Assembly (NCBI GenBank): GCA_009772925.1
Contig: WOUQ01000006.1
Span: 186,001-250,000, forward strand
Source of the DNA: a bacterium
Lineage (GTDB): Bacteria > Pseudomonadota > Gammaproteobacteria > Burkholderiales > Thiobacillaceae
Reading direction: 5' to 3'
DNA length: 64,000 bases
A program made the position numbers and the translations under genes. Below the pieces are notes generated by a model. That model saw only the letters and a list, made by a program, of their open reading frames with translations. It ran no database searches and had not been told where the DNA came from. Position 1 is the first letter of the stretch. Every line of letters begins with the position of its first letter. This document shows positions 1-64,000 of the stretch, in pieces.

Positions 1-2
1 AA

Positions 3-1280
3 CTGGAAGGGGCGCGCGGTCCGCTATCGGTCGCGCAGAGCAAGACGATTCTCGCCCGACTGGAAAGCAGCGGTCAGGAAACCGGCATCTTCGAGCGCCA
101 CCTGGCCATCGAGGAGGCCATCGTCGGCAGTCCGCTGACCACCGGCAACCGGGTGCGCTTGCTCCAGGACGGGCCGGCCACCTACCAGGCCATGTACGCG
201 GCCATCCAGACGGCCGAAGACCACATCAACATGGAGACCTACATCCTGGACGACGACGAGGTGGGCCAGCGTTTCGCCCAGGCCTTGATCGCCAAGCAAC
301 AGCAAGGCGTGCAGGTCAATATCATCCGCGACAGCGTCGGTACCCTCGGCACGCCCACGGCCTTCTTCCAGAACATGGCGGACAGCGGCATCGAAGTGCT
401 CGAATTCAACCCCATCAATCCCACGGCGACACGCAAGGATTGGGAACTCAACCAGCGCGACCACCGCAAGCTCCTGATTGTCGACGGGCACACGGCATTC
501 CTGGGCGGCATCAACATCAGCAGCGTCTATTCCGGCGGCTCGTTCCGCAAGGGTTCGCGCGGCAAACCCAAGGGCGGGGCTGACGGCGACCTGGCCTGGC
601 GCGACACCGACCTGGAAATCCAGGGGCCGGTGGTGGCTGAGTTCCAGAAGCTGTTCATCGCTGCCTGGGACAACCAGAAAGGCAAGCCGCTTGCCGAGAA
701 GAACTACTTTCCACCCCCCGTGATCGCCGGGCGGGAGGTGGTGCGCGCCATCGGCAGTTCTCCCGACGAGCCCTACAGCCTGATCTATGCCACGCTGCTC
801 TCGGCCATCACCAGCGCCGAGACCAGCGTGTACCTGACCAACGCCTATTTCGTGCCCGATCCGCAACTGCTCGATGCTCTCGAAGCGGCCGCCGGACGCG
901 GCGTCGATGTGAAGCTGATCCTGCCCTCCAAGACCGATTCCTGGCTGGTGTTCCACGCCGGGCGCAACTACTACGAGCGGCTGTTGCGGGCGGGGGTGAA
1001 GCTGTACGAGCGGCGCGGCGTGATCCTGCACTCCAAGACGGCCCTGATCGACGGCGTCTGGGCCACGGTCGGCTCCACCAACCTGGACTGGCGCAGCTTC
1101 CTGCACAACCACGAATTGAACGCGGTGGTGCTGGGCACGGAGTTCGGCGATCAGGTGCGGGCCATGTTCGCCAAGGACCTGGCCGCATCCGATGAAATCA
1201 CGCTCGACAAATGGGAGCGGCGCGCGCTTCACCTGCGCCTCAAGGAGCTGTTCGCCCGGGTATGGGAGTACTGGCTGTGA
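3..1280 (+). CDS. cls: Cardiolipin synthase / phospholipase D family protein (5' end outside window)
   Basis: The reading frame is open to the left edge, so the gene starts before the window; a GTG at 153 is internal. Two HKD phospholipase D motifs are visible: HRKLLIVD near 463-486 and HSKTALID near 1030-1053, each followed by the usual G/S-rich strand (GGIN, GSTNLDWRS). In bacterial cardiolipin synthases these motifs form one active site that transfers a phosphatidyl group between two phosphatidylglycerols at the inner membrane. The N-terminal membrane anchor is not in the window. The gene is followed by a hairpin and then, on the same strand, by the PAS sensor gene. The family is certain; the exact ClsA/B/C subtype is not. 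Confidence 0.9.
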   Translation: MEGARGPLSVAQSKTILARLESSGQETGIFERHLAIEEAIVGSPLTTGNRVRLLQDGPATYQAMYAAIQTAEDHINMETYILDDDEVGQRFAQALIAKQQQGVQVNIIRDSVGTLGTPTAFFQNMADSGIEVLEFNPINPTATRKDWELNQRDHRKLLIVDGHTAFLGGINISSVYSGGSFRKGSRGKPKGGADGDLAWRDTDLEIQGPVVAEFQKLFIAAWDNQKGKPLAEKNYFPPPVIAGREVVRAIGSSPDEPYSLIYATLLSAITSAETSVYLTNAYFVPDPQLLDALEAAAGRGVDVKLILPSKTDSWLVFHAGRNYYERLLRAGVKLYERRGVILHSKTALIDGVWATVGSTNLDWRSFLHNHELNAVVLGTEFGDQVRAMFAKDLAASDEITLDKWERRALHLRLKELFARVWEYWL

Positions 1281-1330
1281 CCCTCGCCCCCGACAGCAAA
1301 CGCCTTGCGATCCTTGTACTGGCCCTGATA

Positions 1331-1348
1331 GGGCGGTTGTAACCGCCC
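1331..1348 (+). terminator. Hairpin after cls
   Basis: An 18-nt perfect palindrome (GGGCGGTT, GT, AACCGCCC) lies 50 nt after the cls stop. It could act as a terminator, but no clear U tract follows. It may separate cls from the PAS sensor transcript. Confidence 0.4.
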
Positions 1349-1510
1349 ATCAAATTACCTGATCGTCTAGCTTGGGAATAGGTATATAACCCTCTAACGA
1401 GGGCAGCAACTTCGCCGCCTCAACAAGCACACAGCAACCCTCTGGATGGTTGCCCGGCCGATCCGGCCCGAGTCTTCTCCCCTGAAACGTCCATACATTG
1501 GCGTTCCCCC

Positions 1511-1613
1511 CTTTTATCGGCATGGAAGCGCGCTCCGGCACTGCGCTGGCGCGCGCCATGACCGAACCCGAGTTGCTTTGGGCTGGGAGTTCCAGTTCCG
1601 AAGCTGAATGGAG
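1511..1613 (+). promoter_or_regulatory. Conserved leader upstream of the PAS sensor (copy A)
   Basis: This stretch directly upstream of the PAS sensor start is clearly similar to 61141-61242 upstream of the second PAS sensor. Shared blocks include CTTTTATCG followed by CATGGA, GCTCCGG, GAGTTGC, and CCGAAG leading into the SD. Conservation of a non-coding leader beside two diverged genes suggests a shared promoter, operator or structured 5' UTR. No known riboswitch consensus was recognised. The rest of the 339-nt gap (1281-1619) holds only the hairpin at 1331. Confidence 0.5.
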
Positions 1614-1619
1614 CCACAC

Positions 1620-3500
1620 ATGGAAAGCACCAGCACGAACAACACATTTCCCTTTCGCCTGTTTTCTCTTCTCTTCACGGCGATTGCCCTGCTGATCCTC
1701 GGCGGCGCCTGGTATGTGGGTGAAGAACGCATCAACGGCGAATTGGAGCTGGCTCGCTCCAACGAGATCGGCACCGTCGTCATGGGGGTACGGCGCCTGG
1801 ATGACGAGCTGCGCGCACCTTTCTATCAGCTGCGCGCCCTCGTCAAGGAAAGGGCCATACGGCAGGCCATCGACGCCAGTGGAAAGCTGAGCGAGCAGGG
1901 TATGGCAACCGCGTTCGCCAGCCTGCTCGCCTTCAACGAGATGTATGACAAGGTGCGCTGGATCGACCAGACCGGGCTGGAGCGGGTGCGGGTCAACGAG
2001 GTGGCAGGCAGCCCGGAAATCGTCCGGGGTGACAAGCTGCGGAACCAGTCGGACAGCTACTACTTCACCGATACCATGCGCCTGAAACCGGGCCAGGTCT
2101 TCATCTCGCCCCTCGACCTGAATGTGGAGCGCGGCAAGGTGGAAATCCCCCACAAGCCCATTCTGCGATTGGCGACACCGGTCCAGGACGACAACGGCGA
2201 GGCGCGTGGCATCCTGGTCCTCGATGTCGCCGCCCGGTACTTCCTCGATTCCTTTACGGACAGCCTGATCGGCGCACGGGATCGCGCCATGCTGCTGAAC
2301 AGCGCGGGTTACTGGCTGGTGAGTCCGCACCCAGAGGATGCATGGGACTTTATGTTCCAACGCAAGAAAACTCTGGGCAGCGCCTATCCGGAAGCCTGGA
2401 AAGCCATCAACCGCATCCCCTCCGGCGAGATGGAGGACGCGAGCGGCCTGTGGATCTGGAGTACCGCCTATCCGCTCAAAGTCACCGACACCAGGGCCAT
2501 CGCCGACATTCCGCGCTGGCTGGTCGTATCGCACCTGCCCGGCAGCGAACTGGCGACGATCCGCACGGATGTCTGGACCTCAATAGGCATCAACACCCTG
2601 ATCCTGCTCAGCCTGTTCGGCATCCTCACCGCCTGGCTGGCGCGGGCTCTGAACGGCCGCACCCGGGCCAAGGTGGAAGCCGCCAAAGCCCATGCCGAAG
2701 CGGCGGTGGCCAACAGCCTGGCGGAAGCGCGCAACCGATTCCGCCTGGTGGTGGAAGCCAACACCAACGGCCTGCTGGTCGTGGACAAGACAGGACGCAT
2801 CGTGCTGGCGAATCCGGCCCTCGAGCGCATGTTCGGTTATGGGCCTGGGGAACTGTTGGGCCAGGCTCTGGAAATCCTGCTGCCCGAGTCCGTGCGTCTT
2901 TTGCACGGCGAACAGTTCACAAACTTCATGGGTTCGCCCACCGCCAGGCCCATGGGTTCGGGGCGGGACCTGAACGGCCGCCGCAAGGACGCCAGCGTGT
3001 TTCCCGTGGAAATCAGCCTGAGCCCCTTTACCGAGAATGGCGAAAGCTACGTGGATGCCTTCGTTGCCGACATTTCGGAGCGCAAACGCATCGAGGCATT
3101 GCATCAGCAAAGCGAAGCGCACTTGCGGCTCCTGCTGCAAACCAACCCCAATGGCCTGCTGGTCCTGAATAACACTGGCCGTATCCAGATGACCAATCCC
3201 GCCCTCGACGAAATGTTCGGTTACGCGCCCGGGGAACTGCTCGATGAATCCATGGAAACCCTGGTGCCCATGGCCAGTCACACCGACAAAATCAGGATGC
3301 GCGCGCAGTACATGGAACATCCCGCCATTGAATCCCTGGGGGTGGAGCTTGATCTAAACGGCGTTCACAAGAACGGCTGTACCTTCCCGATCGAAGTACG
3401 CCTGTCGAGTTTCGACGAGGATGGCCGGACATTCGCTCAAGCCACGATTGTGGACACAACCAGACGCCGGGCGGCCAATAGGCCGTCCGTGTATTTCTAA
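1620..3500 (+). CDS. Membrane sensor protein with periplasmic domain and two PAS domains, no output domain (copy A)
   Basis: About 626 aa. TM1 lies near residues 12-32, followed by a periplasmic Cache-like region of about 280 residues, TM2 near 320-345, PAS1 with PAC from about 370 and PAS2 with PAC from about 502. PAS1 and PAS2 open with similar phrases (NTNGLLVVDKTGRI, NPNGLLVLNNTGRI). The protein ends straight after PAS2; there is no kinase, GGDEF, EAL or HTH domain. The start at 1620 is preferred over ATG 1608 because GGAG lies 6 nt upstream and the paralogue starts at the matching residue. The gene is followed 19 nt later by a DUF3460-like gene. A close full-length paralogue is at 61247-63112. 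Ligand and partner are unknown. Confidence 0.85.
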   Translation: MESTSTNNTFPFRLFSLLFTAIALLILGGAWYVGEERINGELELARSNEIGTVVMGVRRLDDELRAPFYQLRALVKERAIRQAIDASGKLSEQGMATAFASLLAFNEMYDKVRWIDQTGLERVRVNEVAGSPEIVRGDKLRNQSDSYYFTDTMRLKPGQVFISPLDLNVERGKVEIPHKPILRLATPVQDDNGEARGILVLDVAARYFLDSFTDSLIGARDRAMLLNSAGYWLVSPHPEDAWDFMFQRKKTLGSAYPEAWKAINRIPSGEMEDASGLWIWSTAYPLKVTDTRAIADIPRWLVVSHLPGSELATIRTDVWTSIGINTLILLSLFGILTAWLARALNGRTRAKVEAAKAHAEAAVANSLAEARNRFRLVVEANTNGLLVVDKTGRIVLANPALERMFGYGPGELLGQALEILLPESVRLLHGEQFTNFMGSPTARPMGSGRDLNGRRKDASVFPVEISLSPFTENGESYVDAFVADISERKRIEALHQQSEAHLRLLLQTNPNGLLVLNNTGRIQMTNPALDEMFGYAPGELLDESMETLVPMASHTDKIRMRAQYMEHPAIESLGVELDLNGVHKNGCTFPIEVRLSSFDEDGRTFAQATIVDTTRRRAANRPSVYF

Positions 3501-3519
3501 GTTTTCAGAGGAGATCATC

Positions 3520-3777
3520 ATGGACAGGGCATACGTTTCGGAATTCACGCGTTTCATGAACCAGTACCTGGAACAGCATCCGGAGGTGGTCAGGGATCAG
3601 CAGCGCGGTTGGCAATTGGGTTGGGCTCCGGAAGTTTTACCGGAGGCAGAGCGGGAAGCCGAGCTGGACCTCGTGCCTGACGATGCTTATGGCTTCAATT
3701 GGTCAGCCCGGCGTCCCAGGCCACATCGGCCGAAGAGCATAACCTCAGTATTCATGGGCCATCTCAAGGGTAAATAA
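3520..3777 (+). CDS. Small DUF3460-like protein (copy A)
   Basis: 85 aa, with a good SD (AGAGGAGA) before ATG 3520, 19 nt after the PAS sensor stop, so probably cotranscribed. The N-terminal half (DRAYVSEFTRFMNQYLEQHP, then EVV and DQQRGW) resembles the short DUF3460 family of betaproteobacteria; that assignment is from memory and tentative. The nearly identical N-terminus occurs in the second copy at 63156, also behind a PAS sensor. The C-terminus here is about 16 residues longer (RRPRPHRPKS and beyond) than in copy B and may be a diverged or extended tail. No signal peptide or membrane segment is visible. Function is unknown; the pairing suggests a partner of the sensor. Confidence 0.75.
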   Translation: MDRAYVSEFTRFMNQYLEQHPEVVRDQQRGWQLGWAPEVLPEAEREAELDLVPDDAYGFNWSARRPRPHRPKSITSVFMGHLKGK

Positions 3778-3883
3778 GCGGTCAACTGGCGTTTCTAGGT
3801 TGAAGCCGCGTTGCGGGGCTTGGAACCTGCCGAAACCGGCCATGCCATTTGGCCCCGGCAGGCGCATGCTCCAAAGGGAGCGC

Positions 3884-4252
3884 TCAGACAGCGCTGCCGA
3901 AGCCCTGGTCCCGGCTTCCGCCCGGCGCTTGCAGGCCGGCGAGCATACAACCCTGGGCCAGAGGGCCCTCGGGGAAAAGCCGATAGAGATACTTGATGCC
4001 GCCGTCGGCATGGAAAGCCTCATCGAGCGCATCATGCAGTGCACGGGCATTCATGGCGGGTTCTTCATGGCGCGCATAGAACTCCTGCAACGCGCGCATG
4101 ACGCGCCAGTGAACTTCGGTCAGGGTCAGCCCTTCCTTCCGGGCCAATTCCTCGGCGATTTCACGGGACCATTCGCTGGGGGCATGAGGGAAATCCGGGT
4201 CGAGCCGGACTTCGTAACCCGGCCGTACGAAATTCTGGGTGGCGTTGTTCAT
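3884..4252 (-). CDS. DsrC/TusE-family sulfur-carrier-like protein with one C-terminal cysteine (copy A)
   Basis: 122 aa. ATG 4252 is chosen over 4288 because AGGAG lies 7 nt upstream. The C-terminal half is DsrC/TusE-like (W in EVHWRVMRALQEFY, then GGIKYLYRLFPEGP and QGCMLAGL). Canonical DsrC carries two cysteines in the C-terminal arm and TusE keeps the penultimate one. Here only the upstream cysteine (QGC) remains, and the tail ends in a glycine-rich FGSAV instead of a penultimate Cys. A redox or regulatory role is therefore more likely than a full trisulfide cycle (inference). It is convergent with the PAS/DUF3460 pair. A relative with the same cysteine pattern sits at 60466-60834 beside the second PAS gene. 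Confidence 0.85.
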   Translation of the reverse strand: MNNATQNFVRPGYEVRLDPDFPHAPSEWSREIAEELARKEGLTLTEVHWRVMRALQEFYARHEEPAMNARALHDALDEAFHADGGIKYLYRLFPEGPLAQGCMLAGLQAPGGSRDQGFGSAV

Positions 4253-4472
4253 GGTGATTCTCCTGTTACTCGATGTGGGGGTGACCACGTCAAACCCTGG
4301 CTGTTCTTCTCTTTAACGCCGATGCCTCAACGCCTGGGACCATGGTCGCGATTGTCGCCGCGGCCATCGTTCGGGTTCCCGCGATGATCGTTCCCGCGGT
4401 CGTCGCGGCGGTCGTCACGCCTAACCGGCACGGGGCTTGATAGCCCACCGGTCGTGCGCTCGAGCACGGGCT

Positions 4473-4640
4473 CTACCGTGATTTCCCGCTTTTTTTATCT
4501 CCGTAGAAAGGGAGATTCCCGTCGGCCTCATAGCGCTTTTCCGCGCTGGGCCGGAATACCCAGAGAACGATCGCGATGAAGAGCAGGGGCATGCCCAGGA
4601 AGAAGCCGTAATCCCCGATAAAGTTAACAATTTGATCCAT
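4473..4640 (-). CDS. CcoQ/FixQ-like small membrane protein (cbb3 oxidase subunit 3 type)
   Basis: 55 aa. ATG 4640 follows a strong SD (AGGAGAAT). There is one TM segment (residues about 10-29, FFLGMPLLFIAIVLWVF), then a basic RPSAEKRYEADGNLPF stretch, which is the typical CcoQ pattern of a helix followed by the K/R-rich, NLPF-containing tail. CcoQ stabilises cbb3-type cytochrome oxidase in the inner membrane. No ccoN, ccoO or ccoP lies nearby, so this is an orphan copy placed between the DsrC-like gene and the HiPIP gene. It could be a paralogue with another membrane partner. Confidence 0.7.
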   Translation of the reverse strand: MDQIVNFIGDYGFFLGMPLLFIAIVLWVFRPSAEKRYEADGNLPFYGDKKSGKSR

Positions 4641-4711
4641 AGGATTCTCCTAGGGTTTTGTCCCGGGCGCGGTCCAGTGCATAGGCGAATCGCGACCGGG
4701 ACATGAAGGAC

Positions 4712-5209
4712 TCAGGCATTCTTGGCCCACAGGGTGCACCAACCTTCGGGGCTGATTTGGCCATCGACCACCTTGCAGGTGCCCGACCCGGCTTCGAAAT
4801 GCATGCATCCCGCACATTTCCGCTCGCCCTTCGGCTGGGCCTGATACTGAACGCTTGCCTGGCTCGCTTTTTCGGACGTCTCCGGAGCGGCAGCATTTCC
4901 GCTGCTGGCTGGAGGGCTGGCAGTGTCACCGCTGGATGAGCTCGCGCCCTTCTTTGCATCGCACCCCAGCAGGGAGACAGGCAGCAAGAGGCCGAACCCC
5001 ATTGCCACGGCGCCTCGCAACACAAGCCTGCGGGACGGAATGTCTTCGGTCACCGATCTTGCTTCAGGTGATTTCTCCGGAATTCGGCATACCAACATCA
5101 CCTGTTCGCAGGCAATCACACCGCGGCGATAGACGGCGAGCTTGTGCCATTGCGTTTTCAACTTGTACTTGAACTGTTTCCAGTTGCCTTCGACGATATC
5201 CCAGATCAT
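4712..5209 (-). CDS. High-potential iron-sulfur protein (HiPIP) with CsbD-like N-terminal segment
   Basis: 165 aa. The C-terminal part has the HiPIP cysteine pattern CAGC, then GTCKV, then GWCTLW, which binds one 4Fe-4S cluster and carries electrons in the periplasm. A twin-arginine-like signal (SRRLVLRGAVAMG, then a hydrophobic run ending LLGC) begins near residue 59. The segment before it is CsbD-like (MIWDIVEGNWKQFK, then QWHKL), and ATG 5209 has a good SD (AGGAG). The frame is continuous, so this is either a CsbD-HiPIP fusion or a CsbD remnant running into a HiPIP gene that starts internally (GTG in VTEDIPSRR). An internal Tat signal would be odd for a real fusion. Confidence 0.8.
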   Translation of the reverse strand: MIWDIVEGNWKQFKYKLKTQWHKLAVYRRGVIACEQVMLVCRIPEKSPEARSVTEDIPSRRLVLRGAVAMGFGLLLPVSLLGCDAKKGASSSSGDTASPPASSGNAAAPETSEKASQASVQYQAQPKGERKCAGCMHFEAGSGTCKVVDGQISPEGWCTLWAKNA

Positions 5210-5461
5210 TTCGAACTCCTTCTCTACGGGAATCGGCCGGCGACATTGCCAGTCGAGCATCTTGGTTTACGTTGGCTTGCGCCACATGCGGACCATGTGC
5301 CGAGTCAGGCGCGAAAGGAGTCGTGCGCTGACCGCCGGGATGGCTTCCATGATTAAGCGGGATGCAAGAGCAGGCTAGTGCCCATAACCGCGCACGGTCA
5401 GTTCGGTGTCGAACATAGGTCAAGATATGTTGGCAGCCTGGCTTCCATGGTTCGACAGGCC

Positions 5462-5621
5462 GCGACCCTGATCCTCCTCGGCGACGACCCTCGGATCGTG
5501 CCCATCGGCGCCTCGGAACGGATCAAGAATGCCACCCTGAAGATCCATCCGGGGGGCAAGGCTGGCGGACATCCACAAAGATCGACGCAACGCCGAACTG
5601 CTGGCCATTCCCCAGACCTGA
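5462..5621 (+). pseudogene. 3' remnant of an alpha/beta-hydrolase (non-heme chloroperoxidase type)
   Basis: Only the C-terminal end of the enzyme is recognisable. One frame reads ATLILLGDDPRIVPIGAS and ATLKIHPGG (the strand with the acid residue). The next part, LADIHKDRRNAELLAIPQT followed by TGA at 5619-5621, lies in another frame. The normal protein reads HGLADTHKDQLN-type sequence here, so a frameshift near 5555 separates the two pieces. No start codon, nucleophile elbow or upstream two-thirds is present. It is a decayed fragment. The remaining sequence between 5210 and 5735 shows no gene. Confidence 0.7.
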
Positions 5622-5735
5622 CAGCGCCTGCGCTGCACATTCATCGATGGCCAGCCATGAGCGAAGAAAACAGGCGGGGCGTTGCTGAGTGATCCCGTGG
5701 CCTGAAGCGATCGGCCACAGGATGAAAGCAACAGC

Positions 5736-6224
5736 TTATTGCATGCGAGCCATACGACTCTTGTGCATCTTGTCGAAGGCCGCCTGTTGCACGGGGGTGA
5801 GCGTGGCATAGAACTTTTTCACCGCATCCGCCATCCCCGCCATGCTCTCGGAGCGCTCCTTCATGATGTCCGCCATCCTTGCCATCTGTTCCGGCGCCGT
5901 CTTCGCCATGGGCATGGCGTTGTTCTTCATCATGTCGCGCATGGACTTCATCTTCCCGGCCTGATCGTTGACATGATCGGAGAATGCCTGCCAGGCGGGC
6001 TGCTGGTCGGCGGTGAGATTGAGCTGGGCCTTCAGCTCGGTGAGATGTTTATTTGCGCGGGCAACAGGTTCCATCTTCATGTCGCCGGGCATCATGCCCA
6101 TGCCGTTGCAGTCCATCCCGGCGTGGTGCGGACCCATTTTCGCGCCGGGCCCAGCGGCTGTTGCCAAGCTCGCCGCCAACAACGAAGACATCAGGCCAAG
6201 CGTCAGTTTGGTATGCAGTTTCAT
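5736..6224 (-). CDS. Periplasmic Spy/CpxP-like (LTXXQ) protein
   Basis: 162 aa. ATG 6224 has SD GAGGAGA 7 nt upstream. A signal peptide (LTLGLMSSLLAASLATAA) precedes a Met- and His-rich segment and two LTXXQ-type motifs, LTADQQPAW and LTPVQQAAF. Members of this family are helical, cradle-shaped periplasmic chaperones or stress sensors (Spy, CpxP). The many methionines (GMGMMPGDMKM, SMRDMMKN) could bind copper or other soft metals; that is inference. It is monocistronic, with 283 nt of gene-free sequence before folE. Confidence 0.85.
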   Translation of the reverse strand: MKLHTKLTLGLMSSLLAASLATAAGPGAKMGPHHAGMDCNGMGMMPGDMKMEPVARANKHLTELKAQLNLTADQQPAWQAFSDHVNDQAGKMKSMRDMMKNNAMPMAKTAPEQMARMADIMKERSESMAGMADAVKKFYATLTPVQQAAFDKMHKSRMARMQ

Positions 6225-6507
6225 GATGAATCTCCTCAAGTGATTTGGATCGTGTGGTTACGGCATGGCGACAGTGATTACCCTTCGCCGTGCTCGCTAT
6301 CGATAGCCGGTAGTCGGCACCGCGCATGCATCCGACTCCTCCGGTTCACGTTGGCAATCGTCACACATGGAACCGGCCCGCATCTGTTCGTCAACGTACA
6401 CAGCGCCATGACCGACATTGCCGTGACGATTCAAACTTTGCCGGCATCCTGAATCCGCGCCGAAAGCGTATCAACCGCGCGCGAAACCACCGGGTCAGCT
6501 CGGCCTG

Positions 6508-7152
6508 TCACGTATTGCTCAGCGGCCCCAGGCCGGTCCGGCCGATCATCGCCAGAAACTCGCGCCGGGTCATGCTATCCGAGAGGAAGGCGCCCAGCAT
6601 GCGGCTGGTCAGCATGGTGGCTCCCGGCTTGTGCACGCCGCGCGTGGTCATGCACTGATGGGTCGCCTCGATCACCACCGCGACCCCCTTTGGTTGCAGC
6701 ACCTCATTCAGCGTGTCGGCGATCTGTACCGTCATTTTTTCCTGGATCTGCAAGCGCTTGGCATAGATATCCACCAAGCGGGCAAGCTTGGAGATGCCCA
6801 CCACCCGCCGGTCGGGGAGGTAGGCGACATGCGCCTTGCCGATGATGGGCACCATGTGGTGTTCGCAATGGCTTTCAAAGCGGATGTCGGTCATGACGAT
6901 CATTTCGTCGTAGCCCTCCACTTCCGAGAACGTGCGCGACAAGGTCTGCACCGGATCCTCGCGGTAACCGGCGAAGAACTCCTCATAGGACCGCACGACA
7001 CGGGCTGGCGTGTCGAGCAAGCCTTCGCGGGCCGGGTCGTCCCCCGCCCAGCGGATCAACGTGCGCACCGCGTTTTCCGCGTCGTTGCGGTCGGGGCGGA
7101 GCGATGCCTCAGCAGTTCGTGCGGGTGCGCCAAGCGGTTTGTTGGAAGCCAT
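6508..7152 (-). CDS. folE: GTP cyclohydrolase I
   Basis: 214 aa, start at ATG 7152 after SD AAAGGAG. The enzyme converts GTP to 7,8-dihydroneopterin triphosphate, the first step of folate/tetrahydropterin synthesis. Zinc ligands are visible in [10 protein letters not shown] and QCMTTRG, and the core [14 protein letters not shown] and [18 protein letters not shown] are typical of type IA enzymes. It is encoded just after the terminator of the truncated DUF389 gene and is probably transcribed alone. Confidence 0.95.
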
Positions 7153-7175
7153 CTGGATGCTCCTTTCGCCTTAGG

Positions 7176-7202
7176 AAAAAAGCCCCCGCCATGGCGGGGG
7201 CT
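7176..7202 (-). terminator. Intrinsic terminator of the DUF389 fragment
   Basis: On the minus strand a GC-rich hairpin (AGCCCCCGCC, AT, GGCGGGGGCT) is followed by TTTTTT. It begins at the stop codon of the truncated DUF389 gene and lies upstream of folE. Confidence 0.8.
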
Positions 7203-7684
7203 TATGCATGCAGCACGGTGTACATGGCATCGGGCCGCGCTGCGCCGATGATGATGGCCACACTGTTGTAATACAGGCCCACGGCCGCGACGATGGTGGA
7301 CAGGATAACCATGGTCAGATAGACGCGTGAATACTGTGCGGCAGCCTTGATGTCTTCGTAGAACTCCTCTCGGCCGATCCGCTCAGGACACTGTTCCTCA
7401 GTTGCAGACGGATCGGCTGCATCGGCCGGTTCCGGGTCGTCGCGCGGCAAGGTCGCCTCGACCGGCAGAATCACTACCCGGTTACCTTCTTTGCCGACAT
7501 GGCGTTCGCACAGCCGATCCAGCACCGCCTCGTTCTGTTCCGCCTCCAACAGAATCCTCACCAGCACGTCCCCATCCGACAATCGGAGGTGCCTGTAGTC
7601 GAGCACTTTGTGTTCCTTGAGAAGTTCGCGGATTTCCTCGGCACCCTTTTCCTTCACCACCATTTCGATCAACCGTAGTGCCAT
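7202..7684 (-). CDS. DUF389 family protein, truncated after the first membrane helix
   Basis: 160 aa from ATG 7684 (AAGGATGG SD region). The N-terminal soluble part with GAEEIRELLKEHKVLDYRHL and the linker into REEFYEDIKAAAQYSRVYLT and the first TM (MVILSTIVAAVGLYYNSVAI) match the start of DUF389/TIGR00341 membrane proteins. Normal members continue for several hundred residues with more helices. This frame leaves the family after IIIGA and ends ARPDAMYTVLHA at a terminator. The C-terminal deletion probably makes the gene non-functional as a membrane protein. An upstream in-frame ATG at 7735 is less likely as the start. Confidence 0.7.
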   Translation of the reverse strand: MALRLIEMVVKEKGAEEIRELLKEHKVLDYRHLRLSDGDVLVRILLEAEQNEAVLDRLCERHVGKEGNRVVILPVEATLPRDDPEPADAADPSATEEQCPERIGREEFYEDIKAAAQYSRVYLTMVILSTIVAAVGLYYNSVAIIIGAARPDAMYTVLHA

Positions 7685-7830
7685 CGCGATGCCATCCTTC
7701 CCATTTCGAATCGCGGAACTCCAGCGTGTCTTCACCGTGATTTCAATATAGGCCTTGTAGGAGAGCAGCTAGTAGCGCAGGAACGGTTTGGCGGAGGCCG
7801 TGCGCGAACCCGGACTCGGCATCCGGTCAG

Positions 7831-10758
7831 TCACGTCCGCGGCAATGTCGAGTCGGGTGACCGCCGGGGCCAGCGTCGGCGCACCAACTTGCGCACTTCG
7901 CCGAACCAGAGCACGCCGCTGGCCATCACCACGCACACGCCCCACTGGCTCGCCGAGAGCGGTACGGTGCCGAAGGCGAGGTTGAGGAAGGGTAGGTGCA
8001 CAACCGCCACTTGCAACGCCGCCGACAATGCTACTGCGGCCCACAGCCAGTGGTTCGAGAAGGCCGAGTGGAACGCCGATACGGACGCCGAGCGCGCGTT
8101 GAAGCAGTTGAACAGCTGCGTCAGCACCAGCACCGTGAAGGCGGCGGTGCGCGCCAGTTCCAGGCTGTGCGGACCGTCGCCCAGCCAGGCGTCCACTGGC
8201 TCGATCAATCCGCCAGGCAGGAACAGGTCCAGCGTCAGCAGGGTCAGCAGCGCCATGACGACGCCGGCTTCAAGTACGTTCAGCCCCATACCGGCATCGA
8301 TGATGCGCTGGCTGCGCAGGCGCGGTTTGCGCGCCATGACGTCTTTGGCAATCGGGTCCACGCCCATGGCCAGTGCCGGCCCGGTGTCGGTGATCAGGTT
8401 GATCCACAGGATCTGGGTGGCCAGCAGCGGCAGCACCACCGCGCCCCCCGATCCGGTGGCCGTGGCCTTCAGGCCGATGATCCCCGCCCCCACCACGCCG
8501 GCGAACACCGTCAGCACCTCGGCCAGGTTCGACGACAACAGGTAGCGCAGGAACTTGCGGATGTTGCCGAGCACGCCACGCCCCTCGCGCACCGCCAGGA
8601 CGATGGTGGCGAAGTTATCGTCGGCGAGGATCATGCGCGCCGCCTCTTTGGTCACTTCGGTGCCCGCGATGCCCATCGCCACGCCGATGTCGGCGGCCTT
8701 CAGCGCCGGGGCGTCGTTGACGCCGTCGCCGGTCATCGCCACTACCTGGCCTTTGCTCTGCAGTGCCTGCACGATGCGCAACTTGTGCCGGGGCGCGACG
8801 CGGGCGAACACCGAGGTCTGCAGCGCGGCGGCGGTGAAGCCGGCATCGTCCAGTTTGTCGAGCTCGATGCCGGTGAGCACCGGCGCCCCAGCATCGATGA
8901 TGCCGAGATCGGCGGCGATGCGCGCTGCCGTGCGCGGATGATCGCCGGTAATCATGATCACGCGGATGCCCGCCTGGCGGGCCTCGGCGATGGCCACGGT
9001 CGCCTCCTCGCGCGGCGGGTCGATGATGCCGACGGTGCCGAGGTATTCCAGACCCTGCTCGAGTGCCGCCGCCTGCGCCGCATCGGCCGGGATCTGCGCA
9101 TCCGGGGCCAGCGTGCGGCGCGCCACGGCCAGCGTGCGCAGCGCGTCACCGGTCATCGCCGCCAGGTCGGCCAGCACCTGCGCCTGCAGGGCGGCATCCA
9201 GCGCCACCGTGGCCTCGCCCCGGCGGGCGTGGCTGCAATGCGCCAGCAGTACGTCGGGCGCGCCCTTGACGAAGAGCACATGGGCGTCGTTGTCGGCATG
9301 GTCGACCACCAGCACTGACATCATCTTGCGCTGCGAGGTGAAGGGGATTTCGCCGATGCGCTCGAAGCGTTCCTTGCCGTCGGGCGCGGGCTCGCCTTTC
9401 TCTCCTTGGTCTAGCTTGCGTTCGGCCACCAGGAACGCGGCCTCGGTCGGGTCGCCCTGGATGGCCCAGTTGCCGGCGTCATCCTGCTGCAGATGGGCGT
9501 TGCCGGCCAGGCTGCCGCCTTGCAGCACGGCTTGCAATTCTGAGCGCAGGGGGCCTTCGGCCAGTTCGGCGCCTGCGGTCTCGGCGCGCCCCTTGGGGAC
9601 GTAGCCGACGCCGGTGATATCACTGCGCCCCGAGGCCGTCATCACCCGCTGCACGGTCATCTCGCCGCGCGTCAGCGTGCCGGTCTTGTCCGACGCAATC
9701 ACGGACGCCGAGCCGAGCGTCTCGACCGAGGCCAGCTTCTTGACGATGGCGTGGTGGCGCGCCATGCGCCGCACGCCCATCGCCAGCACCACCGACAGGA
9801 TCGCCAGCAGGCCCTCCGGCACGGCGGCCACGGCCAGGGACACCCCCAGCAATAGCACCGTAACGACATCGGCGACGCCCTCGATGTCCGAGATGAGCAG
9901 GATCGTGCCCACCACGGCGGCGGCGATCGCCAACGCCGCGATGCCCAGCACCTTGCCCAGATGGGCGATCTCGACCTGCAACGGTGTCGGTATGTCGGGC
10001 GTGGTGTCCAGCAGGGTGGCGATGCCGCCCATCTCGGTCTGCATGCCAGTGGCGGTGACGATAGCGCGCCCGCTGCCCTGCGCCACCGCCGTGCCCTTGA
10101 ACACCATGTTCAGCCGGTCGCCCAGCGCCGCCGTTCCGGACAGCCGTTGCGTATCCTTCAGCACCGGCTCGCTTTCGCCGGTCAATGGCGCCTCCAGCAG
10201 CTTCAACGCGGCGGCCTGCGCCAGACGCGCATCGGCACCCACGGCGTCGCCTTCGGCGAGCACCAGCAGGTCGCCCTTGACGAGTTCGGCGCTCGGTACC
10301 CGGGCCACCTCACCGTCGCGCAGCACGGCAGAAGTCGCCGTGGTCATCTTCGCCAGCGCCGCCACCGCTTGCGCCGCCTTGGCCTCCTGCAGCCAGCCCA
10401 GCAGCGCATTCAGTACCACCACGAAGGCGATGACGATGGCATCCAGCGGCCAGCCCGCCACACCGGGTTGGCCACGGCCTTCGAACCACCAGGCCGCCAG
10501 CGCCACGGCGGCGGCGGCGCCCAGCAGGTAGACCAGGGGGTCCTGCAACTGGGCCAGCGCGCGGCGCCAGGCGGGCACGGGGGCGATGGCGCGCAGTTCG
10601 TTGGGGCCGTCCGCCTGCAACCGTTTGGCCGCCTCATCGGCGCCGAGTCCGCGTTCCAGGTCAGTCCCAAGGGCCAGGGCCAGGTCGGCGAGGTCGACCA
10701 GTGACGGGTCGTCCGGGGGAGCGCCAGGCCGTGCTGGGTCAGGTTCTTGCGGGCGCAT
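7831..10758 (-). CDS. P-type cation-transporting ATPase (P2A/Ca2+-ATPase-like)
   Basis: 975 aa. An N-terminal cation-ATPase domain is followed by TM1-2, an actuator domain with LTGESEP, TM3-4 with AAVPEGLLAIL, the phosphorylation loop SDKTGTLT (Asp phosphorylated), a nucleotide domain, MITGDHPRTA, MTGDGVNDAPALKAADIG, and C-terminal TM5-10 with NLITDTGPALAMG. This is a complete P2-type pump; the PEGL motif and NxxTD helix favour Ca2+ or a related ion, but the ion cannot be fixed from sequence. ATG 10758 overlaps the ackA stop by one base (TAATG), so translation is coupled to ackA. It is the last gene of the xfp-tal-ackA operon. Confidence 0.9.
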   Translation of the reverse strand: MRPQEPDPARPGAPPDDPSLVDLADLALALGTDLERGLGADEAAKRLQADGPNELRAIAPVPAWRRALAQLQDPLVYLLGAAAAVALAAWWFEGRGQPGVAGWPLDAIVIAFVVVLNALLGWLQEAKAAQAVAALAKMTTATSAVLRDGEVARVPSAELVKGDLLVLAEGDAVGADARLAQAAALKLLEAPLTGESEPVLKDTQRLSGTAALGDRLNMVFKGTAVAQGSGRAIVTATGMQTEMGGIATLLDTTPDIPTPLQVEIAHLGKVLGIAALAIAAAVVGTILLISDIEGVADVVTVLLLGVSLAVAAVPEGLLAILSVVLAMGVRRMARHHAIVKKLASVETLGSASVIASDKTGTLTRGEMTVQRVMTASGRSDITGVGYVPKGRAETAGAELAEGPLRSELQAVLQGGSLAGNAHLQQDDAGNWAIQGDPTEAAFLVAERKLDQGEKGEPAPDGKERFERIGEIPFTSQRKMMSVLVVDHADNDAHVLFVKGAPDVLLAHCSHARRGEATVALDAALQAQVLADLAAMTGDALRTLAVARRTLAPDAQIPADAAQAAALEQGLEYLGTVGIIDPPREEATVAIAEARQAGIRVIMITGDHPRTAARIAADLGIIDAGAPVLTGIELDKLDDAGFTAAALQTSVFARVAPRHKLRIVQALQSKGQVVAMTGDGVNDAPALKAADIGVAMGIAGTEVTKEAARMILADDNFATIVLAVREGRGVLGNIRKFLRYLLSSNLAEVLTVFAGVVGAGIIGLKATATGSGGAVVLPLLATQILWINLITDTGPALAMGVDPIAKDVMARKPRLRSQRIIDAGMGLNVLEAGVVMALLTLLTLDLFLPGGLIEPVDAWLGDGPHSLELARTAAFTVLVLTQLFNCFNARSASVSAFHSAFSNHWLWAAVALSAALQVAVVHLPFLNLAFGTVPLSASQWGVCVVMASGVLWFGEVRKLVRRRWPRRSPDSTLPRT

Positions 10759-11861
10759 TAGCTGTCACCGCCGAGAGCATCAGCCGAGAGATCCTTCAGG
10801 TTGCCAATGACCAGGTCGCGGATGACGGATTCCTCGTCAGCGGCGATCAGCAGGATGGGTTTGGACCCGGCTGCATGCAGCGCCGTTTGGTTGGCGCTGT
10901 TCGCTGCGGGGCTCAGGCTGAAGCCGAGGAAGGCGAGCGGATCGCAGACTGCGGCGCGTATCTGCGGTGCGTGTTCGCCGATGCCGCCGCTGAATACCAG
11001 GGCGTCGATGCCGCCGGCCTGGGCGGCGTAGGCGCCGATGGCGGCGCGGACCTGACGGCAGAAATAGTCCACCGCGAAGGCTGCCGCCGCACTGGGGCTG
11101 GCCAGCAAGCGTTGCATCTCGCTGCTTTCGCCGTCCGACAAGGCCAGCAGGCCCATCTGTCGATAGACCAGATCGCTCAAGGCCGAGGCGTCGAACTGCG
11201 CCGCCAGCGCCAGCATCACGCCGGGATCGAGATCGCCGCTGCGGGTGGCCATGGGAATGCCGCCGCTGGGCGTGTAAGCCATGCTGGTATCCACCGACTG
11301 CAAGCCTTCCAGCAGGCACAGGCTGGCGCCCGCGCCCAAATGCGCGGCAACGATGCGGCCATGCGCGCCTTGACCCAGCAGGGCCGGCAGGCGGGCGGCG
11401 ATGAAGGCGTAGTTGAGGCCATGAAAACCGTAGCGGCGCATGCCCAGTGATTGCGGAATCGGCAGCCGGCGTGCCAGTTCCGGCAGGCTGTGGTGAAAGG
11501 CAGTGTCGAAGCAGGCGAATTGCGGGCAGTCGAAACGGGCCCGGCAGAGTTCGACACCGAGCAGGTTGCCCGGCATGTGGATGGGCGCCAGTGCGCTGAT
11601 GTCGTGCAGTCGGTCGATCTCGGCGGCATCCAGCAAGCGCGCCGCATCGGTAATGTCGCCGCCATGCACAAAGCGGTGGCCGATGGCCTCGGGCCGGGCG
11701 TCGCCCAGGTCGTGCAGCAGGGCGTCGAAGGCTTCCGCATGGTCATGCGGAAATCCCCCGCCGATAGGCCCGTAGCGCCAGTCGCGGCGACTGCCGTCGG
11801 CGCGAAACAGGCTGGCTTTCAGGCTGGATGAGCCGCTGTTGAGGGTCAGGATAGCGGTCAC
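10758..11861 (-). CDS. ackA: Acetate kinase
   Basis: 367 aa with GTG start at 11861, 5 nt after tal. The enzyme interconverts acetyl-phosphate + ADP and acetate + ATP. Visible family motifs are LNSGSSSLK at the N-terminus, RRYGFHGLNY, HLGAGASLC, GGIPMATRSGDLDPG, FSGGIGEHAP and AADEE. It is somewhat shorter than the usual 395-400 aa enzyme because of small internal deletions. Its position after xfp and tal shows the use: it makes ATP from the acetyl-phosphate produced by phosphoketolase. Confidence 0.95.
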   Translation of the reverse strand: MTAILTLNSGSSSLKASLFRADGSRRDWRYGPIGGGFPHDHAEAFDALLHDLGDARPEAIGHRFVHGGDITDAARLLDAAEIDRLHDISALAPIHMPGNLLGVELCRARFDCPQFACFDTAFHHSLPELARRLPIPQSLGMRRYGFHGLNYAFIAARLPALLGQGAHGRIVAAHLGAGASLCLLEGLQSVDTSMAYTPSGGIPMATRSGDLDPGVMLALAAQFDASALSDLVYRQMGLLALSDGESSEMQRLLASPSAAAAFAVDYFCRQVRAAIGAYAAQAGGIDALVFSGGIGEHAPQIRAAVCDPLAFLGFSLSPAANSANQTALHAAGSKPILLIAADEESVIRDLVIGNLKDLSADALGGDS

Positions 11862-11866
11862 TCAGC

Positions 11867-12952
11867 TCACACCATGGCGGCGAGCAGCTTGGCGTAGGCC
11901 TCGGCAAAGAGGCGCACGCCATCGACTTGCAAAGTGTCGCCGATCTCGCCGGGGTCTATGCCCTGACTGGTCAGCGCATAGAAGTGAAGTTGCGCCTCCG
12001 CGATACCCACGCCCAGGCTGTCCTCGGCGCGGCCGTGATCGCGGAATGCTGCCAGGGTGGCGTCCGGCAGGGTGTTGATGGTTTCGTTGCCGATCAGCGG
12101 CTCCACATAGAGCAGATCGCTGTAGTCCGGATTTTTGGTGCCGGTGCTGGCCCACAGCGGTGTTTGTCGGTGCACGCCGGCCAGCGCCAGGGCGGCGAAG
12201 TCAGGGCCATGGAACAGTTCCTGATAACGCTGATGGCAACATTTGGCGAGCGCCACGCCGGTCTTGCCCTTTAGCGCCAGCGAATGGGCCGAGCCGATAG
12301 CCTCGATACGCTGGTCCACCAGGCTATCGACGCGAGACAGGAACACGCTCGCCACCGAGCGTAGCGACCGGGCGTCGCCCCCCGCGTCGAGCCAGCGCTG
12401 CGCCCCGCGCAGATAGGCCTGGGCCACGGCCTCGTACTGCGTTAGGGAAAAGATCAAGGTAACGTTGCAGCGCACGCCGGCGGCAGTCAGTTGCTCGAAT
12501 GCCTGTACGCCGGCAGACGTGGCCGGCACCTTGATCAGCAGGTTGTCGCGCGCTACCGCCTGGCGCAAGCGCAATGCCGCTTCCAGGGTTGCGGCCGCGT
12601 CGTGGGCCAGGGTGGGAGAGACTTCCAGGCTGACATAGCCGGTCTCGCCGGCGCTGATCTCATAAGCCGGCATGAGCGCGTCACAGGCAGCCTGGATGTC
12701 GGGAATCACCAGCGCCTCGTAACGTGCCTCGGCATCCAGGCCGGTGCTGCGCAGACGTTCCAGTTCATCGCGGTACCAGGGGCTGCCGACGATGGCCTTC
12801 TGGAAAATGGCGGGATTGGATGTGACGCCGTCGATACCATCCTCGTCAATCAGGCGTTGCAGTTCGCCTTCCTTGAGCAGCGCGCGGGAGAGGTTGTCGA
12901 GCCAGACGTGCTGGCCCAGTTGCTTGAGTGCGAGCAGTGGATTGGGGTTCAT
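11867..12952 (-). CDS. tal: Transaldolase
   Basis: 361 aa. ATG 12952 overlaps the xfp stop by 4 nt (ATGA) and has GGAG 9 nt upstream. The signatures are [14 protein letters not shown] and NLLIKVPAT with the Schiff-base lysine, then [12 protein letters not shown]. It transfers dihydroxyacetone units between sugar phosphates (sedoheptulose-7-P/glyceraldehyde-3-P and erythrose-4-P/fructose-6-P) and feeds substrate to phosphoketolase. The frame stays open upstream as far as 14347, but that part is antisense-type noise over xfp. Confidence 0.95.
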
Positions 12953-15324
12953 GGTTGGGTCTCCGGGGTTGGCCATTGCCAGTGGCGGATTTCCGGCTGG
13001 TCTTCGCCGTACTGTTCGATGTAACGCGTGTGTTCGCCCAAGCGGTCGCGCATCTGCTGTTTGATATGTGCGGAAACCGCCTGCATTTTCGGCACCCGGT
13101 CCATCACATCCATCACCAGATGAAAGCGGTCGAGGTGGTTCAGCACGGTCATGTCGAACGGCGTGGTGGTGGTGCCCTCTTCCTTGTAGCCACGCACATG
13201 CAGGTTGGCGTGGTTGAGGCGGCGGTAGGTCAGCCGGTGAATCAGCCAGGGGTAGCCGTGGTAAGCGAACAGAATGGGTTTGTCGGCGGTGAACAGACTG
13301 TCGAAATCCCGATCCGCCAGACCGTGCGGATGTTCTTCGCGCGGTTGCAAGGTCATCAGATCGACCACGTTGATGAAGCGCATCTTCAGTTCGGGAACGA
13401 GCTGACGCAGCAGATCGATCGCCGCCAGCATTTCCAGCGTCGGCACGTCGCCCGCCGCCACCAGGACGATATCCGGCTCGCCGCCCTGGTCGTTGCAGGC
13501 CCATTCCCACAGGCCGATGCCGCTGCGGGTATGGTTGATCGCCGCGTTCATGTTCAGCCACTGCTGCCCCGGCTGTTTGCCGGCGACGATGACGTTGACC
13601 AGGTTGCGGCTGCGCAGACACTGGTCGCTGACGCACAACAGCGTGTTGGCGTCCGGCGGCAGATAGACGCGGATGATGTCGGCCTTCTTGTTGACGACAT
13701 GGTCGATAAAGCCGGGGTCCTGATGCGAGAAGCCGTTGTGGTCCTGGCGCCAGACGTGCGAAGTGAGCAGGATGTTGAGCGAGGCGATCGGTCGTCGCCA
13801 GGGGATGCCATTGCACACCTTGAGCCATTTGGCGTGCTGGTTGAACATCGAATCGACGATGTGGATGAATGCCTCGTAGCAGGTGAACAGCCCGTGCCGG
13901 CCGGTCAGCAGATAGCCTTCCAGCCAGCCCTGGCAGACGTGTTCGGAAAGAATTTCCATGACCCGGCCATCGGCGGCGAGGTGGTCGTCGTAATCGAAGC
14001 GTTCGGCCATCCAGGCCCGGTCGGTGACTTCGAACAGCGCACCCAGCCGGTTGGAATTGATCTCGTCCGGGCCGAAGACGCGGAAGTTTTCGCCGTTGTC
14101 GCGCATCACATCGCGCAGAAAAGTGCCCATCACGCGGGTCGATTCCGCCACCACCGCGCCCGGTTGCGGCACATCCACGGCGTAGGCGGTGAAGTCCGGC
14201 AGCCGCAGATCGCGCAGCAGCAAGCCGCCGTTGGCATGCAGATTGGCGCCCATGCGGCGCGTGCCCTGTGGCGCCAGTTCGGCCAGTTCGGCGAGCAACC
14301 GGCCGTCGGCATCGAACAATTCCTCCGGCCGGTAGGAACGCATCCATTCTTCCAGCAGACGCACATGCTCGGGTTTGTCCATGTCGCTGAACGGCACCTG
14401 ATGCGAGCGCCAGTAGCCTTCGGTTTTCAGGCCGTCGACCTGTTTCGGGCCGGTCCAGCCTTTCGGGCTGATCAGCACGATCATCGGCCAGCGCGGCCGT
14501 TCAGTCGCGCTCTCCAGCCGCGCGCGATACTGAATCGCATGGATTTCGTCCAGCGCCTGATCGAGCGCGGCAGCCATCGCCTGATGCATCGGTTCGGGCT
14601 GATCGCCTTCGACAAACATCGGCGCGTAGCCGTAGCCGATCATCAGGCTTTCCAGTTCGGCCCGCGGAATCCGCGCCAGCACGGCCGGGTTGGCGATCTT
14701 GTAGCCGTTCAGATGCAGGATCGGCAGCACCGCACCGTCGCGCACCGGATCGAGAAACTTGTTGGAATGCCAGGACGTGGCCAGCGGTCCGGTCTCCGCC
14801 TCGCCGTCGCCCACCACACAGCAGGCAATCAGGTCCGGGGTGTCGAACACCGCGCCAAAGGCGTGCAGCAGGGCATAGCCCAGTTCGCCGCCTTCGTGGA
14901 TCGAACCCGGCGTTTCCGGTGCAACGTGACTGGGAATGCCGCCGGGAAAGGAGAACTGCCGGAACAGACGGCGCATGCCTTCGGCGTCTTGCGAGATGTC
15001 GCGATAGACCTCGCTGTAGCTACCTTCCAGATAGGTATTGGCCACCAGCGCCGGGCCACCGTGACCGGGGCCGGCGATGTAGATCAGGTTCAGGTCGTGC
15101 TGTTTGATGACCCGGTTCAGGTGAACGTAAATGAAGTTCAAGCCCGGCGTGGTGCCCCAGTGCCCGAGCAGGCGCGGCTTGATGTGGCTGCGCAGCAGCG
15201 GTTCACGCAGCAGCGGGTTGTCGAACAGGTAGATCTGGCCGACCGAGAGGTAATTGGCGGCGCGCCAGTAGGCGTCGATACGCTGACATGCGTCGGCATC
15301 CAGCACGGCGGTATTCAAGGACAT
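12949..15324 (-). CDS. xfp: Xylulose-5-phosphate/fructose-6-phosphate phosphoketolase
   Basis: 791 aa, full length for the family. The TPP-dependent enzyme splits xylulose-5-P (and often fructose-6-P) to acetyl-phosphate plus a triose or tetrose phosphate. Seen motifs: [57 protein letters not shown], the TPP site [19 protein letters not shown] and [11 protein letters not shown]. It is the first gene of a four-gene operon (xfp-tal-ackA-ATPase) whose genes overlap or nearly touch. Confidence 0.96.
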
Positions 15325-15475
15325 GTCTTTCTCCAGGCGTTCAGGTTTGGCGTGATGTCAGGCGCGCAAGCAACACGGAGGTGGTCCTTTCTATTGAACG
15401 AGATCCTCTTGCCGATGCGCGTATTGCCGACGGGTAGAGTGTTCCGCGAAAACAATGACAGCAAGCCGTTCGGCC

Positions 15476-15526
15476 TGAGCTTGTCGAAGGCCGATATTGG
15501 CTGGGTGCGGCGGTTCGACAAGCTCA
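15476..15526. repeat. REP-like inverted repeat (GAGCTTGTCGAA type)
   Basis: A perfect 13-bp inverted repeat, TGAGCTTGTCGAA at 15476-15488 and TTCGACAAGCTCA at 15514-15526, is separated by 25 nt. The core is the widespread 'GACAAGCTCA' intergenic palindrome of proteobacteria. It lies in the 232-nt gap between xfp and the PRC-barrel gene. It may be a REP-type element or terminator. Confidence 0.6.
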
Positions 15527-15556
15527 CGCTTGTCACGTCGCTGGTCACGTCGTTTG

Positions 15557-15985
15557 TCACATATAAGCGACGGTATCGGTTGGCCTATCCGCTTTGATCC
15601 CGTAATAGTCGTTGATGTCCCGTGCCCACGCGGCATCCGCCATGTCCGGCCAGTCATCACTATCGAATCCAGGTGCACTCTTGAGGCGATCGGCTTCCAG
15701 GTCGAGTACAAAGCGCTTGTATTCCGTATCGAGTTTCAATGCGCTCCAGGGCACCGCGAACAACTTTTCGCCCATGCCGAGGAAGCCCCCGAATGACAAC
15801 ACGGCGTAGCGAATCTTGCCGCTGACCGTGTCCAGCATTAACTCCTTGATATCGCCCAGACTCTCTTCATTCAGGTTGTAGACCTCGTGGTCCATCAGCG
15901 TGCGGGCGCTGAACAACGCGGGGCCGCGCCCATCGACATGGTGGCCCGTATGCAGACTATCGGCATCACGGTTTTCATCATGCAT
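15557..15985 (-). CDS. PRC-barrel domain protein
   Basis: 142 aa, ATG 15985 with SD AGGAG. The PRC-barrel covers residues about 25-100: FSARTLMDHEVYNLNEESLG, then KELMLDTVSGKIRYAVLSFG and FAVPWSALKLD. The C-terminus has SDDWPDMADAAW and an acidic/Tyr tail. Stand-alone cytosolic PRC-barrel proteins of this kind are common in stress gene clusters; the ligand is unknown. It is transcribed in the same direction as the CsbD gene upstream but separated from it by a hairpin. Confidence 0.85.
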   Translation of the reverse strand: MHDENRDADSLHTGHHVDGRGPALFSARTLMDHEVYNLNEESLGDIKELMLDTVSGKIRYAVLSFGGFLGMGEKLFAVPWSALKLDTEYKRFVLDLEADRLKSAPGFDSDDWPDMADAAWARDINDYYGIKADRPTDTVAYM

Positions 15986-16035
15986 TTCATGCTCCTGTCG
16001 AAACGGTGAAGAACGGCTTAATTCGGTCCTATGAG

Positions 16036-16073
16036 CCCGGGCTGTGACGCCATTCAGCCGATCACAGCCCGGG
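16036..16073 (-). terminator. Long-stem hairpin after csbD-like gene
   Basis: CCCGGGCTGTGA (16036-16047) pairs perfectly with TCACAGCCCGGG (16062-16073), giving a 12-bp stem and 14-nt loop between the CsbD gene and the PRC-barrel gene. No U tract is evident, so termination is only likely. Confidence 0.5.
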
Positions 16074-16091
16074 TTGAGGCGGACGCTGTCT

Positions 16092-16265
16092 TCAGCGTTT
16101 TTTGATGTCTGACTTCAGATCGCCAAACTTGCCCTGGACTTTGCCGGCGGCATTCTCGATCTTGCCTTTTTGTTCCAGCTCGGCATTCCCGACAACCTTG
16201 CCGGTGACTTCCTTCACCTTGCCTTTCGCTTCATGCATACGGCCTTTGAATTGGTCTTTGTTCAT
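16092..16265 (-). CDS. CsbD family stress protein
   Basis: 57 aa, ATG 16265 with SD AGGAG 7 nt upstream. The sequence MNKDQFKGRMHEAKGKVKEV with later QKGKIENAAGKVQGKFGD is the typical small, charged CsbD/YjbJ pattern of two repeated AKGKV-like helices. CsbD-like proteins are general stress proteins of unknown biochemical role. A second CsbD-like segment is fused to the HiPIP at 4712-5209. Confidence 0.85.
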   Translation of the reverse strand: MNKDQFKGRMHEAKGKVKEVTGKVVGNAELEQKGKIENAAGKVQGKFGDLKSDIKKR

Positions 16266-16459
16266 GATGAACTCCTGAGATTAACGGTTGGCAATGGCTC
16301 AAAGCGTCGGACTCGGCAGTCGGCGCTCGCCACGGCTCGATAGTCGGCCCCGCGCCGGGCTCGTTCTGTACGGCAACACACACGGCGATCCGGTGCAGGC
16401 GTTCGCCGGCACCCGAAAAAGCTACCGGTGGCGGAGGTCCGGAGATGATTCGTTCGCGT

Positions 16460-17014
16460 TCATGATCGGGGAACCTTGAATTCCGGGTCGACCCGGGCGG
16501 GCGCCCGCATTGGCGGGGCGGTTTGCGTCATCAAATCGATGTTTTCCTGGCTCACCAGAGGCGCACCGAGCCGGGCCGCGAGTCTTTCCGCTCCCTGCTT
16601 CATGACCATTCCATGGTTACGGATGAACATCGCGCGGGCAAACGGGGCGATCAGGTTCATCCACCAGCGGGTGCTGCGCACATGCCACTCGTAGCGAACG
16701 ACGCTGGCACCCTCCTGGCGGGAGAAATGCCAGCGTCCAATCCCTTCCAGGTCGCCTTCAACAGTGCCTTCGATGGCCACCAGCCTTTCGATGTGTGTGG
16801 CGCGCACCTGGAACACCACCCGGTAAGGAAATTTCCCCTGCCAGGAATAGCGCAAGACGCTGTTGAGGCCATCGGGATCACCGGCGGCAACTTCCTCCAC
16901 TTTCTTCACGGCCGGCCACCAGACCGGCCAGATCGGGGTGTCGTGGATGGCCGCGTAGACCGCCTCCAGCGGTGCCTCGATGCACCAGATGGTCAGCAAG
17001 CGATATTCAGTCAC
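16460..17014 (-). CDS. SRPBCC (START-like) family protein
   Basis: 184 aa from GTG 17014, preceded by TTGGAGAG; the upstream ATG at 17065 lacks support. The fold signature is EAPLEAVYAAIHDTPIWPVW, then strands LRYSWQGKFPYRVVFQVRAT and GRWHFSR, ending with a long helix. SRPBCC domains bind hydrophobic ligands (polyketide cyclase/dehydrase group). It may form a unit with the FMN reductase gene upstream on the same strand, 66 nt away. The substrate is unknown. Confidence 0.8.
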   Translation of the reverse strand: MTEYRLLTIWCIEAPLEAVYAAIHDTPIWPVWWPAVKKVEEVAAGDPDGLNSVLRYSWQGKFPYRVVFQVRATHIERLVAIEGTVEGDLEGIGRWHFSRQEGASVVRYEWHVRSTRWWMNLIAPFARAMFIRNHGMVMKQGAERLAARLGAPLVSQENIDLMTQTAPPMRAPARVDPEFKVPRS

Positions 17015-17080
17015 TGGCTCTCCAACGCGATACGTCAGCGGAAAGCCGGCTGAGCAGCCAGGCAACCCGGCCGACCGAGA

Positions 17081-17644
17081 TCATCCACCGTCCCGTGAGC
17101 CAGCTTTGGCGAGACGTGCCAGCGCGGCCAGGAGCTTCCGAATCTGCTCCCGGGTCGGCGCATCAGTCAGCCTGCCATCCTGATCGAAGCGCTGGGCGGC
17201 ATTGGCGATCATCACCTCAGGCCGATTGACCACGGGCATGTCGAAGGCGACGAGGATTTGGCGCAGATGGTATTGCGCCCGGGCCGTGCCCAGGCTTCCG
17301 GGTGAAGCGCCCATCAGCGCCGCCGGTTTGCCGGTCCAGGCGCTTTCGCCAAACGGCCGCGAGGCCCAGTCGATGGCGTTCTTGAGCACGCCGGGAACCG
17401 AATAGTTGTACTCCGGCGTCGCGAACAGGATGGCATCGGCGGCCAGAATCCGCCGCTTGAATTCCTGCACGGCGGCCGGCAACGCCATTTCCGCATCCTG
17501 ATTGAACACCGGAATGCCATGGAGTTCGATCAGTTCCAGCACCGCGCCTTCAGGCATAAGTTCCCGCGCCGCCTTGAGCGCGGCATGGTTGTAGGAGTCT
17601 TTGCGCAGACTGCCGACGATACCCAGGATGGTGATTTCACTCAT
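17081..17644 (-). CDS. NADPH-dependent FMN reductase / quinone reductase
   Basis: 187 aa, ATG 17644 with SD AGGAG. A flavodoxin-like fold with the FMN phosphate loop GSLRKDSYN and the family signature PEYNYSVPGVLKNAIDWASR. Such enzymes reduce FMN, quinones, azo dyes or chromate with NADPH; the natural substrate cannot be told. It is likely cotranscribed with the SRPBCC gene. Confidence 0.9.
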   Translation of the reverse strand: MSEITILGIVGSLRKDSYNHAALKAARELMPEGAVLELIELHGIPVFNQDAEMALPAAVQEFKRRILAADAILFATPEYNYSVPGVLKNAIDWASRPFGESAWTGKPAALMGASPGSLGTARAQYHLRQILVAFDMPVVNRPEVMIANAAQRFDQDGRLTDAPTREQIRKLLAALARLAKAGSRDGG

Positions 17645-17773
17645 TTTCTCGGCTCCTAGTGCAAATGGTTTTTTCTTCCGCGCTCGATTGAGGGCAATGT
17701 CGAATATCGCCGTTATTTCGTGGCGATACGCCGGGCATTCCGGAAGCGAGGCTCTCCATGGCAATGCCTTTCA

Positions 17774-18091
17774 TCAACGTGCCCCGAACCTTTCAAGCCG
17801 CGCCTGCAAGGCAGCGATGTCATCGAGCAGATCCAGGGCCAAAGCCACCCCCGGCGGATTGATCTCCAGGTCGCGGCTGAGCCACAAGGCCAGCTTGGCG
17901 CGACGCAAGGCGGATCCGGTGAAGCGCCAGTCCTGGGGTGCTTCACCGACCGGCTCCAGCACCCCCTCGTACACCCAGGCGATGACGTGGGCCTCGGGAG
18001 CGCGACAGGCCTGGGACAACTCGACCAGCGTCAACTGGATTTCCTCCTCGACGATGACGCCGCGGACCGGTTGGGAGTCTGCATTGCTCAT
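17774..18091 (-). CDS. cbpM: Chaperone modulator CbpM
   Basis: 105 aa. The start overlaps the cbpA stop by 4 nt (ATGA at 18088-18091). MerR-like helical content and the WVYEGVLEPVG segment fit CbpM, which binds the J domain of CbpA and inhibits it. The tight overlap with a DnaJ-type gene supports the assignment. Confidence 0.9.
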   Translation of the reverse strand: MSNADSQPVRGVIVEEEIQLTLVELSQACRAPEAHVIAWVYEGVLEPVGEAPQDWRFTGSALRRAKLALWLSRDLEINPPGVALALDLLDDIAALQARLERFGAR

Positions 18092-19029
18092 GACGTTTCA
18101 CCCCGCATGGACGGCCGCGCGTTGAAATCGAAGGCCTTGGCCATGGCGCGGTAGGCCGCCTGCTCGCTTGCGCTGACGGCGGGCGGCAAGGCGATCCCCA
18201 GCACGGCGTACAGATCGCCCGGCGGGTCGCCCGGGATGCCCTTGCCTTTCAGGCGCAACTGGCGTCCCGCCGCCGACCCCGCCGGAACGGTGAGTTGCAA
18301 CGATCCATCCGGAGTCGGCAGGGTCAGCGAACAACCGAGCGCGGCTTCCCAGGGCGCCAGCGGCAGGTCCAGATAGACATCGCGGCCATCGGCGCGGAAC
18401 CGGGGGTGGGCATTGAAGCCGATCTCCAGATACAGGTCTCCCGCCGGCCCTTCACCCAGGCTTGGCTCCCCCTGCCCGGCCAGACGCAGGTGCTGTCCGG
18501 CGCGAATGCCCCTGGGGATGCCGACATCGAGCCGGCGCTCGCGCAGGACGACGTGTCCCTGGGCATCCAGTTCCGGCACGCGCAGGGAGATGGCGCGCTG
18601 GGCGCCGCGATAGGCATCCTCCAGATCGATCATCACCCTGGCGTGATGATCCCGGCCCCGGGCGGGCATGCCGGCCTGGCGCCCACTCCCGGACTGGCGG
18701 CCGAACAGGGCTTCGAAGAAATCGCTCTGATCCATGCCGTAGTCAGCGCCACGGCCGCTGAATTCGAATCCCTCGTCCCAACCCGGCGGCGGCTGGAAAT
18801 CCTGCCCGGCCTTCCACTGGCTGCCCATCGCATCGTAGGCGGCGCGTTTCTCCGGGTCCTTGAGCACCGCGTAGGCCTCGCCCAATTCCTTGAAACGGGC
18901 CTCGGCATCGGCGGCCTTGCTCACGTCCGGGTGGTATTTGCGCGCCAGCTTGCGGTAGGCGCGCTTGATCTCGTCCTGGGTCGCCCCGCGCGGCAGGCCG
19001 AAGGTTTCGTAATAGTCCTTGAATTTCAT
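18088..19029 (-). CDS. cbpA: DnaJ-type co-chaperone CbpA
   Basis: 313 aa. The N-terminal J domain (YYETFGLPRGATQDEIKRAY, HPD in KYHPDVS) is followed by a G/F-poor linker and the C-terminal substrate-binding domains (DLYLEIGFNAHPRF, DLPLAPWEAALG). There is no zinc-finger region, as expected for CbpA rather than DnaJ. It stimulates DnaK and can bind curved DNA. Translation is coupled to cbpM. Confidence 0.93.
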   Translation of the reverse strand: MKFKDYYETFGLPRGATQDEIKRAYRKLARKYHPDVSKAADAEARFKELGEAYAVLKDPEKRAAYDAMGSQWKAGQDFQPPPGWDEGFEFSGRGADYGMDQSDFFEALFGRQSGSGRQAGMPARGRDHHARVMIDLEDAYRGAQRAISLRVPELDAQGHVVLRERRLDVGIPRGIRAGQHLRLAGQGEPSLGEGPAGDLYLEIGFNAHPRFRADGRDVYLDLPLAPWEAALGCSLTLPTPDGSLQLTVPAGSAAGRQLRLKGKGIPGDPPGDLYAVLGIALPPAVSASEQAAYRAMAKAFDFNARPSMRGETS

Positions 19030-19106
19030 GGCCCGGATCCGCTTACACCATGGCGCCGAACAGCATTCCCACGCCAGCGCTCAGGATCATGGCTTACAAG
19101 CAAGGC

Positions 19107-19370
19107 TTATTTCTTGTCGCCCTTTGCCGCATCCTGGATGTTGTCACCGGTTTTTTCAATCTGCTGACCGGTCTTGTCCATCGCGTTATCGACGGCCTGA
19201 CCGGCTTGTTCCACCGGGCCTTCCTTCGGCTGTCCCATCTTCTCAACCGCCTGGTCGACTTCCTTGCCGGCCTTTTCCAGCGGACCTTCCTCTTTCTGGC
19301 AGCCGGACAGTGCCATGAGCATTGCCCCCATGCACAGTGCCGCGCCGACAATCTTTGCGTGTTTCATCAT
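19107..19370 (-). CDS. Small helical lipoprotein
   Basis: 87 aa, tandem ATGs at 19370/19367 behind SD AAGGAG. A lipobox (LMALSGC) gives Cys at residue 23. The mature part is a charged amphipathic helix with repeated VEQAGQAVDNAMDKTGQQI-like phrases, similar in style to apolipoprotein/LEA-like stress proteins. The function is unknown. The next upstream gene on the same strand, the BON lipoprotein, has a related helical N-terminus. Confidence 0.75.
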   Translation of the reverse strand: MMKHAKIVGAALCMGAMLMALSGCQKEEGPLEKAGKEVDQAVEKMGQPKEGPVEQAGQAVDNAMDKTGQQIEKTGDNIQDAAKGDKK

Positions 19371-19458
19371 GTGCTCCTTCTGTTGACCCGCTTGCAGGGA
19401 AAACCTGAGCGACCGGCTACCGCTGCCCCGTGTTCACGCCATCGGCGTGAGCACCATT

Positions 19459-19902
19459 TCAACGGGCCGGTATAACCTTAAGATGGTTTTCCACTTCCTT
19501 CACGCCATCCACCGCCTCCGCCATCTCTTTCACACGGTCGAAGTCGGACTGGGATTCGACCGAGCCCGTCAATGTCACCACCCCGTTTACGGTATCGACG
19601 TTGATTTTCAGCGACTTCAGGCCAGGCTTGGAATAAATCGCGGTTTTCACCCTGGCCGTGGTCTCGGTATCGTCTAGGGCCACTCGGGCGTTGTCGCTGA
19701 TCTTGCCCATTTTTTCAGCGGCTTGGTCTGCCGCCGCCTCGGCTTTATCGGCCGCGCGGCCGAGCTTCTGGCCAGCCGTATCCGCCGTCTCGTCGAGATT
19801 CTTGCCCGCGGTTTCCGCGGGCCCCGGCTTGTCACACGCGGCAAGACCTACCACCAGCAGCATCGAGATGCCGAGCAACTTCCAGCGTTCATTCCTTGTC
19901 AT
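19459..19902 (-). CDS. BON-domain lipoprotein
   Basis: 147 aa from ATG 19902 (AAGGAA upstream). Lipobox LVVGLAAC; then a helical region with AGQKLGRAADKAEAAADQAA; then one BON domain (ARVKTAIYSKPGLKSLKINV, TLTGSVESQSDFDRVKEMAE, VKEVENHLKV). BON domains of the OsmY type bind membranes or phospholipids in the periplasm. The gene is part of the envelope-stress run 15.5-21 kb. Confidence 0.88.
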   Translation of the reverse strand: MTRNERWKLLGISMLLVVGLAACDKPGPAETAGKNLDETADTAGQKLGRAADKAEAAADQAAEKMGKISDNARVALDDTETTARVKTAIYSKPGLKSLKINVDTVNGVVTLTGSVESQSDFDRVKEMAEAVDGVKEVENHLKVIPAR

Positions 19903-20036
19903 TTTCGTTTCCTTCCGACGATCTGAACCACACGTGATAAAGGGCCTTATCGGCCCTGATATGCCTCTGAATCCGGGCAATCCGTAAGTGCGCGATGGGG
20001 GCCGGCCGATCGGGCCGTCCCCTCGCGCAGCGAGCA

Positions 20037-20252
20037 TCACTTGCCGACTTCGTGGCCGATGATGCCGCCGACCGCCGCGCCGCCCGCGGTTCCAAGTCCG
20101 CTGCCGCCGGTCAGAACCGCCCCACCGACAGCACCGACACCAGCGCCGATCGCGGTGTTCTTTTCCTGCGTCGTCATGCCTGAACAACCGGCCAGGCCAA
20201 TCAACAGTGTCGCGGCCACTGTACTGATCGCTAATTTATTCAATGATTTCAT
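20037..20252 (-). CDS. Glycine-zipper lipoprotein (OsmB-like)
   Basis: 71 aa, ATG 20252 with SD GAGGTAA. Lipobox LLIGLAGC, a short linker TTQEKNTAIGAG, then a glycine-zipper 2TM segment (GAGVGAVGGAVLTGGSG, GGAAVGGIIGHEVG). Proteins of this type insert into the outer membrane; OsmB is osmotically induced. It is likely regulated with neighbouring stress genes. Confidence 0.85.
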   Translation of the reverse strand: MKSLNKLAISTVAATLLIGLAGCSGMTTQEKNTAIGAGVGAVGGAVLTGGSGLGTAGGAAVGGIIGHEVGK

Positions 20253-20318
20253 TGGATTACCTCTTTGATAAACGTTGTGTTTGCAGTACTTCACTCTTCA
20301 TTCAGCGCTAGTTGCGGC

Positions 20319-20930
20319 TTACGGATTCCCGTATTTCGCTTTCGCGTCATTCAGGCATGCATCCTTGGCAGTACCCGCCTTGTTGTCGCACTTTTCCTTG
20401 GCCACCTTGTACTGAGCTTCGCGCTTGTCTGCCGTGGCGTCCTTGCGGGCGTCCGTCGACGTCTCCTTTGCCGTGGCTTTTGCGGCAGAGGTCTTCAACT
20501 GCGCCTTGGCATCGGCTTTGGTGGCGGTTTCCGCGGCCTTTGCTTCCTTCACGCAGACATCCTTGGCGTTACCCGCCATGTCGTCACATTTTTCCTTCGC
20601 CACCGCATAGGTTGCTTCTGCTTTTGCGACGAGCGCCTCGTAGCGGGATTTGGCGGAAGGCTTGTAACTGGCTTCGAGTTCGGCCAGGGCGACCTTCTCC
20701 TTGCCCTTGGCTTCGGCCAGACAGATATCGCTCGGGTTGCCGGCCAGAGGAGCGCAGCCCGCCTTGGCCAACTTGTACTCGGCCGCGATGTTGTCCTTGC
20801 CGACCTTGTAGTCGTTCTTCGACAGGCTTTCCGAGAGGGCTCCATTGCTAAAGGCGAAGCCGAGGGAAGCCACGGCGCTAAGGACAAAGCCGAGGGCAAG
20901 CGTGTTCGTGTTGAGGTCAGGTTTGATCAT
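20319..20930 (-). CDS. Exported protein with three Cys-pair repeats (K/A-rich)
   Basis: 203 aa. An N-terminal hydrophobic segment (residues 11-27) acts as signal or anchor. Three copies of a unit follow: YKLAKAGCAPLAGNPSDICL, YAVAKEKCDDMAGNAKDVCV and YKVAKEKCDNKAGTAKDACL, each with two Cys ten residues apart and a K/A-rich helix after it. The cysteines probably form local disulfides in the periplasm (inference). A fourth unit without Cys (YKPSAKSRYEAL) may be a degenerate copy. The RBS is weak (GAAAGAAA). The function is unknown. Confidence 0.8.
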   Translation of the reverse strand: MIKPDLNTNTLALGFVLSAVASLGFAFSNGALSESLSKNDYKVGKDNIAAEYKLAKAGCAPLAGNPSDICLAEAKGKEKVALAELEASYKPSAKSRYEALVAKAEATYAVAKEKCDDMAGNAKDVCVKEAKAAETATKADAKAQLKTSAAKATAKETSTDARKDATADKREAQYKVAKEKCDNKAGTAKDACLNDAKAKYGNP

Positions 20931-21267
20931 GTAGTTTCTTTCAATGGGTGAGATGAATCGTAATGTCCTGGCAATCCATGCCCGACATTCACTGCACTTC
21001 GCAGAGTGCGCGCCGCTTTCAACCACCGTGGTGTACCGCGGTATGGTCAGGGCGCGTTGTCTCGCTCCGATGGTTCAAGGTTAGCGAGCAAATGCTTGCC
21101 GGTCTGTCTGTTGCCGCACATAGACGGCCGGCCTGCTTGCGTATCCTCCGAGGAGGGGTGCGCAACGAACGCACACGCTGAGGCGGTGTCTGGGGCGTTG
21201 AAATTCCCGGCGGCATCTTTCGTATTCCACTTCCACCGGGCGGATGTACCGCCCGAGGCGGCATTTC
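20931..21267. promoter_or_regulatory. Divergent intergenic region with hairpin before the antiporter
   Basis: 337 nt between divergent genes with no credible ORF. Just before the antiporter start, CGGGCGG (21237-21243) and CCGCCCG (21249-21255) form a 7-bp hairpin that abuts the GAGG SD-like stretch. It could hide the ribosome site or be a fortuitous palindrome. No promoter boxes could be assigned with confidence. Confidence 0.3.
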
Positions 21268-22641
21268 ATGACCTTTGCAATCTGGGCCCTCATCATCGGC
21301 GCGCTGCTGATCACCATGGCCCTGTCGGGTACGTCTCTGAGCCGGCTCCCCCTGAGCACCGCCCTCCTTTACCTGGCCGCCGGCTACGGGCTCGGCCCCG
21401 CCGGCTGGGCCTTGCTGGCCCCCGATCCGCTGACTTGGTCCGTGGCGCTGGAAAGGGTGTCGGAAGTGGCGGTGCTCATCTCCCTGTTCGCCGTCGGCCT
21501 CAAGCTCGGCTTACCCCTGTCGGACCGGGGCTGGCGCCTGCCGGTGCGCCTGGCCCTGGTTTCCATGACCATCACGGTGGCCCTGATCGCCGCCATCGGC
21601 GTGCTGGGCCTCGGGCTCTCCCTGGGCGCTGCCGTCCTGCTCGGCGCCATCCTGGCGCCTACCGACCCGGTGCTGGCCTCCGACGTCCAGGTGCTGGAGG
21701 CGGGCGACCGGGACCGCTTGCGTTTCAGCCTGACCGGCGAAGGAGGCTTGAACGACGGCGCCGCCTTTCCCTTCGTGATGCTGGGCCTGGGTTTGCTGGG
21801 CCTGCATGACTTGGGCGCCTGGGGCTGGCGCTGGGTGCTGGTGGACATGCTCTGGGCGGTGGCCGGCGGCCTGGCCATCGGCGCCGGGCTGGGCACCCTG
21901 ATCGGCCGGCTGGTGGTCTATCTGCGCAGCCGCCACCAAGAGTCGGTGGGGTTCGACGAATTCCTCGCCCTGGGCCTCATCGCGCTGGCCTATGGCGTGG
22001 CCGTGCTCAGCCATGCCTATGGTTTCCTGGCCGTGTTCGCCGCGGGCCTGGCGCTGCAACGGGTAAAGGAACGGCCCTGGGAAGGGGCGGATTCGGCCGT
22101 GCTGGAAACGGGCCTGCAAAGCAGTCGGGCCAACGCGGCGCTGGCCACCGATGCGGCCTATGCCAGCGCCTTCATGATGCAGCAGGTGCGCGGCTTCAAC
22201 GAACAACTGGAGCGGATCGCCGAGGTGGCGGTCGTCCTGGTGGTCGGCGCCATGCTCGCGTACACCCATCTCCCGGACGGCGCGCTCTGGTTCGTCCCCC
22301 TCCTGTTCCTGGTCGTGCGCCCCGTGTCGGTGCGGATCGGCTTGCTGGGCACGCTGGTGTCCCGCGAACAGCGCCTGTTCATCTCCTGGTTCGGCATCCG
22401 CGGCATCGGTTCCATCTACTACCTGATGTATGCCATCAACCAAGGGCTGCCGCGCGCGGTGAGCCATACGTTGACTAGTCGCGCTGACGTGCGGGACACG
22501 CCCAGGAATTCCCTTTGGGGAGAAGCAGGCGAACACTGTCTTTGCAAGAAGAAACGGCATCCGGAAAGACCGGCCGGATATGTGCGATGCCGTACACACA
22601 TAAAGCAATTACGTAGATACATGAATAAACATAATTTGTAA
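21268..22641 (+). CDS. CPA1-type cation/proton antiporter with aberrant C-terminus
   Basis: 457 aa from ATG 21268. Helices start LSTALLYLAAGYGLGPAGW; the ion-binding region APTDPVLASDVQV and the GEGGLNDGAAFPFVML motif identify an NhaP-type Na+(K+)/H+ antiporter. Homology runs to YYLMYAINQGLPRAVSHTLT (about 22480). After this the frame reads a basic, Cys-containing tail of about 50 residues unlike the family, and the expected last helix and HGISVTPLM end are missing. That end, with a near-identical copy of about 140 nt of the preceding sequence, sits at 23917-24126. The gene is therefore broken by a rearrangement and is probably inactive or impaired. Confidence 0.85.
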   Translation: MTFAIWALIIGALLITMALSGTSLSRLPLSTALLYLAAGYGLGPAGWALLAPDPLTWSVALERVSEVAVLISLFAVGLKLGLPLSDRGWRLPVRLALVSMTITVALIAAIGVLGLGLSLGAAVLLGAILAPTDPVLASDVQVLEAGDRDRLRFSLTGEGGLNDGAAFPFVMLGLGLLGLHDLGAWGWRWVLVDMLWAVAGGLAIGAGLGTLIGRLVVYLRSRHQESVGFDEFLALGLIALAYGVAVLSHAYGFLAVFAAGLALQRVKERPWEGADSAVLETGLQSSRANAALATDAAYASAFMMQQVRGFNEQLERIAEVAVVLVVGAMLAYTHLPDGALWFVPLLFLVVRPVSVRIGLLGTLVSREQRLFISWFGIRGIGSIYYLMYAINQGLPRAVSHTLTSRADVRDTPRNSLWGEAGEHCLCKKKRHPERPAGYVRCRTHIKQLRRYMNKHNL

Positions 22642-22753
22642 GATCAACTGGCCAACAACAGTGCTGTAGAGCCACGTCGAAACATCCATTTGATTACTGC
22701 TGGAAAGCGGATGTCGCGAGTTTGCTAAGCATTTGGCAATCGGGAGATCACTC

Positions 22754-23470
22754 ATGACGGCTCCACACGCCCCCCGGAATCATCTGCTCGCCGCCCTGCC
22801 GGCGGATGAGTACGCGCGCATCCTTCCCCATCTGGAACGGGTGCCTTTGACGTTGGGCGATACGCTGTGCGAGTCCGGCATCCCGTCGACCCACGCCTAT
22901 TTCCCCACCGACGCCATCGTCTCCCTGCTCTATGTCATGGAAGACGGCGCCTCGGCTGAAATCGCCGTGGTGGGCAACGAGGGCGTCGTCGGCGTCTCCT
23001 TGTTCATGGGCGGCGAAACCACGACCAGCCGGGCCGTGGTGCAAAGCGCCGGCCACGCCTACCGGGTCAGGCCGAAAATGCTGAAGGAGGAATTTATTCG
23101 CGCCGGTCCGATGCAGCGCCTGTTGCTGCGCTATACCCAGGCCCTGCTGACCCAGATGGCCCAGACGGCGGTGTGCAACCGGCACCATACCGTCGACCAG
23201 CAACTGTGTCGCTGGCTGCTGCTGAGCCTGGACCGCCTGCCCTCGAACCACCTGACCATGACCCAGGAGCTGATCGCCAACATGCTGGGCGTGCGCCGCG
23301 AGGGCGTCACCGAGGCCGCGGGGAAATTGCAGCACGATGGTTTGATCGAGTATCGCCGCGGCCATATCACCGTTGTCGACCGGGCCGGACTGGAGGCGCG
23401 CGTCTGCGAGTGCTACGCCGTGGTCAAGAAAGAATTCGATCGCCTGCTGCCTTACAAGGACATACCGTAA
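22754..23470 (+). CDS. Crp/Fnr-family transcriptional regulator (paralogue 1)
   Basis: 238 aa, ATG 22754 behind GGGAGA. Cyclic-nucleotide-binding-like domain residues about 15-130 (YFPTDAIVSLLYVMEDGASA, GNEGVVGVSLFMGG) and a C-terminal winged helix (LIANMLGVRREGVTEAAGKL). No Fnr-type Cys cluster; the ligand may be a nucleotide or none. It is preceded by about 290 nt of unusually AT-rich DNA starting in the broken antiporter tail. It is convergent with a truncated homologue at 23507-23907, and closest in style to paralogue 2 at 28597. Confidence 0.85.
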   Translation: MTAPHAPRNHLLAALPADEYARILPHLERVPLTLGDTLCESGIPSTHAYFPTDAIVSLLYVMEDGASAEIAVVGNEGVVGVSLFMGGETTTSRAVVQSAGHAYRVRPKMLKEEFIRAGPMQRLLLRYTQALLTQMAQTAVCNRHHTVDQQLCRWLLLSLDRLPSNHLTMTQELIANMLGVRREGVTEAAGKLQHDGLIEYRRGHITVVDRAGLEARVCECYAVVKKEFDRLLPYKDIP

Positions 23471-23506
23471 GCGGTCCAGCCTTGGGCCGAACACACGGGA
23501 TCGGGC

Positions 23507-23907
23507 TTACCGGACAACAGCGTCCTGGCGATATCTCACGTCGCACAGCAGACGGTTCAATTCCGTCTTCACAACCGAATAGCACTCGCAGACGCGGGAT
23601 TCCAGGCCGGCCCAGTCGAGTACCGCGATATGACCGCGGCGGTAACTGATAAAACCCGCGCGCTGCAATTTTCCGGCAGCCTCGGTGACGCCTTCCCGGC
23701 GCACGCCCAGCATGTTGGCGATCATCTGCTGGGTCATGACCAATTCGTTGGAAGGCAAGCGATCCAGCGTCAGCAACAGCCAGCGGCACAGTTGCTGCTC
23801 CACGGAATGGTGCCGGTTGCAGGCGGCGGTCTGGGCCATCTGGGTCATCAGCGCCTGGGTGTAGCGCAGCAGCACACGCTGCAGCAAGCCGGCACGATTG
23901 AATTCAT
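23507..23907 (-). pseudogene. Truncated Crp/Fnr-family regulator (C-terminal half only)
   Basis: Encodes the last ~130 residues of a Crp-like regulator: LLRYTQALMTQMAQTAACNR, the HTH MIANMLGVRREGVTEAAGKL and the tail to RYRQDAVVR. It is nearly identical to the same part of 29545-30285. The effector domain is gone: homology stops near 23907 (EFNRAGLLQ against EFFRAGLLQ), where the antiporter duplicate begins at 23917. It could express a DNA-binding fragment from ATG 23887, but is best read as a remnant. Confidence 0.8.
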
Positions 23908-23916
23908 GCCCTTGCC

Positions 23917-24126
23917 GTGCGCCCCGTGTCGGTGCGGATTGGCTTGCTGGGCACGCCGGTGTCCCGCGAACAGCGCCTGTTCATCTCCTGGTTCGGCATC
24001 CGCGGCATCGGTTCCATCTACTACCTGATGTATGCCATCAACCAAGGGCTGCCGCGGCACGGGATATCCGTGACCCCGCTGATGAATCTGTACGGGCGGA
24101 GGAAGGCGCGGCGATCCGGCCGCTGA
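23917..24126 (+). pseudogene. Duplicated 3' fragment of the cation/proton antiporter
   Basis: The first ~140 nt repeat 22318-22456 almost exactly (RPVSVRIGLLG, SREQRLFISWFGIRGIG). The frame then jumps from NQGLPR to HGISVTPLMNLYGRRKARR, the natural C-terminal end of the family, skipping about 25 residues. It has no upstream gene part. It is a relic of the rearrangement that broke the antiporter at 22480. Confidence 0.85.
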
Positions 24127-24206
24127 GAGACCGTAAATCGAACATGGATATCGCGGAATCCGCCTAATTGGTGAATCATGTACCAACCTCGACTTCGGAA
24201 TGGCTC

Positions 24207-24374
24207 ATGGCTCAGCACACCAAATCCACCAAGCCCACCCAGTCCAATCGTTCGCCCAGGCGGGTCGCGGTCAAGGTGGTGGAACCCTCTCCCTCCATCG
24301 CGACAAGGCCCGCCGTAATCTTTCCGATTGTCGGCATCGGTTGCTCGGCCGGTGGGCTCGACGCGGTGGAATAA
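24207..24374 (+). pseudogene. 5' part of CheB/CheR hybrid gene, cut off by in-frame TAA
   Basis: Starts at ATG 24207 and reads MAQHTKSTKPTQSN, then VIFPIVGIGCSAGGLDAVE, followed by TAA at 24372. The sequence after the stop in the same frame (LLSRVPAESGMAFVIIQHLD) continues the CheB domain, so a single nonsense change (CAA to TAA is the simplest) splits the gene. This fragment holds the CheB nucleophile Ser of GCSAGG. Confidence 0.85.
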
Positions 24375-24404
24375 CTGCTGTCCCGCGTTCCCGCCGAGAG
24401 CGGC

Positions 24405-26822
24405 ATGGCCTTCGTCATCATCCAGCACCTCGACCCCGAGCACGTCAGCGCCCTGCCCGAACTGCTCCAGCGGGTCACCCGGATGCCCGTGGTCGAGGCC
24501 GAAGATGGAATGGTGGTCAAGCCTGATTGTGTCTACATCATTCCGCCGAACAAGGACATGTCCCTGCTGCGTGGCGAACTTCATTTATTCGCTCCCGTCG
24601 CGCCGCGCGGCCTGCGCTTGCCCATCGACTTCTTCCTGCGCACCCTGGCTGAAGACAGGGGTGAGAACGCGGTCGGCATCATCCTCTCGGGCATGGGCTC
24701 CGACGGCGTCTTCGGCCTGCGCGCCATCAAGGACAAGACCGGGCTGACCCTGGCCCAGGACCCCGCCAGCGCCCAGGCCGACAGCATGCCGCGCAGCGCC
24801 ATCGACGCCGGACTGGCCGACCTCGTCGCCCGGCCCGAGGCGATGCCGGCGCTGATCGTCGACTACTACAAACTCCCCGTGGGAATGTCCCGAGGCGAGC
24901 CGCCGGCCAAGGCCAGCGCGCAGAGCGCCCTGGACAAGATCATCATCCTGTTGCGCGACCGCAGCGGCAACGATTTCTCCTTCTACAAGAACACCACGCT
25001 CTACCGTCGCATCGAGCGGCGCATGGCCCTGCACCAGATCGTCGGCATCGATAACTATGTGCGCTACCTGCGCGAGAACCCCCAGGAACTGGATCTGCTC
25101 TTCAAGGAACTGCTGATCGGCGTCACCCACTTCTTCCGGGATCCCGCGGTATGGGAAACCCTGCGCGACGAAGCCTTCCCCGCGCTGATGGCGCAGCATC
25201 CCGCCGGCAGGATCCTGCGCGCCTGGGTGCCCGCCTGTTCCACCGGCGAGGAAGCCTATTCGCTGGCCATGGTGTTCAAGGAGGCCATGGAACAGGTCAG
25301 GCCGGAAGCGCGATACACCTTGCAGATCTACGCCACCGATCTCGACCCGGATGCCATCGACAAGGCGCGCAAGGGCATCTATCCCCCCAACATCGCCGCG
25401 GACGTCTCGGTGGAACGCCTTGCCCGCCATTTCACGACCGAAGGGGAAGGTTTCCGGGTGCGCAAGGACATCCGCGAAATGGTGGTGTTCGCGCCGCAGA
25501 ACATCATTTCCGACCCGCCCTTCACCCGGCTGGATTTCCTGTCCTGCCGCAACCTGTTGATCTACTTCAACCCGCAACTCCAGAAGAAGCTGCTGCCCCT
25601 GTTCCACTATGGCTTGAACCGGGGCGGCCTGCTGTTGCTGGGCAGCGCCGAGTCGATCGGCAACTTCGGCCATTTGTTCGCGGTGGTGAACACCAAGGCG
25701 CGACTGTTCCGGCGCATCGAGCAACCCATCCCGCTGGGCGAACTCGAATTTCCCATCGGCGTACCCGCCAGCACGACCTTGGCCACGGCCTCATCGCCCG
25801 CCGACCGCGCCGAGAATGTCGGTCAACTCACCGACCAGCTCATCCAGCAGAACTTCGCGCCCGCCGCCGTTCTGGTCAATGCCGAGGGCGACATCCTCTA
25901 TATCAGCGGCCGTACCGGCAAATATCTGGAACCGGCCGCCGGCAAGGTCAACATGAACCTCCACGCCATGGCGCGCGAGGGCTTGCGCGAAGCCCTGTCG
26001 GGCGTGATCCACAGGGCGGTGCGGGAGGCGCGGCCGATCCACCTCAAGGGCCTGCGGGTAGGCATCAACGGCGGCACCCAGATCGTCGATGTCAGCGTGC
26101 AGGCCCTCGATCAACCCGAGCCGCTGCGCGGGCGTGTGATCGTCGTTTTCAAGGACGTTGCCAGACAAACCGCGCGCAGGATGCGCAAGACCGGTGGATC
26201 GGAGACCCACGACGCCCTGACCCAGGAATTGCAGCAGGCCCGCGAGGCGCTGCAAGTCGCCCACGAGGAGACCCAGACCACGGTGGAGGAACTCAAATCC
26301 AGCAACGAGGAGTTGCAGTCCACCAACGAGGAACTGCAATCCACCAACGAGGAGCTGACCACTTCCAAGGAAGAGTTGCAGTCCCTCAACGAGGAATTGC
26401 AGACGGTGAACGCCGAGCTTCAGTCGCGGGTGGACGACCTGACCTGGGTGCGCAACGACATGACCAACCTGCTCAACAGCACGGAAATCGCCACCGTCTT
26501 CCTCGACAACGAGATGAAGCTGCGGCGTTTCACCACCCATGCCACCAAACTGTTCAAGCTGATTCCCGGCGATGTGGGGCGGCCCCTGTCGCATGTCGTC
26601 ACCGACCTGGACTACCCGCGGCTGAAGGAGGACGCGGAAGCCGTGCTGCATACGCTGGTGTTCCAGGAGAAGCAGGTCACCACCCACGACGGCCGCTGGT
26701 GCCGGGTGCGCATCATGCCCTACCGTACCCAGGACAATGTGATCGATGGCGTGGTCATCACCTTCATCGACATCACCGAAACCAAGCATCTGGAGGCGGA
26801 GTTGAGGAAACGAGGCGCGTAG
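24405..26822 (+). CDS. CheB(partial)-CheR-PAS hybrid protein, main surviving ORF
   Basis: 805 aa from ATG 24405, in the same frame as the fragment before the TAA. The remaining CheB part has the His (QHLDPEH) and Asp (LSGMGSDG) of the methylesterase triad but lacks the Ser segment. CheR follows at about 170-430 (LLIGVTHFFRDP, VPACSTGEEAYSLAM, IYATDLDPDAIDKAR, FLSCRNLLIYF), then a PAS-like region, a coiled coil of NEELQST heptads at about 605-680, and a C-terminal PAS. Hybrid proteins of this kind integrate receptor methylation-like chemistry with sensing; no che operon is present. A two-component kinase and regulator follow. Confidence 0.85.
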   Translation: MAFVIIQHLDPEHVSALPELLQRVTRMPVVEAEDGMVVKPDCVYIIPPNKDMSLLRGELHLFAPVAPRGLRLPIDFFLRTLAEDRGENAVGIILSGMGSDGVFGLRAIKDKTGLTLAQDPASAQADSMPRSAIDAGLADLVARPEAMPALIVDYYKLPVGMSRGEPPAKASAQSALDKIIILLRDRSGNDFSFYKNTTLYRRIERRMALHQIVGIDNYVRYLRENPQELDLLFKELLIGVTHFFRDPAVWETLRDEAFPALMAQHPAGRILRAWVPACSTGEEAYSLAMVFKEAMEQVRPEARYTLQIYATDLDPDAIDKARKGIYPPNIAADVSVERLARHFTTEGEGFRVRKDIREMVVFAPQNIISDPPFTRLDFLSCRNLLIYFNPQLQKKLLPLFHYGLNRGGLLLLGSAESIGNFGHLFAVVNTKARLFRRIEQPIPLGELEFPIGVPASTTLATASSPADRAENVGQLTDQLIQQNFAPAAVLVNAEGDILYISGRTGKYLEPAAGKVNMNLHAMAREGLREALSGVIHRAVREARPIHLKGLRVGINGGTQIVDVSVQALDQPEPLRGRVIVVFKDVARQTARRMRKTGGSETHDALTQELQQAREALQVAHEETQTTVEELKSSNEELQSTNEELQSTNEELTTSKEELQSLNEELQTVNAELQSRVDDLTWVRNDMTNLLNSTEIATVFLDNEMKLRRFTTHATKLFKLIPGDVGRPLSHVVTDLDYPRLKEDAEAVLHTLVFQEKQVTTHDGRWCRVRIMPYRTQDNVIDGVVITFIDITETKHLEAELRKRGA

Positions 26823-26838
26823 CGGCGGAGAATCGATC

Positions 26839-27768
26839 ATGGACAGCAAACCCATGCAATCCGACCCGGATGGATTGCGCCAGCGCGCCGAGGACAAGCT
26901 GCAAAAACGGCCTGCCGACGATCCGCACGGCGCGGCCGACACGCAACGGCTGCTGCACGAGTTGCAGGTGCATCAGATCGAACTCGAAATGCAGAACGAG
27001 ACGCTGCGCCAGACCCAGGTCGAACTGGAATACCTGGCCAGCGAACAGGCGGCGCATCTGCGCGAACTCGCCGCCGATCTGACCCGCGCCGAGCAGCGCG
27101 AACGCGACCGCCTGCACGAACTGCTGCACGACGAGATGCAGCCCCTGCTGGTGGCGGCGCGCCTGTCGCTGAGCGGATTCACCCCGGAAACCGCCCAGGA
27201 GGACTGCCGGCGAGCCGCCGCCGATGCCTGCGCGCACCTCAGCCGGGTCATCCAGATGGCGCGCGACTTGAGCCTGCGGCTGAGTCCGCCGCAGATTCGC
27301 GAGCGCGGGCTGAACGCCGCACTTGCCTCCCTGTGCGGCTGGGTGCGGGAGAACCATGGCCTGGAAGTCGAGTTGATCTGCGCACCGGATACGGAACCCG
27401 GCGACATGGCGCTACGGCTGCTCTATTTCAATGCCGTGCGCGAACTGCTGATGAACGTGGTCAAGCATGCCGGTACGGCGCGCGTGACGCTCACCTTGTG
27501 GCGCGACGATGCGGACACCCTGCGCATCACGGTCGCCGATCGCGGTGGCGGCTTCGAACCCGACACCATCCCCGCCGGTACCGGACTCGCCGCGATCGGG
27601 CGACGCCTGGGCATGATTGGCGGTACGCTACAGATCGACAGCCGACCCGGCGACGGAACCGTCGCCACGCTCTCGGTACCGCTCGGTACCGCCGAGCGGG
27701 CGCCCGACAGCCGTGGCGGATACAAAGGGAAAGGGGAGGAGGATGCTCAAGATACTGATAGCGGATGA
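26839..27768 (+). CDS. Sensor histidine kinase, NarX/HisKA_3 type, cytosolic
   Basis: 309 aa. N-terminal coiled coil (LHELQVHQIELEMQNETLR, as in many PAS-linked kinases), the HisKA_3 motif with phospho-acceptor RERDRLHELLHDEMQPLL (His near residue 90 or 95), N box NAVRELLMNVVKHA and G boxes DRGGGFEP and GTGLAAIGRR. There is no membrane segment, so it likely takes its signal from the CheB/CheR-PAS protein encoded 16 nt upstream. It overlaps its response regulator gene by 26 nt. Confidence 0.9.
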   Translation: MDSKPMQSDPDGLRQRAEDKLQKRPADDPHGAADTQRLLHELQVHQIELEMQNETLRQTQVELEYLASEQAAHLRELAADLTRAEQRERDRLHELLHDEMQPLLVAARLSLSGFTPETAQEDCRRAAADACAHLSRVIQMARDLSLRLSPPQIRERGLNAALASLCGWVRENHGLEVELICAPDTEPGDMALRLLYFNAVRELLMNVVKHAGTARVTLTLWRDDADTLRITVADRGGGFEPDTIPAGTGLAAIGRRLGMIGGTLQIDSRPGDGTVATLSVPLGTAERAPDSRGGYKGKGEEDAQDTDSG

Positions 27769-28375
27769 CCATGCCGTGGTGCGCGGCGGCTTGCGCCAGT
27801 TTCTCGCCGACGTTCCCGACTGCCGCATTGCCGGCGAAGCCGGTACCGGCATGGAGACCCTGGCCCTCATCCGGTCCGAGGACTGGGATCTGCTCCTGCT
27901 CGATATCGGCCTGCCCGACCTGAACGGCATCGAGGTGCTCAGGCGGGTCAAGCACGAGAAGCCGACGCTGCCGGTGCTGATCTTCAGCATGTTCTCCGAG
28001 GACGATTACGCGATGGCCGCCCTCGAAGCCGGCGCCATCGGCTACCTGCCGAAGGACAGTCCGCCCATGGAAATCCTCGCGGCGATCCTGCGCGCCGGCC
28101 GTGGCGAGCGCTACCTGAGTCCGGCGCTCACGGAAAAACTCCTCGCCGGCACCACCCACGCCGGCCTGAAGCAGCCCCACGATTGCCTGTCCCAGCGCGA
28201 ATTCGAGGTCATGCGCCTGCTCAGTCGGGGCATGAGCCTCACCGACATCGGCGAAGCCCTGTTCCTGAGTCCGAAGACCGTGAGCACCTACCGCGCCCGC
28301 ATCCTGGAAAAGTTGAAATTGCACAGCAATGCCGAAGTGACCCGTTACGTGATCGAACACAAGCTGGATTCGTAA
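27743..28375 (+). CDS. LuxR/NarL-type response regulator
   Basis: 210 aa; ATG 27743 follows GGGGAGGAGG inside the end of the kinase gene. REC domain with acidic pocket (ADD near residue 8), phospho-Asp near 54 (LLLLDIGLPDL), Lys in YLPKDSP. LuxR-type HTH from about 150 (LSQREFEVMRLLSRGMSLTD, SPKTVSTYRARI). It is the natural partner of the HisKA_3 kinase. Confidence 0.95.
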   Translation: MLKILIADDHAVVRGGLRQFLADVPDCRIAGEAGTGMETLALIRSEDWDLLLLDIGLPDLNGIEVLRRVKHEKPTLPVLIFSMFSEDDYAMAALEAGAIGYLPKDSPPMEILAAILRAGRGERYLSPALTEKLLAGTTHAGLKQPHDCLSQREFEVMRLLSRGMSLTDIGEALFLSPKTVSTYRARILEKLKLHSNAEVTRYVIEHKLDS

Positions 28376-28382
28376 GCGGCAG

Positions 28383-28398
28383 GTAGGCGCGCGCCTAC
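28383..28398 (+). terminator. Palindrome after the response regulator
   Basis: A 16-nt perfect palindrome (GTAGGCGCGCGCCTAC) lies 8 nt after the stop. It could serve as terminator or operator; there is no U tract. Confidence 0.3.
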
Positions 28399-28480
28399 AA
28401 ACCATGCGACGAACACTGACACATGAAGCGGGTCATGCCGATAGCCTTCATGTGGCATGCACATACAATCAAATCAGAGG

Positions 28481-28520
28481 CGCTTCCAGGCGCTTCCAGG
28501 CGCTTCCAGGCGCTTCCAGG
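28481..28520 (+). repeat. Tandem decamer repeat, four copies
   Basis: CGCTTCCAGG occurs four times in direct succession in the leader of the Crp-like gene at 28597. The rest of the 221-nt gap shows only the palindrome at 28383. The copy number may be variable. Confidence 0.85.
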
Positions 28521-28596
28521 GTCGATTCCTACTGCAGCTCTTGACACCTAAGCGTCATCAAGAACGCTTGACCGTGAACTTATAGGGAGTTCGTCC

Positions 28597-29376
28597 ATGC
28601 TCAGTCAAGTCGCGATCCACCCTACGCACCCTCACTTCACCCAGGCGCGTCATCCGCCCCTTCGTGTCGTCGAGACCATGCCTACCCCACGCCAGAACCA
28701 TCTGCTCGCCGCCCTGCCGGCGGATGAGTACGCGCGCATTTTCCCGAATCTGGAACTGGTGCCTCTGACGCTGGGCGATACGCTTTGCGAGGCCGGCAGG
28801 CCGATCCGGTACGCCTATTTCCCCACCGACGCCATCGTCTCCCTGCTCTACGTCATGGAGGATGGCGCCTCGGCGGAAATCGCCGTGGTGGGCAACGAGG
28901 GCGTCGTCGGCGTCGCCCTGTTCATGGGCGGCGAGACCACGACCAGCTTGGCCGTGGTGCAAAGCGCCGGCTACGCCTACCGCGTGAGGGCGCTACTGCT
29001 GAAGGAGGAGTTTTTTCGCGCCGGTCCGATGCAGCGCCTGTTGCTGCGCTACACCCAGGCCCTGCTGACCCAGATGGCCCAGACGGCGGTGTGCAACCGC
29101 CACCATACCATGGACCAGCAACTGTGCCGCTGGCTGCTGATCAGCATGGACCGGCTGCCCTCGAATCAGTTGACCATGACCCAGCAATTGATCGCCAACA
29201 TGCTCGGCGTGCGTCGCGAGGGCGTCACCGAGGCCGCCGGCAAATTGCAGCGCGATGGTTTGATCGAGTATCGCCGCGGCCATATCACCATTTTGGATCG
29301 GGCCGGATTGGAGGCGCGCGCGTGCGAGTGCTACGCCGTGGTCAAGAAAGAGTTCGATCGGCTACTTCCCGAATGA
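28597..29376 (+). CDS. Crp/Fnr-family transcriptional regulator (paralogue 2)
   Basis: 259 aa from ATG 28597, which has GGGAG 8 nt upstream; an internal ATG at 28678 matches the start of paralogue 1 but has a weak SD. Effector domain (FPTDAIVSLLYVMEDGASAE, GNEGVVGVALFMGG) and HTH (LIANMLGVRREGVTEAAGKL) are almost identical to 22754-23470. It is convergent with paralogue 3. The tandem decamer lies in its leader. The target genes are unknown. Confidence 0.87.
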   Translation: MLSQVAIHPTHPHFTQARHPPLRVVETMPTPRQNHLLAALPADEYARIFPNLELVPLTLGDTLCEAGRPIRYAYFPTDAIVSLLYVMEDGASAEIAVVGNEGVVGVALFMGGETTTSLAVVQSAGYAYRVRALLLKEEFFRAGPMQRLLLRYTQALLTQMAQTAVCNRHHTMDQQLCRWLLISMDRLPSNQLTMTQQLIANMLGVRREGVTEAAGKLQRDGLIEYRRGHITILDRAGLEARACECYAVVKKEFDRLLPE

Positions 29377-29432
29377 CCCCATTGATCCGGAACCAATATG
29401 TTTAAGCCTCCCCTATCCCGCGCTGTCGCGCA

Positions 29433-29458
29433 CCCCTCCCGCGCATGCGGGGGAGGGG
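29433..29458. terminator. GC-rich hairpin between convergent crp-like genes
   Basis: CCCCTCCCGC and GCGGGGGAGGGG flank a short GCAT loop. It sits between the stops of two convergent regulators and could terminate either transcript. Confidence 0.45.
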
Positions 29459-29544
29459 CTGGGGAAGAGGGGGAGTTGTACCACCTTGACCTATAGGATG
29501 ATCGGGTTGGCGGGGGGGTAAGCCCGCGCAGGCGGCGAACAGAA

Positions 29545-30285
29545 TTACCGGTCGCCAGCGACAAGGTCCTGACGGTATCTCACATCGGACATGAGGCGGT
29601 TCAATTCCGTCTTCACCACCGCATAGCACTCGCAGACACGGGTTTCCAGTCCGGCCCGGTCCAGCACCGCGATGTGGCCTCGGCGATAGCTGATGAAGCC
29701 CGCGCGTTGCAATTTCCCGGCGGCCTCGGTGATGCCTTCCCGGCGCACGCCCAGCATGTTGGCGATCATCTCCTGGGTCATGACCAACTCGTTGGAAGGC
29801 AGTCGATCCAGCGTCAGCAACAGCCAGCGGCACAGTTGCTGCTCCACGGTATGGTGCCGGTTGCAGGCGGCGGTTTGGGCCATCTGGGTCATCAGCGCCT
29901 GGGTGTAGCGCAACAAAACGCGCTGCAACAGGCCGGCGCGAAAGAACTCCGCCTTGAGGAAGCGTGCATCGAGCCGGTAGGCGTGGCCGGCGGTCTGCAC
30001 CACGGCCGCGCTGGGCGTGGTATTGCCGCCCATGAACAGGGAAATGCCGACGACACCCTCGTTGCCCACCCCGGCGGATTCGGACGATGCGCCATCCTCC
30101 ATGACGTAGTGCAGGGAGACGATGGCGCTGGTGGGGAAATAGGCGTGCTGCAACTGGCCGCCGGGTTCGTAGAGCAGATCTCCGAGCGCCAACGTGACCA
30201 GCTCCAGATGGGAGGCCAAGGGTTCGAATTCTGCCGTGGGCAGGGCGGCGAGCAGTTGGTTCTGGCTCGGACTGGGGGGGGGCAT
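29545..30285 (-). CDS. Crp/Fnr-family transcriptional regulator (paralogue 3)
   Basis: 246 aa, complete. Effector domain (YFPTSAIVSLHYVMEDGASS, GNEGVVGISLFMGGNTT), long dimer helix, HTH MIANMLGVRREGITEAAGKL and a C-terminal RYRQDLVAGDR. It is almost the same as the truncated copy at 23507-23907 and more distant from the plus-strand paralogues. It lies just downstream of the REC-PAS gene on the same strand (22 nt), so it may be cotranscribed with the hybrid kinase operon. Confidence 0.87.
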   Translation of the reverse strand: MPPPSPSQNQLLAALPTAEFEPLASHLELVTLALGDLLYEPGGQLQHAYFPTSAIVSLHYVMEDGASSESAGVGNEGVVGISLFMGGNTTPSAAVVQTAGHAYRLDARFLKAEFFRAGLLQRVLLRYTQALMTQMAQTAACNRHHTVEQQLCRWLLLTLDRLPSNELVMTQEMIANMLGVRREGITEAAGKLQRAGFISYRRGHIAVLDRAGLETRVCECYAVVKTELNRLMSDVRYRQDLVAGDR

Positions 30286-30307
30286 TGTTGAGCGGCGTAG
30301 TTGCGTT

Positions 30308-31132
30308 CTACTTCTTGCCGGTGATTTCCACGCCGATGCCGCGATAACCGATGAAGCGGCAGGCCTGGGTGAACATGGGCTCGCCGCTCACCCGGAACTG
30401 CTGGTGCGAGCCATCGGCATTGACGCGGCTGAAGACGAAATCCAGGAACGGTTGGCGCGCGGCGATGATGGCCTGCAACTCCTTCCGCTCCGCCTCGTTC
30501 CAGCCCTGAACTTCGGCAGCGGCGGACTCCCCCGCCAGGGGATCGACGCGGATGCCGAGCATCTCCAGGACGGGTCCGGAAACCTTGGTGAAATTCATGT
30601 TCTCGTCCTGCTCCCAGTACCAGTCGGAGGCCAGTTCGGTGAGGCTGCGATAGCGCGCTTCGCTTTCGCGCAGTTCGGCGGTGCGTTCCTCCACCGTCCG
30701 TTCCAGCTCCCGGTTGTAGTTTTCGAGTTTCTTGTACAACAGCCGCACTTCCAGCATGTTGTGGATGCGTGTCTTGGCTTCCACCACATCGAAGGGCTTG
30801 CTGATGAAATCCTTGGCACCGGCCTGCAGGGCGCGCAACTTGTGGCCGGGTTGGGCGGTGATGACGAGAACCGGCAGGTAGTCGTCCGCCGTGTTGGTCT
30901 TGAGGCCCTCGATGACCTGGAATCCATCCATGCCGGGCATCTGCAGGTCGAGCAGGATCAGGTCGTAGTGGTTCCTGCGGTGCAGCGCGAACACATCGCG
31001 TGGATTCATGGTCGAGGCGACGTGAAGGTAGCCGGCTTCGCGCAGCATTTGCTCGAGCAGGGCGACATTGGACTCCTGATCGTCGACGATGAGGATGCTG
31101 GCGTTAAGGATTTCGGATTCGGACACCATCAT
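30308..31132 (-). CDS. Response regulator receiver protein with PAS domain (REC-PAS)
   Basis: 274 aa. REC domain with the phospho-Asp near residue 60 (LILLDLQMPGMDG) and Lys in FISKPFDVVEA, a coiled coil (ENYNRELERTVEERTAELRE) and a C-terminal PAS domain (YRSLTELASDWYWEQDENMN, then GYRGIGVEI). There is no output kinase or cyclase domain; similar modules usually continue into one. Its ATG overlaps the frame-restored stop of the hybrid kinase by 4 nt, so both belong to one operon. Confidence 0.88.
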   Translation of the reverse strand: MMVSESEILNASILIVDDQESNVALLEQMLREAGYLHVASTMNPRDVFALHRRNHYDLILLDLQMPGMDGFQVIEGLKTNTADDYLPVLVITAQPGHKLRALQAGAKDFISKPFDVVEAKTRIHNMLEVRLLYKKLENYNRELERTVEERTAELRESEARYRSLTELASDWYWEQDENMNFTKVSGPVLEMLGIRVDPLAGESAAAEVQGWNEAERKELQAIIAARQPFLDFVFSRVNADGSHQQFRVSGEPMFTQACRFIGYRGIGVEITGKK

Positions 31133-32819
31133 GTTTTTTCCTTGTTGGCTACGCGGGCTGCTTCCGTATGCGCGTATTTCAGCGCCACGTCCAGCGCATC
31201 CAGGAATGCGTTGACCTTGATGGGCTTGGTCAGGTAGTTGAAGAAGCCGGCCGCCAGGGCTTTCTCGATGTCCCGGGCCAGGGCGTTGGCGCTGAGGCGA
31301 TGATGGGGATATGCGCCGTCAACGGGTCGGCGCGCAGGATTTTCATGGCTTCGACACCGCTCAGGCCGGGCAGGTTGATGTCCATCAGGATCACCTCCGG
31401 CAGATAGGCGCGCGCGAACTCGATGCCGAGATCGCCGTCCGCCGCCGAGAGCAGGCGCAGGTCGGGACGGCGCGCGATGATTTGCTCGACCAGTTCCAGG
31501 TTGGCCGGATTGTCTTCCACATAGAGCAGGGTGCGCGGTGGCGCGCCACCCGACAATTGCGGCGTTAGCCGCACCGCATCTTCAGCTTCGTGTGCCGCAA
31601 GATGGGGCGCCGCGGTCAGGCCCAGTTCAAACCAGAACTCGCTGCCCACGCCGACGGTGCTGTCGACGCCGATGACGCCGCCCATTAACTCCACCAGACG
31701 CTTGGTCACCACCAGGCCGATGCCCGTGCCCTCCTCGGCGCCGGCATCCCGGCCAAGCCGGTTGAATGGCTGGAATAGTTGCGCAAGCTGTTCCGGCGCC
31801 AGTCCCGCGCCGGTATCGCGCACGCTGATGCGCAGTGAATCCGGGGGGCTCGGAGCGCATTCCACAGCCACCGCGCCGCCCGGTTTGTTGTACTTGATGG
31901 CGTTGAACAGCAGATTGATCAGCACCTGTTTGACCCGGGTCCGGTCGGCTTTGATGAAGTAGGGCATCTGGAAATTCGGAAACGTCATGGCGATGCCGCG
32001 TTTCTGGGCCTGGGGTTCGATCATGGTCCGGCACTCCAGGAAGACCTCGGCCAGGGAGACCGCCTCACGCGACAGCGTTACCTTGCCGGACTCGATCAGC
32101 GCCAGGTCGAGGATTTCGTTGATCAACTCCAGCAGGTACCAGCCCGCCTTGAGGATCTGGTCCAGGTTGCGCTGCTGGGAGGGAGTCGGGCTGGGCGCGC
32201 CGGATTCCATGAGCTGGGCGAAACCGAGGATGGCATTGAGGGGCGTGCGCAATTCATGGCTCATGCCGGAGAGAAAATCCGTCTTCGCCCGGTTGGCCTT
32301 CTCCGCCGCGGCCATGGCCGCCTTCAATTCCGATTCCACCTGCTTGCGCACGGAATTGTCGTTGCCGATCAGCAGGTAACCGATGATGTCGCCGTAATCG
32401 TCGCGCAGGGCGGTGATGGACACAATGGCGGCGAAGCGGCTGCCATCCTTGCGGATCTTGGTGATTTCATAGACGTCCTCGATGCCGCGCGAGGCCTTGA
32501 AGGACAAAGCCTCGAAGCCAGGTGCGATGGGGGTTGCGAGTTCCCGGCTGAGCGCCTCGGCGCGCGCCATCACCTCCTGGGGGTCGTACATGTCGCTGGG
32601 GCTGGCCTTGTTCACCACCTCGGCGGCCGTGTAGCCCAGCAAGTGCTCGGCGCCCACATTGAAGAGCTGGATGATGCCTTGCTCGTCGGTGGCGATGATC
32701 GAGAAATTGGCGCTGGTGAGGATCGCTTTCTGCAAGGCCCCGGTTTTCAGCATGACTTCCTGGCTGCGCGCCTCGGCGCTGCTGTCGGCAAGGATGAAGT
32801 CGTTTCCTGAATCGGGCAT
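31129..32819 (-). CDS. Hybrid sensor histidine kinase (PAS-HisKA-HATPase-REC), frameshifted in the REC domain
   Basis: PAS at about 25-150, HisKA with MSHELRTPLNAILGF (His near 187), HATPase boxes (NLLFNAIKYNKPGG, DTGAGLAPEQL, GTGIGLVVTKRLVELMGG) and a C-terminal REC (LLYVEDNPANL, phospho-Asp in VILMDINLPG). The uninterrupted frame stops at 31230 with nonsense residues after HIPIIAS. One base is missing near 31298: with it restored the frame reads PIIALSANALARDIEKALAA, GFFNYLTKPIKV with the conserved Lys, and stops at 31129 overlapping the next ATG. This is either a real inactivating mutation or a sequence error. Confidence 0.85.
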
Positions 32820-33240
32820 GGTGGGCTTCCGTTAACGACGCGCAACGATCATTGCAGCCATGTCCGGGCCGCTGTTCCCGGGGAAGGGCGCACATGGCGC
32901 CTCATTACTTCCAAGGTGGTTCGAATCATCGCACGCCACCCAGTGGCCATCTGTGCGCTGACACACAGACCGATCCACCGGCTGAAACTCACCCCACCCG
33001 CCGCGACCGCTCCTTGAATGGGGGAGGGGCCCGTCCTGGGCGCTTCGCCGGTCCCGCGAAAACCGTCTATGGGTGGCAACGCACAGACGCCGCGCGCAGG
33101 TCGGCTCAGCCTGCAAACCTGTCGTGCCGCTTGCACACGATTTGATTTTCAAGAACTTCCGAACCTCCGTAGGCCAGACGAGCACCCTTTGGTGCAAAGG
33201 CTTTATCGCCCATGCCACTAAAAGCAATCAAGGAAATACC
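32820..33240. other. 421-nt divergent intergenic region, no gene seen
   Basis: Lies between the hybrid kinase and the collagen-like gene. No credible ORF. A hairpin-like stretch (AGCACCCTTTGGTGCAAAGG near 33180) sits close to the collagen-like gene start and may be part of its 5' UTR. Promoters for both directions must be here. Confidence 0.4.
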
Positions 33241-34167
33241 ATGAAAAACTCGATGCAGATTCCCCAATTCCTGAAAAGCCCGCTGTTGATCGCGGTTGCC
33301 GCGACGATCGCCATCGCGGGTTGCAGCACCCAGCCGGATTACCGTTCCTCGGCGAATGACTATACCGGTCCCACCGGCGCCGACGGCCCGGCCGGTCCTG
33401 TCGGCGAGCGCGGTCCGATGGGCGACACCGGCGCCCCCGGCATGGCGATCGCCGGACCGGCTGGCGCGGAAGGCCCGGTTGGCCCCGCCGGCATGCAAGG
33501 CCCGGGCGGCGAGACGGGTGCCCGTGGCATCATGGTGGTGGGCCGCGCCGGTGATACCGGCCGCGCCGGACCCGCCGGCGCCCAGGGCGCCGCCGGTGCG
33601 ACAGGCGCCCAGGGACTGAGCTACACCGGTCCCGCCGGTCCGAGGGGACCCGCAGGTCCCGCCGGCGCGCAAGGCATCATCGGCAACACCGGTCCGCAAG
33701 GAGCGACCACGGCCGGCCCGACCGGCGCAACCGGCCGCACCGGAAGCGCGGGCATGCAGGGTGTCACCGGCTATGCTGGCGGCCAGGGCGCAGCCGAAAT
33801 GGTTGGCGCCGTCGGTCCGGCCGGCAGCGCGGGCGAAGCGGGTCCGCAAGGCCCGATGGGCATGACCGGCGATCGCGGCCCGATGGCGGTGAACAGCAAC
33901 TGGAACGCCTCCTGGGACTACACCTTCAACGGTGACAGCAACGAGATCCTGCGTTTCGATCAAGGCAAGGCCGGAGATATCGCGAGCTATATGGAGCGTG
34001 ACCAGGCTCGCCGCATCGGGATCGATGGCGCCGACGCGCGCCGTGTCGAGGTCATTCGAGAAGCGCTGATCAGCGCCGGCGTGCCGGCTTCCAAGATCCA
34101 GTCCGGCGCTTTCGGCGATCCGCAAAAAAGACGTTACAGCCGTGTTGCGGTGCTGGTCCGCAACTAA
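33241..34167 (+). CDS. Collagen-like lipoprotein with C-terminal OmpA-like domain
   Basis: 308 aa, ATG 33241 with AAGGAA upstream. Signal peptide with lipobox ATIAIAGC (Cys 28). Residues 43 to about 217 are Gly-X-Y collagen-like repeats built with strict period: six blocks of eight triplets, each closed by a 5- or 6-residue interruption (GMAIA, GIMVV, GLSYT, GATTA, GAAEMV). The C-terminus is OmpA-like, with RRIGIDGADARRVEVIREAL and SGAFGDPQKRRYSRVAVLV, so it may bind peptidoglycan while the lipid anchors it in the outer membrane. A strong terminator follows. The role (adhesion, biofilm, spacing of envelope layers) is inference. Confidence 0.88.
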   Translation: MKNSMQIPQFLKSPLLIAVAATIAIAGCSTQPDYRSSANDYTGPTGADGPAGPVGERGPMGDTGAPGMAIAGPAGAEGPVGPAGMQGPGGETGARGIMVVGRAGDTGRAGPAGAQGAAGATGAQGLSYTGPAGPRGPAGPAGAQGIIGNTGPQGATTAGPTGATGRTGSAGMQGVTGYAGGQGAAEMVGAVGPAGSAGEAGPQGPMGMTGDRGPMAVNSNWNASWDYTFNGDSNEILRFDQGKAGDIASYMERDQARRIGIDGADARRVEVIREALISAGVPASKIQSGAFGDPQKRRYSRVAVLVRN

Positions 34168-34196
34168 CCCGGCTTGACGGGCTAAAGCCTGACCTG

Positions 34197-34231
34197 AACG
34201 GCGCGATCGCGAGATCGCGCCGTTCTCTTTT
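34197..34231 (+). terminator. Strong intrinsic terminator
   Basis: A 12-bp perfect stem (AACGGCGCGATC / GATCGCGCCGTT) with a GCGA tetraloop is followed by CTCTTTT, 30 nt after the collagen-like gene stop. Confidence 0.85.
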
Positions 34232-34423
34232 GGGCGTGCGACGGGAGGCGGTTATGTGCGCTAGCGTCCAGACGAACGCGAATTTCCACGGCAGGGTGTA
34301 CACCATGCCCCCCTGGGTGAGCGTGGATGCCCCCCTCACCCCGGGCCTGCATCCGGCATTCGAGTCTCGGCGTAACAATCGCCCTGTCGCTTGCCGTGCT
34401 TACCCAACACCCGGAGGGCTCTC

Positions 34424-35143
34424 GTGTCCCGCACTCTGTCAGCTCCCACCCTGCCCGCCACGGTCAATCGCTTGCTCGCGGCCCTGTCAGGCAAGGACCG
34501 CCGCCATGTTCTGGCGGCCTGTGAGCCGGTCGAACTGACGTTTACCGAGGTCCTGGTCGAACCCGGAGAGCGTCTCCGCCACGTGTACTTTCCCACTGAC
34601 AGCTTCATTTCCCTGGTGATGCCGTTGGATGAGCACGCGAGCCTGGAGGTGGGCCTGGTCGGCAATGAAGGCATGTTCGGCATCCCCCTCCTGCTCGGAG
34701 TCAATGTTTCCCCGCTACGCGCCCTGGTGCAGGGCGCGGGTCCGGCGCTGCGCATGGAAGCGGCGCTGTTTCTGCGCGAGCTCGAACGATGCCCAGCGCT
34801 GCAACGCCTGCTCAAGCGCTACCTCTATGTGGTGACGAGACAACTGACGCAAACGGCGGCCTGCAACCGTTTCCACGTGGTGGAGGCGCGTCTTGCCCGC
34901 TGGCTGCTGATGACGGGGGACCGGGCCCACTCGGATGCGTTTCATGTCACCCAGGAATTCCTGGCCGACATGCTTGGTGTGCGCCGCGTCGGCGTCACCA
35001 AGGCCGCCAGCGCGCTGCAGCGCCGCAAGCTGATCAGCTATCGCCGGGGCGATATCACCGTCCTCGACAGGATTGGACTGGAAGCCGCTGCCTGCGGGTG
35101 CTACGAGGCGGACAAGCAGAGCTACGCGCGGATCATGGACTGA
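34424..35143 (+). CDS. Crp/Fnr-family transcriptional regulator (divergent paralogue)
   Basis: 239 aa from GTG 34424 with SD GGAGG 6 nt upstream. Same architecture as the other four copies ([56 protein letters not shown]) but clearly diverged. It is followed 109 nt later by a CFA-synthase-like gene, so it may control membrane-lipid modification (inference). Confidence 0.87.
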
Positions 35144-35252
35144 CTTTCGAAGGACACGGAATGGGATCGTCCCGCTGCGGCAACCATGCGCCTGTAGGCA
35201 TCATCCGATGCAAATCCCTGTCCGTTTCACCGTTTCCTGGGGAGGTACATCG

Positions 35253-36419
35253 ATGACTGTGAAGAGCGAACCTTCGGCGTCGGAGATCTATGACCGTATC
35301 CTGAGTCGGATCCAGAAGCACCTGGCCGGCCAGGTTAGAACACCCTTCGAAATCCGCTTATGGGGGGATCGCGCCTACCGCTTCGGGGAGGGAGAGCCGG
35401 CGGTGGAGATCCTGGTCCGCGACCGCCGGGGCCTGAGCGCCCTCGGCCGCCTGGACGAAGTGGGCATCTGCGAAGCCTATATGGCTGGCAGCCTGGACGT
35501 GATGGGAGACATGCTGCGCTTCGTCAGCCTGCGTGGAAGCTTGCGCGACAGCCATCTCCTCGATGCGCTGTGGCGCCGCGTCGCGCCCTGGGTCGTCGGG
35601 CGGTTCACGACCAACCGGCGGGCGATCGCGGCTCACTACGAATTCGACAATGACTTCTACCTGCAATTTCTCGATCCCACCCGCTGTTATTCCCAGGCCG
35701 TGTTCGAGCGCGACGACGAAGACCTGGAGACGGCCCAGCGCCGCAAGCTGGATTTCGCCATCGAAGCCTGCCGGCTGAAGCCGGGCGACCGCGTCCTCGA
35801 TGTGGGCTCGGGCTGGGGCACGTTCACGGAGCATGCCGGGCGGCGCGGCATCCGGGTCACCGGGCTGACGCTTTCACGCCAGTCGGAGCGGTTTCAGGCG
35901 GACCTGATTCGCCGGCTCCAGCTTCCCGCCCAGGTGCTGTACGAGGATTTCCTGATGCACGACTCGCCCGAACCCTATGACGCCATCGTCATTCTCGGCG
36001 TGATGGAGCACCTGCCCGATTATCCTGCCGTGCTGCGGCGCTTCCAGAGCCTGCTGAAGCCGGGCGGACGCGTGTATCTGGACGCCAGCGCGTTCCGGGA
36101 GAAGTACGTCAAGCCCACCTTCGTCTCCCGCTATGTCTTTCCCGGCGACCATTCCTATTTCTGCCTGCACGATTTCCTCGCCGCCCTGGCGAGGACGCCG
36201 ATGGAGGTACTGGCGGTCCACAACGACCGCCACAGCTACTACCTCACCTGCAAGGCCTGGGCCGAGAACCTGGAGGCTGCGCGCGATGAAATCACCCGCC
36301 GCTGGGGCGAGACGCTCTACCGCCGCTTCCGCCTCTACCTCTGGGGATCGGCCCATGCCTTCCTCAATCGCGGCATGGAGGCCTACCGTGTGCTCCTGGA
36401 ACGCCCCCATGAGGCTTGA
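35253..36419 (+). CDS. Cyclopropane-fatty-acid synthase-like SAM methyltransferase
   Basis: 388 aa, ATG 35253 with SD GGGGAGG. SAM-binding motif I VLDVGSGWGTF near residue 183, an N-terminal region (YEFDNDFYLQFLD, CYSQAVFE) and C-terminal FPGDHSYFCLHDF typical of Cfa/mycolic-acid methylase relatives. Such enzymes methylate the double bond of unsaturated phospholipid acyl chains at the membrane surface. The substrate could differ from classical Cfa. It forms a likely unit with the AI-2E-type permease gene 45 nt downstream. Confidence 0.87.
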   Translation: MTVKSEPSASEIYDRILSRIQKHLAGQVRTPFEIRLWGDRAYRFGEGEPAVEILVRDRRGLSALGRLDEVGICEAYMAGSLDVMGDMLRFVSLRGSLRDSHLLDALWRRVAPWVVGRFTTNRRAIAAHYEFDNDFYLQFLDPTRCYSQAVFERDDEDLETAQRRKLDFAIEACRLKPGDRVLDVGSGWGTFTEHAGRRGIRVTGLTLSRQSERFQADLIRRLQLPAQVLYEDFLMHDSPEPYDAIVILGVMEHLPDYPAVLRRFQSLLKPGGRVYLDASAFREKYVKPTFVSRYVFPGDHSYFCLHDFLAALARTPMEVLAVHNDRHSYYLTCKAWAENLEAARDEITRRWGETLYRRFRLYLWGSAHAFLNRGMEAYRVLLERPHEA

Positions 36420-36464
36420 TCCCCCCCGTCCCGCCTGGCGCGTGCCGTCCAGCAAGGAGTGAGC

Positions 36465-37517
36465 TTGGATCTCTATCGCCATGGCTTCGTGATCGTCGTC
36501 GCGGCCCTCTTCGCCCTGGCCCTCTACTGGATGCTCGCGCCGTTCTGGGGCGCCCTGGCCTGGGGCGTCGGCCTCGCCTTCATGCTGGCACCGGTCCAGC
36601 GCTGGCTGACGCACAGGCTCAAGGGGCGCGCCGGCCTGGCAGCGGGGATCATCACCGCGCTGGTGCCCATCCTGCTGGCGGGGCCGCTGGTCAGCCTGGG
36701 CGTGGCCTTCGCGAGTCAGGTCGCGGACCTGGTGACGCACCTGCAACAACAACCCCTGCGTTTCGATGTCGGCCTGCTCGCGCAACTGGAGCGCTACCCC
36801 TTCATCGGCGGCCTGGCCGAGTGGCTGCGCCAGAATCTCACCACCACCACCGAACAACTCCAGGGCTGGCTGGTCGGCGGCGTCCGGATGCTGATGCAAA
36901 CACTGGCGGCTACCGGCGGCAACTTCCTGCTCGGCGCCCTGGGCACGGTCATTCACTTCTTCATGATGCTGTTCCTGCTGTTCTTCCTGCTGCGCGACGG
37001 CCACCAGTTGCTGGGCCGCGTGGTGCGGCTGGTACCCATGGAACCCCGACGCAGGCAGGAATTGCTGAAGCTGATCGGCGACACGACCCGCGCCGTGGTC
37101 TTCGGAGAAGGCTTGACCGCCCTGGCCCAGGGCGCGCTGGTGGGCATCGGCTTTGCCATCGCCGGCCTGACGTCGGCCGTGGTGTTCGGTGTGCTGGCCG
37201 CGGTTCTGGCGCTGCTGCCGACGGTCGGCGCGGCGCTGGTGTGGTTTCCGGCGGTGGTCTACCTGCTTGCCACTTCCCAATGGGGCTGGGCGCTGTTCAT
37301 GCTGATCTGGGGCGCGGGCGTGTCGGTCTCCGACAACCTATTGCGACCGTTACTGATTTCCAGCCAGGCGCCGGTGTCGACACTAGTCGTCTTCATCGGC
37401 GTCATCGGCGGTGTCTCGGCTTTCGGCATGATCGGCGTGATCATCGGACCGGTATTGCTGACCGTCATCGCCGCGCTGCTTCGCTTCCTGGACGAGACGC
37501 TGTCGAGCCGGACCTGA
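36465..37517 (+). CDS. AI-2E transporter family (PerM/YdiK-like) membrane protein
   Basis: About 350 aa. Seven to eight helices, with the family's large soluble loop (about residues 85-150) and the C-terminal signature region SVSDNLLRPLLISSQAPVS and FGMIGVIIGPVLLTV. TTG 36465 is chosen because AAGGAG lies 5 nt upstream; a GTG at 36459 overlaps that SD. The family includes exporters and permeases of various small molecules and Na+/H+ antiporters, so the substrate is unknown. Confidence 0.88.
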   Translation: MDLYRHGFVIVVAALFALALYWMLAPFWGALAWGVGLAFMLAPVQRWLTHRLKGRAGLAAGIITALVPILLAGPLVSLGVAFASQVADLVTHLQQQPLRFDVGLLAQLERYPFIGGLAEWLRQNLTTTTEQLQGWLVGGVRMLMQTLAATGGNFLLGALGTVIHFFMMLFLLFFLLRDGHQLLGRVVRLVPMEPRRRQELLKLIGDTTRAVVFGEGLTALAQGALVGIGFAIAGLTSAVVFGVLAAVLALLPTVGAALVWFPAVVYLLATSQWGWALFMLIWGAGVSVSDNLLRPLLISSQAPVSTLVVFIGVIGGVSAFGMIGVIIGPVLLTVIAALLRFLDETLSSRT

Positions 37518-37670
37518 CATGGGTTGCCATCCGGAGCGACAGCATTCGTGCCGGTGTTTGCAAAATGTGGGCGGATAAGTTCGCCAGCGCACAGAACGCA
37601 TTGGAAGAACAGCGGATCTTTGACAAAGGCCTCCACCCTGGAGGCGGTTCAACCAACAACGGAGAAAAAC

Positions 37671-37985
37671 ATGGAACGGATATTGGACAAGGTCACCGGC
37701 GAACAATTGATCACCGATTTCAAGGTGGTGGTCGCGGACGCGGAAGCCCTGCTGAAAGCCACCGCCGGGCAAGGCGGCGAGAAGCTGGCCGAGGTACGCG
37801 CCAAGGCGGAAGAATCCTTGCGGGTCATGAAAGTCAGGCTGGCCGAAGCCCAGGAAGCGCTCATCATCAAAACCAAGGAGGCCGCCAAGGCCACCGACGA
37901 ATATGTTCACGAGAACCCATGGAAAGCCATCGGCACCGCTGCCGGTCTCGGCCTGCTGATCGGCTGGTTCATGGGTCGTCGCTAG
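37671..37985 (+). CDS. DUF883 family protein (ElaB/YqjD-like, membrane tail-anchored)
   Basis: 104 aa, ATG 37671 with GGAGAA upstream. A helical N-terminal part (LITDFKVVVADAEALLKATA) and a C-terminal anchor (ENPWKAIGTAAGLGLLIGWF, MGRR) match ElaB/YqjD proteins, which bind stationary-phase ribosomes and the inner membrane in E. coli. It is the first gene of a DUF883-YqjE-YqjK-like trio. Confidence 0.9.
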   Translation: MERILDKVTGEQLITDFKVVVADAEALLKATAGQGGEKLAEVRAKAEESLRVMKVRLAEAQEALIIKTKEAAKATDEYVHENPWKAIGTAAGLGLLIGWFMGRR

Positions 37986-37996
37986 CCGCTCCCGCC

Positions 37997-38386
37997 ATGC
38001 CCGAAACCACACCTGGTGAAAGCAGGGGGGTGCTCGATTCGCTGAAGACGCTGGCGGCAACCCTGGTCGCCATCGCCCATACGCGTCTCGATTTGTTGGC
38101 CACGGACCTGGAGGAAGAGCGGGCACATTTGCTCTCGCTCCTGGTGCTGGCGCTGGTCGGCCTGTTTTTCCTCGGGATTGGCGTAATGCTGGCGGTAATG
38201 CTGCTGGTGGCCGCGTTCTGGGAGACGCACCGCCTCTTGTTGTTGGGCCTGCTGGCCGGCGCCTTCGTGGCGGCGGGCATCGCCGCATGGGCAATCGCCA
38301 TGCGCAAAGCCCGCAGCAAACCGAAATTCTTTGCCGCAAGCATGTCGGAATTGCTGAAAGACCGGCAGCAGCTCACCCGACCATGA
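37997..38386 (+). CDS. YqjE-like / phage-holin-superfamily membrane protein
   Basis: 129 aa, starting 11 nt after the DUF883 gene. N-terminal helix with LVAIAHTRLDLLATDLEEER, two TM helices (residues about 47-70 and 78-100) and a basic C-terminus. This matches the YqjE family that is regularly encoded between YqjD and YqjK. Membrane stress function is assumed from context. Confidence 0.87.
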   Translation: MPETTPGESRGVLDSLKTLAATLVAIAHTRLDLLATDLEEERAHLLSLLVLALVGLFFLGIGVMLAVMLLVAAFWETHRLLLLGLLAGAFVAAGIAAWAIAMRKARSKPKFFAASMSELLKDRQQLTRP

Positions 38387-38658
38387 ACGATCTCTCTCTG
38401 GCCGAACGGCGTGAACGCCTGATCACCCAGGCGGCCGCGCAACGCACGACGCTGGCCCGATGCATCGAGCCGTGGCGCGTCCCCCTGGCACGCGTTGACC
38501 AGGGGATGAATCTGCTGCGGACCATCAAGCGTCACCCCGTCTGGATTGTCGGCGGCGTCGCCTTGTTCGCGCTGCTGCGTCCTGCCCGTGGCGTCAAATG
38601 GCTGCAGCCTGGCTGGGTTGCGTGGCAGGTCTTATATAGGCTGCGCGGCCACAGGTAG
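38383..38658 (+). CDS. YqjK-like small protein
   Basis: 91 aa, ATG 38383 overlapping the previous stop by 4 nt (ATGA). Basic N-terminus (LAERRERLITQAAAQRTTLA), one hydrophobic segment (HPVWIVGGVALFALLRP), then an aromatic/basic tail. It is the third gene of the yqjD-yqjE-yqjK-type operon. Confidence 0.8.
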   Translation: MNDLSLAERRERLITQAAAQRTTLARCIEPWRVPLARVDQGMNLLRTIKRHPVWIVGGVALFALLRPARGVKWLQPGWVAWQVLYRLRGHR

Positions 38659-38758
38659 GCTGGAACCAGAACGATGCAATACTGCTGCCGGGCGGGCTCA
38701 CCGCGTATGCCGATCAAAGGTGGTTGCCCGCTGGCCAGGGTGGAAATGTAACAACAGG

Positions 38759-39457
38759 ATGTTTGGCGAAATGGGACACGATCAAACACGCCTTGCCTTT
38801 TCATCGTCGGCTCGATCCCGAATGCTGGCGATACCTGTGTTGGGTTTCCTGGTGATGTTGTTGTTCGGCTGTGCCAGCCCCTATCAACGGCATAAAACAA
38901 CGCAGACCTTGGCCATCGACCTGGAACCCCAGGTGCTGAAAACAGCCGGAATCGCCTTCATCACGCCATCTTCGGCGACGGGGCAGGAGGAGGACAGGCA
39001 GGCTCTGGCGCTTTCGTTTACCGAGGTGCTGAAGAAGGCGCGCCCCGACCTGCGTGTCGTGACCTTGCCGGAAACACTCGGTGCCATCAATCGCGCGGGA
39101 CTCGCCAGCGAATATCGGCAAATGTTCGAGGATTACCGCTTGACGGGAATCTTCGATCGGGAGACCTTGGCAAATATTTCTCAGTTGACCGGCGCTCGCT
39201 ATCTGGCCCAACTCAAACTCGGCGGATTCCGGCAGGATGCGAAAAACCGATGGGGCGCACTCGGCATCCGCATGCTGGAAACGAAGACCACTTCGTTAAG
39301 GCTTTATCTTCAGATATGGAACGGTGAAAGCGGTTCGATCGTCTGGGAAGGCTCCCAGGAACTGATGACTTCCCACGAGTCGCTGATGGAGGATGCCATC
39401 GCGTTCAAGACTGTTGTGGAGCAGTCCGCGGTTGAGTTGCTGGCACACCTGCCTTGA
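38759..39457 (+). CDS. Putative lipoprotein of unknown function
   Basis: 232 aa from ATG 38759 (ATG 38771 also possible; neither has a strong SD). Lipobox LVMLLFGC near residue 37. The mature part reads VLKTAGIAFITPSSATGQEE, then LTGARYLAQLKL and SLRLYLQIWNGESGSIVWEG, a mixed alpha/beta pattern reminiscent of outer-membrane helper lipoproteins; no firm family was recognised. It is convergent with the AsmA gene. Confidence 0.7.
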   Translation: MFGEMGHDQTRLAFSSSARSRMLAIPVLGFLVMLLFGCASPYQRHKTTQTLAIDLEPQVLKTAGIAFITPSSATGQEEDRQALALSFTEVLKKARPDLRVVTLPETLGAINRAGLASEYRQMFEDYRLTGIFDRETLANISQLTGARYLAQLKLGGFRQDAKNRWGALGIRMLETKTTSLRLYLQIWNGESGSIVWEGSQELMTSHESLMEDAIAFKTVVEQSAVELLAHLP

Positions 39458-39527
39458 AGACCAGCCATGCTGGCCCCCATGAAGGCCTTGCATCCTGCTT
39501 GTACGCCGGTACCCTGGCAAACACGGC

Positions 39528-40955
39528 TCATCCCGGTGGCGCCACCGAACCGGCGTAGAACACTTCACAGTCTCCACCTGGAAAGGCACCCCTCGCCCTG
39601 TTGAACAACTTGACCAACGGACCTGCGAGGGATTCGAGGGTGCTCGGCTTCTCTGCTAGCGGCTTCTGGAAGGTGCCGCGAATTTTTTGCCGCGCCTTGG
39701 CGCAACCCTTGGCGTCGATCAACGCCAGTGTCACGTCATTGAACCGCTCGTTGACCAGATCGAGGGCTCCCTGAAGAGCGACCCGGTTCTCGTTTGTCGC
39801 CATGGCCACGTCCTGGGCATGCGCCACGCCGTGCTCGACCTTCCAGTCGGAGACGAGCGTGCGAATCTGGCTGTGGCCCCCCGATCCTTGAAAGATGCGG
39901 GCAAAGCTGTACCCCTTGGTAAGCACCAGGCCGAATGGCCCGGCAAAGAAGTAGGCACCCACGTCAACGAGGTTGAAGTGCTGACTGGAATCAAACCGAG
40001 CGAACTCCCGGTCGAGATCGCGTCCATTGAGAATAAGGTTTCTGCCCCGCAAAGAGATCTGCCCCTGCGCGCTCTGCTTGAGTTTCTTCACGGTCTTTCC
40101 CCGCATCGACAGGCTCATTGAGAAGTCCATCGATCCTTCCGCAAGCTTGTGGGATGACAGGGTTTTGAGAAACTCCTCGATGTGGAACTGCGGATGGGAA
40201 TAGCGGATCTGGTAAACGGGGACAGCGCCGGCGAAGTCAGCCTGGATGCTCCCCGCAGCCTGACCGCCGAAGACACGCATGGTGGCCGGCTTGAGAACGA
40301 AGACCCCGTTCTCGCCGGTGACGGAAATCTTCAGGTCGGAGGCGGTGTAGGTTGTTGTCTGGAGTTCCCCGCAGGCGAGTTCGGCGGTGAGGGAAAGAGC
40401 CTTCATGATTTCGGCGCGTGCGTGCTCCGCAAGCCGCATGTGGCTTACGTCCAGGCTGCAATTCCCGGCCGAGAATGTTTTCCCGGAAGGGGTGTCCGTA
40501 TAGCGGAGGGATCCGTCTGAGAGGAATATTTTGGGTAAGTCCTGGGCGGGTGATCTTCCTCCGGCCGTCTCAGGTTTCTCGAAGTTGAACCTGCCCTCCC
40601 GATCCCTCTCGATGGTGATGCTTGGGTGTTCCAGGACGATCTTCTCGATCCGGATTTCGTTTCGCAGCAGCGGCAGGAAATCGATCTTGAGCCTGACCTG
40701 CTTCGCGGCGGCGAGCTCCTCCCCCCGGTTGCGAATGTGCACGTCCTCCATTTTGACGAGCAGGCCTGGGAAGAAAACGACCTCCAAACGCCCAGCGGCG
40801 TGGACTTCCAGCCCAAAAGCTCGTGAGGCGGCCGCCTCGAACCGGGGCTTGTAGACGTTGACGTCGAGGAAAAAAAGCAGAGCGAACGCGACGAGGACGG
40901 GGAACCCGATGAGGGCCCCGAGGGCAAAGAGGAGGGTTCTTGGCGACTTTGACAT
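39528..40955 (-). CDS. AsmA family protein
   Basis: 475 aa from ATG 40955 (no strong SD; the longer ORF from 41075 is possible). N-terminal anchor (FALGALIGFPVLVAFALLFF) followed by VNVYKPRFEAAASRAFGLEV and the AsmA strand pattern (PSITIERDREGRFNFEKP). The C-terminal AsmA_2 part has ENRVALQGALDLVNERFNDV. AsmA-like proteins are periplasmic, beta-rich and move phospholipids or influence outer-membrane assembly. It is shorter than E. coli AsmA (about 617 aa) but complete. Confidence 0.85.
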   Translation of the reverse strand: MSKSPRTLLFALGALIGFPVLVAFALLFFLDVNVYKPRFEAAASRAFGLEVHAAGRLEVVFFPGLLVKMEDVHIRNRGEELAAAKQVRLKIDFLPLLRNEIRIEKIVLEHPSITIERDREGRFNFEKPETAGGRSPAQDLPKIFLSDGSLRYTDTPSGKTFSAGNCSLDVSHMRLAEHARAEIMKALSLTAELACGELQTTTYTASDLKISVTGENGVFVLKPATMRVFGGQAAGSIQADFAGAVPVYQIRYSHPQFHIEEFLKTLSSHKLAEGSMDFSMSLSMRGKTVKKLKQSAQGQISLRGRNLILNGRDLDREFARFDSSQHFNLVDVGAYFFAGPFGLVLTKGYSFARIFQGSGGHSQIRTLVSDWKVEHGVAHAQDVAMATNENRVALQGALDLVNERFNDVTLALIDAKGCAKARQKIRGTFQKPLAEKPSTLESLAGPLVKLFNRARGAFPGGDCEVFYAGSVAPPG

Positions 40956-41168
40956 TGGCTTGACCCAGGCTGACGGTACCTCCACCGGCTCACCTGCGCG
41001 GGTTTTCAACAACTTTATCCAGGGTTGTAACACCGGACCGAGTGTGCCGAGGGTATCGGCGCGTCCGGCGGCCAATGTCGTGGACTATGTTCCCCAGCGA
41101 ACGGATGCGGTTGTGAATTTCCTGATCATGCATAGGGCAGGGCAACTGTTTCAAGAATAGGAGGAATC

Positions 41169-41336
41169 ATGAAAATGCGATGGCTGATCTTGGGTTTGAT
41201 GGTGACCGGCTTGGCCGCTTGATATGTCGTGCTCCCCAGAGGCCATGATGATGGCTATCGTCGCGACCGGGATCATCGGGAAGATGGCGACTACCGAAGA
41301 GACCGTGATGGACAGGACCTTGGTGGGTATCGTTGA
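41169..41336 (+). pseudogene. Small lipoprotein gene with TGA in place of the lipobox cysteine
   Basis: A strong SD (TAGGAGGAA) precedes ATG 41169. The frame reads a signal peptide, MKMRWLILGLMVTGLAA, then TGA at 41220-41222, then YVVLPRGHDDGYRR and a D/R/Y-rich tail ending at TGA 41334-41336. A lipobox LAAC would need TGC where TGA stands, so a single base change has stopped the gene exactly at the lipidated residue. Without readthrough only a 17-residue signal-like peptide is made. Confidence 0.6.
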
Positions 41337-41393
41337 GCGGCTGCGGGCCTTGGCATCGCACGAACCGCTTGAAAACAAGCCCGGGCTGGCGGG

Positions 41394-42321
41394 ATGAGCA
41401 AGTCGGCTTGCGGCGAATGCTGGAAAACACTTTTGGCTTGGCTGTCGCGCTTGCTGCTGGTCTGGATCGCTTTTTTCAGCGCGGGAGTAGCCCTTGCCGC
41501 GACGCCGGCCACGCCTCCCGCCGCGTTGCTTCTCGCCAAATACGCGTCCCTGGCGGAACGGCTCCGGCACAACCCGTTCCAGCGGCCCCTGGCCCTGGAC
41601 TCCTCCGAATCCCCCGACGACGTGAAAGGCGACATCTACGCCCTGCTCGATTACCCGTTCCCGACGGTCAGTAAAGCCCTCAACGCCCCGGACAACTGGT
41701 GCGACGTGATGATCCTGCACATCAATACCAAATACTGCCGTGCCACGACCGGTCAAGCCGACACGGTCCTGTTGGTCGGCATCGGCAAGAAGACCCCGCA
41801 ACCCGTCGAAGATGCCTATCCCCTCGAATTTGTCTATCGCGCCGTCGCCGCGACGCCGAATTACCTGAAGATCCGGCTCGATGCGGAGGAGGGCCCCCTG
41901 GGCACCCGCGACCATCGAATCCAACTGCAAGCCATCCCGGTTGATAATGGCCGGACCTTTCTGCATCTCACCTATTCCTTTGGATACGGCCTGGCTGCTC
42001 GGCTCGCCTTGAAGAGCTACCTCGCCACCATCGGACGCGGCAAGGTCGGTTTCACCGTTTCCGGCAGGGATGCCGACGGCCAGGCCGAATATGTGCGTGG
42101 CATGCGGGGTTTGGTGGAACGCAACGCCATGCGCTATTACCTGGCCATCGACGCCTATCTCGGCGCATCCGCCACTCCGCCCCCCCCTGCGGCTCCAGCA
42201 TCGCCTGCAGACCTGGTTCACCGGCATCGAGCGCTATCCGCGTCAATTGCATGAAGTGGACCGGAGCGCCTATTTCGAGATGAAGCAGAGTGAATATCTG
42301 CGCCAGCAGACCATGCGATGA
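41394..42321 (+). CDS. Exported protein of unknown function, frameshifted in a poly-C tract
   Basis: Signal-like segment (residues about 12-36, ending GVALAA), then a soluble domain with NWCDVMILHINTKYC (possible disulfide) and LHLTYSFGYGLAARLALKSY. Up to 42179 the frame is coherent. At the run of eight C at 42180-42187 the frame as read moves into a short Pro/Ala tail that stops at 42254. With seven C the frame continues LRLQHRLQTWFTGIERYPRQ, then VDRSAYFEMKQSEYLRQQTM, and stops at 42321. The latter is the natural C-terminus. The protein family is not recognised. Confidence 0.7.
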
Positions 42322-42453
42322 GACCCCACGACGAGGTCCACTGCGGTTCTCATGGCACGGAGCAACCCTGCGGGCAAAGAGTGGCATCTCAGCCAGTACG
42401 CCTGGCTGAAAGCGCACTCGCAATCCCGTTTACACAAATATCAGGGCATTCCC

Positions 42454-42528
42454 TTACCGAAGACCGAAAAACCCCAGGATAAACAGGATGATGACGATCA
42501 ACCCGACGATATAGACGATGCTGTTCAT
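42454..42528 (-). CDS. 24-residue single-helix membrane peptide
   Basis: ATG 42528, AAAGGG about 7 nt upstream, stop TAA 42454. The peptide reads MNSIVYIVGLIVIILFILGF, then FGLR: one hydrophobic helix with a basic end. Very short peptides of this pattern occur next to stress genes in betaproteobacteria (from memory). Expression is unproven. Confidence 0.5.
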   Translation of the reverse strand: MNSIVYIVGLIVIILFILGFFGLR

Positions 42529-42554
42529 GAGATTGCCCTTTATGTAGGTTGAAC

Positions 42555-42595
42555 AAGCGGATTGGCGCTACGCAAGGATTCGCCAATCTCCGCTT
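42555..42595. repeat. Bulged inverted repeat
   Basis: AAGCGGATTGGCG (42555-42567) pairs with CGCCAATCTCCGCTT (42581-42595) with a two-base bulge, giving a 13-bp stem. It lies in the gap between the 24-residue peptide and the marC-like gene; it may be a REP-type element. Confidence 0.4.
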
Positions 42596-42690
42596 GCCAC
42601 GTTATCCGGCATGGGGATTGGGCTCTGTACGCTGTCGCACACAATCTCCACGCGTTCTCGGCGGCACGACGGTGTCGTTGGTGGCCTGAA

Positions 42691-42709
42691 ATCCCGGCGA
42701 AAGCGGGAT
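42691..42709. repeat. REP-like palindrome (CCCGGCGAAAGCGGG type)
   Basis: ATCCCGGCGAAAGCGGGAT directly abuts the end of the marC-like gene. The core is similar to the common intergenic 'CCCGCGAAAGCGGG' palindrome of proteobacteria and may act as a terminator. Confidence 0.5.
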
Positions 42710-43348
42710 CTATCCGAGTCCGGGCAGCAAGACCAACAGACCGCTGGTGAAAATTTCCACCGCGATGGCGGCGAGCAAAAGCCCCATCAAGCGCGTGGCG
42801 ATGTTTACCCCCGTCTCGCCGAGCCAGTGGCTGACGGGCGTGGCCAGCCGCAGCATCAGCCAGGCGCCGCCGGCCACCAGCAGGCAGCAGAGCACGATCA
42901 GGCCCAGATGGACTAGCGAGAAGCGCTCCGTCGCGTAGACGATGGTGGTGGATATGGCGCCGGGCCCAGCCAGCAGTGGGATGGCGAGGGGCACGACGGC
43001 GATGTTTTCCTTGTTTTTGGCCTCCATGGCCTCCTCCGGCGTCTGCCTTTGCCGGGTCGGCGCCGCATGCATCATGGCGATCGCCATCAGCAGGATCAGG
43101 ATCGCGCCTCCCACCTTGAACGAGGCGATGGTGATCCCGAACAGGGAAAGGATGGGCTGGCCGAGCACCGCCGCCAAAGAGAGGACAACGGCGACGGAAA
43201 TGCTCGCCACCCGCGCGATCTGCTTCTTCTCCAACTCGCTGTTGTTCGCCGTCATGCTGACGAACAGCGGCAGTGCGCTGACCGGGTTGACGATGACCGC
43301 GAGGGCCACGAAGAACTTGATGTAATCGGCCCAATGAAGCATGTCCAT
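42710..43348 (-). CDS. MarC family integral membrane protein
   Basis: 212 aa, six TM helices, MarC/YhgN type: FFVALAVIVNPVSALPLFVS, IARVASISVAVVLSLAAVLG, VVPLAIPLLAGPGAISTTIV. Family members are small transport-like membrane proteins whose substrates are unknown (no proven multiple-drug resistance role). It is divergent from the HdrC-like gene; the 311-nt gap 43349-43659 shows no gene. Confidence 0.9.
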   Translation of the reverse strand: MDMLHWADYIKFFVALAVIVNPVSALPLFVSMTANNSELEKKQIARVASISVAVVLSLAAVLGQPILSLFGITIASFKVGGAILILLMAIAMMHAAPTRQRQTPEEAMEAKNKENIAVVPLAIPLLAGPGAISTTIVYATERFSLVHLGLIVLCCLLVAGGAWLMLRLATPVSHWLGETGVNIATRLMGLLLAAIAVEIFTSGLLVLLPGLG

Positions 43349-43659
43349 GCGTGCTCCTGTTCAGACTCTGGCGGGGCGGGCCAAGGGCGCAACACCCCTG
43401 GCAGGCGGTCAATGTACCCGCCGGAACGCTGGAAGTGGATGGAATTCTTGTCGCGGGCCTTGGAGGGCGTCCGCCGCCAGGGTCTCCCTTTGTTCGCCAG
43501 CGAACAGACCCGCCGGCCAGGCTGTCGTAATTACACACCATGGTTGTCGGGAACGCCCTTGGCAAGCGCAACAGCAGCTGGATACCCCATCGCTTTCCGC
43601 CGAGGGCCTGCGCTTTCCGGACATTCCCATGCCAGTCATCCCAGACAAGGAGCCCAACG

Positions 43660-44292
43660 ATGAGCGACCTGAACCAGCACATGGCGGAGCGCTACCGCAA
43701 CAACTTCCTCAAGGAAATCGAGGAACAGGCGGAGATGGGCGAGTGGGTGAAGCTGTGCATGCAGTGCGGCCTGTGTTCCGGCTCCTGCCCCACCCATTTC
43801 CACGACGGCTGGGACCACGCCCCCCACGAGATCTTCATGCTGATCCGCGCCGGCAAGCGGGACGAGGTGCTGCAATCCCAGGGCATGTGGATGTGCACCT
43901 CCTGCTACAACTGCTACGTGCGCTGCCCGCGCAAGGTGCCGGTGACCCACGTCATGCACGGCATCGCCGAATACGCCTACCGCATCGGCCGATCACCGAA
44001 GGCCCAGCCCACCCAGCATCTTTCCAAGACTTTCTGGGACAACTGCACCAGGACCGGCCGGGTCAACGAACTGCGCCTCACCCATACCCTCTACTTCAAG
44101 GACGGTATCGTGGCCGGCATCAGGAAGTACCTGGACATGGCCGTCGTCGGCTTGGGGCTGGCCAGGGCCGGCCGCATGAACCCGCTGGAAGCCATCGGCG
44201 GTGGCCACAAGTGCAAGGACAGCAAGGGCATCCAGGCGATGCTGGCCAAGGCGAAGGAATTGGAAGTGAGGCGGAAGGACGGCGAGGGGTGA
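43660..44292 (+). CDS. HdrC-like 4Fe-4S dicluster protein (heterodisulfide-reductase subunit C type)
   Basis: 210 aa, ATG 43660 with AAGGAG 8 nt upstream. Two CxxCxxCxxxCP motifs: CMQCGLCSGSCP and CTSCYNCYVRCP. This arrangement is that of HdrC/GlpC-type proteins, which pass electrons between a flavo-iron-sulfur unit and a CCG-domain protein. No HdrA or HdrB is adjacent, so this is an orphan electron-transfer subunit. A link with the DsrC-like proteins of the window, which are known partners of Hdr-like complexes in sulfur oxidisers, is possible but unproven. Confidence 0.88.
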   Translation: MSDLNQHMAERYRNNFLKEIEEQAEMGEWVKLCMQCGLCSGSCPTHFHDGWDHAPHEIFMLIRAGKRDEVLQSQGMWMCTSCYNCYVRCPRKVPVTHVMHGIAEYAYRIGRSPKAQPTQHLSKTFWDNCTRTGRVNELRLTHTLYFKDGIVAGIRKYLDMAVVGLGLARAGRMNPLEAIGGGHKCKDSKGIQAMLAKAKELEVRRKDGEG

Positions 44293-44305
44293 GAAACCCC
44301 CGCTA

Positions 44306-44323
44306 AGCCTGGTTATCCAGGCT
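44306..44323 (+). terminator. Hairpin after the HdrC-like gene
   Basis: AGCCTGG, loop TTAT, CCAGGCT: a perfect 7-bp stem 13 nt after the stop. No U tract. Confidence 0.4.
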
Positions 44324-44359
44324 CGGTTCGCGTTAAACGAGGGATGCGCAGTGGTGCTT

Positions 44360-44491
44360 TTATCGATCCTTGACGACCAGGGGAACAGCGTCCCCGGCGT
44401 GTTTTCGGACCATTTTGGCGGCCTTTTTTTCCTTTGGCGACAGCAAGGCCTGTTTCTTCATTTCCTTGTTCGATTTCTGTGATTTGCTCAT
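44360..44491 (-). CDS. Small Lys-rich protein
   Basis: 43 aa. ATG 44491 follows CAAGGAATGG. The sequence MSKSQKSNKEMKKQALLSPK, then EKKAAKMVRKHAG, is very basic and resembles small nucleic-acid-binding or ribosome-associated proteins of proteobacteria. The function is unknown; it is supported by a good SD and coding-like composition. Confidence 0.6.
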   Translation of the reverse strand: MSKSQKSNKEMKKQALLSPKEKKAAKMVRKHAGDAVPLVVKDR

Positions 44492-44614
44492 GGTGACCAT
44501 TCCTTGTTAATGAAAAAGTGGCATGACGCCAGGGCATATGCCCACGCAATCCGATCCGCCCGCTCCGAGTGCTTGAAGCGCGGCGCCCGTCGTGCCTGGC
44601 ATCCGCCCTGGCGC

Positions 44615-45031
44615 TCAGTACTGGTCCGCCGCCCAGCCATCCAGCTGGGTACACGCTTCCTGTGTGGGCGTATGGGTGTCGTTGCCAAGCATGGGGATGA
44701 AACAGAGATACTCATTGCCGAGGCCATCCGACAGGTTGCGCAAGGGCGCTGCGCCCAGCTTTTCGTAGCCGCGCGCATCCATCAGGATGAATTGATAGTC
44801 CTCCCCCACATAGACCTCCAGCTTGCCGCCGTTGCCGGCGCCGTACTTGGCCCACCAGGTCTCGGGATTGGCGCCGTCGTACAAGGCGGGCATGGCCTGA
44901 TCGCCGTTTTGATGCCAAGCCATGATGGTGGGGTCCAGCATCTGGTTTTCCCTGGCCGCTTGCTTGGCGAGGAGGCTCGCGTTTTCGAAGTTGTGGTCTT
45001 CTCCCAGATATTCGGCATGAACATTGCGCAT
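44615..45031 (-). CDS. Conserved hypothetical protein (possibly AF1514-like)
   Basis: 138 aa from ATG 45031 (AAGGAATAAAA upstream). Cytosolic, W- and N-rich: NVHAEYLGEDHNFENASLLA, IMAWHQNGDQAMPALYDGAN, YVGEDYQFILMDARGYEKLG. I recall a family named after AF1514 with this kind of pattern, but the match is tentative. It is divergent from ndvB. Confidence 0.6.
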   Translation of the reverse strand: MRNVHAEYLGEDHNFENASLLAKQAARENQMLDPTIMAWHQNGDQAMPALYDGANPETWWAKYGAGNGGKLEVYVGEDYQFILMDARGYEKLGAAPLRNLSDGLGNEYLCFIPMLGNDTHTPTQEACTQLDGWAADQY

Positions 45032-45399
45032 TTTTATTCCTTTCGGGAACGGGTGCTTGGTGACCGGCGCTGGCATGGTTGCCGCGCCTCACATACTCTT
45101 TGTACACCCATATCCGACAAATGGAATCAAGTATTTTTGATGGCCTTGGCAGTCCGCTCGACGACGTGCGTCTCGCCCTGTGCAAGCCGCATGACCCGAT
45201 CGGACCGCGCGGCCCATGACCTGAGCGGAAGGTGTCCGAACGAGCGGGTGTATTCTTGCTGAAGCCATTCCCAAGAATGATGCCGCTGCGCCGGGGCGAC
45301 ACCCGGCAGTCAGATTGGCCGGCACAGCGCATCCCCCCTCATCGTCCCCGTGTTGACACTCCACGAGGCGCAACCGCCCAGGGTGGCAGGGAACATCGT
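45032..45399. promoter_or_regulatory. Divergent intergenic region upstream of ndvB
   Basis: 368 nt between the divergent AF1514-like gene and ndvB. The ndvB frame is open from 45232 but homology-like sequence starts only after 45400. No other gene or clear promoter motif was recognised. Confidence 0.35.
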
Positions 45400-48300
45400 A
45401 TGGGACCCGCTTGGCAGGCGTTCAAATCCAGCTTGATCCGTCCATGGTGCCGGCTCGGATTCCGGCTGCCCGGCAGTGGCACGCCATGCCGGCCATTCCA
45501 GGACGAACCGCCGCTACGGGCCGAGTTGTTCAGCAGCGATCAGATGCAACAGCGTGGCGTACAGCTCGCGTCCACCCACCGGCTGGCGCCGGGAAGAATG
45601 CCCGACCAGTTGCTGGCGCGCCTGGACGCGAACGAGCGCGCGCTGGTCCAGACGTGTGAGCAGCTCATGCCGGTGATCGCCGCTAAGCAGCGCATCACAC
45701 CGGCCGGAGAATGGCTGCTCGATAATTTCTATCTCATCGAAGAACAGATCCGCACGGCTCGACACCACCTGCCAAAAGGCTACAGCCTGGAGCTGCCGGC
45801 CTTGATCGAAGGCGTATCGGCCGGACTGCCGCGCGTATACGACCTCGCCCTGGAGACCATCGCCCATGGCGACGGACGGGTGGATCCGGACAGTCTGAGT
45901 CGTTTCATCGCGGCCTATCAGACCGTCACCCCGCTGCGCCTGGGCGAGTTGTGGGCCATCCCCATCATGCTGCGTCTGGCGCTGATCGAGAATCTGCGCC
46001 GCGTCGCGGTGCACATCGGCGCCGGCAGGGGGGAGCGGGATCTGGCCGTTTCCTGGACGGATGCGCTGACGGACATCGCCCGCCAGGATCCCAAGAACCT
46101 GATCCTGGTGATCGCCGACATGGCGCGCTCGAATCCGCCCATGTCCGCCCCCTTTGTCTCGGAATTCGCGCGCCGCCTGCAGGGGCAGGGGCCCGCCCTG
46201 GCCTTGCCCTTGACCTGGATGGAACAGCAACTGGCCGAGACGGGGCTGAGCATCGAGCAGTTGGTGCGCGTGGGAAACCAGCAGCAGGCGGCCGATCAGG
46301 TCTCCATCAGCAACAGCATCGGCAGCTTGCGCTTCCTGGGCACCATGGACTGGCGCGAGTTCGTCGAGAGCATGAGCGTGGTCGAAGGGACACTGCGTGG
46401 GGACCCGGGCGGGGCTTACGCCGGGATGGACTTCGCCAGCCGCGACCGCTACCGCCATGCCGTCGAGGCGATCGCCAAGTCGAGCCGTCTCGCCGAGGAC
46501 GTGGTCGCCGCCCGCGCCATCGAGCTGGCGCGGACGGGCGCGGACGAGGGCATGGCCCACGTCGGCTATTACCTGATCGGGCCGGGTCGGCTGGCGCTGG
46601 AAGGCGCCACCCATGCCCACCTTGCGCTGGGCGCGCGGCTTCGGCGTTGGGCCAGCCGGTCGCCCTTGCTCCTGTATGTGGGCGCCATCACCTTGCTGAC
46701 TCTGCTGATCGCTGCGGGGCTGTCGCTCCAGGCCTGGACCGACGGCGCCGCGGATTGGCTGCTGGTCGTGACGGGTGTGCTCGCGTTGCTGGCCGGCGGT
46801 CAACTCGCCACCGCGCTGGTGAACTGGCTGGCCACCCTGCTGGCGTCGCCGCACCCGCTGCCGCGCATGGACTACGCCACCGGCATCCCGGCGGCATCGC
46901 GCGCCCTGGTGGTGGTGCCCACCATGCTTACCAGCCCCCACAACATCGACAGCCTGGTGGAGGCCCTGGAAGTCCGCTTCCTGGCCAATCGCGACGACAA
47001 CCTGCGCTTTGCCCTGTTGACCGACTTGCGTGATGCGGCACAGGAAAGCCTGCCTCAGGACGCGCCCTTGCTGGAACTGGCCCGGGCGCGCATCGAGGCC
47101 CTGAATGCCCGCTACGGATCGGGCGGCAACGACATCTTCTTCCTGCTGCACCGTCCGCGCCGCTGGAATCCCCACGACAAGGTCTGGATGGGTTACGAGC
47201 GCAAGCGCGGCAAGCTGGCCGAGCTGAACTCCCTGCTGCTCGAAGGCAAGCGGGAAGGTTTCTCCCTGGTGGTGGGCGACATCGCAGCCCTCGCCGGCGT
47301 CAAATACGTGATCACCCTGGACACGGACACCCAGTTGCCCCGCGACGCCGCGCGCCAGTTCGTCGGCGCCATGGCGCATCCGCTCAACCGGCCGGTCCAC
47401 GATGCGACCCTGGGCCGGGTGCGGGCGGGCTACGGCATCCTGCAACCCCGCGTCAGCGTGAGCCTGCCCGGCACCAGCCAGTCCCGCTATGCCCGCCTGA
47501 ACGGCGGCGAGCCGGGCATCGACCCGTACACCCGCGCCGTTTCCGACGTCTACCAGGACGTGTTCCAGGAAGGCTCGTTCATCGGCAAGGGCATCTACGA
47601 TGTCCATGCCTTCGAGCAGGCCCTGAAAGGGCGTTTCCCGGAAAACCGCATCCTCAGCCACGATCTGCTGGAAGGCTGTTACGCCCGCGCCGGGTTGTTG
47701 AGCGACGTGCAGTTGTACGAGGAATACCCGGCCCGCTACGGCGCCGACGTCAATCGCCGCTATCGCTGGATCCGGGGCGACTGGCAACTCGCGTCCTGGC
47801 TGCTGCCCCGGGTGCCCGGCCCGGACGGGCGGCGCCGGAAAAATACGCTTTCCCTGCTGTCGCGCTGGAAGCTGGCCGACAACCTGCGCCGCAGTCTGGT
47901 GCCGGTGGCCTTGACGCTGCTCCTGGTGCTGGGCTGGACGGCGTTTTTCTCCCCCCTGCTCTGGACCCTGGCGGTGCTGGGCGTCCTCCTGATCCCGCCC
48001 CTGCTGGCCACCCTGCTGGATCTGGTGCGCAAGCCGGACGACATGCGGCCGGCCCAGCATCTTGCCGCCGCCGCCCAGGCTGCCGGCCAGCGCTTCGTCC
48101 AGGCCGGCTTCGCCCTGGCGACCCTGCCCCACGAGGCGTTCTACAGCCTGGATGCGATCCTGCGCACCCTCGGCCGCCTGCTGTTCACCCACCAGCGGCT
48201 GCTGGAATGGAACCCTTCCGGCGATCAGGAACTGCAAAGTCGCAGCGACCTGGTCGCCGCGTTCCGCACCATGGCGTTCGCCCCGGTCCTCGCCGTCGGC

Positions 48301-51300
48301 ACGAGCATCGCCCTGGTGACGCTGAATCCGGCCGCACTGCTGGTGGCCGGCCCCATCCTGCTGCTGTGGCTGGCCTCGCCCGTCCTCGCCTGGTGGATCA
48401 GCCTGCCCCTGGCCCGCCGCGAGGTCCGGCTGACGGCCGACCAGACCCGCTTCCTGGGCCGCATCGCACGCAAGACCTGGGCCTTCTTCGAGACCTTCGT
48501 CGGCCCCGACGACCATTGGCTGCCGCCGGACAACTACCAGGAATACCGGGCCGCCACCCTGGCCCACCGCACCTCGCCCACCAACATGGGCCTGGCGCTG
48601 CTGGCCAACCTGTCCGCCCACGATTTCGGCTACATCCCCACCGGGCAACTGATCGAACGCAGCGCCGGCACCCTGGAGACCATGGCGGGTCTGGAACGCC
48701 ATCGCGGCCATTTCTACAACTGGTACGACACCCAGTCGCTGCGCCCGCTGCACCCGATGTATATCTCCACGGTGGACAGCGGCAACCTGGCGGGGCACCT
48801 GTTGACCCTGCGTCCGGGCCTGCTGGCCCTGCTCGATCTCCCCATATTGGAACCCCGCTGCCTGGCCGGCCTGCGCGACACGCTGGAAATACTGGAAGAG
48901 CTTGCGGGCGAACGGGCGCCGACCACCCTGGCCCAATACCGGAGAGACCTGAAAGCGGCATTCGACACCCCGCCGGCCACGCTTTCGGCCATGCGGGTCT
49001 TGCTGGACCGGCTGGCGCAATCCGCCGAGATCATCGCCGCCCACTTCGGCCAGGAACCCGAAAGCCAGACGGCCTGGTGGGCGCGGGCGCTGGCCCGGCA
49101 AGGCCGGGCGGTCCGCGATGAACTGGCCTATCTCGCGCCCTGGGCCGAGCTGCCGGACGCGCCGGACGGATTCGGCGGGTTTGCCGAAATCGACGCGATT
49201 CCGACTTTGCGCACCCTGGCCGGCCTGGCGCTTACCTGGTCGGCCCGTCTCGCCAGCGGTCCGGAGGCAGGCGCGACGCCAGTCCATGCCATCTGGCTGG
49301 TTGCGCTGCGCCGGGACATCGCCCAAGGCAGCGAGCGCGCCCAGGTCCGCATCGCCACCATCCAGCGCCTGGCCCTGCTGGCCGGGGAAATGGCCGACAT
49401 GGAATACGGCTTCCTCTACGACAAGGCGGCGCGCCTGCTCGCCATCGGCTACAACGTCGACGATCGGCGCCGGGACACGAGCTACTACGACCTGCTGGCC
49501 TCGGAAGCCCGCCTCTCCGTGTTCATCGCCATCGCCCAGGGACAACTGCCCCAGGACAGCTGGTTCGCCCTCGGCCGCCTGCTCACCAGCGCCGGCGGCG
49601 AGCCGATCCTGCTGTCCTGGAGCGGCTCCATGTTCGAGTACCTGATGCCGCAACTGGTGATGCCGAATTACGAGCACACCCTGCTGGACCAGACCCTGCG
49701 GGCGGCGGTGGCGCGGCAGATCGAGTACGGCCAGCAGCTCGGCCTGCCCTGGGGCATGTCGGAATCCGGCTACAACACGGTGGACTTGCATCTCAACTAC
49801 CAGTACCGGGCCTTCGGCGTGCCAGGCCTGGGGCTGAAGCGCGGGCTCGGCGAGGACCGGGTGGTGGCGCCCTACGCCTCGGTGATGGCGCTGATGGTGG
49901 CGCCGGAGGCGGCCTGCCAGAACCTGCAACGCCTGTCCGCCCTCGGCGCGGAAGGGCAGTACGGCTTCTTCGAGGCCATCGACTACACCCCGGTGCGGCA
50001 ACGGCGCGGCGAATCCCATGCCCTGGTGCGCTCCTACATGGCCCACCATCAGGGCATGAGCCTGCTGGCCCTGGCCTGGCTGCTGCGGGATCGGCCGATG
50101 CAGCAGCGCTTCACCGCCGATCCCCTGTTGCAGGCCACCCTGCTGTTGCTGCAGGAACGCATCCCCAGGGCATCGGAGTTCTATACCCACATCGCCGAGC
50201 TCAGCGGTCTCCAGGTCGGCGCGGCCAGCCCGGAGATGCCGATCCGGGTGTTGAACGACCCCGATACGCCGGTCCCCGAAGTGCAGTTGCTCTCCAACGG
50301 CCGCTATCACGTCATGCTCACCCAGGCGGGCGGCGGCTACAGCCGCTGGAACGACCTGGCCATGACGCGCTGGCGCGAGGACGGCGTGCGCGACCCCTGG
50401 GGCACCTTCACTTATCTGTGCGACGTCGCAAGCGGTTCCACCTGGTCCACGGCGCACCAGCCCATGCTGCGGCGCGCCGAACATTACGAAGCGATCTTCT
50501 CGGAAGGGCGCGCGGAATTCCGCCGCCGCGATCGGGGTGATGATTTCGATTTCGACACCCACACCGACATCGTCGTCTCGCCGGAAGACGACATCGAACT
50601 GCGCCGGGTGCGCATCACCAACCGGGCAGACAGGCCCCGCACCATCGAGGTCACCAGCTACGCGGAAGTGGTGTTGGCCACGCCCGCCGCCGATGCCCTG
50701 CATCCGGCCTTCAGCAATCTCTTCGTGCAGACCGAGATCGTCGCACCGCGCCAGGCCATCCTCTGCACCCGCCGGCCCCGCTCCCGGGAAGAGCACCCAC
50801 CCTGGATGTTCCACCTGATGTCGGTGCACGATGCCGAAGTCGAGTCCCTCAGCTTCGAGACCGACCGCGCCCGCTTCCTCGGCCGTGGCCGCGGCCCCGC
50901 CGCGCCCCTGGCGATGGAAGCGGCGGGCGCCTTGTCCGGCGGCCAGGGTTCGGTGCTTGATCCGGTGGTCGCCATCCGCTGCCGCATCACTCTGGCGTCG
51001 GAACAATCCGCCAGCGTGGACCTGGTCTACGGCATCGGCGCCAGCCGGGACGCGGTGCTGGCACTGGTCGAGAAGTATCAGGACCGCCGCCTCGCCGACC
51101 GGGTCTTCGAACTGGCCTGGACCCACGCCCAGGTGCTGCTGCGCCAGATCAACGCCAACGAGGCCGACGCCCAGCTCTACGGTCGCCTGGCCAACTCCAT
51201 CCTCCACGCCCATGCCGGGCTGCGCGCCGACGGCAGCGTGCTGACGCGGAACCGGCGCGGCCAGTCCGGCCTCTGGGGCTACGCTATTTCCGGCGACCTG

Positions 51301-54114
51301 CCCATCGTCCTGGTGCGCATCGCCGACCTGGCCAACATCGAACTGGTGCGCCAGCTCATCCAGGCCCATGCCTACTGGCGCCTGAAAGGGCTGGTGGTGG
51401 ACCTGGTGATCTGGAACGAGGACCGCGCCGGCTACCGCCAGGCCTTGCAGGACCATATCCTGGCCCTCGTGGCGGTGGGCCTGGAAAGCCAGGTGATCGA
51501 CCGGCCCGGCGGCATCTTCATCCGCTCGGTGGAACAGATTTCCGAGGAGGACCGCGTCCTGTTCCAGACCGTCGCCCGGGTCATCCTCAGCGACAGCCGG
51601 GGCACCCTGGCGGAACAGCTCGACCGCCCCGGGCCTCCCGTGATCCGTGTGCCGCGTCTGCAACAGGGCCGCCCGCGCCCGGAGGCGGCCGCCGCCTTCG
51701 AGCCGCCGCAACGGGAGCTGATCCTGGCCAACGGCCTGGGCGGTTTCACCCCGGACGGGCGCGAGTACGTCATCACCACCACGCCGGACCAGCTCACCCC
51801 GGCGCCCTGGGTCAACGTGCTGGCCAATCCCCGCTTCGGCAGCGTGATTTCGGAAAGCGGCCAGGCCTATACCTGGGGCGAGAACGCCCACGAGTTCCGC
51901 CTCACCCCCTGGCACAACGATCCGGTCTCCGATCCCGGCGGCGAAGCCTTCTACCTGCGCGACGAGGAGACCGGCGAGTTCTGGTCGCCCACCCCCTTGC
52001 CCCGGCGCGGCGCCACCCCCTACGTCAGCCGCCACGGCTTCGGCTACAGCGTGTTCGAACACACGGAGAGCGGCATCCGCTCGGAACTGTGGGTCTATGT
52101 GGCCACCGACGCGGCGGTGAAGTTCTCGGTGCTCAAGGTGCGCAACCTGTCCGGCCGGCCACGGCGGCTGTCCGCCACCGGTTATGTGGAATGGGTGCTG
52201 GGGGACCTGGGGCCGAAATCGGCCATGCACGTCACCACCGAAGTCGATTCCTACAGCGGCGCGCTCTACGCCCGCAACCCCTACAACACCGAGTTCCCCG
52301 ACCGGGTCGCCTTCTTCGACGTGGACGACGGCAAGCGCACCTTCACCTGCGACCGGGCCGAATTCATCGGCCGCAACGGCAGCCTGGCCAACCCGGCGGC
52401 CCTGCGCCGCACCCACCTGTCCGGCCGGCTGGGCAGTGCCCTGGACCCCTGCGCCGCGCTGCAGGTGGGCTTCAACCTGGACGACGGCCAGGAGCGCGAG
52501 ATCGTCTTCCGGCTGGGAGTGGGTGGCACGCCCAATGGCGAGGACGCCAACCGTCTGGTGCACCGCTTCCGGGGCAACGACGCCGCACGGCGGGCGCTCG
52601 AGGAAGTCTGGCATTTCTGGAACCACAGCCTGGGCGCGGTGCAGGTGGAAACGCCGGACGAGTCCCTCAACGTGCTCAGCAATGGCTGGCTGCTCTATCA
52701 AACCCTGGCCTGCCGCATGTGGGCGCGCAGCGGCTACTACCAGTCCGGCGGCGCCTTCGGCTTCCGCGACCAGTTGCAGGACGCCATGGCCCTGGTCCAC
52801 GCCGAGCCCGGCCTGCTGCGCGCGCAACTGCTGCTGGCTGCCAGCCGCCAGTTCCGCGAAGGCGACGTCCAGCACTGGTGGCACCCCCCCGCCGGGCGCG
52901 GCGTGCGCACCCATTGTTCCGACGATTACCTGTGGCTGGCCCTGGCCACCAGCCGCTACGTGCTGAGCTGCGGCGACACCGGCGTCCTGGAGGAAGCGGT
53001 GCCCTTCCTGGAAGGTCGCCCCCTCAATGCCGACGACGAGTCCTACTACGACCTGCCCGGCCGCTCCGAAGGCACGGAGAGCCTCTATCAACACTGCGTG
53101 CGCGCCATCCGCCACGGGCTGCGTTTCGGCGAGCACGGCCTGCCCCTGATGGGTTCCGGCGACTGGAACGACGGCATGAACCGGGTCGGCATCGGGGGCA
53201 AGGGCGAAAGCGTCTGGCTGGGCTTCTTCCTGATCGAGGTGCTGGGCCAGTTCGGCACCCTGGCCCGCCGCCACGGCGACCCCGCCTTCGCCGAATTCTG
53301 CGCGGCGGAAGGCGACCGTCTGCGCCGGCACATCGAACAGCACGCCTGGGACGGCGCCTGGTACCGTCGCGCCTGGTTCGACGACGGCACGCCCCTGGGC
53401 GCCGCCGCCAACGCCGAATGCCAGATCGATTCCCTCTCGCAAAGCTGGGCGGTGCTGTCCGGCGCCGGCGATCCACAGCGCGCCCGGCGCGCCATGCAGG
53501 CGGTGGACGAACGTCTGGTGCGGCGCGAGTCGGGCCTGGTCCAACTGCTCGACCCGCCTTTCGACAAGACCGACCTGGACCCGGGCTACATCAAGGGCTA
53601 CGTGCCCGGCGTGCGGGAAAACGGCGGCCAGTACACCCACGCCGCCATCTGGGCGGCCATGGCCTTCGCCGCCCAGGGCGACAGCCGCCGCGCCTGGGAG
53701 ATCACCACCCTGATCAACCCGGCCAACCACGCGAAATCAAAGGACGCCATCGCCACCTACAAGGTGGAACCCTACGTCATGGCCGCGGACGTCTACGCCG
53801 TCGCCCCCCACACCGGCCGCGGCGGCTGGAGCTGGTACACCGGCTCCGCCGGCTGGATGTACCGGCTCATCGTCGAATCCCTGCTGGGCCTGCGCCTGGA
53901 GGTGGACAAGCTTCACGTCGCCCCCTGCCTGCCCGCCCACTGGCCTGGGTACAAGGTCCACTACCGTTACCGGGAGACGGTGTATCACATCGCCGTCGTG
54001 CAGCTTGACGCGGCGGGCCTCAGCGTCGATGGGGTCGAGATGGGTGGTCTGGCCATTCCCCTGGTGGATGACCATCGGGAACACACAGTCGAGGTCAGGC
54101 TGAAAGCGCGATGA
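45400..54114 (+). CDS. ndvB: Cyclic beta-1,2-glucan synthase (NdvB/ChvB type)
   Basis: 2904 aa from ATG 45400 (SD AGGGAA), in the size range of Rhizobium/Brucella enzymes. Order: N-terminal region; TM pair near 425-475; GT84 glycosyltransferase (DTDTQLPRD near 640, SHDLLEG near 753, RWIRGDWQ near 788); TM pairs near 830-880 and 950-1005; glycoamylase-like domain about 1340-1570 (SWSGSMFEYLMP, GMSESGYN); then two GH94-type sugar-binding/phosphorylase parts (THCSDDYLWLAL, GSGDWNDGMNRVG, GGWSWYTGSAGWMYR). The protein makes, cyclises and trims periplasmic osmoregulated cyclic glucans at the inner membrane. It is monocistronic; a remnant of a second copy lies at 57531-57841. Confidence 0.95.
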   Translation: MGPAWQAFKSSLIRPWCRLGFRLPGSGTPCRPFQDEPPLRAELFSSDQMQQRGVQLASTHRLAPGRMPDQLLARLDANERALVQTCEQLMPVIAAKQRITPAGEWLLDNFYLIEEQIRTARHHLPKGYSLELPALIEGVSAGLPRVYDLALETIAHGDGRVDPDSLSRFIAAYQTVTPLRLGELWAIPIMLRLALIENLRRVAVHIGAGRGERDLAVSWTDALTDIARQDPKNLILVIADMARSNPPMSAPFVSEFARRLQGQGPALALPLTWMEQQLAETGLSIEQLVRVGNQQQAADQVSISNSIGSLRFLGTMDWREFVESMSVVEGTLRGDPGGAYAGMDFASRDRYRHAVEAIAKSSRLAEDVVAARAIELARTGADEGMAHVGYYLIGPGRLALEGATHAHLALGARLRRWASRSPLLLYVGAITLLTLLIAAGLSLQAWTDGAADWLLVVTGVLALLAGGQLATALVNWLATLLASPHPLPRMDYATGIPAASRALVVVPTMLTSPHNIDSLVEALEVRFLANRDDNLRFALLTDLRDAAQESLPQDAPLLELARARIEALNARYGSGGNDIFFLLHRPRRWNPHDKVWMGYERKRGKLAELNSLLLEGKREGFSLVVGDIAALAGVKYVITLDTDTQLPRDAARQFVGAMAHPLNRPVHDATLGRVRAGYGILQPRVSVSLPGTSQSRYARLNGGEPGIDPYTRAVSDVYQDVFQEGSFIGKGIYDVHAFEQALKGRFPENRILSHDLLEGCYARAGLLSDVQLYEEYPARYGADVNRRYRWIRGDWQLASWLLPRVPGPDGRRRKNTLSLLSRWKLADNLRRSLVPVALTLLLVLGWTAFFSPLLWTLAVLGVLLIPPLLATLLDLVRKPDDMRPAQHLAAAAQAAGQRFVQAGFALATLPHEAFYSLDAILRTLGRLLFTHQRLLEWNPSGDQELQSRSDLVAAFRTMAFAPVLAVGTSIALVTLNPAALLVAGPILLLWLASPVLAWWISLPLARREVRLTADQTRFLGRIARKTWAFFETFVGPDDHWLPPDNYQEYRAATLAHRTSPTNMGLALLANLSAHDFGYIPTGQLIERSAGTLETMAGLERHRGHFYNWYDTQSLRPLHPMYISTVDSGNLAGHLLTLRPGLLALLDLPILEPRCLAGLRDTLEILEELAGERAPTTLAQYRRDLKAAFDTPPATLSAMRVLLDRLAQSAEIIAAHFGQEPESQTAWWARALARQGRAVRDELAYLAPWAELPDAPDGFGGFAEIDAIPTLRTLAGLALTWSARLASGPEAGATPVHAIWLVALRRDIAQGSERAQVRIATIQRLALLAGEMADMEYGFLYDKAARLLAIGYNVDDRRRDTSYYDLLASEARLSVFIAIAQGQLPQDSWFALGRLLTSAGGEPILLSWSGSMFEYLMPQLVMPNYEHTLLDQTLRAAVARQIEYGQQLGLPWGMSESGYNTVDLHLNYQYRAFGVPGLGLKRGLGEDRVVAPYASVMALMVAPEAACQNLQRLSALGAEGQYGFFEAIDYTPVRQRRGESHALVRSYMAHHQGMSLLALAWLLRDRPMQQRFTADPLLQATLLLLQERIPRASEFYTHIAELSGLQVGAASPEMPIRVLNDPDTPVPEVQLLSNGRYHVMLTQAGGGYSRWNDLAMTRWREDGVRDPWGTFTYLCDVASGSTWSTAHQPMLRRAEHYEAIFSEGRAEFRRRDRGDDFDFDTHTDIVVSPEDDIELRRVRITNRADRPRTIEVTSYAEVVLATPAADALHPAFSNLFVQTEIVAPRQAILCTRRPRSREEHPPWMFHLMSVHDAEVESLSFETDRARFLGRGRGPAAPLAMEAAGALSGGQGSVLDPVVAIRCRITLASEQSASVDLVYGIGASRDAVLALVEKYQDRRLADRVFELAWTHAQVLLRQINANEADAQLYGRLANSILHAHAGLRADGSVLTRNRRGQSGLWGYAISGDLPIVLVRIADLANIELVRQLIQAHAYWRLKGLVVDLVIWNEDRAGYRQALQDHILALVAVGLESQVIDRPGGIFIRSVEQISEEDRVLFQTVARVILSDSRGTLAEQLDRPGPPVIRVPRLQQGRPRPEAAAAFEPPQRELILANGLGGFTPDGREYVITTTPDQLTPAPWVNVLANPRFGSVISESGQAYTWGENAHEFRLTPWHNDPVSDPGGEAFYLRDEETGEFWSPTPLPRRGATPYVSRHGFGYSVFEHTESGIRSELWVYVATDAAVKFSVLKVRNLSGRPRRLSATGYVEWVLGDLGPKSAMHVTTEVDSYSGALYARNPYNTEFPDRVAFFDVDDGKRTFTCDRAEFIGRNGSLANPAALRRTHLSGRLGSALDPCAALQVGFNLDDGQEREIVFRLGVGGTPNGEDANRLVHRFRGNDAARRALEEVWHFWNHSLGAVQVETPDESLNVLSNGWLLYQTLACRMWARSGYYQSGGAFGFRDQLQDAMALVHAEPGLLRAQLLLAASRQFREGDVQHWWHPPAGRGVRTHCSDDYLWLALATSRYVLSCGDTGVLEEAVPFLEGRPLNADDESYYDLPGRSEGTESLYQHCVRAIRHGLRFGEHGLPLMGSGDWNDGMNRVGIGGKGESVWLGFFLIEVLGQFGTLARRHGDPAFAEFCAAEGDRLRRHIEQHAWDGAWYRRAWFDDGTPLGAAANAECQIDSLSQSWAVLSGAGDPQRARRAMQAVDERLVRRESGLVQLLDPPFDKTDLDPGYIKGYVPGVRENGGQYTHAAIWAAMAFAAQGDSRRAWEITTLINPANHAKSKDAIATYKVEPYVMAADVYAVAPHTGRGGWSWYTGSAGWMYRLIVESLLGLRLEVDKLHVAPCLPAHWPGYKVHYRYRETVYHIAVVQLDAAGLSVDGVEMGGLAIPLVDDHREHTVEVRLKAR

Positions 54115-54377
54115 ATGTGGCAGAGGCAGGCCTTGCCGACTGTTGGTGGGTATATGGCCGCTGTACAGCAGCCCCATCCCGTATGGGTCGGCCGTGAGCC
54201 TTTGACCACACGGCGGCTGTTCCCCGTCCACCTGAGGCAGCAAGATGGCTTGATGTCCGGTAGCGGAATGAAAAACTTGCCGAGTCTGATTGAAATGTGC
54301 GTTAGCGAACGGAGCTGAACTGGAAAAGCTGAAACACTCAAAATTTGCATTACGCCGCACCAGGAGCCCCGCACATC

Positions 54378-55301
54378 ATGTCGAATCCAAATAACAGAAT
54401 TGTGCCGCGCGTCGCGCTATTGTTTCTGTTCGCGTCCATTTTTAATTCTGCCACGGCGACGCCGCTTGTTACTCCAGTCAAAGCGGGAAACGGAATGACG
54501 CTCACCACCACCCTGGATTCCATTATGAAAAGCGAAGGCATCTTGCTGGAGCGGGTAAGCGATAGCAAAGATGAATTTTGGCCGTTGGCTGGAGACGGCA
54601 CGGTGAGCACGGTGCTCGCAAGAGCACGGTATTCCGCATCGAATCATTATTTCGGTGGGCTTCCGGGAGCCGATAGCGGTCTTTTCGGTTTTCCGGCCTT
54701 GGTTGGCTCTCTGGGTGGACATGGCATTGTCGGTGATAACGGAGTTGAAAGGTTTGTTCCAGTATTGAGTGAGGACTTCCGTCTGGCGATTCGTTGGCCG
54801 CAAGGGAAAATGTTGAGTTTGCTCGAAAGCGATAACGCCGATTTCGTCGATCACATGGTGACCTGGGTTGCTGCACAAGATTCAAATCATTACTTCGTCG
54901 CTGTTGATGATTCAAAATTTCGCCACGGCGATGCTGACTTCAGCGACATTGTCCTTGCGTTGCGCAAGGTTGTTGGTGGACCGTTGTCCACGCCGGAACC
55001 AGAAACACTCGCCTTGACCGCTCTCGGATTGGTGGGGTTCGGTTATATCCGTCGGCGCAAAGGGACGGGGTTGTGGCATGTCGGTATTGGCAATCGAGCC
55101 TGGCTGAATACGCTCATTCAGGGTGCCGCATATGTACACAATTATTTCAAGAAACTTTTGTCACGCATCTTCACGGGTCGAAGCAACGTCCAATCCCATG
55201 TTGTAGAAGTGCAGATGCAGGTGCGTCTGCCTGACGCATCCTCGTGTACCTCATGGGTTGCCAAATCCAGATATGTCGGCGCTGTCCCTCTAAATCAATG
55301 A
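54378..55301 (+). CDS. PEP-CTERM protein with C-terminal extension
   Basis: 307 aa, ATG 54378 (GGAG 11 nt upstream). Signal peptide (VALLFLFASIFNSATA), a domain with NHYFGGLPGADSGLFGFPAL, then the sorting signal PEPETLALTALGLVGFGYIR with RRRK. In the family the protein ends there so that exosortase can cut at PEP. Here a further 70 or so residues follow (GLWHVGIGNRAWLN and on), so the natural stop seems lost. Codon use is more AT-rich than in the neighbours, which suggests a foreign origin. Such proteins are exported with exopolysaccharide. Confidence 0.75.
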   Translation: MSNPNNRIVPRVALLFLFASIFNSATATPLVTPVKAGNGMTLTTTLDSIMKSEGILLERVSDSKDEFWPLAGDGTVSTVLARARYSASNHYFGGLPGADSGLFGFPALVGSLGGHGIVGDNGVERFVPVLSEDFRLAIRWPQGKMLSLLESDNADFVDHMVTWVAAQDSNHYFVAVDDSKFRHGDADFSDIVLALRKVVGGPLSTPEPETLALTALGLVGFGYIRRRKGTGLWHVGIGNRAWLNTLIQGAAYVHNYFKKLLSRIFTGRSNVQSHVVEVQMQVRLPDASSCTSWVAKSRYVGAVPLNQ

Positions 55302-55455
55302 GATTTGACGGAGGAGTGCGGGATTGCTGGGCTGTTTCAAACCGAATGCTGGTCGGGCGGGGCGAGAATTGATAGCCAAGACGGCGAGCGCATGAGCAGG
55401 TCGGCATAATGCGGCTTGCCAGTTGCATCATGGCCTCATTCATCCGTATCCGAGC

Positions 55456-56211
55456 ATGATCGAACTTCTCCTGACCCCCGAAATCTGGATTGCCTTTTTC
55501 ACGCTGACTGCCCTGGAACTCGTCCTCGGCATCGACAACATCATTTTCATCTCCATACTCGTCGACAAATTGCCGCGCGAGAGGCAGGAGTTCGCGAGGA
55601 GGCTCGGCCTGTTTCTCGCGATGTTCATGCGCATCGGCCTGTTGCTGGTGTTGTCCTGGATTGTCGGTCTGACCGAGCCGGTACTCACGGTGCTGGGCCA
55701 GGAAATTTCCGGACGTGACATGATCCTGATATCCGGGGGCTTGTTCCTGATCTGGAAGAGTACCGGCGAGGTCCACCAGTTACTCGAAGGCGAAGAGGGG
55801 GAGGCATCGCGCAAGGTGGCGTCGAGTTTCGCCGGGGTCATCGCCCAGATCATGGTGGTCGACCTGGTCTTCTCCCTCGATTCCATCATCACCGCCATCG
55901 GCATGGTCAGCGAGGTGGGTGTGATGATCGCCGCCGTGGTCGCTTCGGTGGGCCTGATGATGCTGTTCGCGCCTTCCATCGGCCGTTTCGTGTCGGACCA
56001 CCCCACGATCAAGATGCTGGCCCTGTCGTTCCTCGTCGTTGTCGGCGTCGTGCTTATCGCGGATGGTTTCGGCCATCATGTGCCGAAGGGTTACATCTAC
56101 TTCGCCATGGCCTTTTCCGTGGGGGTCGAGATGCTCAACATCCGCATGCGCAAGCGGGCGGTGAAGCCTGTGGCATTGCGTGCCCGTATGTCAGCGACAA
56201 GCAGCCTGTAG
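55456..56211 (+). CDS. TerC family membrane protein
   Basis: 251 aa from ATG 55456 (weak SD). Seven TM helices with the family motifs LELVLGIDNIIFISILVDKL and VVDLVFSLDSIITAIGM, whose acidic residues may bind metal. TerC/Alx/YgjT relatives move Mn2+ or give tellurite tolerance; the ion cannot be read here. No ter genes are nearby. Confidence 0.9.
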   Translation: MIELLLTPEIWIAFFTLTALELVLGIDNIIFISILVDKLPRERQEFARRLGLFLAMFMRIGLLLVLSWIVGLTEPVLTVLGQEISGRDMILISGGLFLIWKSTGEVHQLLEGEEGEASRKVASSFAGVIAQIMVVDLVFSLDSIITAIGMVSEVGVMIAAVVASVGLMMLFAPSIGRFVSDHPTIKMLALSFLVVVGVVLIADGFGHHVPKGYIYFAMAFSVGVEMLNIRMRKRAVKPVALRARMSATSSL

Positions 56212-56452
56212 GGCTTTAGTCCACGATAGAGAACGCTGTGTCGCAACGCTTCAAGCTGATCCCCTCTGATTGAGGGACTAGACCAGGCCTCCACTCGGGG
56301 CGGCGTTCGTGGTGTCCAGCGACGCCATGCCCGGACCCACCGATGCCAATCCGCCGCTATGTGCGTTTGCGAACGGTATCCACCCGGTGATGCGCCTATC
56401 CAGGAAGGACCGTGACGGCGAGTCACCGCGTCACCCCCTCTGGAGATCCATC

Positions 56453-57529
56453 ATGCGCACAACGCCTTTGTACTTCAGCATTCTTGTCGCGACCCTGTTT
56501 GCCGCCGGCATCGTCGCCGCGCAGGCGGCGGGCGGCTTGTTCTACGACCCTTCCAATGCCGCCAGCCCGACCGGGAAAACGATTGGCTACCAGTTGTACC
56601 TGACCATCGGCTGCCCTGCCCGGGAGTTGCTCGGCAAGCCTTGCCCGGCGCCCATGGCGATGGAAAACAGTCCCCCCGTCGGCGATAAAACGGCGAGGGC
56701 GGAGGCGGTTGTCAGCCCCGTTGTGCCGCTGCCGGCGCCTCAACCCATGGCCATCGCGACGGCGGAGTCCGCTCGGTTCGCGCCGGTTCCGGCGCCAACC
56801 GAGGAATATTGCGCCGTCCTCGACATCCAGTTCGAGATCGACCGGGATGACATCCAGCGCGAAGTGAAGGAGAAGCTCGCCGTGCTGGCTACCTTCATGA
56901 AGAAATACCCGGATACCTCGGCGGTGATCGAGGGCCACACCGACGATGTGGGCACGGATGCGCACAACATGAGACTGTCCCAAAGCCGGGCCGACAGCGT
57001 GGTGGATTACCTGGTGCAGAGCCTGGGTATCGCACCTTCGCGGCTGACCGCTGTGGGTTACGGCGAAACCCGCCCCCTGGCCGACAACGCCAGCGAGGAG
57101 GGGAAACGGCAGAACCGGCGCATCGACGCGGTCATCGGCTGCGTGACGGATATCGCGGGGCTGAGGGTCGTTCCCGCCCGGATCACCATGGCCCTGCTGA
57201 TCGAGTTCGACCGCAACCAGGCCAACATCAAGCCTGAATACACGGGCGGTCTGCGCAAAGTGGCTGATTTCATGCAGGAGAACCCTGCCGTGACCGCCAC
57301 GGTGGAGGGTCACACCGGCAATCTGCAGGGGACGCCCGAATTGGCGATGGAGATCTCCCAGCGCCGCGCCCAGAACGTGGTGAATCACCTGGTCGACAAT
57401 TTCGGCATCGCCCGTTCGCGTCTTGCCGCGGAGGGATTCGGTCAGACCCGGCGTATCGCCTACAACACCAGCGAAGAAGGGCGGCAAGATAACCGCCGGG
57501 TCAATGTGATTTTCAATTTCGCCAAATAG
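56453..57529 (+). CDS. Exported protein with two tandem OmpA-like domains
   Basis: 358 aa from ATG 56453 (GGAGAT). Signal peptide ending VAAQAAG; Pro/Ala-rich linker; OmpA-like domain 1 (VIEGHTDDVGTDAHNMRLSQ, VGYGETRPLADN) and domain 2 (VEGHTGNLQGTPELAMEIS, EGFGQTRRIAYN), each about 110 residues. Single OmpA domains bind diaminopimelate of peptidoglycan; domain 2 has GHTGN instead of GHTDD, so the Asp that contacts the ligand may be missing. No beta-barrel is encoded. Confidence 0.87.
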   Translation: MRTTPLYFSILVATLFAAGIVAAQAAGGLFYDPSNAASPTGKTIGYQLYLTIGCPARELLGKPCPAPMAMENSPPVGDKTARAEAVVSPVVPLPAPQPMAIATAESARFAPVPAPTEEYCAVLDIQFEIDRDDIQREVKEKLAVLATFMKKYPDTSAVIEGHTDDVGTDAHNMRLSQSRADSVVDYLVQSLGIAPSRLTAVGYGETRPLADNASEEGKRQNRRIDAVIGCVTDIAGLRVVPARITMALLIEFDRNQANIKPEYTGGLRKVADFMQENPAVTATVEGHTGNLQGTPELAMEISQRRAQNVVNHLVDNFGIARSRLAAEGFGQTRRIAYNTSEEGRQDNRRVNVIFNFAK

Positions 57530-57530
57530 C

Positions 57531-57841
57531 GGCGCCTTCGGCTTCCGCGCCCCGTTGCGCGCCACGCCCTTCGAAAAATTGCGCCTGGAAACGGATCGCC
57601 TGCACATCGCCCCTCCGCCCACTGGCCGGGGTACAAGATTCACGACCGTTAGCGGGAGACGGGGTATGACATCGCCATCCTGCTGCTTGGCCCCGACAGC
57701 CCCGAGCCGCCCGGCCTGACGGTCGATCGCGCCGCGCAGGCGGGGATGGCGATTCCGCTTATCGACGACCGGCAGGAACACACGCTGGCGATGAGCTTGG
57801 CGTGGCGCGGCGACGCCGGGAAGTCCCGCTATGCCGGATAA
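57531..57841 (+). pseudogene. Degenerate remnant of an ndvB C-terminus
   Basis: Starts with 20 nt identical to an internal ndvB segment (GGCGCCTTCGGCTTCCGCG core, as at 52750). It then reads EKLRLETDRLHIAP (NdvB: LRLEVDKLHVAP) and, after a frame change, AHWPGYKIHDR, TAG, RETGYDIAILLLG, AGMAIPLIDDRQEHTLAM, matching the NdvB end HWPGYKVHYRYRETVYHIAV and LAIPLVDDHREHTVEV. TAC to TAG plus a frameshift and an internal deletion make it non-functional. It sits 3.4 kb after the intact gene. Confidence 0.8.
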
Positions 57842-57888
57842 TCGGAACTCTATTCGATCACGCCCGAGCGGCGAGAAAAGGAGCCCAC

Positions 57889-58107
57889 TTGGCCAAGCCC
57901 AACTACGCGTTCGAAAAACGCCAGCGAGATCTGGCGAAGAAACAGAAGCAGGAAGAAAAGCGCCGGCAGAAACTTGCCGATAAAGCCGCCGCCGAGGGTG
58001 GCGGCCAAGAACTTGCGGAGGAGACGCCCGGGGAGGCGCTACCCGGCCCCGGCCCCGGCGGCGGGGCGGTGATCAGTCCGGATGAAGCGAGCAAACCTGA
58101 GTCATGA
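57889..58107 (+). CDS. Small conserved Lys/Arg-rich protein
   Basis: 72 aa from TTG 57889 behind AAAAGGAG 6 nt away. The sequence AKPNYAFEKRQRDLAKKQKQ followed by EEKRRQKLADK is a well-known short, basic, helical proteobacterial family of unknown function, often with a variable acidic/Pro tail, here GEALPGPGPGGGAVI. The upstream frame without SD is not used. Confidence 0.75.
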   Translation: MAKPNYAFEKRQRDLAKKQKQEEKRRQKLADKAAAEGGGQELAEETPGEALPGPGPGGGAVISPDEASKPES

Positions 58108-58155
58108 CGGGTTTGGCATTCACATAGCTCAGCACCGACGGCGGGCCAACTCCGC

Positions 58156-58773
58156 TTACAGCACAAAGCGCAGGATGGCGACGTAATGGGCGACGCTGCC
58201 GGCAAGCACGAACAGGTGCCAGACGCCGTGCGCGTGGATCAAACGGCTGTCCAGAGCATAGAAGACGATCCCCACCGTGTAGAACACGCCGCCGGAGAGG
58301 AGCCAGGCGAAGCCGGCGGCTCCCAGCGCCCGCCAGAGTGGCGGCAGGGCGACCAGGACCACCCAGCCCATGACGACGTAGAGCACCACCGGGAGGATGC
58401 GCGCCCCGCGTGGCGGCCGCAGTTCCAGCAGCATGCCGAGCGCCGCCAGCCCCCATACCACGCCAAACAGGGACCAGCCCCAGGGACCGCGCAGGGTCAC
58501 CAGGCAGAACGGGGTATAGGTGCCGGCGATGAGCAGGTAGATGCTCTGGTGGTCCAGTTTGCGCAGGAGGTCCTTGGCGGGGCCGCGCAGGCCGTGGTAG
58601 AGCGTGGAGAAGCTGTAGAGCAGGACCAGTGTGGTGCCGTAGAGGGAGACGCTGACGATCTTCCAGGGATCGCCGCTTTGCGCGGCCAGGACGACGAGCA
58701 CCACGCTGCCGGCCAGCGCCAGGACAGCACCGGCCAGATGCGTCAAGGTGTTGAATTTTTCGCCGTGGTACAT
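58156..58773 (-). CDS. Hemolysin III family (HlyIII/YqfA-like) membrane protein
   Basis: 205 aa from ATG 58773. Seven TM helices, PAQR/HlyIII motifs: EKFNTLTHLAGAVLALAG, YSFSTLYHGLRG, KLDHQSIYLLIAGTYTPFCL, HAHGVWHLFVLAGS. Conserved His/Asp residues suggest a metal site as in adiponectin receptors. A toxin role is not implied. It is divergent from the transglutaminase gene. Confidence 0.92.
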   Translation of the reverse strand: MYHGEKFNTLTHLAGAVLALAGSVVLVVLAAQSGDPWKIVSVSLYGTTLVLLYSFSTLYHGLRGPAKDLLRKLDHQSIYLLIAGTYTPFCLVTLRGPWGWSLFGVVWGLAALGMLLELRPPRGARILPVVLYVVMGWVVLVALPPLWRALGAAGFAWLLSGGVFYTVGIVFYALDSRLIHAHGVWHLFVLAGSVAHYVAILRFVL

Positions 58774-59042
58774 GGGTTTGGCTGTGTCCCGGTCGCGTGC
58801 TCGGCTTCGCCATGCCGGGCATGTGGTCATGCGGCCACAAGGCCCATGGCTTCGCCGCGGCATCATAACGCCGCGTTAGGGCCTGCGCGGGAGGCTCGCG
58901 GCCAGCGGGGCGCCGTCCGGGCCGCGACTTGCGCGGCCGGCTGTATTGTCGCCGAGCCCGGGCAAGCCCCGGCGGTGTATCGTCCAAGCTTGACCAGGCC
59001 TGGCCCGGGCCAGGCGCAGGATCGACGACAAGGCCCTTACCC

Positions 59043-59909
59043 ATGCGACGTCTCAATATCAGCCACGTCACCGAATATCTCTTTCCCGTGCCGGTGACGC
59101 TGCTGCCGCACCGGCTGCTGCTGCGCCCCAGGGAGAACCACAACGTCCGCATCGAGTCTTCGGCCCTGGACATCTTTCCCGCGCATGGCCTGCAATGGAA
59201 GCGCGACGTACTGGACAACTCGGTGGCACAGGTGCATTTCACCGCGGCCGCGGACCGGTTGCGCATCGCCAGCAACGTGGTCATCCAGCATTACGAGGAC
59301 AATCCCTTCGATTTCCTGGTGGACGACTACGCGGTCAACCATCCCTTCGCTTACGCCGAGGCGGAGCGGATCGACCTCGCGCCCTTCCTGCCGGCCGTCT
59401 ACCCGTCCGACCGGGAGGTGGTGCGGAGCTGGGTGGATGGCTTGGGCCTGCGTTGGCCGCTGCAAACCTTCACCTTGCTGGACCAGATGAACCGCCACAT
59501 CGCCGGCCGGTTTGTCTACCAGATGCGCGAGGAGCCGGGCGTCCAGTCGCCGGCGCTGACCCTGGCGCGCAACAGTGGGTCCTGCCGCGATTTCGCCGCC
59601 CTGTTCATGGAGGCCTGCCGCTGCCTGGGGCTGGCCAGCCGCTTCGTCAGCGGCTATCTGTTCACCTCGGATATCGATGCCGGCAATGCCTCGACCCATG
59701 CCTGGGCCGAGGTCTACCTGCCCGGCGCGGGCTGGAGAGGCTTCGACCCTACCGCCGGGGAGGTGGTGGGCAACCGGCATATCGCCACGGCCGTGGCGCG
59801 CCACCCGGAAGCCGTGCCGCCCGTGGCCGGCAGCTTTATCGGCCCGGGCGGGACAAGCCCGATGCTGGTTGTGTCGGTGCGGGTCGCTACGCTCGGGCAA
59901 GCGATGTAA
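59043..59909 (+). CDS. Transglutaminase-like protease family protein
   Basis: 288 aa from ATG 59043. N-terminal domain (TEYLFPVPVTLLPHRLLLRP, DNPFDFLVDDY), then the Cys-His-Asp core: RNSGSCRDFAALFMEACR, STHAWAEVYLPG, FDPTAGEVVGNRHI. No signal peptide. This family occurs in the cytosol of many bacteria beside alpha-E-type proteins; the usual partners are absent here. The exact reaction is unknown. Confidence 0.9.
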   Translation: MRRLNISHVTEYLFPVPVTLLPHRLLLRPRENHNVRIESSALDIFPAHGLQWKRDVLDNSVAQVHFTAAADRLRIASNVVIQHYEDNPFDFLVDDYAVNHPFAYAEAERIDLAPFLPAVYPSDREVVRSWVDGLGLRWPLQTFTLLDQMNRHIAGRFVYQMREEPGVQSPALTLARNSGSCRDFAALFMEACRCLGLASRFVSGYLFTSDIDAGNASTHAWAEVYLPGAGWRGFDPTAGEVVGNRHIATAVARHPEAVPPVAGSFIGPGGTSPMLVVSVRVATLGQAM

Positions 59910-60117
59910 TTAAAATAAATTATGAATATATAAACATTGCTTATGTTTGTTATTGCGCGTAGTGTGGCCTGGCAGTCCATTCAAGCCATGTAGTTCCAGT
60001 TCCGCTGTAACAGCCTTCACCGGCACCGTCGCTTCAGTACTTTCCCTACAGACTTTGATGCCACCGCACCCCACCCGGGCGCGAGTCCGGATTTATTCGT
60101 GTCAAAAAGGAATGTAG

Positions 60118-60321
60118 ATGTCTACCGGTACAGTTAAATGGTTCAACGACGCCAAGGGCTTTGGCTTTATCACCCCTGACGAAGGTGGCGACGATCTGTT
60201 CGCCCACTTCTCGGAAATCCAGGACAGCGGTTTCAAGTCCCTCAAGGAAACCCAGCGAGTCAGTTACGAAGCCCGCAGCGGCCCCAAGGGCATGCAGGCT
60301 TCTTGCATCAAGCTCGTCTAA
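60118..60321 (+). CDS. Cold-shock protein (CspA family)
   Basis: 67 aa. The OB-fold RNA-binding motifs KGFGFI (RNP1) and LFAHF (RNP2) are present, with the family ending QASCIKLV. It is an RNA chaperone. The 208-nt leader 59910-60117 is AT-rich at its start, as usual for thermosensitive csp mRNAs, and has AAAAAGGA before the ATG. A DsrC-like gene follows 144 nt later. Confidence 0.95.
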
Positions 60322-60465
60322 ATACTCACCGGGGTGCCCGCCTCCGGGCGCGCCCACGGGTGCAGTCATCCGAGCTTGCGCGCGCACGTCGGCAACGACG
60401 GCACATGCCGCGCCCAGTATCACCGTTCCGGAATTCCGGAACGGACACCCCACAAAGAGAATGCA

Positions 60466-60834
60466 ATGCTCGATATCAACAAATCCATCCATGATCCCGC
60501 CCTCTCGATCCAGGATCCGGAAGGCAATCTGTACGACCTTCCGCACTGGTCGCCGGAGCTTGCACAAGGCCTCGCCCTGAAGGATGGGCTGGGGGACTTG
60601 TCGTCCATGCAGTGGCGGGTGATCCACTCCTTGCGGACCACGTACCAATTGCAGGGCAACACGCAGAGCGCGCACCGGCGACTTCGCTCCCTGGCGAAGG
60701 AGTTCGCCACTGAAGGCGGCGGCCGCTACCTCTATCGGTTGTTCCCGCAGGGGCCGGTTAGCCAGGGCTGCCGCCTGGCCGGGTTGCCCTTGCCCGCGTA
60801 TTCGGGGGATGCCTCCTTCGGGTCGTTCAGCTAA
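60466..60834 (+). CDS. DsrC/TusE-family sulfur-carrier-like protein with one C-terminal cysteine (copy B)
   Basis: 122 aa from ATG 60466 (AAAGAGA upstream). N-terminal half LYDLPHWSPELAQGLALKDG; W in SSMQWRVIHSLRTTYQ; C-terminal arm GGGRYLYRLFPQGP and SQGCRLAGLPLP. As in copy A only the upstream cysteine is kept, and the tail ends SFGSFS instead of a penultimate Cys. Length and tail match copy A at 3884-4252. It is directly upstream of the second PAS sensor on the same strand. Confidence 0.85.
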   Translation: MLDINKSIHDPALSIQDPEGNLYDLPHWSPELAQGLALKDGLGDLSSMQWRVIHSLRTTYQLQGNTQSAHRRLRSLAKEFATEGGGRYLYRLFPQGPVSQGCRLAGLPLPAYSGDASFGSFS

Positions 60835-61140
60835 TGCCGCGCCGCTGATCGCGCGACCCCGGTTGGACGTTTAGCCACGGCAGGGTTGTCGTGCGTTCAG
60901 GTACGCCCAACTGAGAAAACCAGGTGTTACGCGGCGGTTTGTACTGAAATGGAAAACCTGGAGCCACGCCCGCAATGGAGTCCAGGCGACGGCTCCGAGG
61001 CGGATTCCGACATTTCAGGCACATGCGGTTCTTTTTGGCGGTCAAGACGCTGCTCCGTCTGGCCCATTTGAGCGCCACGGCACGCGACGACAGGGGTAGC
61101 GACGATACCGGTCGACACACCACGCCCCTCTGATTTCTTC

Positions 61141-61242
61141 CTTTTATCGACATGGATGCCGGCTCCGGTGACGGGACCGGCGCGAGCCATGGCGAAACTG
61201 AGTTGCCTCGGCCCGGACTGCCAGTGCCGAAGATGAACGGAG
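61141..61242 (+). promoter_or_regulatory. Conserved leader upstream of the PAS sensor (copy B)
   Basis: Similar over its whole length to 1511-1613 in front of the paralogous sensor. The remaining gap from 60835 shows no gene; several short reading frames there lack support. Confidence 0.5.
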
Positions 61243-61246
61243 AAAT

Positions 61247-63112
61247 ATGGAAAATGCCACCTCGAACAACACGTTCCCATTTCGCCTGTTTTCCCTGCTC
61301 TTCACGCCGATCGCCCTGCTGATCCTGGCCGGCGCCTGGTACGTGGGGAAAGAACGCATCAACAGCGATCTGGAAATCGCCCGGTCCAACGAGATCGCCA
61401 CCGTCGTCATGGGGGTGCGGCGTCTGGACGACGGGTTGCACGCGCCACTTCACCAATTGCGCACCCTCGTCCGGGAGAACGCCGTGCGGCAAGCCATCGA
61501 CACCGGCGGCCAGGACACCGCCCGGGGCATGGCCACCGCGTTCGCCAGCTTGCTCGCCTTCAACGCGATGTATGACAAGGCGCGCTGGATCGACCAGAAC
61601 GGCATGGAACGGGTGCGCGTCAACGAGGTGGCCGGACGGCCGGAAATCGTTCCGGTGGACAAACTGCAAGATCAGTCCGGCAGCTACTACTTCACCGATG
61701 CCATGCGTCTGCAGCCCGGCCAGATCTTCATCTCGCCCCTAGACCTGAACGTCGAGCGCGGTCAGGTGGAAATCCCCCACAAGCCCATGCTGCGACTGGC
61801 GACGCCGCTTGAGGACGGCAACGGCAAGGCGCGCGGCATCCTGGTCCTCGATGTGGCCGCCCGGTACTTTCTCGATGCCTTCACCGACAGCCTGATCGGC
61901 GCCCGCGGTCGGGCCATCCTGTTGAACAGCGCGGGGTACTGGCTGGTGAGCCCGAACCCGGAAGATACCTGGGGCTTCATGTTCCAGAACGGCAGGACCC
62001 TGGGCAGCGACTATCCGCAGGCCTGGAAAGCGATTACCCGCATCCCGTCGGGCCAGTTCGAGGACGCCAGCGGCCTGTGGATCTGGAGCACTGTCTACCC
62101 CCTCAAGGTCACCGACACGCGGGCCATCGCGGAGATCCCACGCTGGTTGGTCGTTTCACACCTGCCCGGCAGCGAACAGGAGGCGATCCACAACGGCGTC
62201 TGGCGCGCGATCGGCCTCAACACCCTGATCCTGCTCACCCTCTTCGGCATCCTCACCGCCTGGCTGGCGCGGGCCCTGAGCGGCCGTACCCGGGCCAAGG
62301 TGGAAGCGGTCAAGGCCCATGCCGAAGCGGCGGCGGCCAACCGCCTGGCCGAAGTGAGCAACCGCTTCCGCCTGGTGGTGGAAGCCAACGTCAATGGCCT
62401 GCTGGTGGTCGACAAGGCCGGGCGCATCGTTCTGGCAAACCCGGCCCTGGCGCGCATGTTCGGGTATGGACCGGAGGAATTGCCGGGCCAGGCGCTCGAA
62501 GTGCTGTTGCCCGAGGCGGTGCGCTGCCTGCATCGAGAACAGTTTTCGAACTACATGGAGGCGCCCGTCGCCCGACCCATGGGGTACGGGCTGGACCTGA
62601 ACGGCCGCCGCAAGGACGGCAGCGTATTCCCGGTGGAAATCAGCCTGAGCCCCTTTACCGAGAAGGGCGAAGGCTATGTGGACGCATTCGTCTCCGATAT
62701 CTCCGAACGCAAGCGCATCGAGGCGCTGCATCGGCAAAGCGAGGAACGCCTGCGGCGCCTGATGCGAACCAACCCCCATGGCCTGCTGGTCGTCGATGAC
62801 GAGGGTCGCATCCAGATGACCAATCCCGCCCTCGACACCATGTTCGACTACGCGGCCGGCGAACTGCTCGATCAGCCCTTGGAAACCCTGGTGCCCCTGG
62901 TCAGCCGGGCCAACCACGCCCAACTGCGCGCGGGCTATCTGGCGCATCCCGCGACGAGAACCATGGGGGAGGGATTCGATCTACATGGATGTCGCAAGGA
63001 CGGCGGCACATTTCCGGTTGAAGTGAGTCTGGCGAGTTTCGACGAGGATGGCCGGACCTTCGCGCAAGCCACGGTGGTGGACGTTTCCCGGCGCCCGGCC
63101 GATGGCCGCTGA
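61247..63112 (+). CDS. Membrane sensor protein with periplasmic domain and two PAS domains, no output domain (copy B)
   Basis: 621 aa, ATG 61247 with CGGAGAAAT SD. TM1 about 10-29, periplasmic domain about 30-315, TM2 about 318-343, PAS1 from about 368 (NVNGLLVVDKAGRIV), PAS2 from about 500 (NPHGLLVVDDEGRIQM), ending VDVSRRPADGR with no kinase or cyclase. It is a close paralogue of 1620-3500 with most differences spread evenly. The DsrC-like gene lies upstream and the DUF3460-like gene 43 nt downstream. The signal is unknown. Confidence 0.87.
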   Translation: MENATSNNTFPFRLFSLLFTPIALLILAGAWYVGKERINSDLEIARSNEIATVVMGVRRLDDGLHAPLHQLRTLVRENAVRQAIDTGGQDTARGMATAFASLLAFNAMYDKARWIDQNGMERVRVNEVAGRPEIVPVDKLQDQSGSYYFTDAMRLQPGQIFISPLDLNVERGQVEIPHKPMLRLATPLEDGNGKARGILVLDVAARYFLDAFTDSLIGARGRAILLNSAGYWLVSPNPEDTWGFMFQNGRTLGSDYPQAWKAITRIPSGQFEDASGLWIWSTVYPLKVTDTRAIAEIPRWLVVSHLPGSEQEAIHNGVWRAIGLNTLILLTLFGILTAWLARALSGRTRAKVEAVKAHAEAAAANRLAEVSNRFRLVVEANVNGLLVVDKAGRIVLANPALARMFGYGPEELPGQALEVLLPEAVRCLHREQFSNYMEAPVARPMGYGLDLNGRRKDGSVFPVEISLSPFTEKGEGYVDAFVSDISERKRIEALHRQSEERLRRLMRTNPHGLLVVDDEGRIQMTNPALDTMFDYAAGELLDQPLETLVPLVSRANHAQLRAGYLAHPATRTMGEGFDLHGCRKDGGTFPVEVSLASFDEDGRTFAQATVVDVSRRPADGR

Positions 63113-63155
63113 CAGGCCGCACGACCGGCTTGATGGAATCTCAAAGGAGATCGAG

Positions 63156-63365
63156 ATGGACAAGGCATACGTTTCGGATTTCACGCGCTTCATGAACCGC
63201 TATTTGGAACAACACCCGGAAGTGGTTGAGGACCAGCAGCGCGGATGGAGACTCGGCTGGGTCCCGATAATCGATCCGCAGGCATGGCGGGAAGCCGCGC
63301 CGGACTTCGTCGAGGATGATACTTATGGATTCAACTGGTTTACCTGGCGCACCCATGCCCATTGA
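63156..63365 (+). CDS. Small DUF3460-like protein (copy B)
   Basis: 69 aa, ATG 63156 with AAAGGAGA. Residues MDKAYVSDFTRFMNRYLEQH, then DQQRGWRLGW, nearly repeat copy A. It ends DDTYGFNWFTWRTHAH, so it lacks the extra tail of copy A. It follows the PAS sensor as in locus A. The role is unknown. Confidence 0.75.
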   Translation: MDKAYVSDFTRFMNRYLEQHPEVVEDQQRGWRLGWVPIIDPQAWREAAPDFVEDDTYGFNWFTWRTHAH

Positions 63366-63379
63366 GGCCAGGTTGCGGC

Positions 63380-64000
63380 TCATGTTCCGGTTGGCCGGAC
63401 CATCCTAGCCGGCTGGACCCAGCGTTCGAAGTCGTCCTCCGAGACATGGCCCGATGCCAGGGCCGCCTGTTTCAGCGTGATGTTGTTTCGGTGCGCCAGA
63501 CGGGCGATCTCCGCCGCCCGGTCGTAGCCGATATGCGGCGTCAACGCGGTCACCAGCATCAACGAGTTCGTAAGCAATGCCTCGATGCGCCCGGGGCTGG
63601 CTTCGATGCCACGCGCGCAATAGGCCTCGAACGCGGCCATGCCATCGGCCAGCAGGCGCAGGCTTTGCAGGAAGTTGTGGGCGATCAATGGCTTGTACAC
63701 ATTCAGCTCGAAATTCCCGGAGGCGCCGCCCAGGGTGATGGCCACATCGTTGCCGAAGACCTGGCAGCAGATCATGGTGAGCGCCTCGCACTGGGTCGGA
63801 TTCACCTTGCCGGGCATGATCGAGCTGCCCGGCTCGTTCTCGGGAATGCGCAGCTCGCCCAGGCCGCAGCGGGGTCCGGAAGCCAGCCAGCGGACATCGT
63901 TGGCGATTTTCATCAGGGCCGTTGCCAGGGTCTTGAGGGCGCCGTGGGCCGCCACCAGGGCGTCGTGGCCGGCCAGCGCCGCGAACTTGTTGGGGGCGCT
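63380..64000 (-). CDS. fumC: Fumarate hydratase class II (C-terminal part, gene continues beyond window)
   Basis: The frame is open to the window end. The lyase signature [16 protein letters not shown] is present, with [32 protein letters not shown], and the C-terminal [20 protein letters not shown]. The enzyme hydrates fumarate to malate in the TCA cycle. It is convergent with the DUF3460-like gene of locus B, 14 nt between stops. The N-terminus lies beyond position 64000. Confidence 0.95.

Follow-up and report, generated by a model that had tools for sequence, protein, structure and literature searches.

Two similar loci lie in the window, a stretch of 64,000 nucleotides on a contig of a Thiobacillaceae bacterium, and we asked whether they encode one three-part signalling unit, as the earlier note proposed (a membrane sensor with two PAS domains, a small DUF3460-like protein and a DsrC-like protein with a single conserved cysteine), or a smaller unit beside a gene that does not belong to it. 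The six genes proved real, position included, on the basis of open reading frames and Pfam matches. At locus A, sensor A (1620-3500, + strand, with an alternative ATG at 1608) is followed by the gene of an 85-aa DUF3460 protein (3520-3777, +; PF11943, 2.7e-13), and the DsrC-like A gene (3884-4252, -; PF04358, 8.9e-22) is convergent to this pair. At locus B, DsrC-like B (60466-60834, +; PF04358, 5.9e-20) comes first, before sensor B (61247-63112, +) and the gene of a 69-aa DUF3460 protein (63156-63365, +; PF11943, 1.1e-12), so that the orientation of the DsrC gene differs between the loci, as had been noticed. The gap from sensor to DUF3460 gene is 19 bases in A and 43 bases in B, with an AGGAG motif. 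The genome as a whole holds 2 DUF3460 genes, 8 DsrC genes and 3 transmitter-less sensors of the locus A/B kind. Upstream of DsrC-like B we identified by eye a cold-shock protein gene (60118-60321, +), an arrangement also seen in genome G113.

Comparison of the two loci by blastn gave 79.6% identity over 2226 columns, between positions 1510-3722 (copy A, + strand, reaching from 110 bases upstream of sensor A almost to the end of the DUF3460 A gene) and positions 61140-63359 (copy B, + strand). Only the sensor and the DUF3460 gene are repeated as DNA, and both DsrC genes lie outside the duplication; the repeated gene set described earlier thus holds for the first two genes and not for the third. 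The longer tail of DUF3460 A falls beyond the duplication end (3722), inside a dispersed repeat at about 3731-3806. Best local identity between A and B was 76% for the sensors, in agreement with their description as paralogues, 68% for the DUF3460 proteins and 45% over 102 residues for the DsrC proteins. The sensor copies (dS 0.56, dN 0.14, dN/dS 0.25) and the DUF3460 copies (dN/dS 0.27) are under purifying selection, and the two DsrC genes have a dS of 2.2. In the sensor tree, from which the split sensor of G035 was omitted, A and B are sisters (100/98) and the sensor of G017 comes next (97/95); G017 retains sensor and DUF3460 as a pair, and its 15 kb contig gave no match to DsrC. A recent duplication limited to this strain had been named as what would speak against the proposed unit; for the pair it is not the case, because the sensor dS is 0.56 and a relative exists in G017. 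In all, the pair was seen at three loci in two genomes, and the set of three genes in the own genome only. A search for an empty site in G014, picked as the nearest genome by its DsrC and third sensor, gave only sensor, cold-shock-gene or short matches, and the sites are not comparable. A plasmid origin was rejected: 438 plasmid records matched, none over more than 80% of the query, and the best 10 of the 438 covered the cold-shock gene only.

A tight pairing of sensor and DUF3460 is therefore supported by the short gaps with AGGAG, the conservation in G017 and the joint duplication. The explanation that we favour, while granting it slightly less than an even chance, is that each locus consists of a two-gene operon, for a transmitter-less heme-PAS sensor and a DUF3460 protein that would read it out in trans, beside an older DsrC gene that would not be a member.

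The first operon product would be a membrane sensor with a periplasmic dCache-like domain between two membrane helices, followed by two cytoplasmic PAS domains (a FixL-like PAS1, then PAS2) and no transmitter, the same in A and B. The dCache_1 model (PF02743, cut-off 45) scores 39.7 bits in sensor A and 47.5 in sensor B, and the PF21623 sensor domain is over its cut-off of 27 in both (80.4 and 84.2 bits). Both proteins stop after the second PAS/PAC, as reported earlier, and neither has a Pfam match to HisKA, HATPase, GGDEF or EAL, so that they do not carry a recognizable histidine-kinase transmitter; NCBIfam kinase models do match both sensors, but over the PAS part. This architecture is found in 16 of 117 genomes of the family including the own one (18 genes, several genera).

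In sensor B, PAS1 can be aligned to FixL without a gap (2.4e-16) and also has a match to DosP (2.4e-13), and the column of the heme-ligand histidine, which we take to be His200 of FixL, holds His in 17/17 rows of the sensor alignment. The column of FixL R220 holds Arg in 16/17 rows, with Leu in sensor B, and sensor A has a Lys at the PAS2 column matching R220. We predict from sequence that PAS1 is a FixL-type heme PAS; against this count the Leu and the Lys, and the fact that PAS domains without known heme binding can also carry a FixL-type histidine. Unlike FixL and DosP, the sensors have a periplasmic dCache-like domain ahead of the PAS domains and no kinase or phosphodiesterase domain, and their heme is a prediction. 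PAS1 might bind heme and respond to oxygen, NO or redox state, possibly in combination with a ligand in the periplasm, and the change in sensor shape might then be read in trans by the soluble DUF3460 partner in place of phosphorylation. In relatives, a DUF5619 protein or an ANTAR regulator may fill the place of the partner: in G013 the next gene downstream of a transmitter-less relative encodes an ANTAR protein, which recalls the sensor plus ANTAR pairs of the NasS-NasT type, whereas no ANTAR gene was seen beside locus A or B. Neighbours of the sensors elsewhere include a hemerythrin (G038), IscA and NifU (G002) and a Rieske protein (G015).

Alternatively, the sensor could be a co-receptor: its PAS domains would pair it with a longer, output-bearing relative encoded elsewhere in the genome, and DUF3460 would be a passenger. 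Dimerisation is common among PAS domains and longer relatives, candidates for such a partner, do exist, one of them in the own genome (G000:C20, a 779-aa open frame with 34% identity), but the retention of DUF3460 with the sensor after duplication would be left unexplained, and we consider this reading unlikely. It is rather improbable that the sensors are remnants of a kinase or cyclase that has lost its output, in a coincidental neighbourhood. The missing output domain (Pfam, NCBIfam) and the relatives in G013 and G113 with a single PAS (510 and 493 aa as picked) would fit such decay, but transmitter-less frames persist across several genera and the sensor copies show the low dN/dS given above.

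The second product of the operon that we favour would be the small DUF3460 protein, probably helical. The label DUF3460-like can be corrected to DUF3460 member, since both are over the Pfam PF11943 cut-off of 25 (50.4 and 48.4 bits); likewise, they share not only the N-terminal half, as noted before, but also a C-terminal DD.YGFNW motif. In this they differ from four core forms of the family (L175, L177, L181 and L184), which end in a KPY-type sequence. The AlphaFold model has three helices, with a mean pLDDT of 66 and a pTM of 0.43, values too weak for a fold search, and sequence comparison found no PDB relative (best E 0.6). DUF3460-like genes are widespread in the order (146/300 genomes). 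Around DUF3460 at 29 loci of other genomes, the 1.5 kb flanks held neither a DsrC nor a DUF5619 nor a full-length sensor, one locus (L172) having a single-PAS protein nearby. Six loci that by name lie outside the family (Gallionella, two Dechloromonas, Accumulibacter, Ferrigenium and Herminiimonas), with flanks of up to 6 kb, showed partial PAS matches only, and no DsrC, DUF5619 or full-length sensor. On these two sets we reject DUF3460 as a general partner of DsrC; support for a dedicated role in signalling is weak, because of the wide occurrence and the lack of such neighbours in the 29 loci.

Both DsrC-like proteins belong to the DsrC/TusE family, with 78.0 and 72.1 bits against a PF04358 cut-off of 24.9, and they also pass the TIGR03342 cut-off; the best solved structure by sequence is the DsrC 1yx3 (2.9e-23), presumably the A. 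vinosum protein. With 57.3 and 58.8 bits against the 191 of the TusE equivalog NF008562, and no CysA, they are not TusE. The reduced cysteine pattern described earlier was borne out: CysB (A. vinosum Cys100) is present in A and B, and the penultimate CysA (A. vinosum Cys111) is absent. Among 40 rows of three clades, CysB is found in 35/40, CysA in 0/40 and no Cys follows CysB in 40/40. An added tail ending [FMI]G[ST]xx (FGS in A and B) occurs in 40/40 rows, a share drawn from a biased sample, as similarity to a profile built on tailed proteins (A3) decided which rows were included. In the DsrC tree (65 rows, collapsed to 63 by merging identical ends and to 62 by dropping a short G017 fragment), A and B fall into separate old clades (100/100 and 100/99). 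RspA proteins are regulatory DsrC relatives without CysA, and our search of the open-access literature found no paper using RspA as a name for a DsrC relative. According to PMC3397948, the penultimate cysteine is the sole sulfur-binding cysteine of A. vinosum DsrC. Lacking a persulfide-carrying cysteine, the DsrC-like protein would probably be a regulator or a decoy of the sulfur pathway. By its description in PMC4164917, the dsrC_1 of SUP05 phages resembles DsrC A and B in missing a C-terminal cysteine and was called non-functional or of modified function; it differs in being a phage gene without a 7-8 residue insertion.

The linkage across genomes that the earlier note had itself proposed to examine fails for the three genes outside the own genome. 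Because the crude ORF scorer with which genes were picked missed, among others, the G025 DUF5619 and the locus A DsrC, we used tblastn and profile searches to check the links. Outside the own genome, 0/15 sensors and 1/6 DUF3460 genes have a DsrC within 3 kb, counts in which some links can be missed since contig ends fall within 3 kb of seven of these sensors (G014, G015, G017, G025, G029, G035, G037) and two of these DUF3460 genes (G034, G047). No nearby DUF3460 was seen for 15/18 sensors, the downstream side being cut by the contig end in G029. That sensor, DUF3460 and one-cysteine DsrC form a single device with DsrC as its redox-linked output is decidedly improbable. In its favour, both DUF3460-paired sensors of the own genome have a CysA-less DsrC within 3 kb, and close pairs exceed expectation (sensor-DsrC 2 seen vs 0.21 expected, P 0.019, in 19 genomes, both in the own one; DUF3460-DsrC 3 vs 0.10), under the assumption of independent genes and genomes, with G021 and G025 seemingly sharing one orthologous locus. 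A DsrC also adjoins DUF3460 in G038, but it is of another kind. Against it stand the position of DsrC outside the duplication, its two old clades, its changed orientation and the absence of DUF3460 or full-length sensor matches on 20 loci around other DsrC genes (L151-L170, 3.3 to 16 kb each). The three-protein unit is unsupported, because DsrC was not co-duplicated and, in other genomes, adjoins none of the 15 sensors and one of the six DUF3460 genes; as DsrC stands beside the pair twice in one genome, against 0.21 expected, its tie to the pair may still be real. A single duplicated three-gene module is rejected on the duplication limits and the separate DsrC clades.

We found no description of a sensor/DUF3460/DsrC unit in the titles and abstract openings that our searches of the open-access literature listed, and in that literature no mention of DUF5619 or DUF3460 by number. 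The guessed module is replaced by smaller testable claims: a family of transmitter-less FixL-like sensors with candidate partners, a DsrC subfamily expected not to work by the persulfide mechanism known for DsrC, and, for DUF5619 and DUF3460, families named as of unknown function, a hint from their gene neighbourhoods (DsrC, soe-like and suf-like genes). On the operon reading that we favour, the DsrC-like gene would be drawn from an accessory pool (DUF5619, DUF3460, variant DsrC), which in some genomes has suf-, soe- or dsr-like genes close by, and would not belong to the sensor operon as a constant member. It would be highly speculative, and very improbable in our estimate, that a family of transmitter-less membrane heme-PAS sensors passes its signal to interchangeable small cytoplasmic proteins (DUF3460, DUF5619, ANTAR), which in sulfur oxidisers would in turn influence the Dsr pathway via DsrC decoys without the sulfur-carrying cysteine.

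The window also holds a DUF5619 gene (44615-45031, -), which the earlier note had passed over and whose family adjoins DsrC, sensor and DUF3460 genes in other genomes; sequence searches found no PDB relative of it (E up to 0.1). DUF5619 genes lie within 3 kb of all three more often than expected, again with genes and genomes taken as independent: 5 seen vs 0.465 expected for DsrC, 2 vs 0.035 for DUF3460 and 2 vs 0.071 for the sensor.

All the genes that the earlier note had placed at the two loci are present with strong family scores: those for the DUF3460 and DsrC-like proteins, and those for the sensors, which carry a PF21623/dCache-like domain and two PAS domains. Locus A comprises a sensor (1620-3500, forward), a DUF3460 gene (3520-3777, forward) and a DsrC-like gene (3884-4252, reverse), and locus B a DsrC-like gene (60466-60834), a sensor (61247-63112) and a DUF3460 gene (63156-63365), all forward. 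Each sensor has two hydrophobic stretches suited to membrane helices (residues 12-30 and 322-340), and the DUF3460 start follows the sensor stop after 19 (A) and 43 (B) bases, with an AGGAG motif. The genome (3.22 Mb, 76 contigs; window on contig C22) also holds, on contig C27, an apparent dsr operon with dsrA, B, E, F, H, C, M and K (by eye).

The earlier note had described a three-gene module in two copies; only the sensor and the DUF3460 gene proved to be duplicated. The main blastn block between the loci (1510-3722 and 61140-63359, 79.6% identity) runs from about 110 bases 5' of the sensor to inside the DUF3460 gene and leaves the DsrC genes outside; in two smaller blocks PAS domains align with each other. 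Nei-Gojobori estimates gave dS 0.56 and dN 0.14 for the sensors, 0.84 and 0.23 for DUF3460, and 2.23 and 0.62 for DsrC. From the block limits and these values, the duplication of the sensor-DUF3460 pair dates back some time and each copy is constrained, and the two DsrC genes, lying outside the block with a dS of 2.23, are not products of that duplication. In our reading the true unit here is the sensor-DUF3460 pair, and the DsrC beside it at each locus belongs to an accessory set of sulfur-pathway genes that lie loosely together. The unusual tail of the locus A DUF3460 protein is supplied by a dispersed repeat (3731-3806) lying across the 3' end of its gene and the gap to DsrC. This repeat has many short matches (about 75-80%) in the related genomes G017, G025, G021, G018 and G013; five of these matches lie no more than 250 bases from where a contig starts.

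Using the N-terminal half of sensor B as query, we found 18 transmitter-less genes (without kinase or cyclase output domain) in 16 of 117 family genomes, this one included; more distant relatives are longer proteins. In G035 the contig ends split the sensor gene; the remaining half, located on a different contig, likewise ends after PAS2. In an alignment and tree of 17 rows, A and B among them, these two form a sister pair (100/98) with G017 next (97/95), and a single PAS occurs only in G013 and G113. PAS1 of sensor B gives a gapless match to FixL structures and matches DosP too. Its heme-ligand column is His in 17/17 rows, and the column of FixL Arg220 is Arg in 16/17 (Leu in sensor B); it is recognisable in the FixL alignment as the position at which the 1y28 and 1dp6 chains differ. 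The PAS2 column matching the ligand His is His in 12/15 rows, with Lys in sensor A. In the mechanism that we consider most likely, the putative heme-PAS sensor would pass its signal to a soluble partner without a kinase; only the conserved His, the lack of a transmitter and the closeness of the two genes point to it.

The neighbours of sensors in relatives, such as hemerythrin (G038), IscA and NifU (G002) or a Rieske protein (G015), are consistent with a link to oxygen, redox or iron without proving it. In G013, an ANTAR regulator (L070 5773-6363) lies directly 3' of the one-PAS transmitter-less sensor, and it also adjoins apparent nitrate assimilation genes (by eye). A third transmitter-less sensor of this genome (L068 6198-8102, contig C63; 53% identity to B over the N-terminal half) adjoins an ABC transporter permease gene, and in G014 its relative lies next to a gene for a solute-binding protein.

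DUF3460 (PF11943) occurs as 8 genes in 7 of the 117 family genomes; three of the genes adjoin a sensor (A, B, G017). Two lie directly behind a DUF5619 gene (G034 and G047, the latter preceded by genes for a molybdopterin enzyme, a 4Fe-4S protein and a DmsC/NrfD-like subunit), and three have a DsrC within 3 kb (A, B, G038). The G001 copy is alone, and the G031 copy is beside suf-like genes, adjoining DUF192-tgt and suf genes similar to those of G013 (names by eye unless Pfam-run). In an order-wide sample, 146 of 300 genomes match the A4 profile (E <= 1e-5), mostly scoring much below the window's own DUF3460; two Dechloromonas genomes carry the gene between two neighbours, a divergent sufB-like gene (by eye) and a convergent one for a stand-alone PAS protein of 139 aa. 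The AlphaFold model shows three helices at low confidence. No paper mentioning DUF3460 or DUF5619 was found in the open-access collection searched.

We counted pairs within 3 kb in the 19 genomes with DUF3460 or a transmitter-less sensor (116 DsrC, 39 DUF5619 of both forms, 8 DUF3460, 18 sensors) against a Poisson expectation that assumes uniform gene positions and independent genomes and ignores contig ends. DUF3460-sensor pairs numbered 3 (0.016 expected), DUF3460-DsrC 3 (0.10) and sensor-DsrC 2 (0.21). Without this genome these became 1 (0.004), 1 (0.07, P 0.068) and 0 (0.16), respectively. The three-protein signalling unit of sensor, DUF3460 and DsrC lacking the penultimate Cys, as proposed in the earlier note, has low odds; it stays alive because both DUF3460-paired sensors of this genome adjoin such a DsrC (P 0.019, unadjusted for how the finding was picked). 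Among the open-access titles and abstract openings found for DsrC together with PAS domains or histidine kinases, or for its paralogues, cysteine classes and copy number, none describes such a unit.

A tree built from 62 DsrC proteins assigns the locus A protein to a clade of 18 members (100/100), the locus B protein to a 3-member clade shared with G113 and G035 (100/99), and a third copy of this genome (C22:284203-284565), adjoining a superoxide dismutase-like gene (by eye) and a DsrC with the penultimate Cys only, to a clade of 19 (98/93). The 40 members of the three clades, collected by similarity to a profile of such proteins and so describing the clades rather than DsrC at large, all lack a Cys after the position of A. 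vinosum Cys100 and share the C-terminal ending [FMI]G[ST]x(x); Cys100 itself is kept in 35, both relatives of the locus B protein having Ser. According to PMC3397948, the penultimate Cys is the only one of A. vinosum DsrC to bind sulfur, Cys100 having no role in this; because the penultimate Cys is missing, the proteins of the three clades should, by analogy, not be persulfide carriers. PMC4164917 describes a phage DsrC that lacks a C-terminal cysteine. By tblastn, 20 loci surrounding further DsrC genes (L151-L170), many of which belong to the A and B clades, held no DUF3460 and no full-length sensor, with partial PAS matches on two; neither gene was seen by eye in shorter loci around DsrC relatives.

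The gene set of the earlier note had missed DUF5619 (PF18505), a candidate partner present in a short and a longer form in 104 of the 117 family genomes and found near DsrC, DUF3460 and the sensor above expectation. In the same 19 genomes, DUF5619-DsrC pairs numbered 5 (0.465 expected, P 1.2e-4, kinship ignored), one of which (G017) depends on a DsrC fragment, DUF5619-DUF3460 pairs 2 (0.035) and DUF5619-sensor pairs 2 (0.071); G021 and G025 resemble one orthologous locus. Without this genome the counts stay at 5 (0.42), 2 (0.024) and 2 (0.054). In G113 and G035, the relative of the locus B DsrC has a DUF5619 gene at a distance of about 1 kb or less. G013 has a row (L160) of a lone dsrA-like gene (3999-5330, 443 aa, NIR_SIR domain, no dsrB alongside), DUF5619 and a DsrC without either cysteine, beside Rrf2-suf-like and DUF192-tgt-like genes (names by eye unless Pfam-run). 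No DUF5619 gene lies near locus A or B; the copies of this genome are on C25, on C26 about 3 kb from another DsrC, and in the window at 44615-45031.

The window copy is convergent with a gene for an HdrC-like 4Fe-4S protein (43540-44292; by eye, Fer4 domains). One open frame of 2960 codons spans 45232-54114, and several similar Crp-like regulator genes (22733-23470, 28597-29376, 29545-30285 and 34391-35143, by eye) lie within 12.5 kb at 22733-35143.
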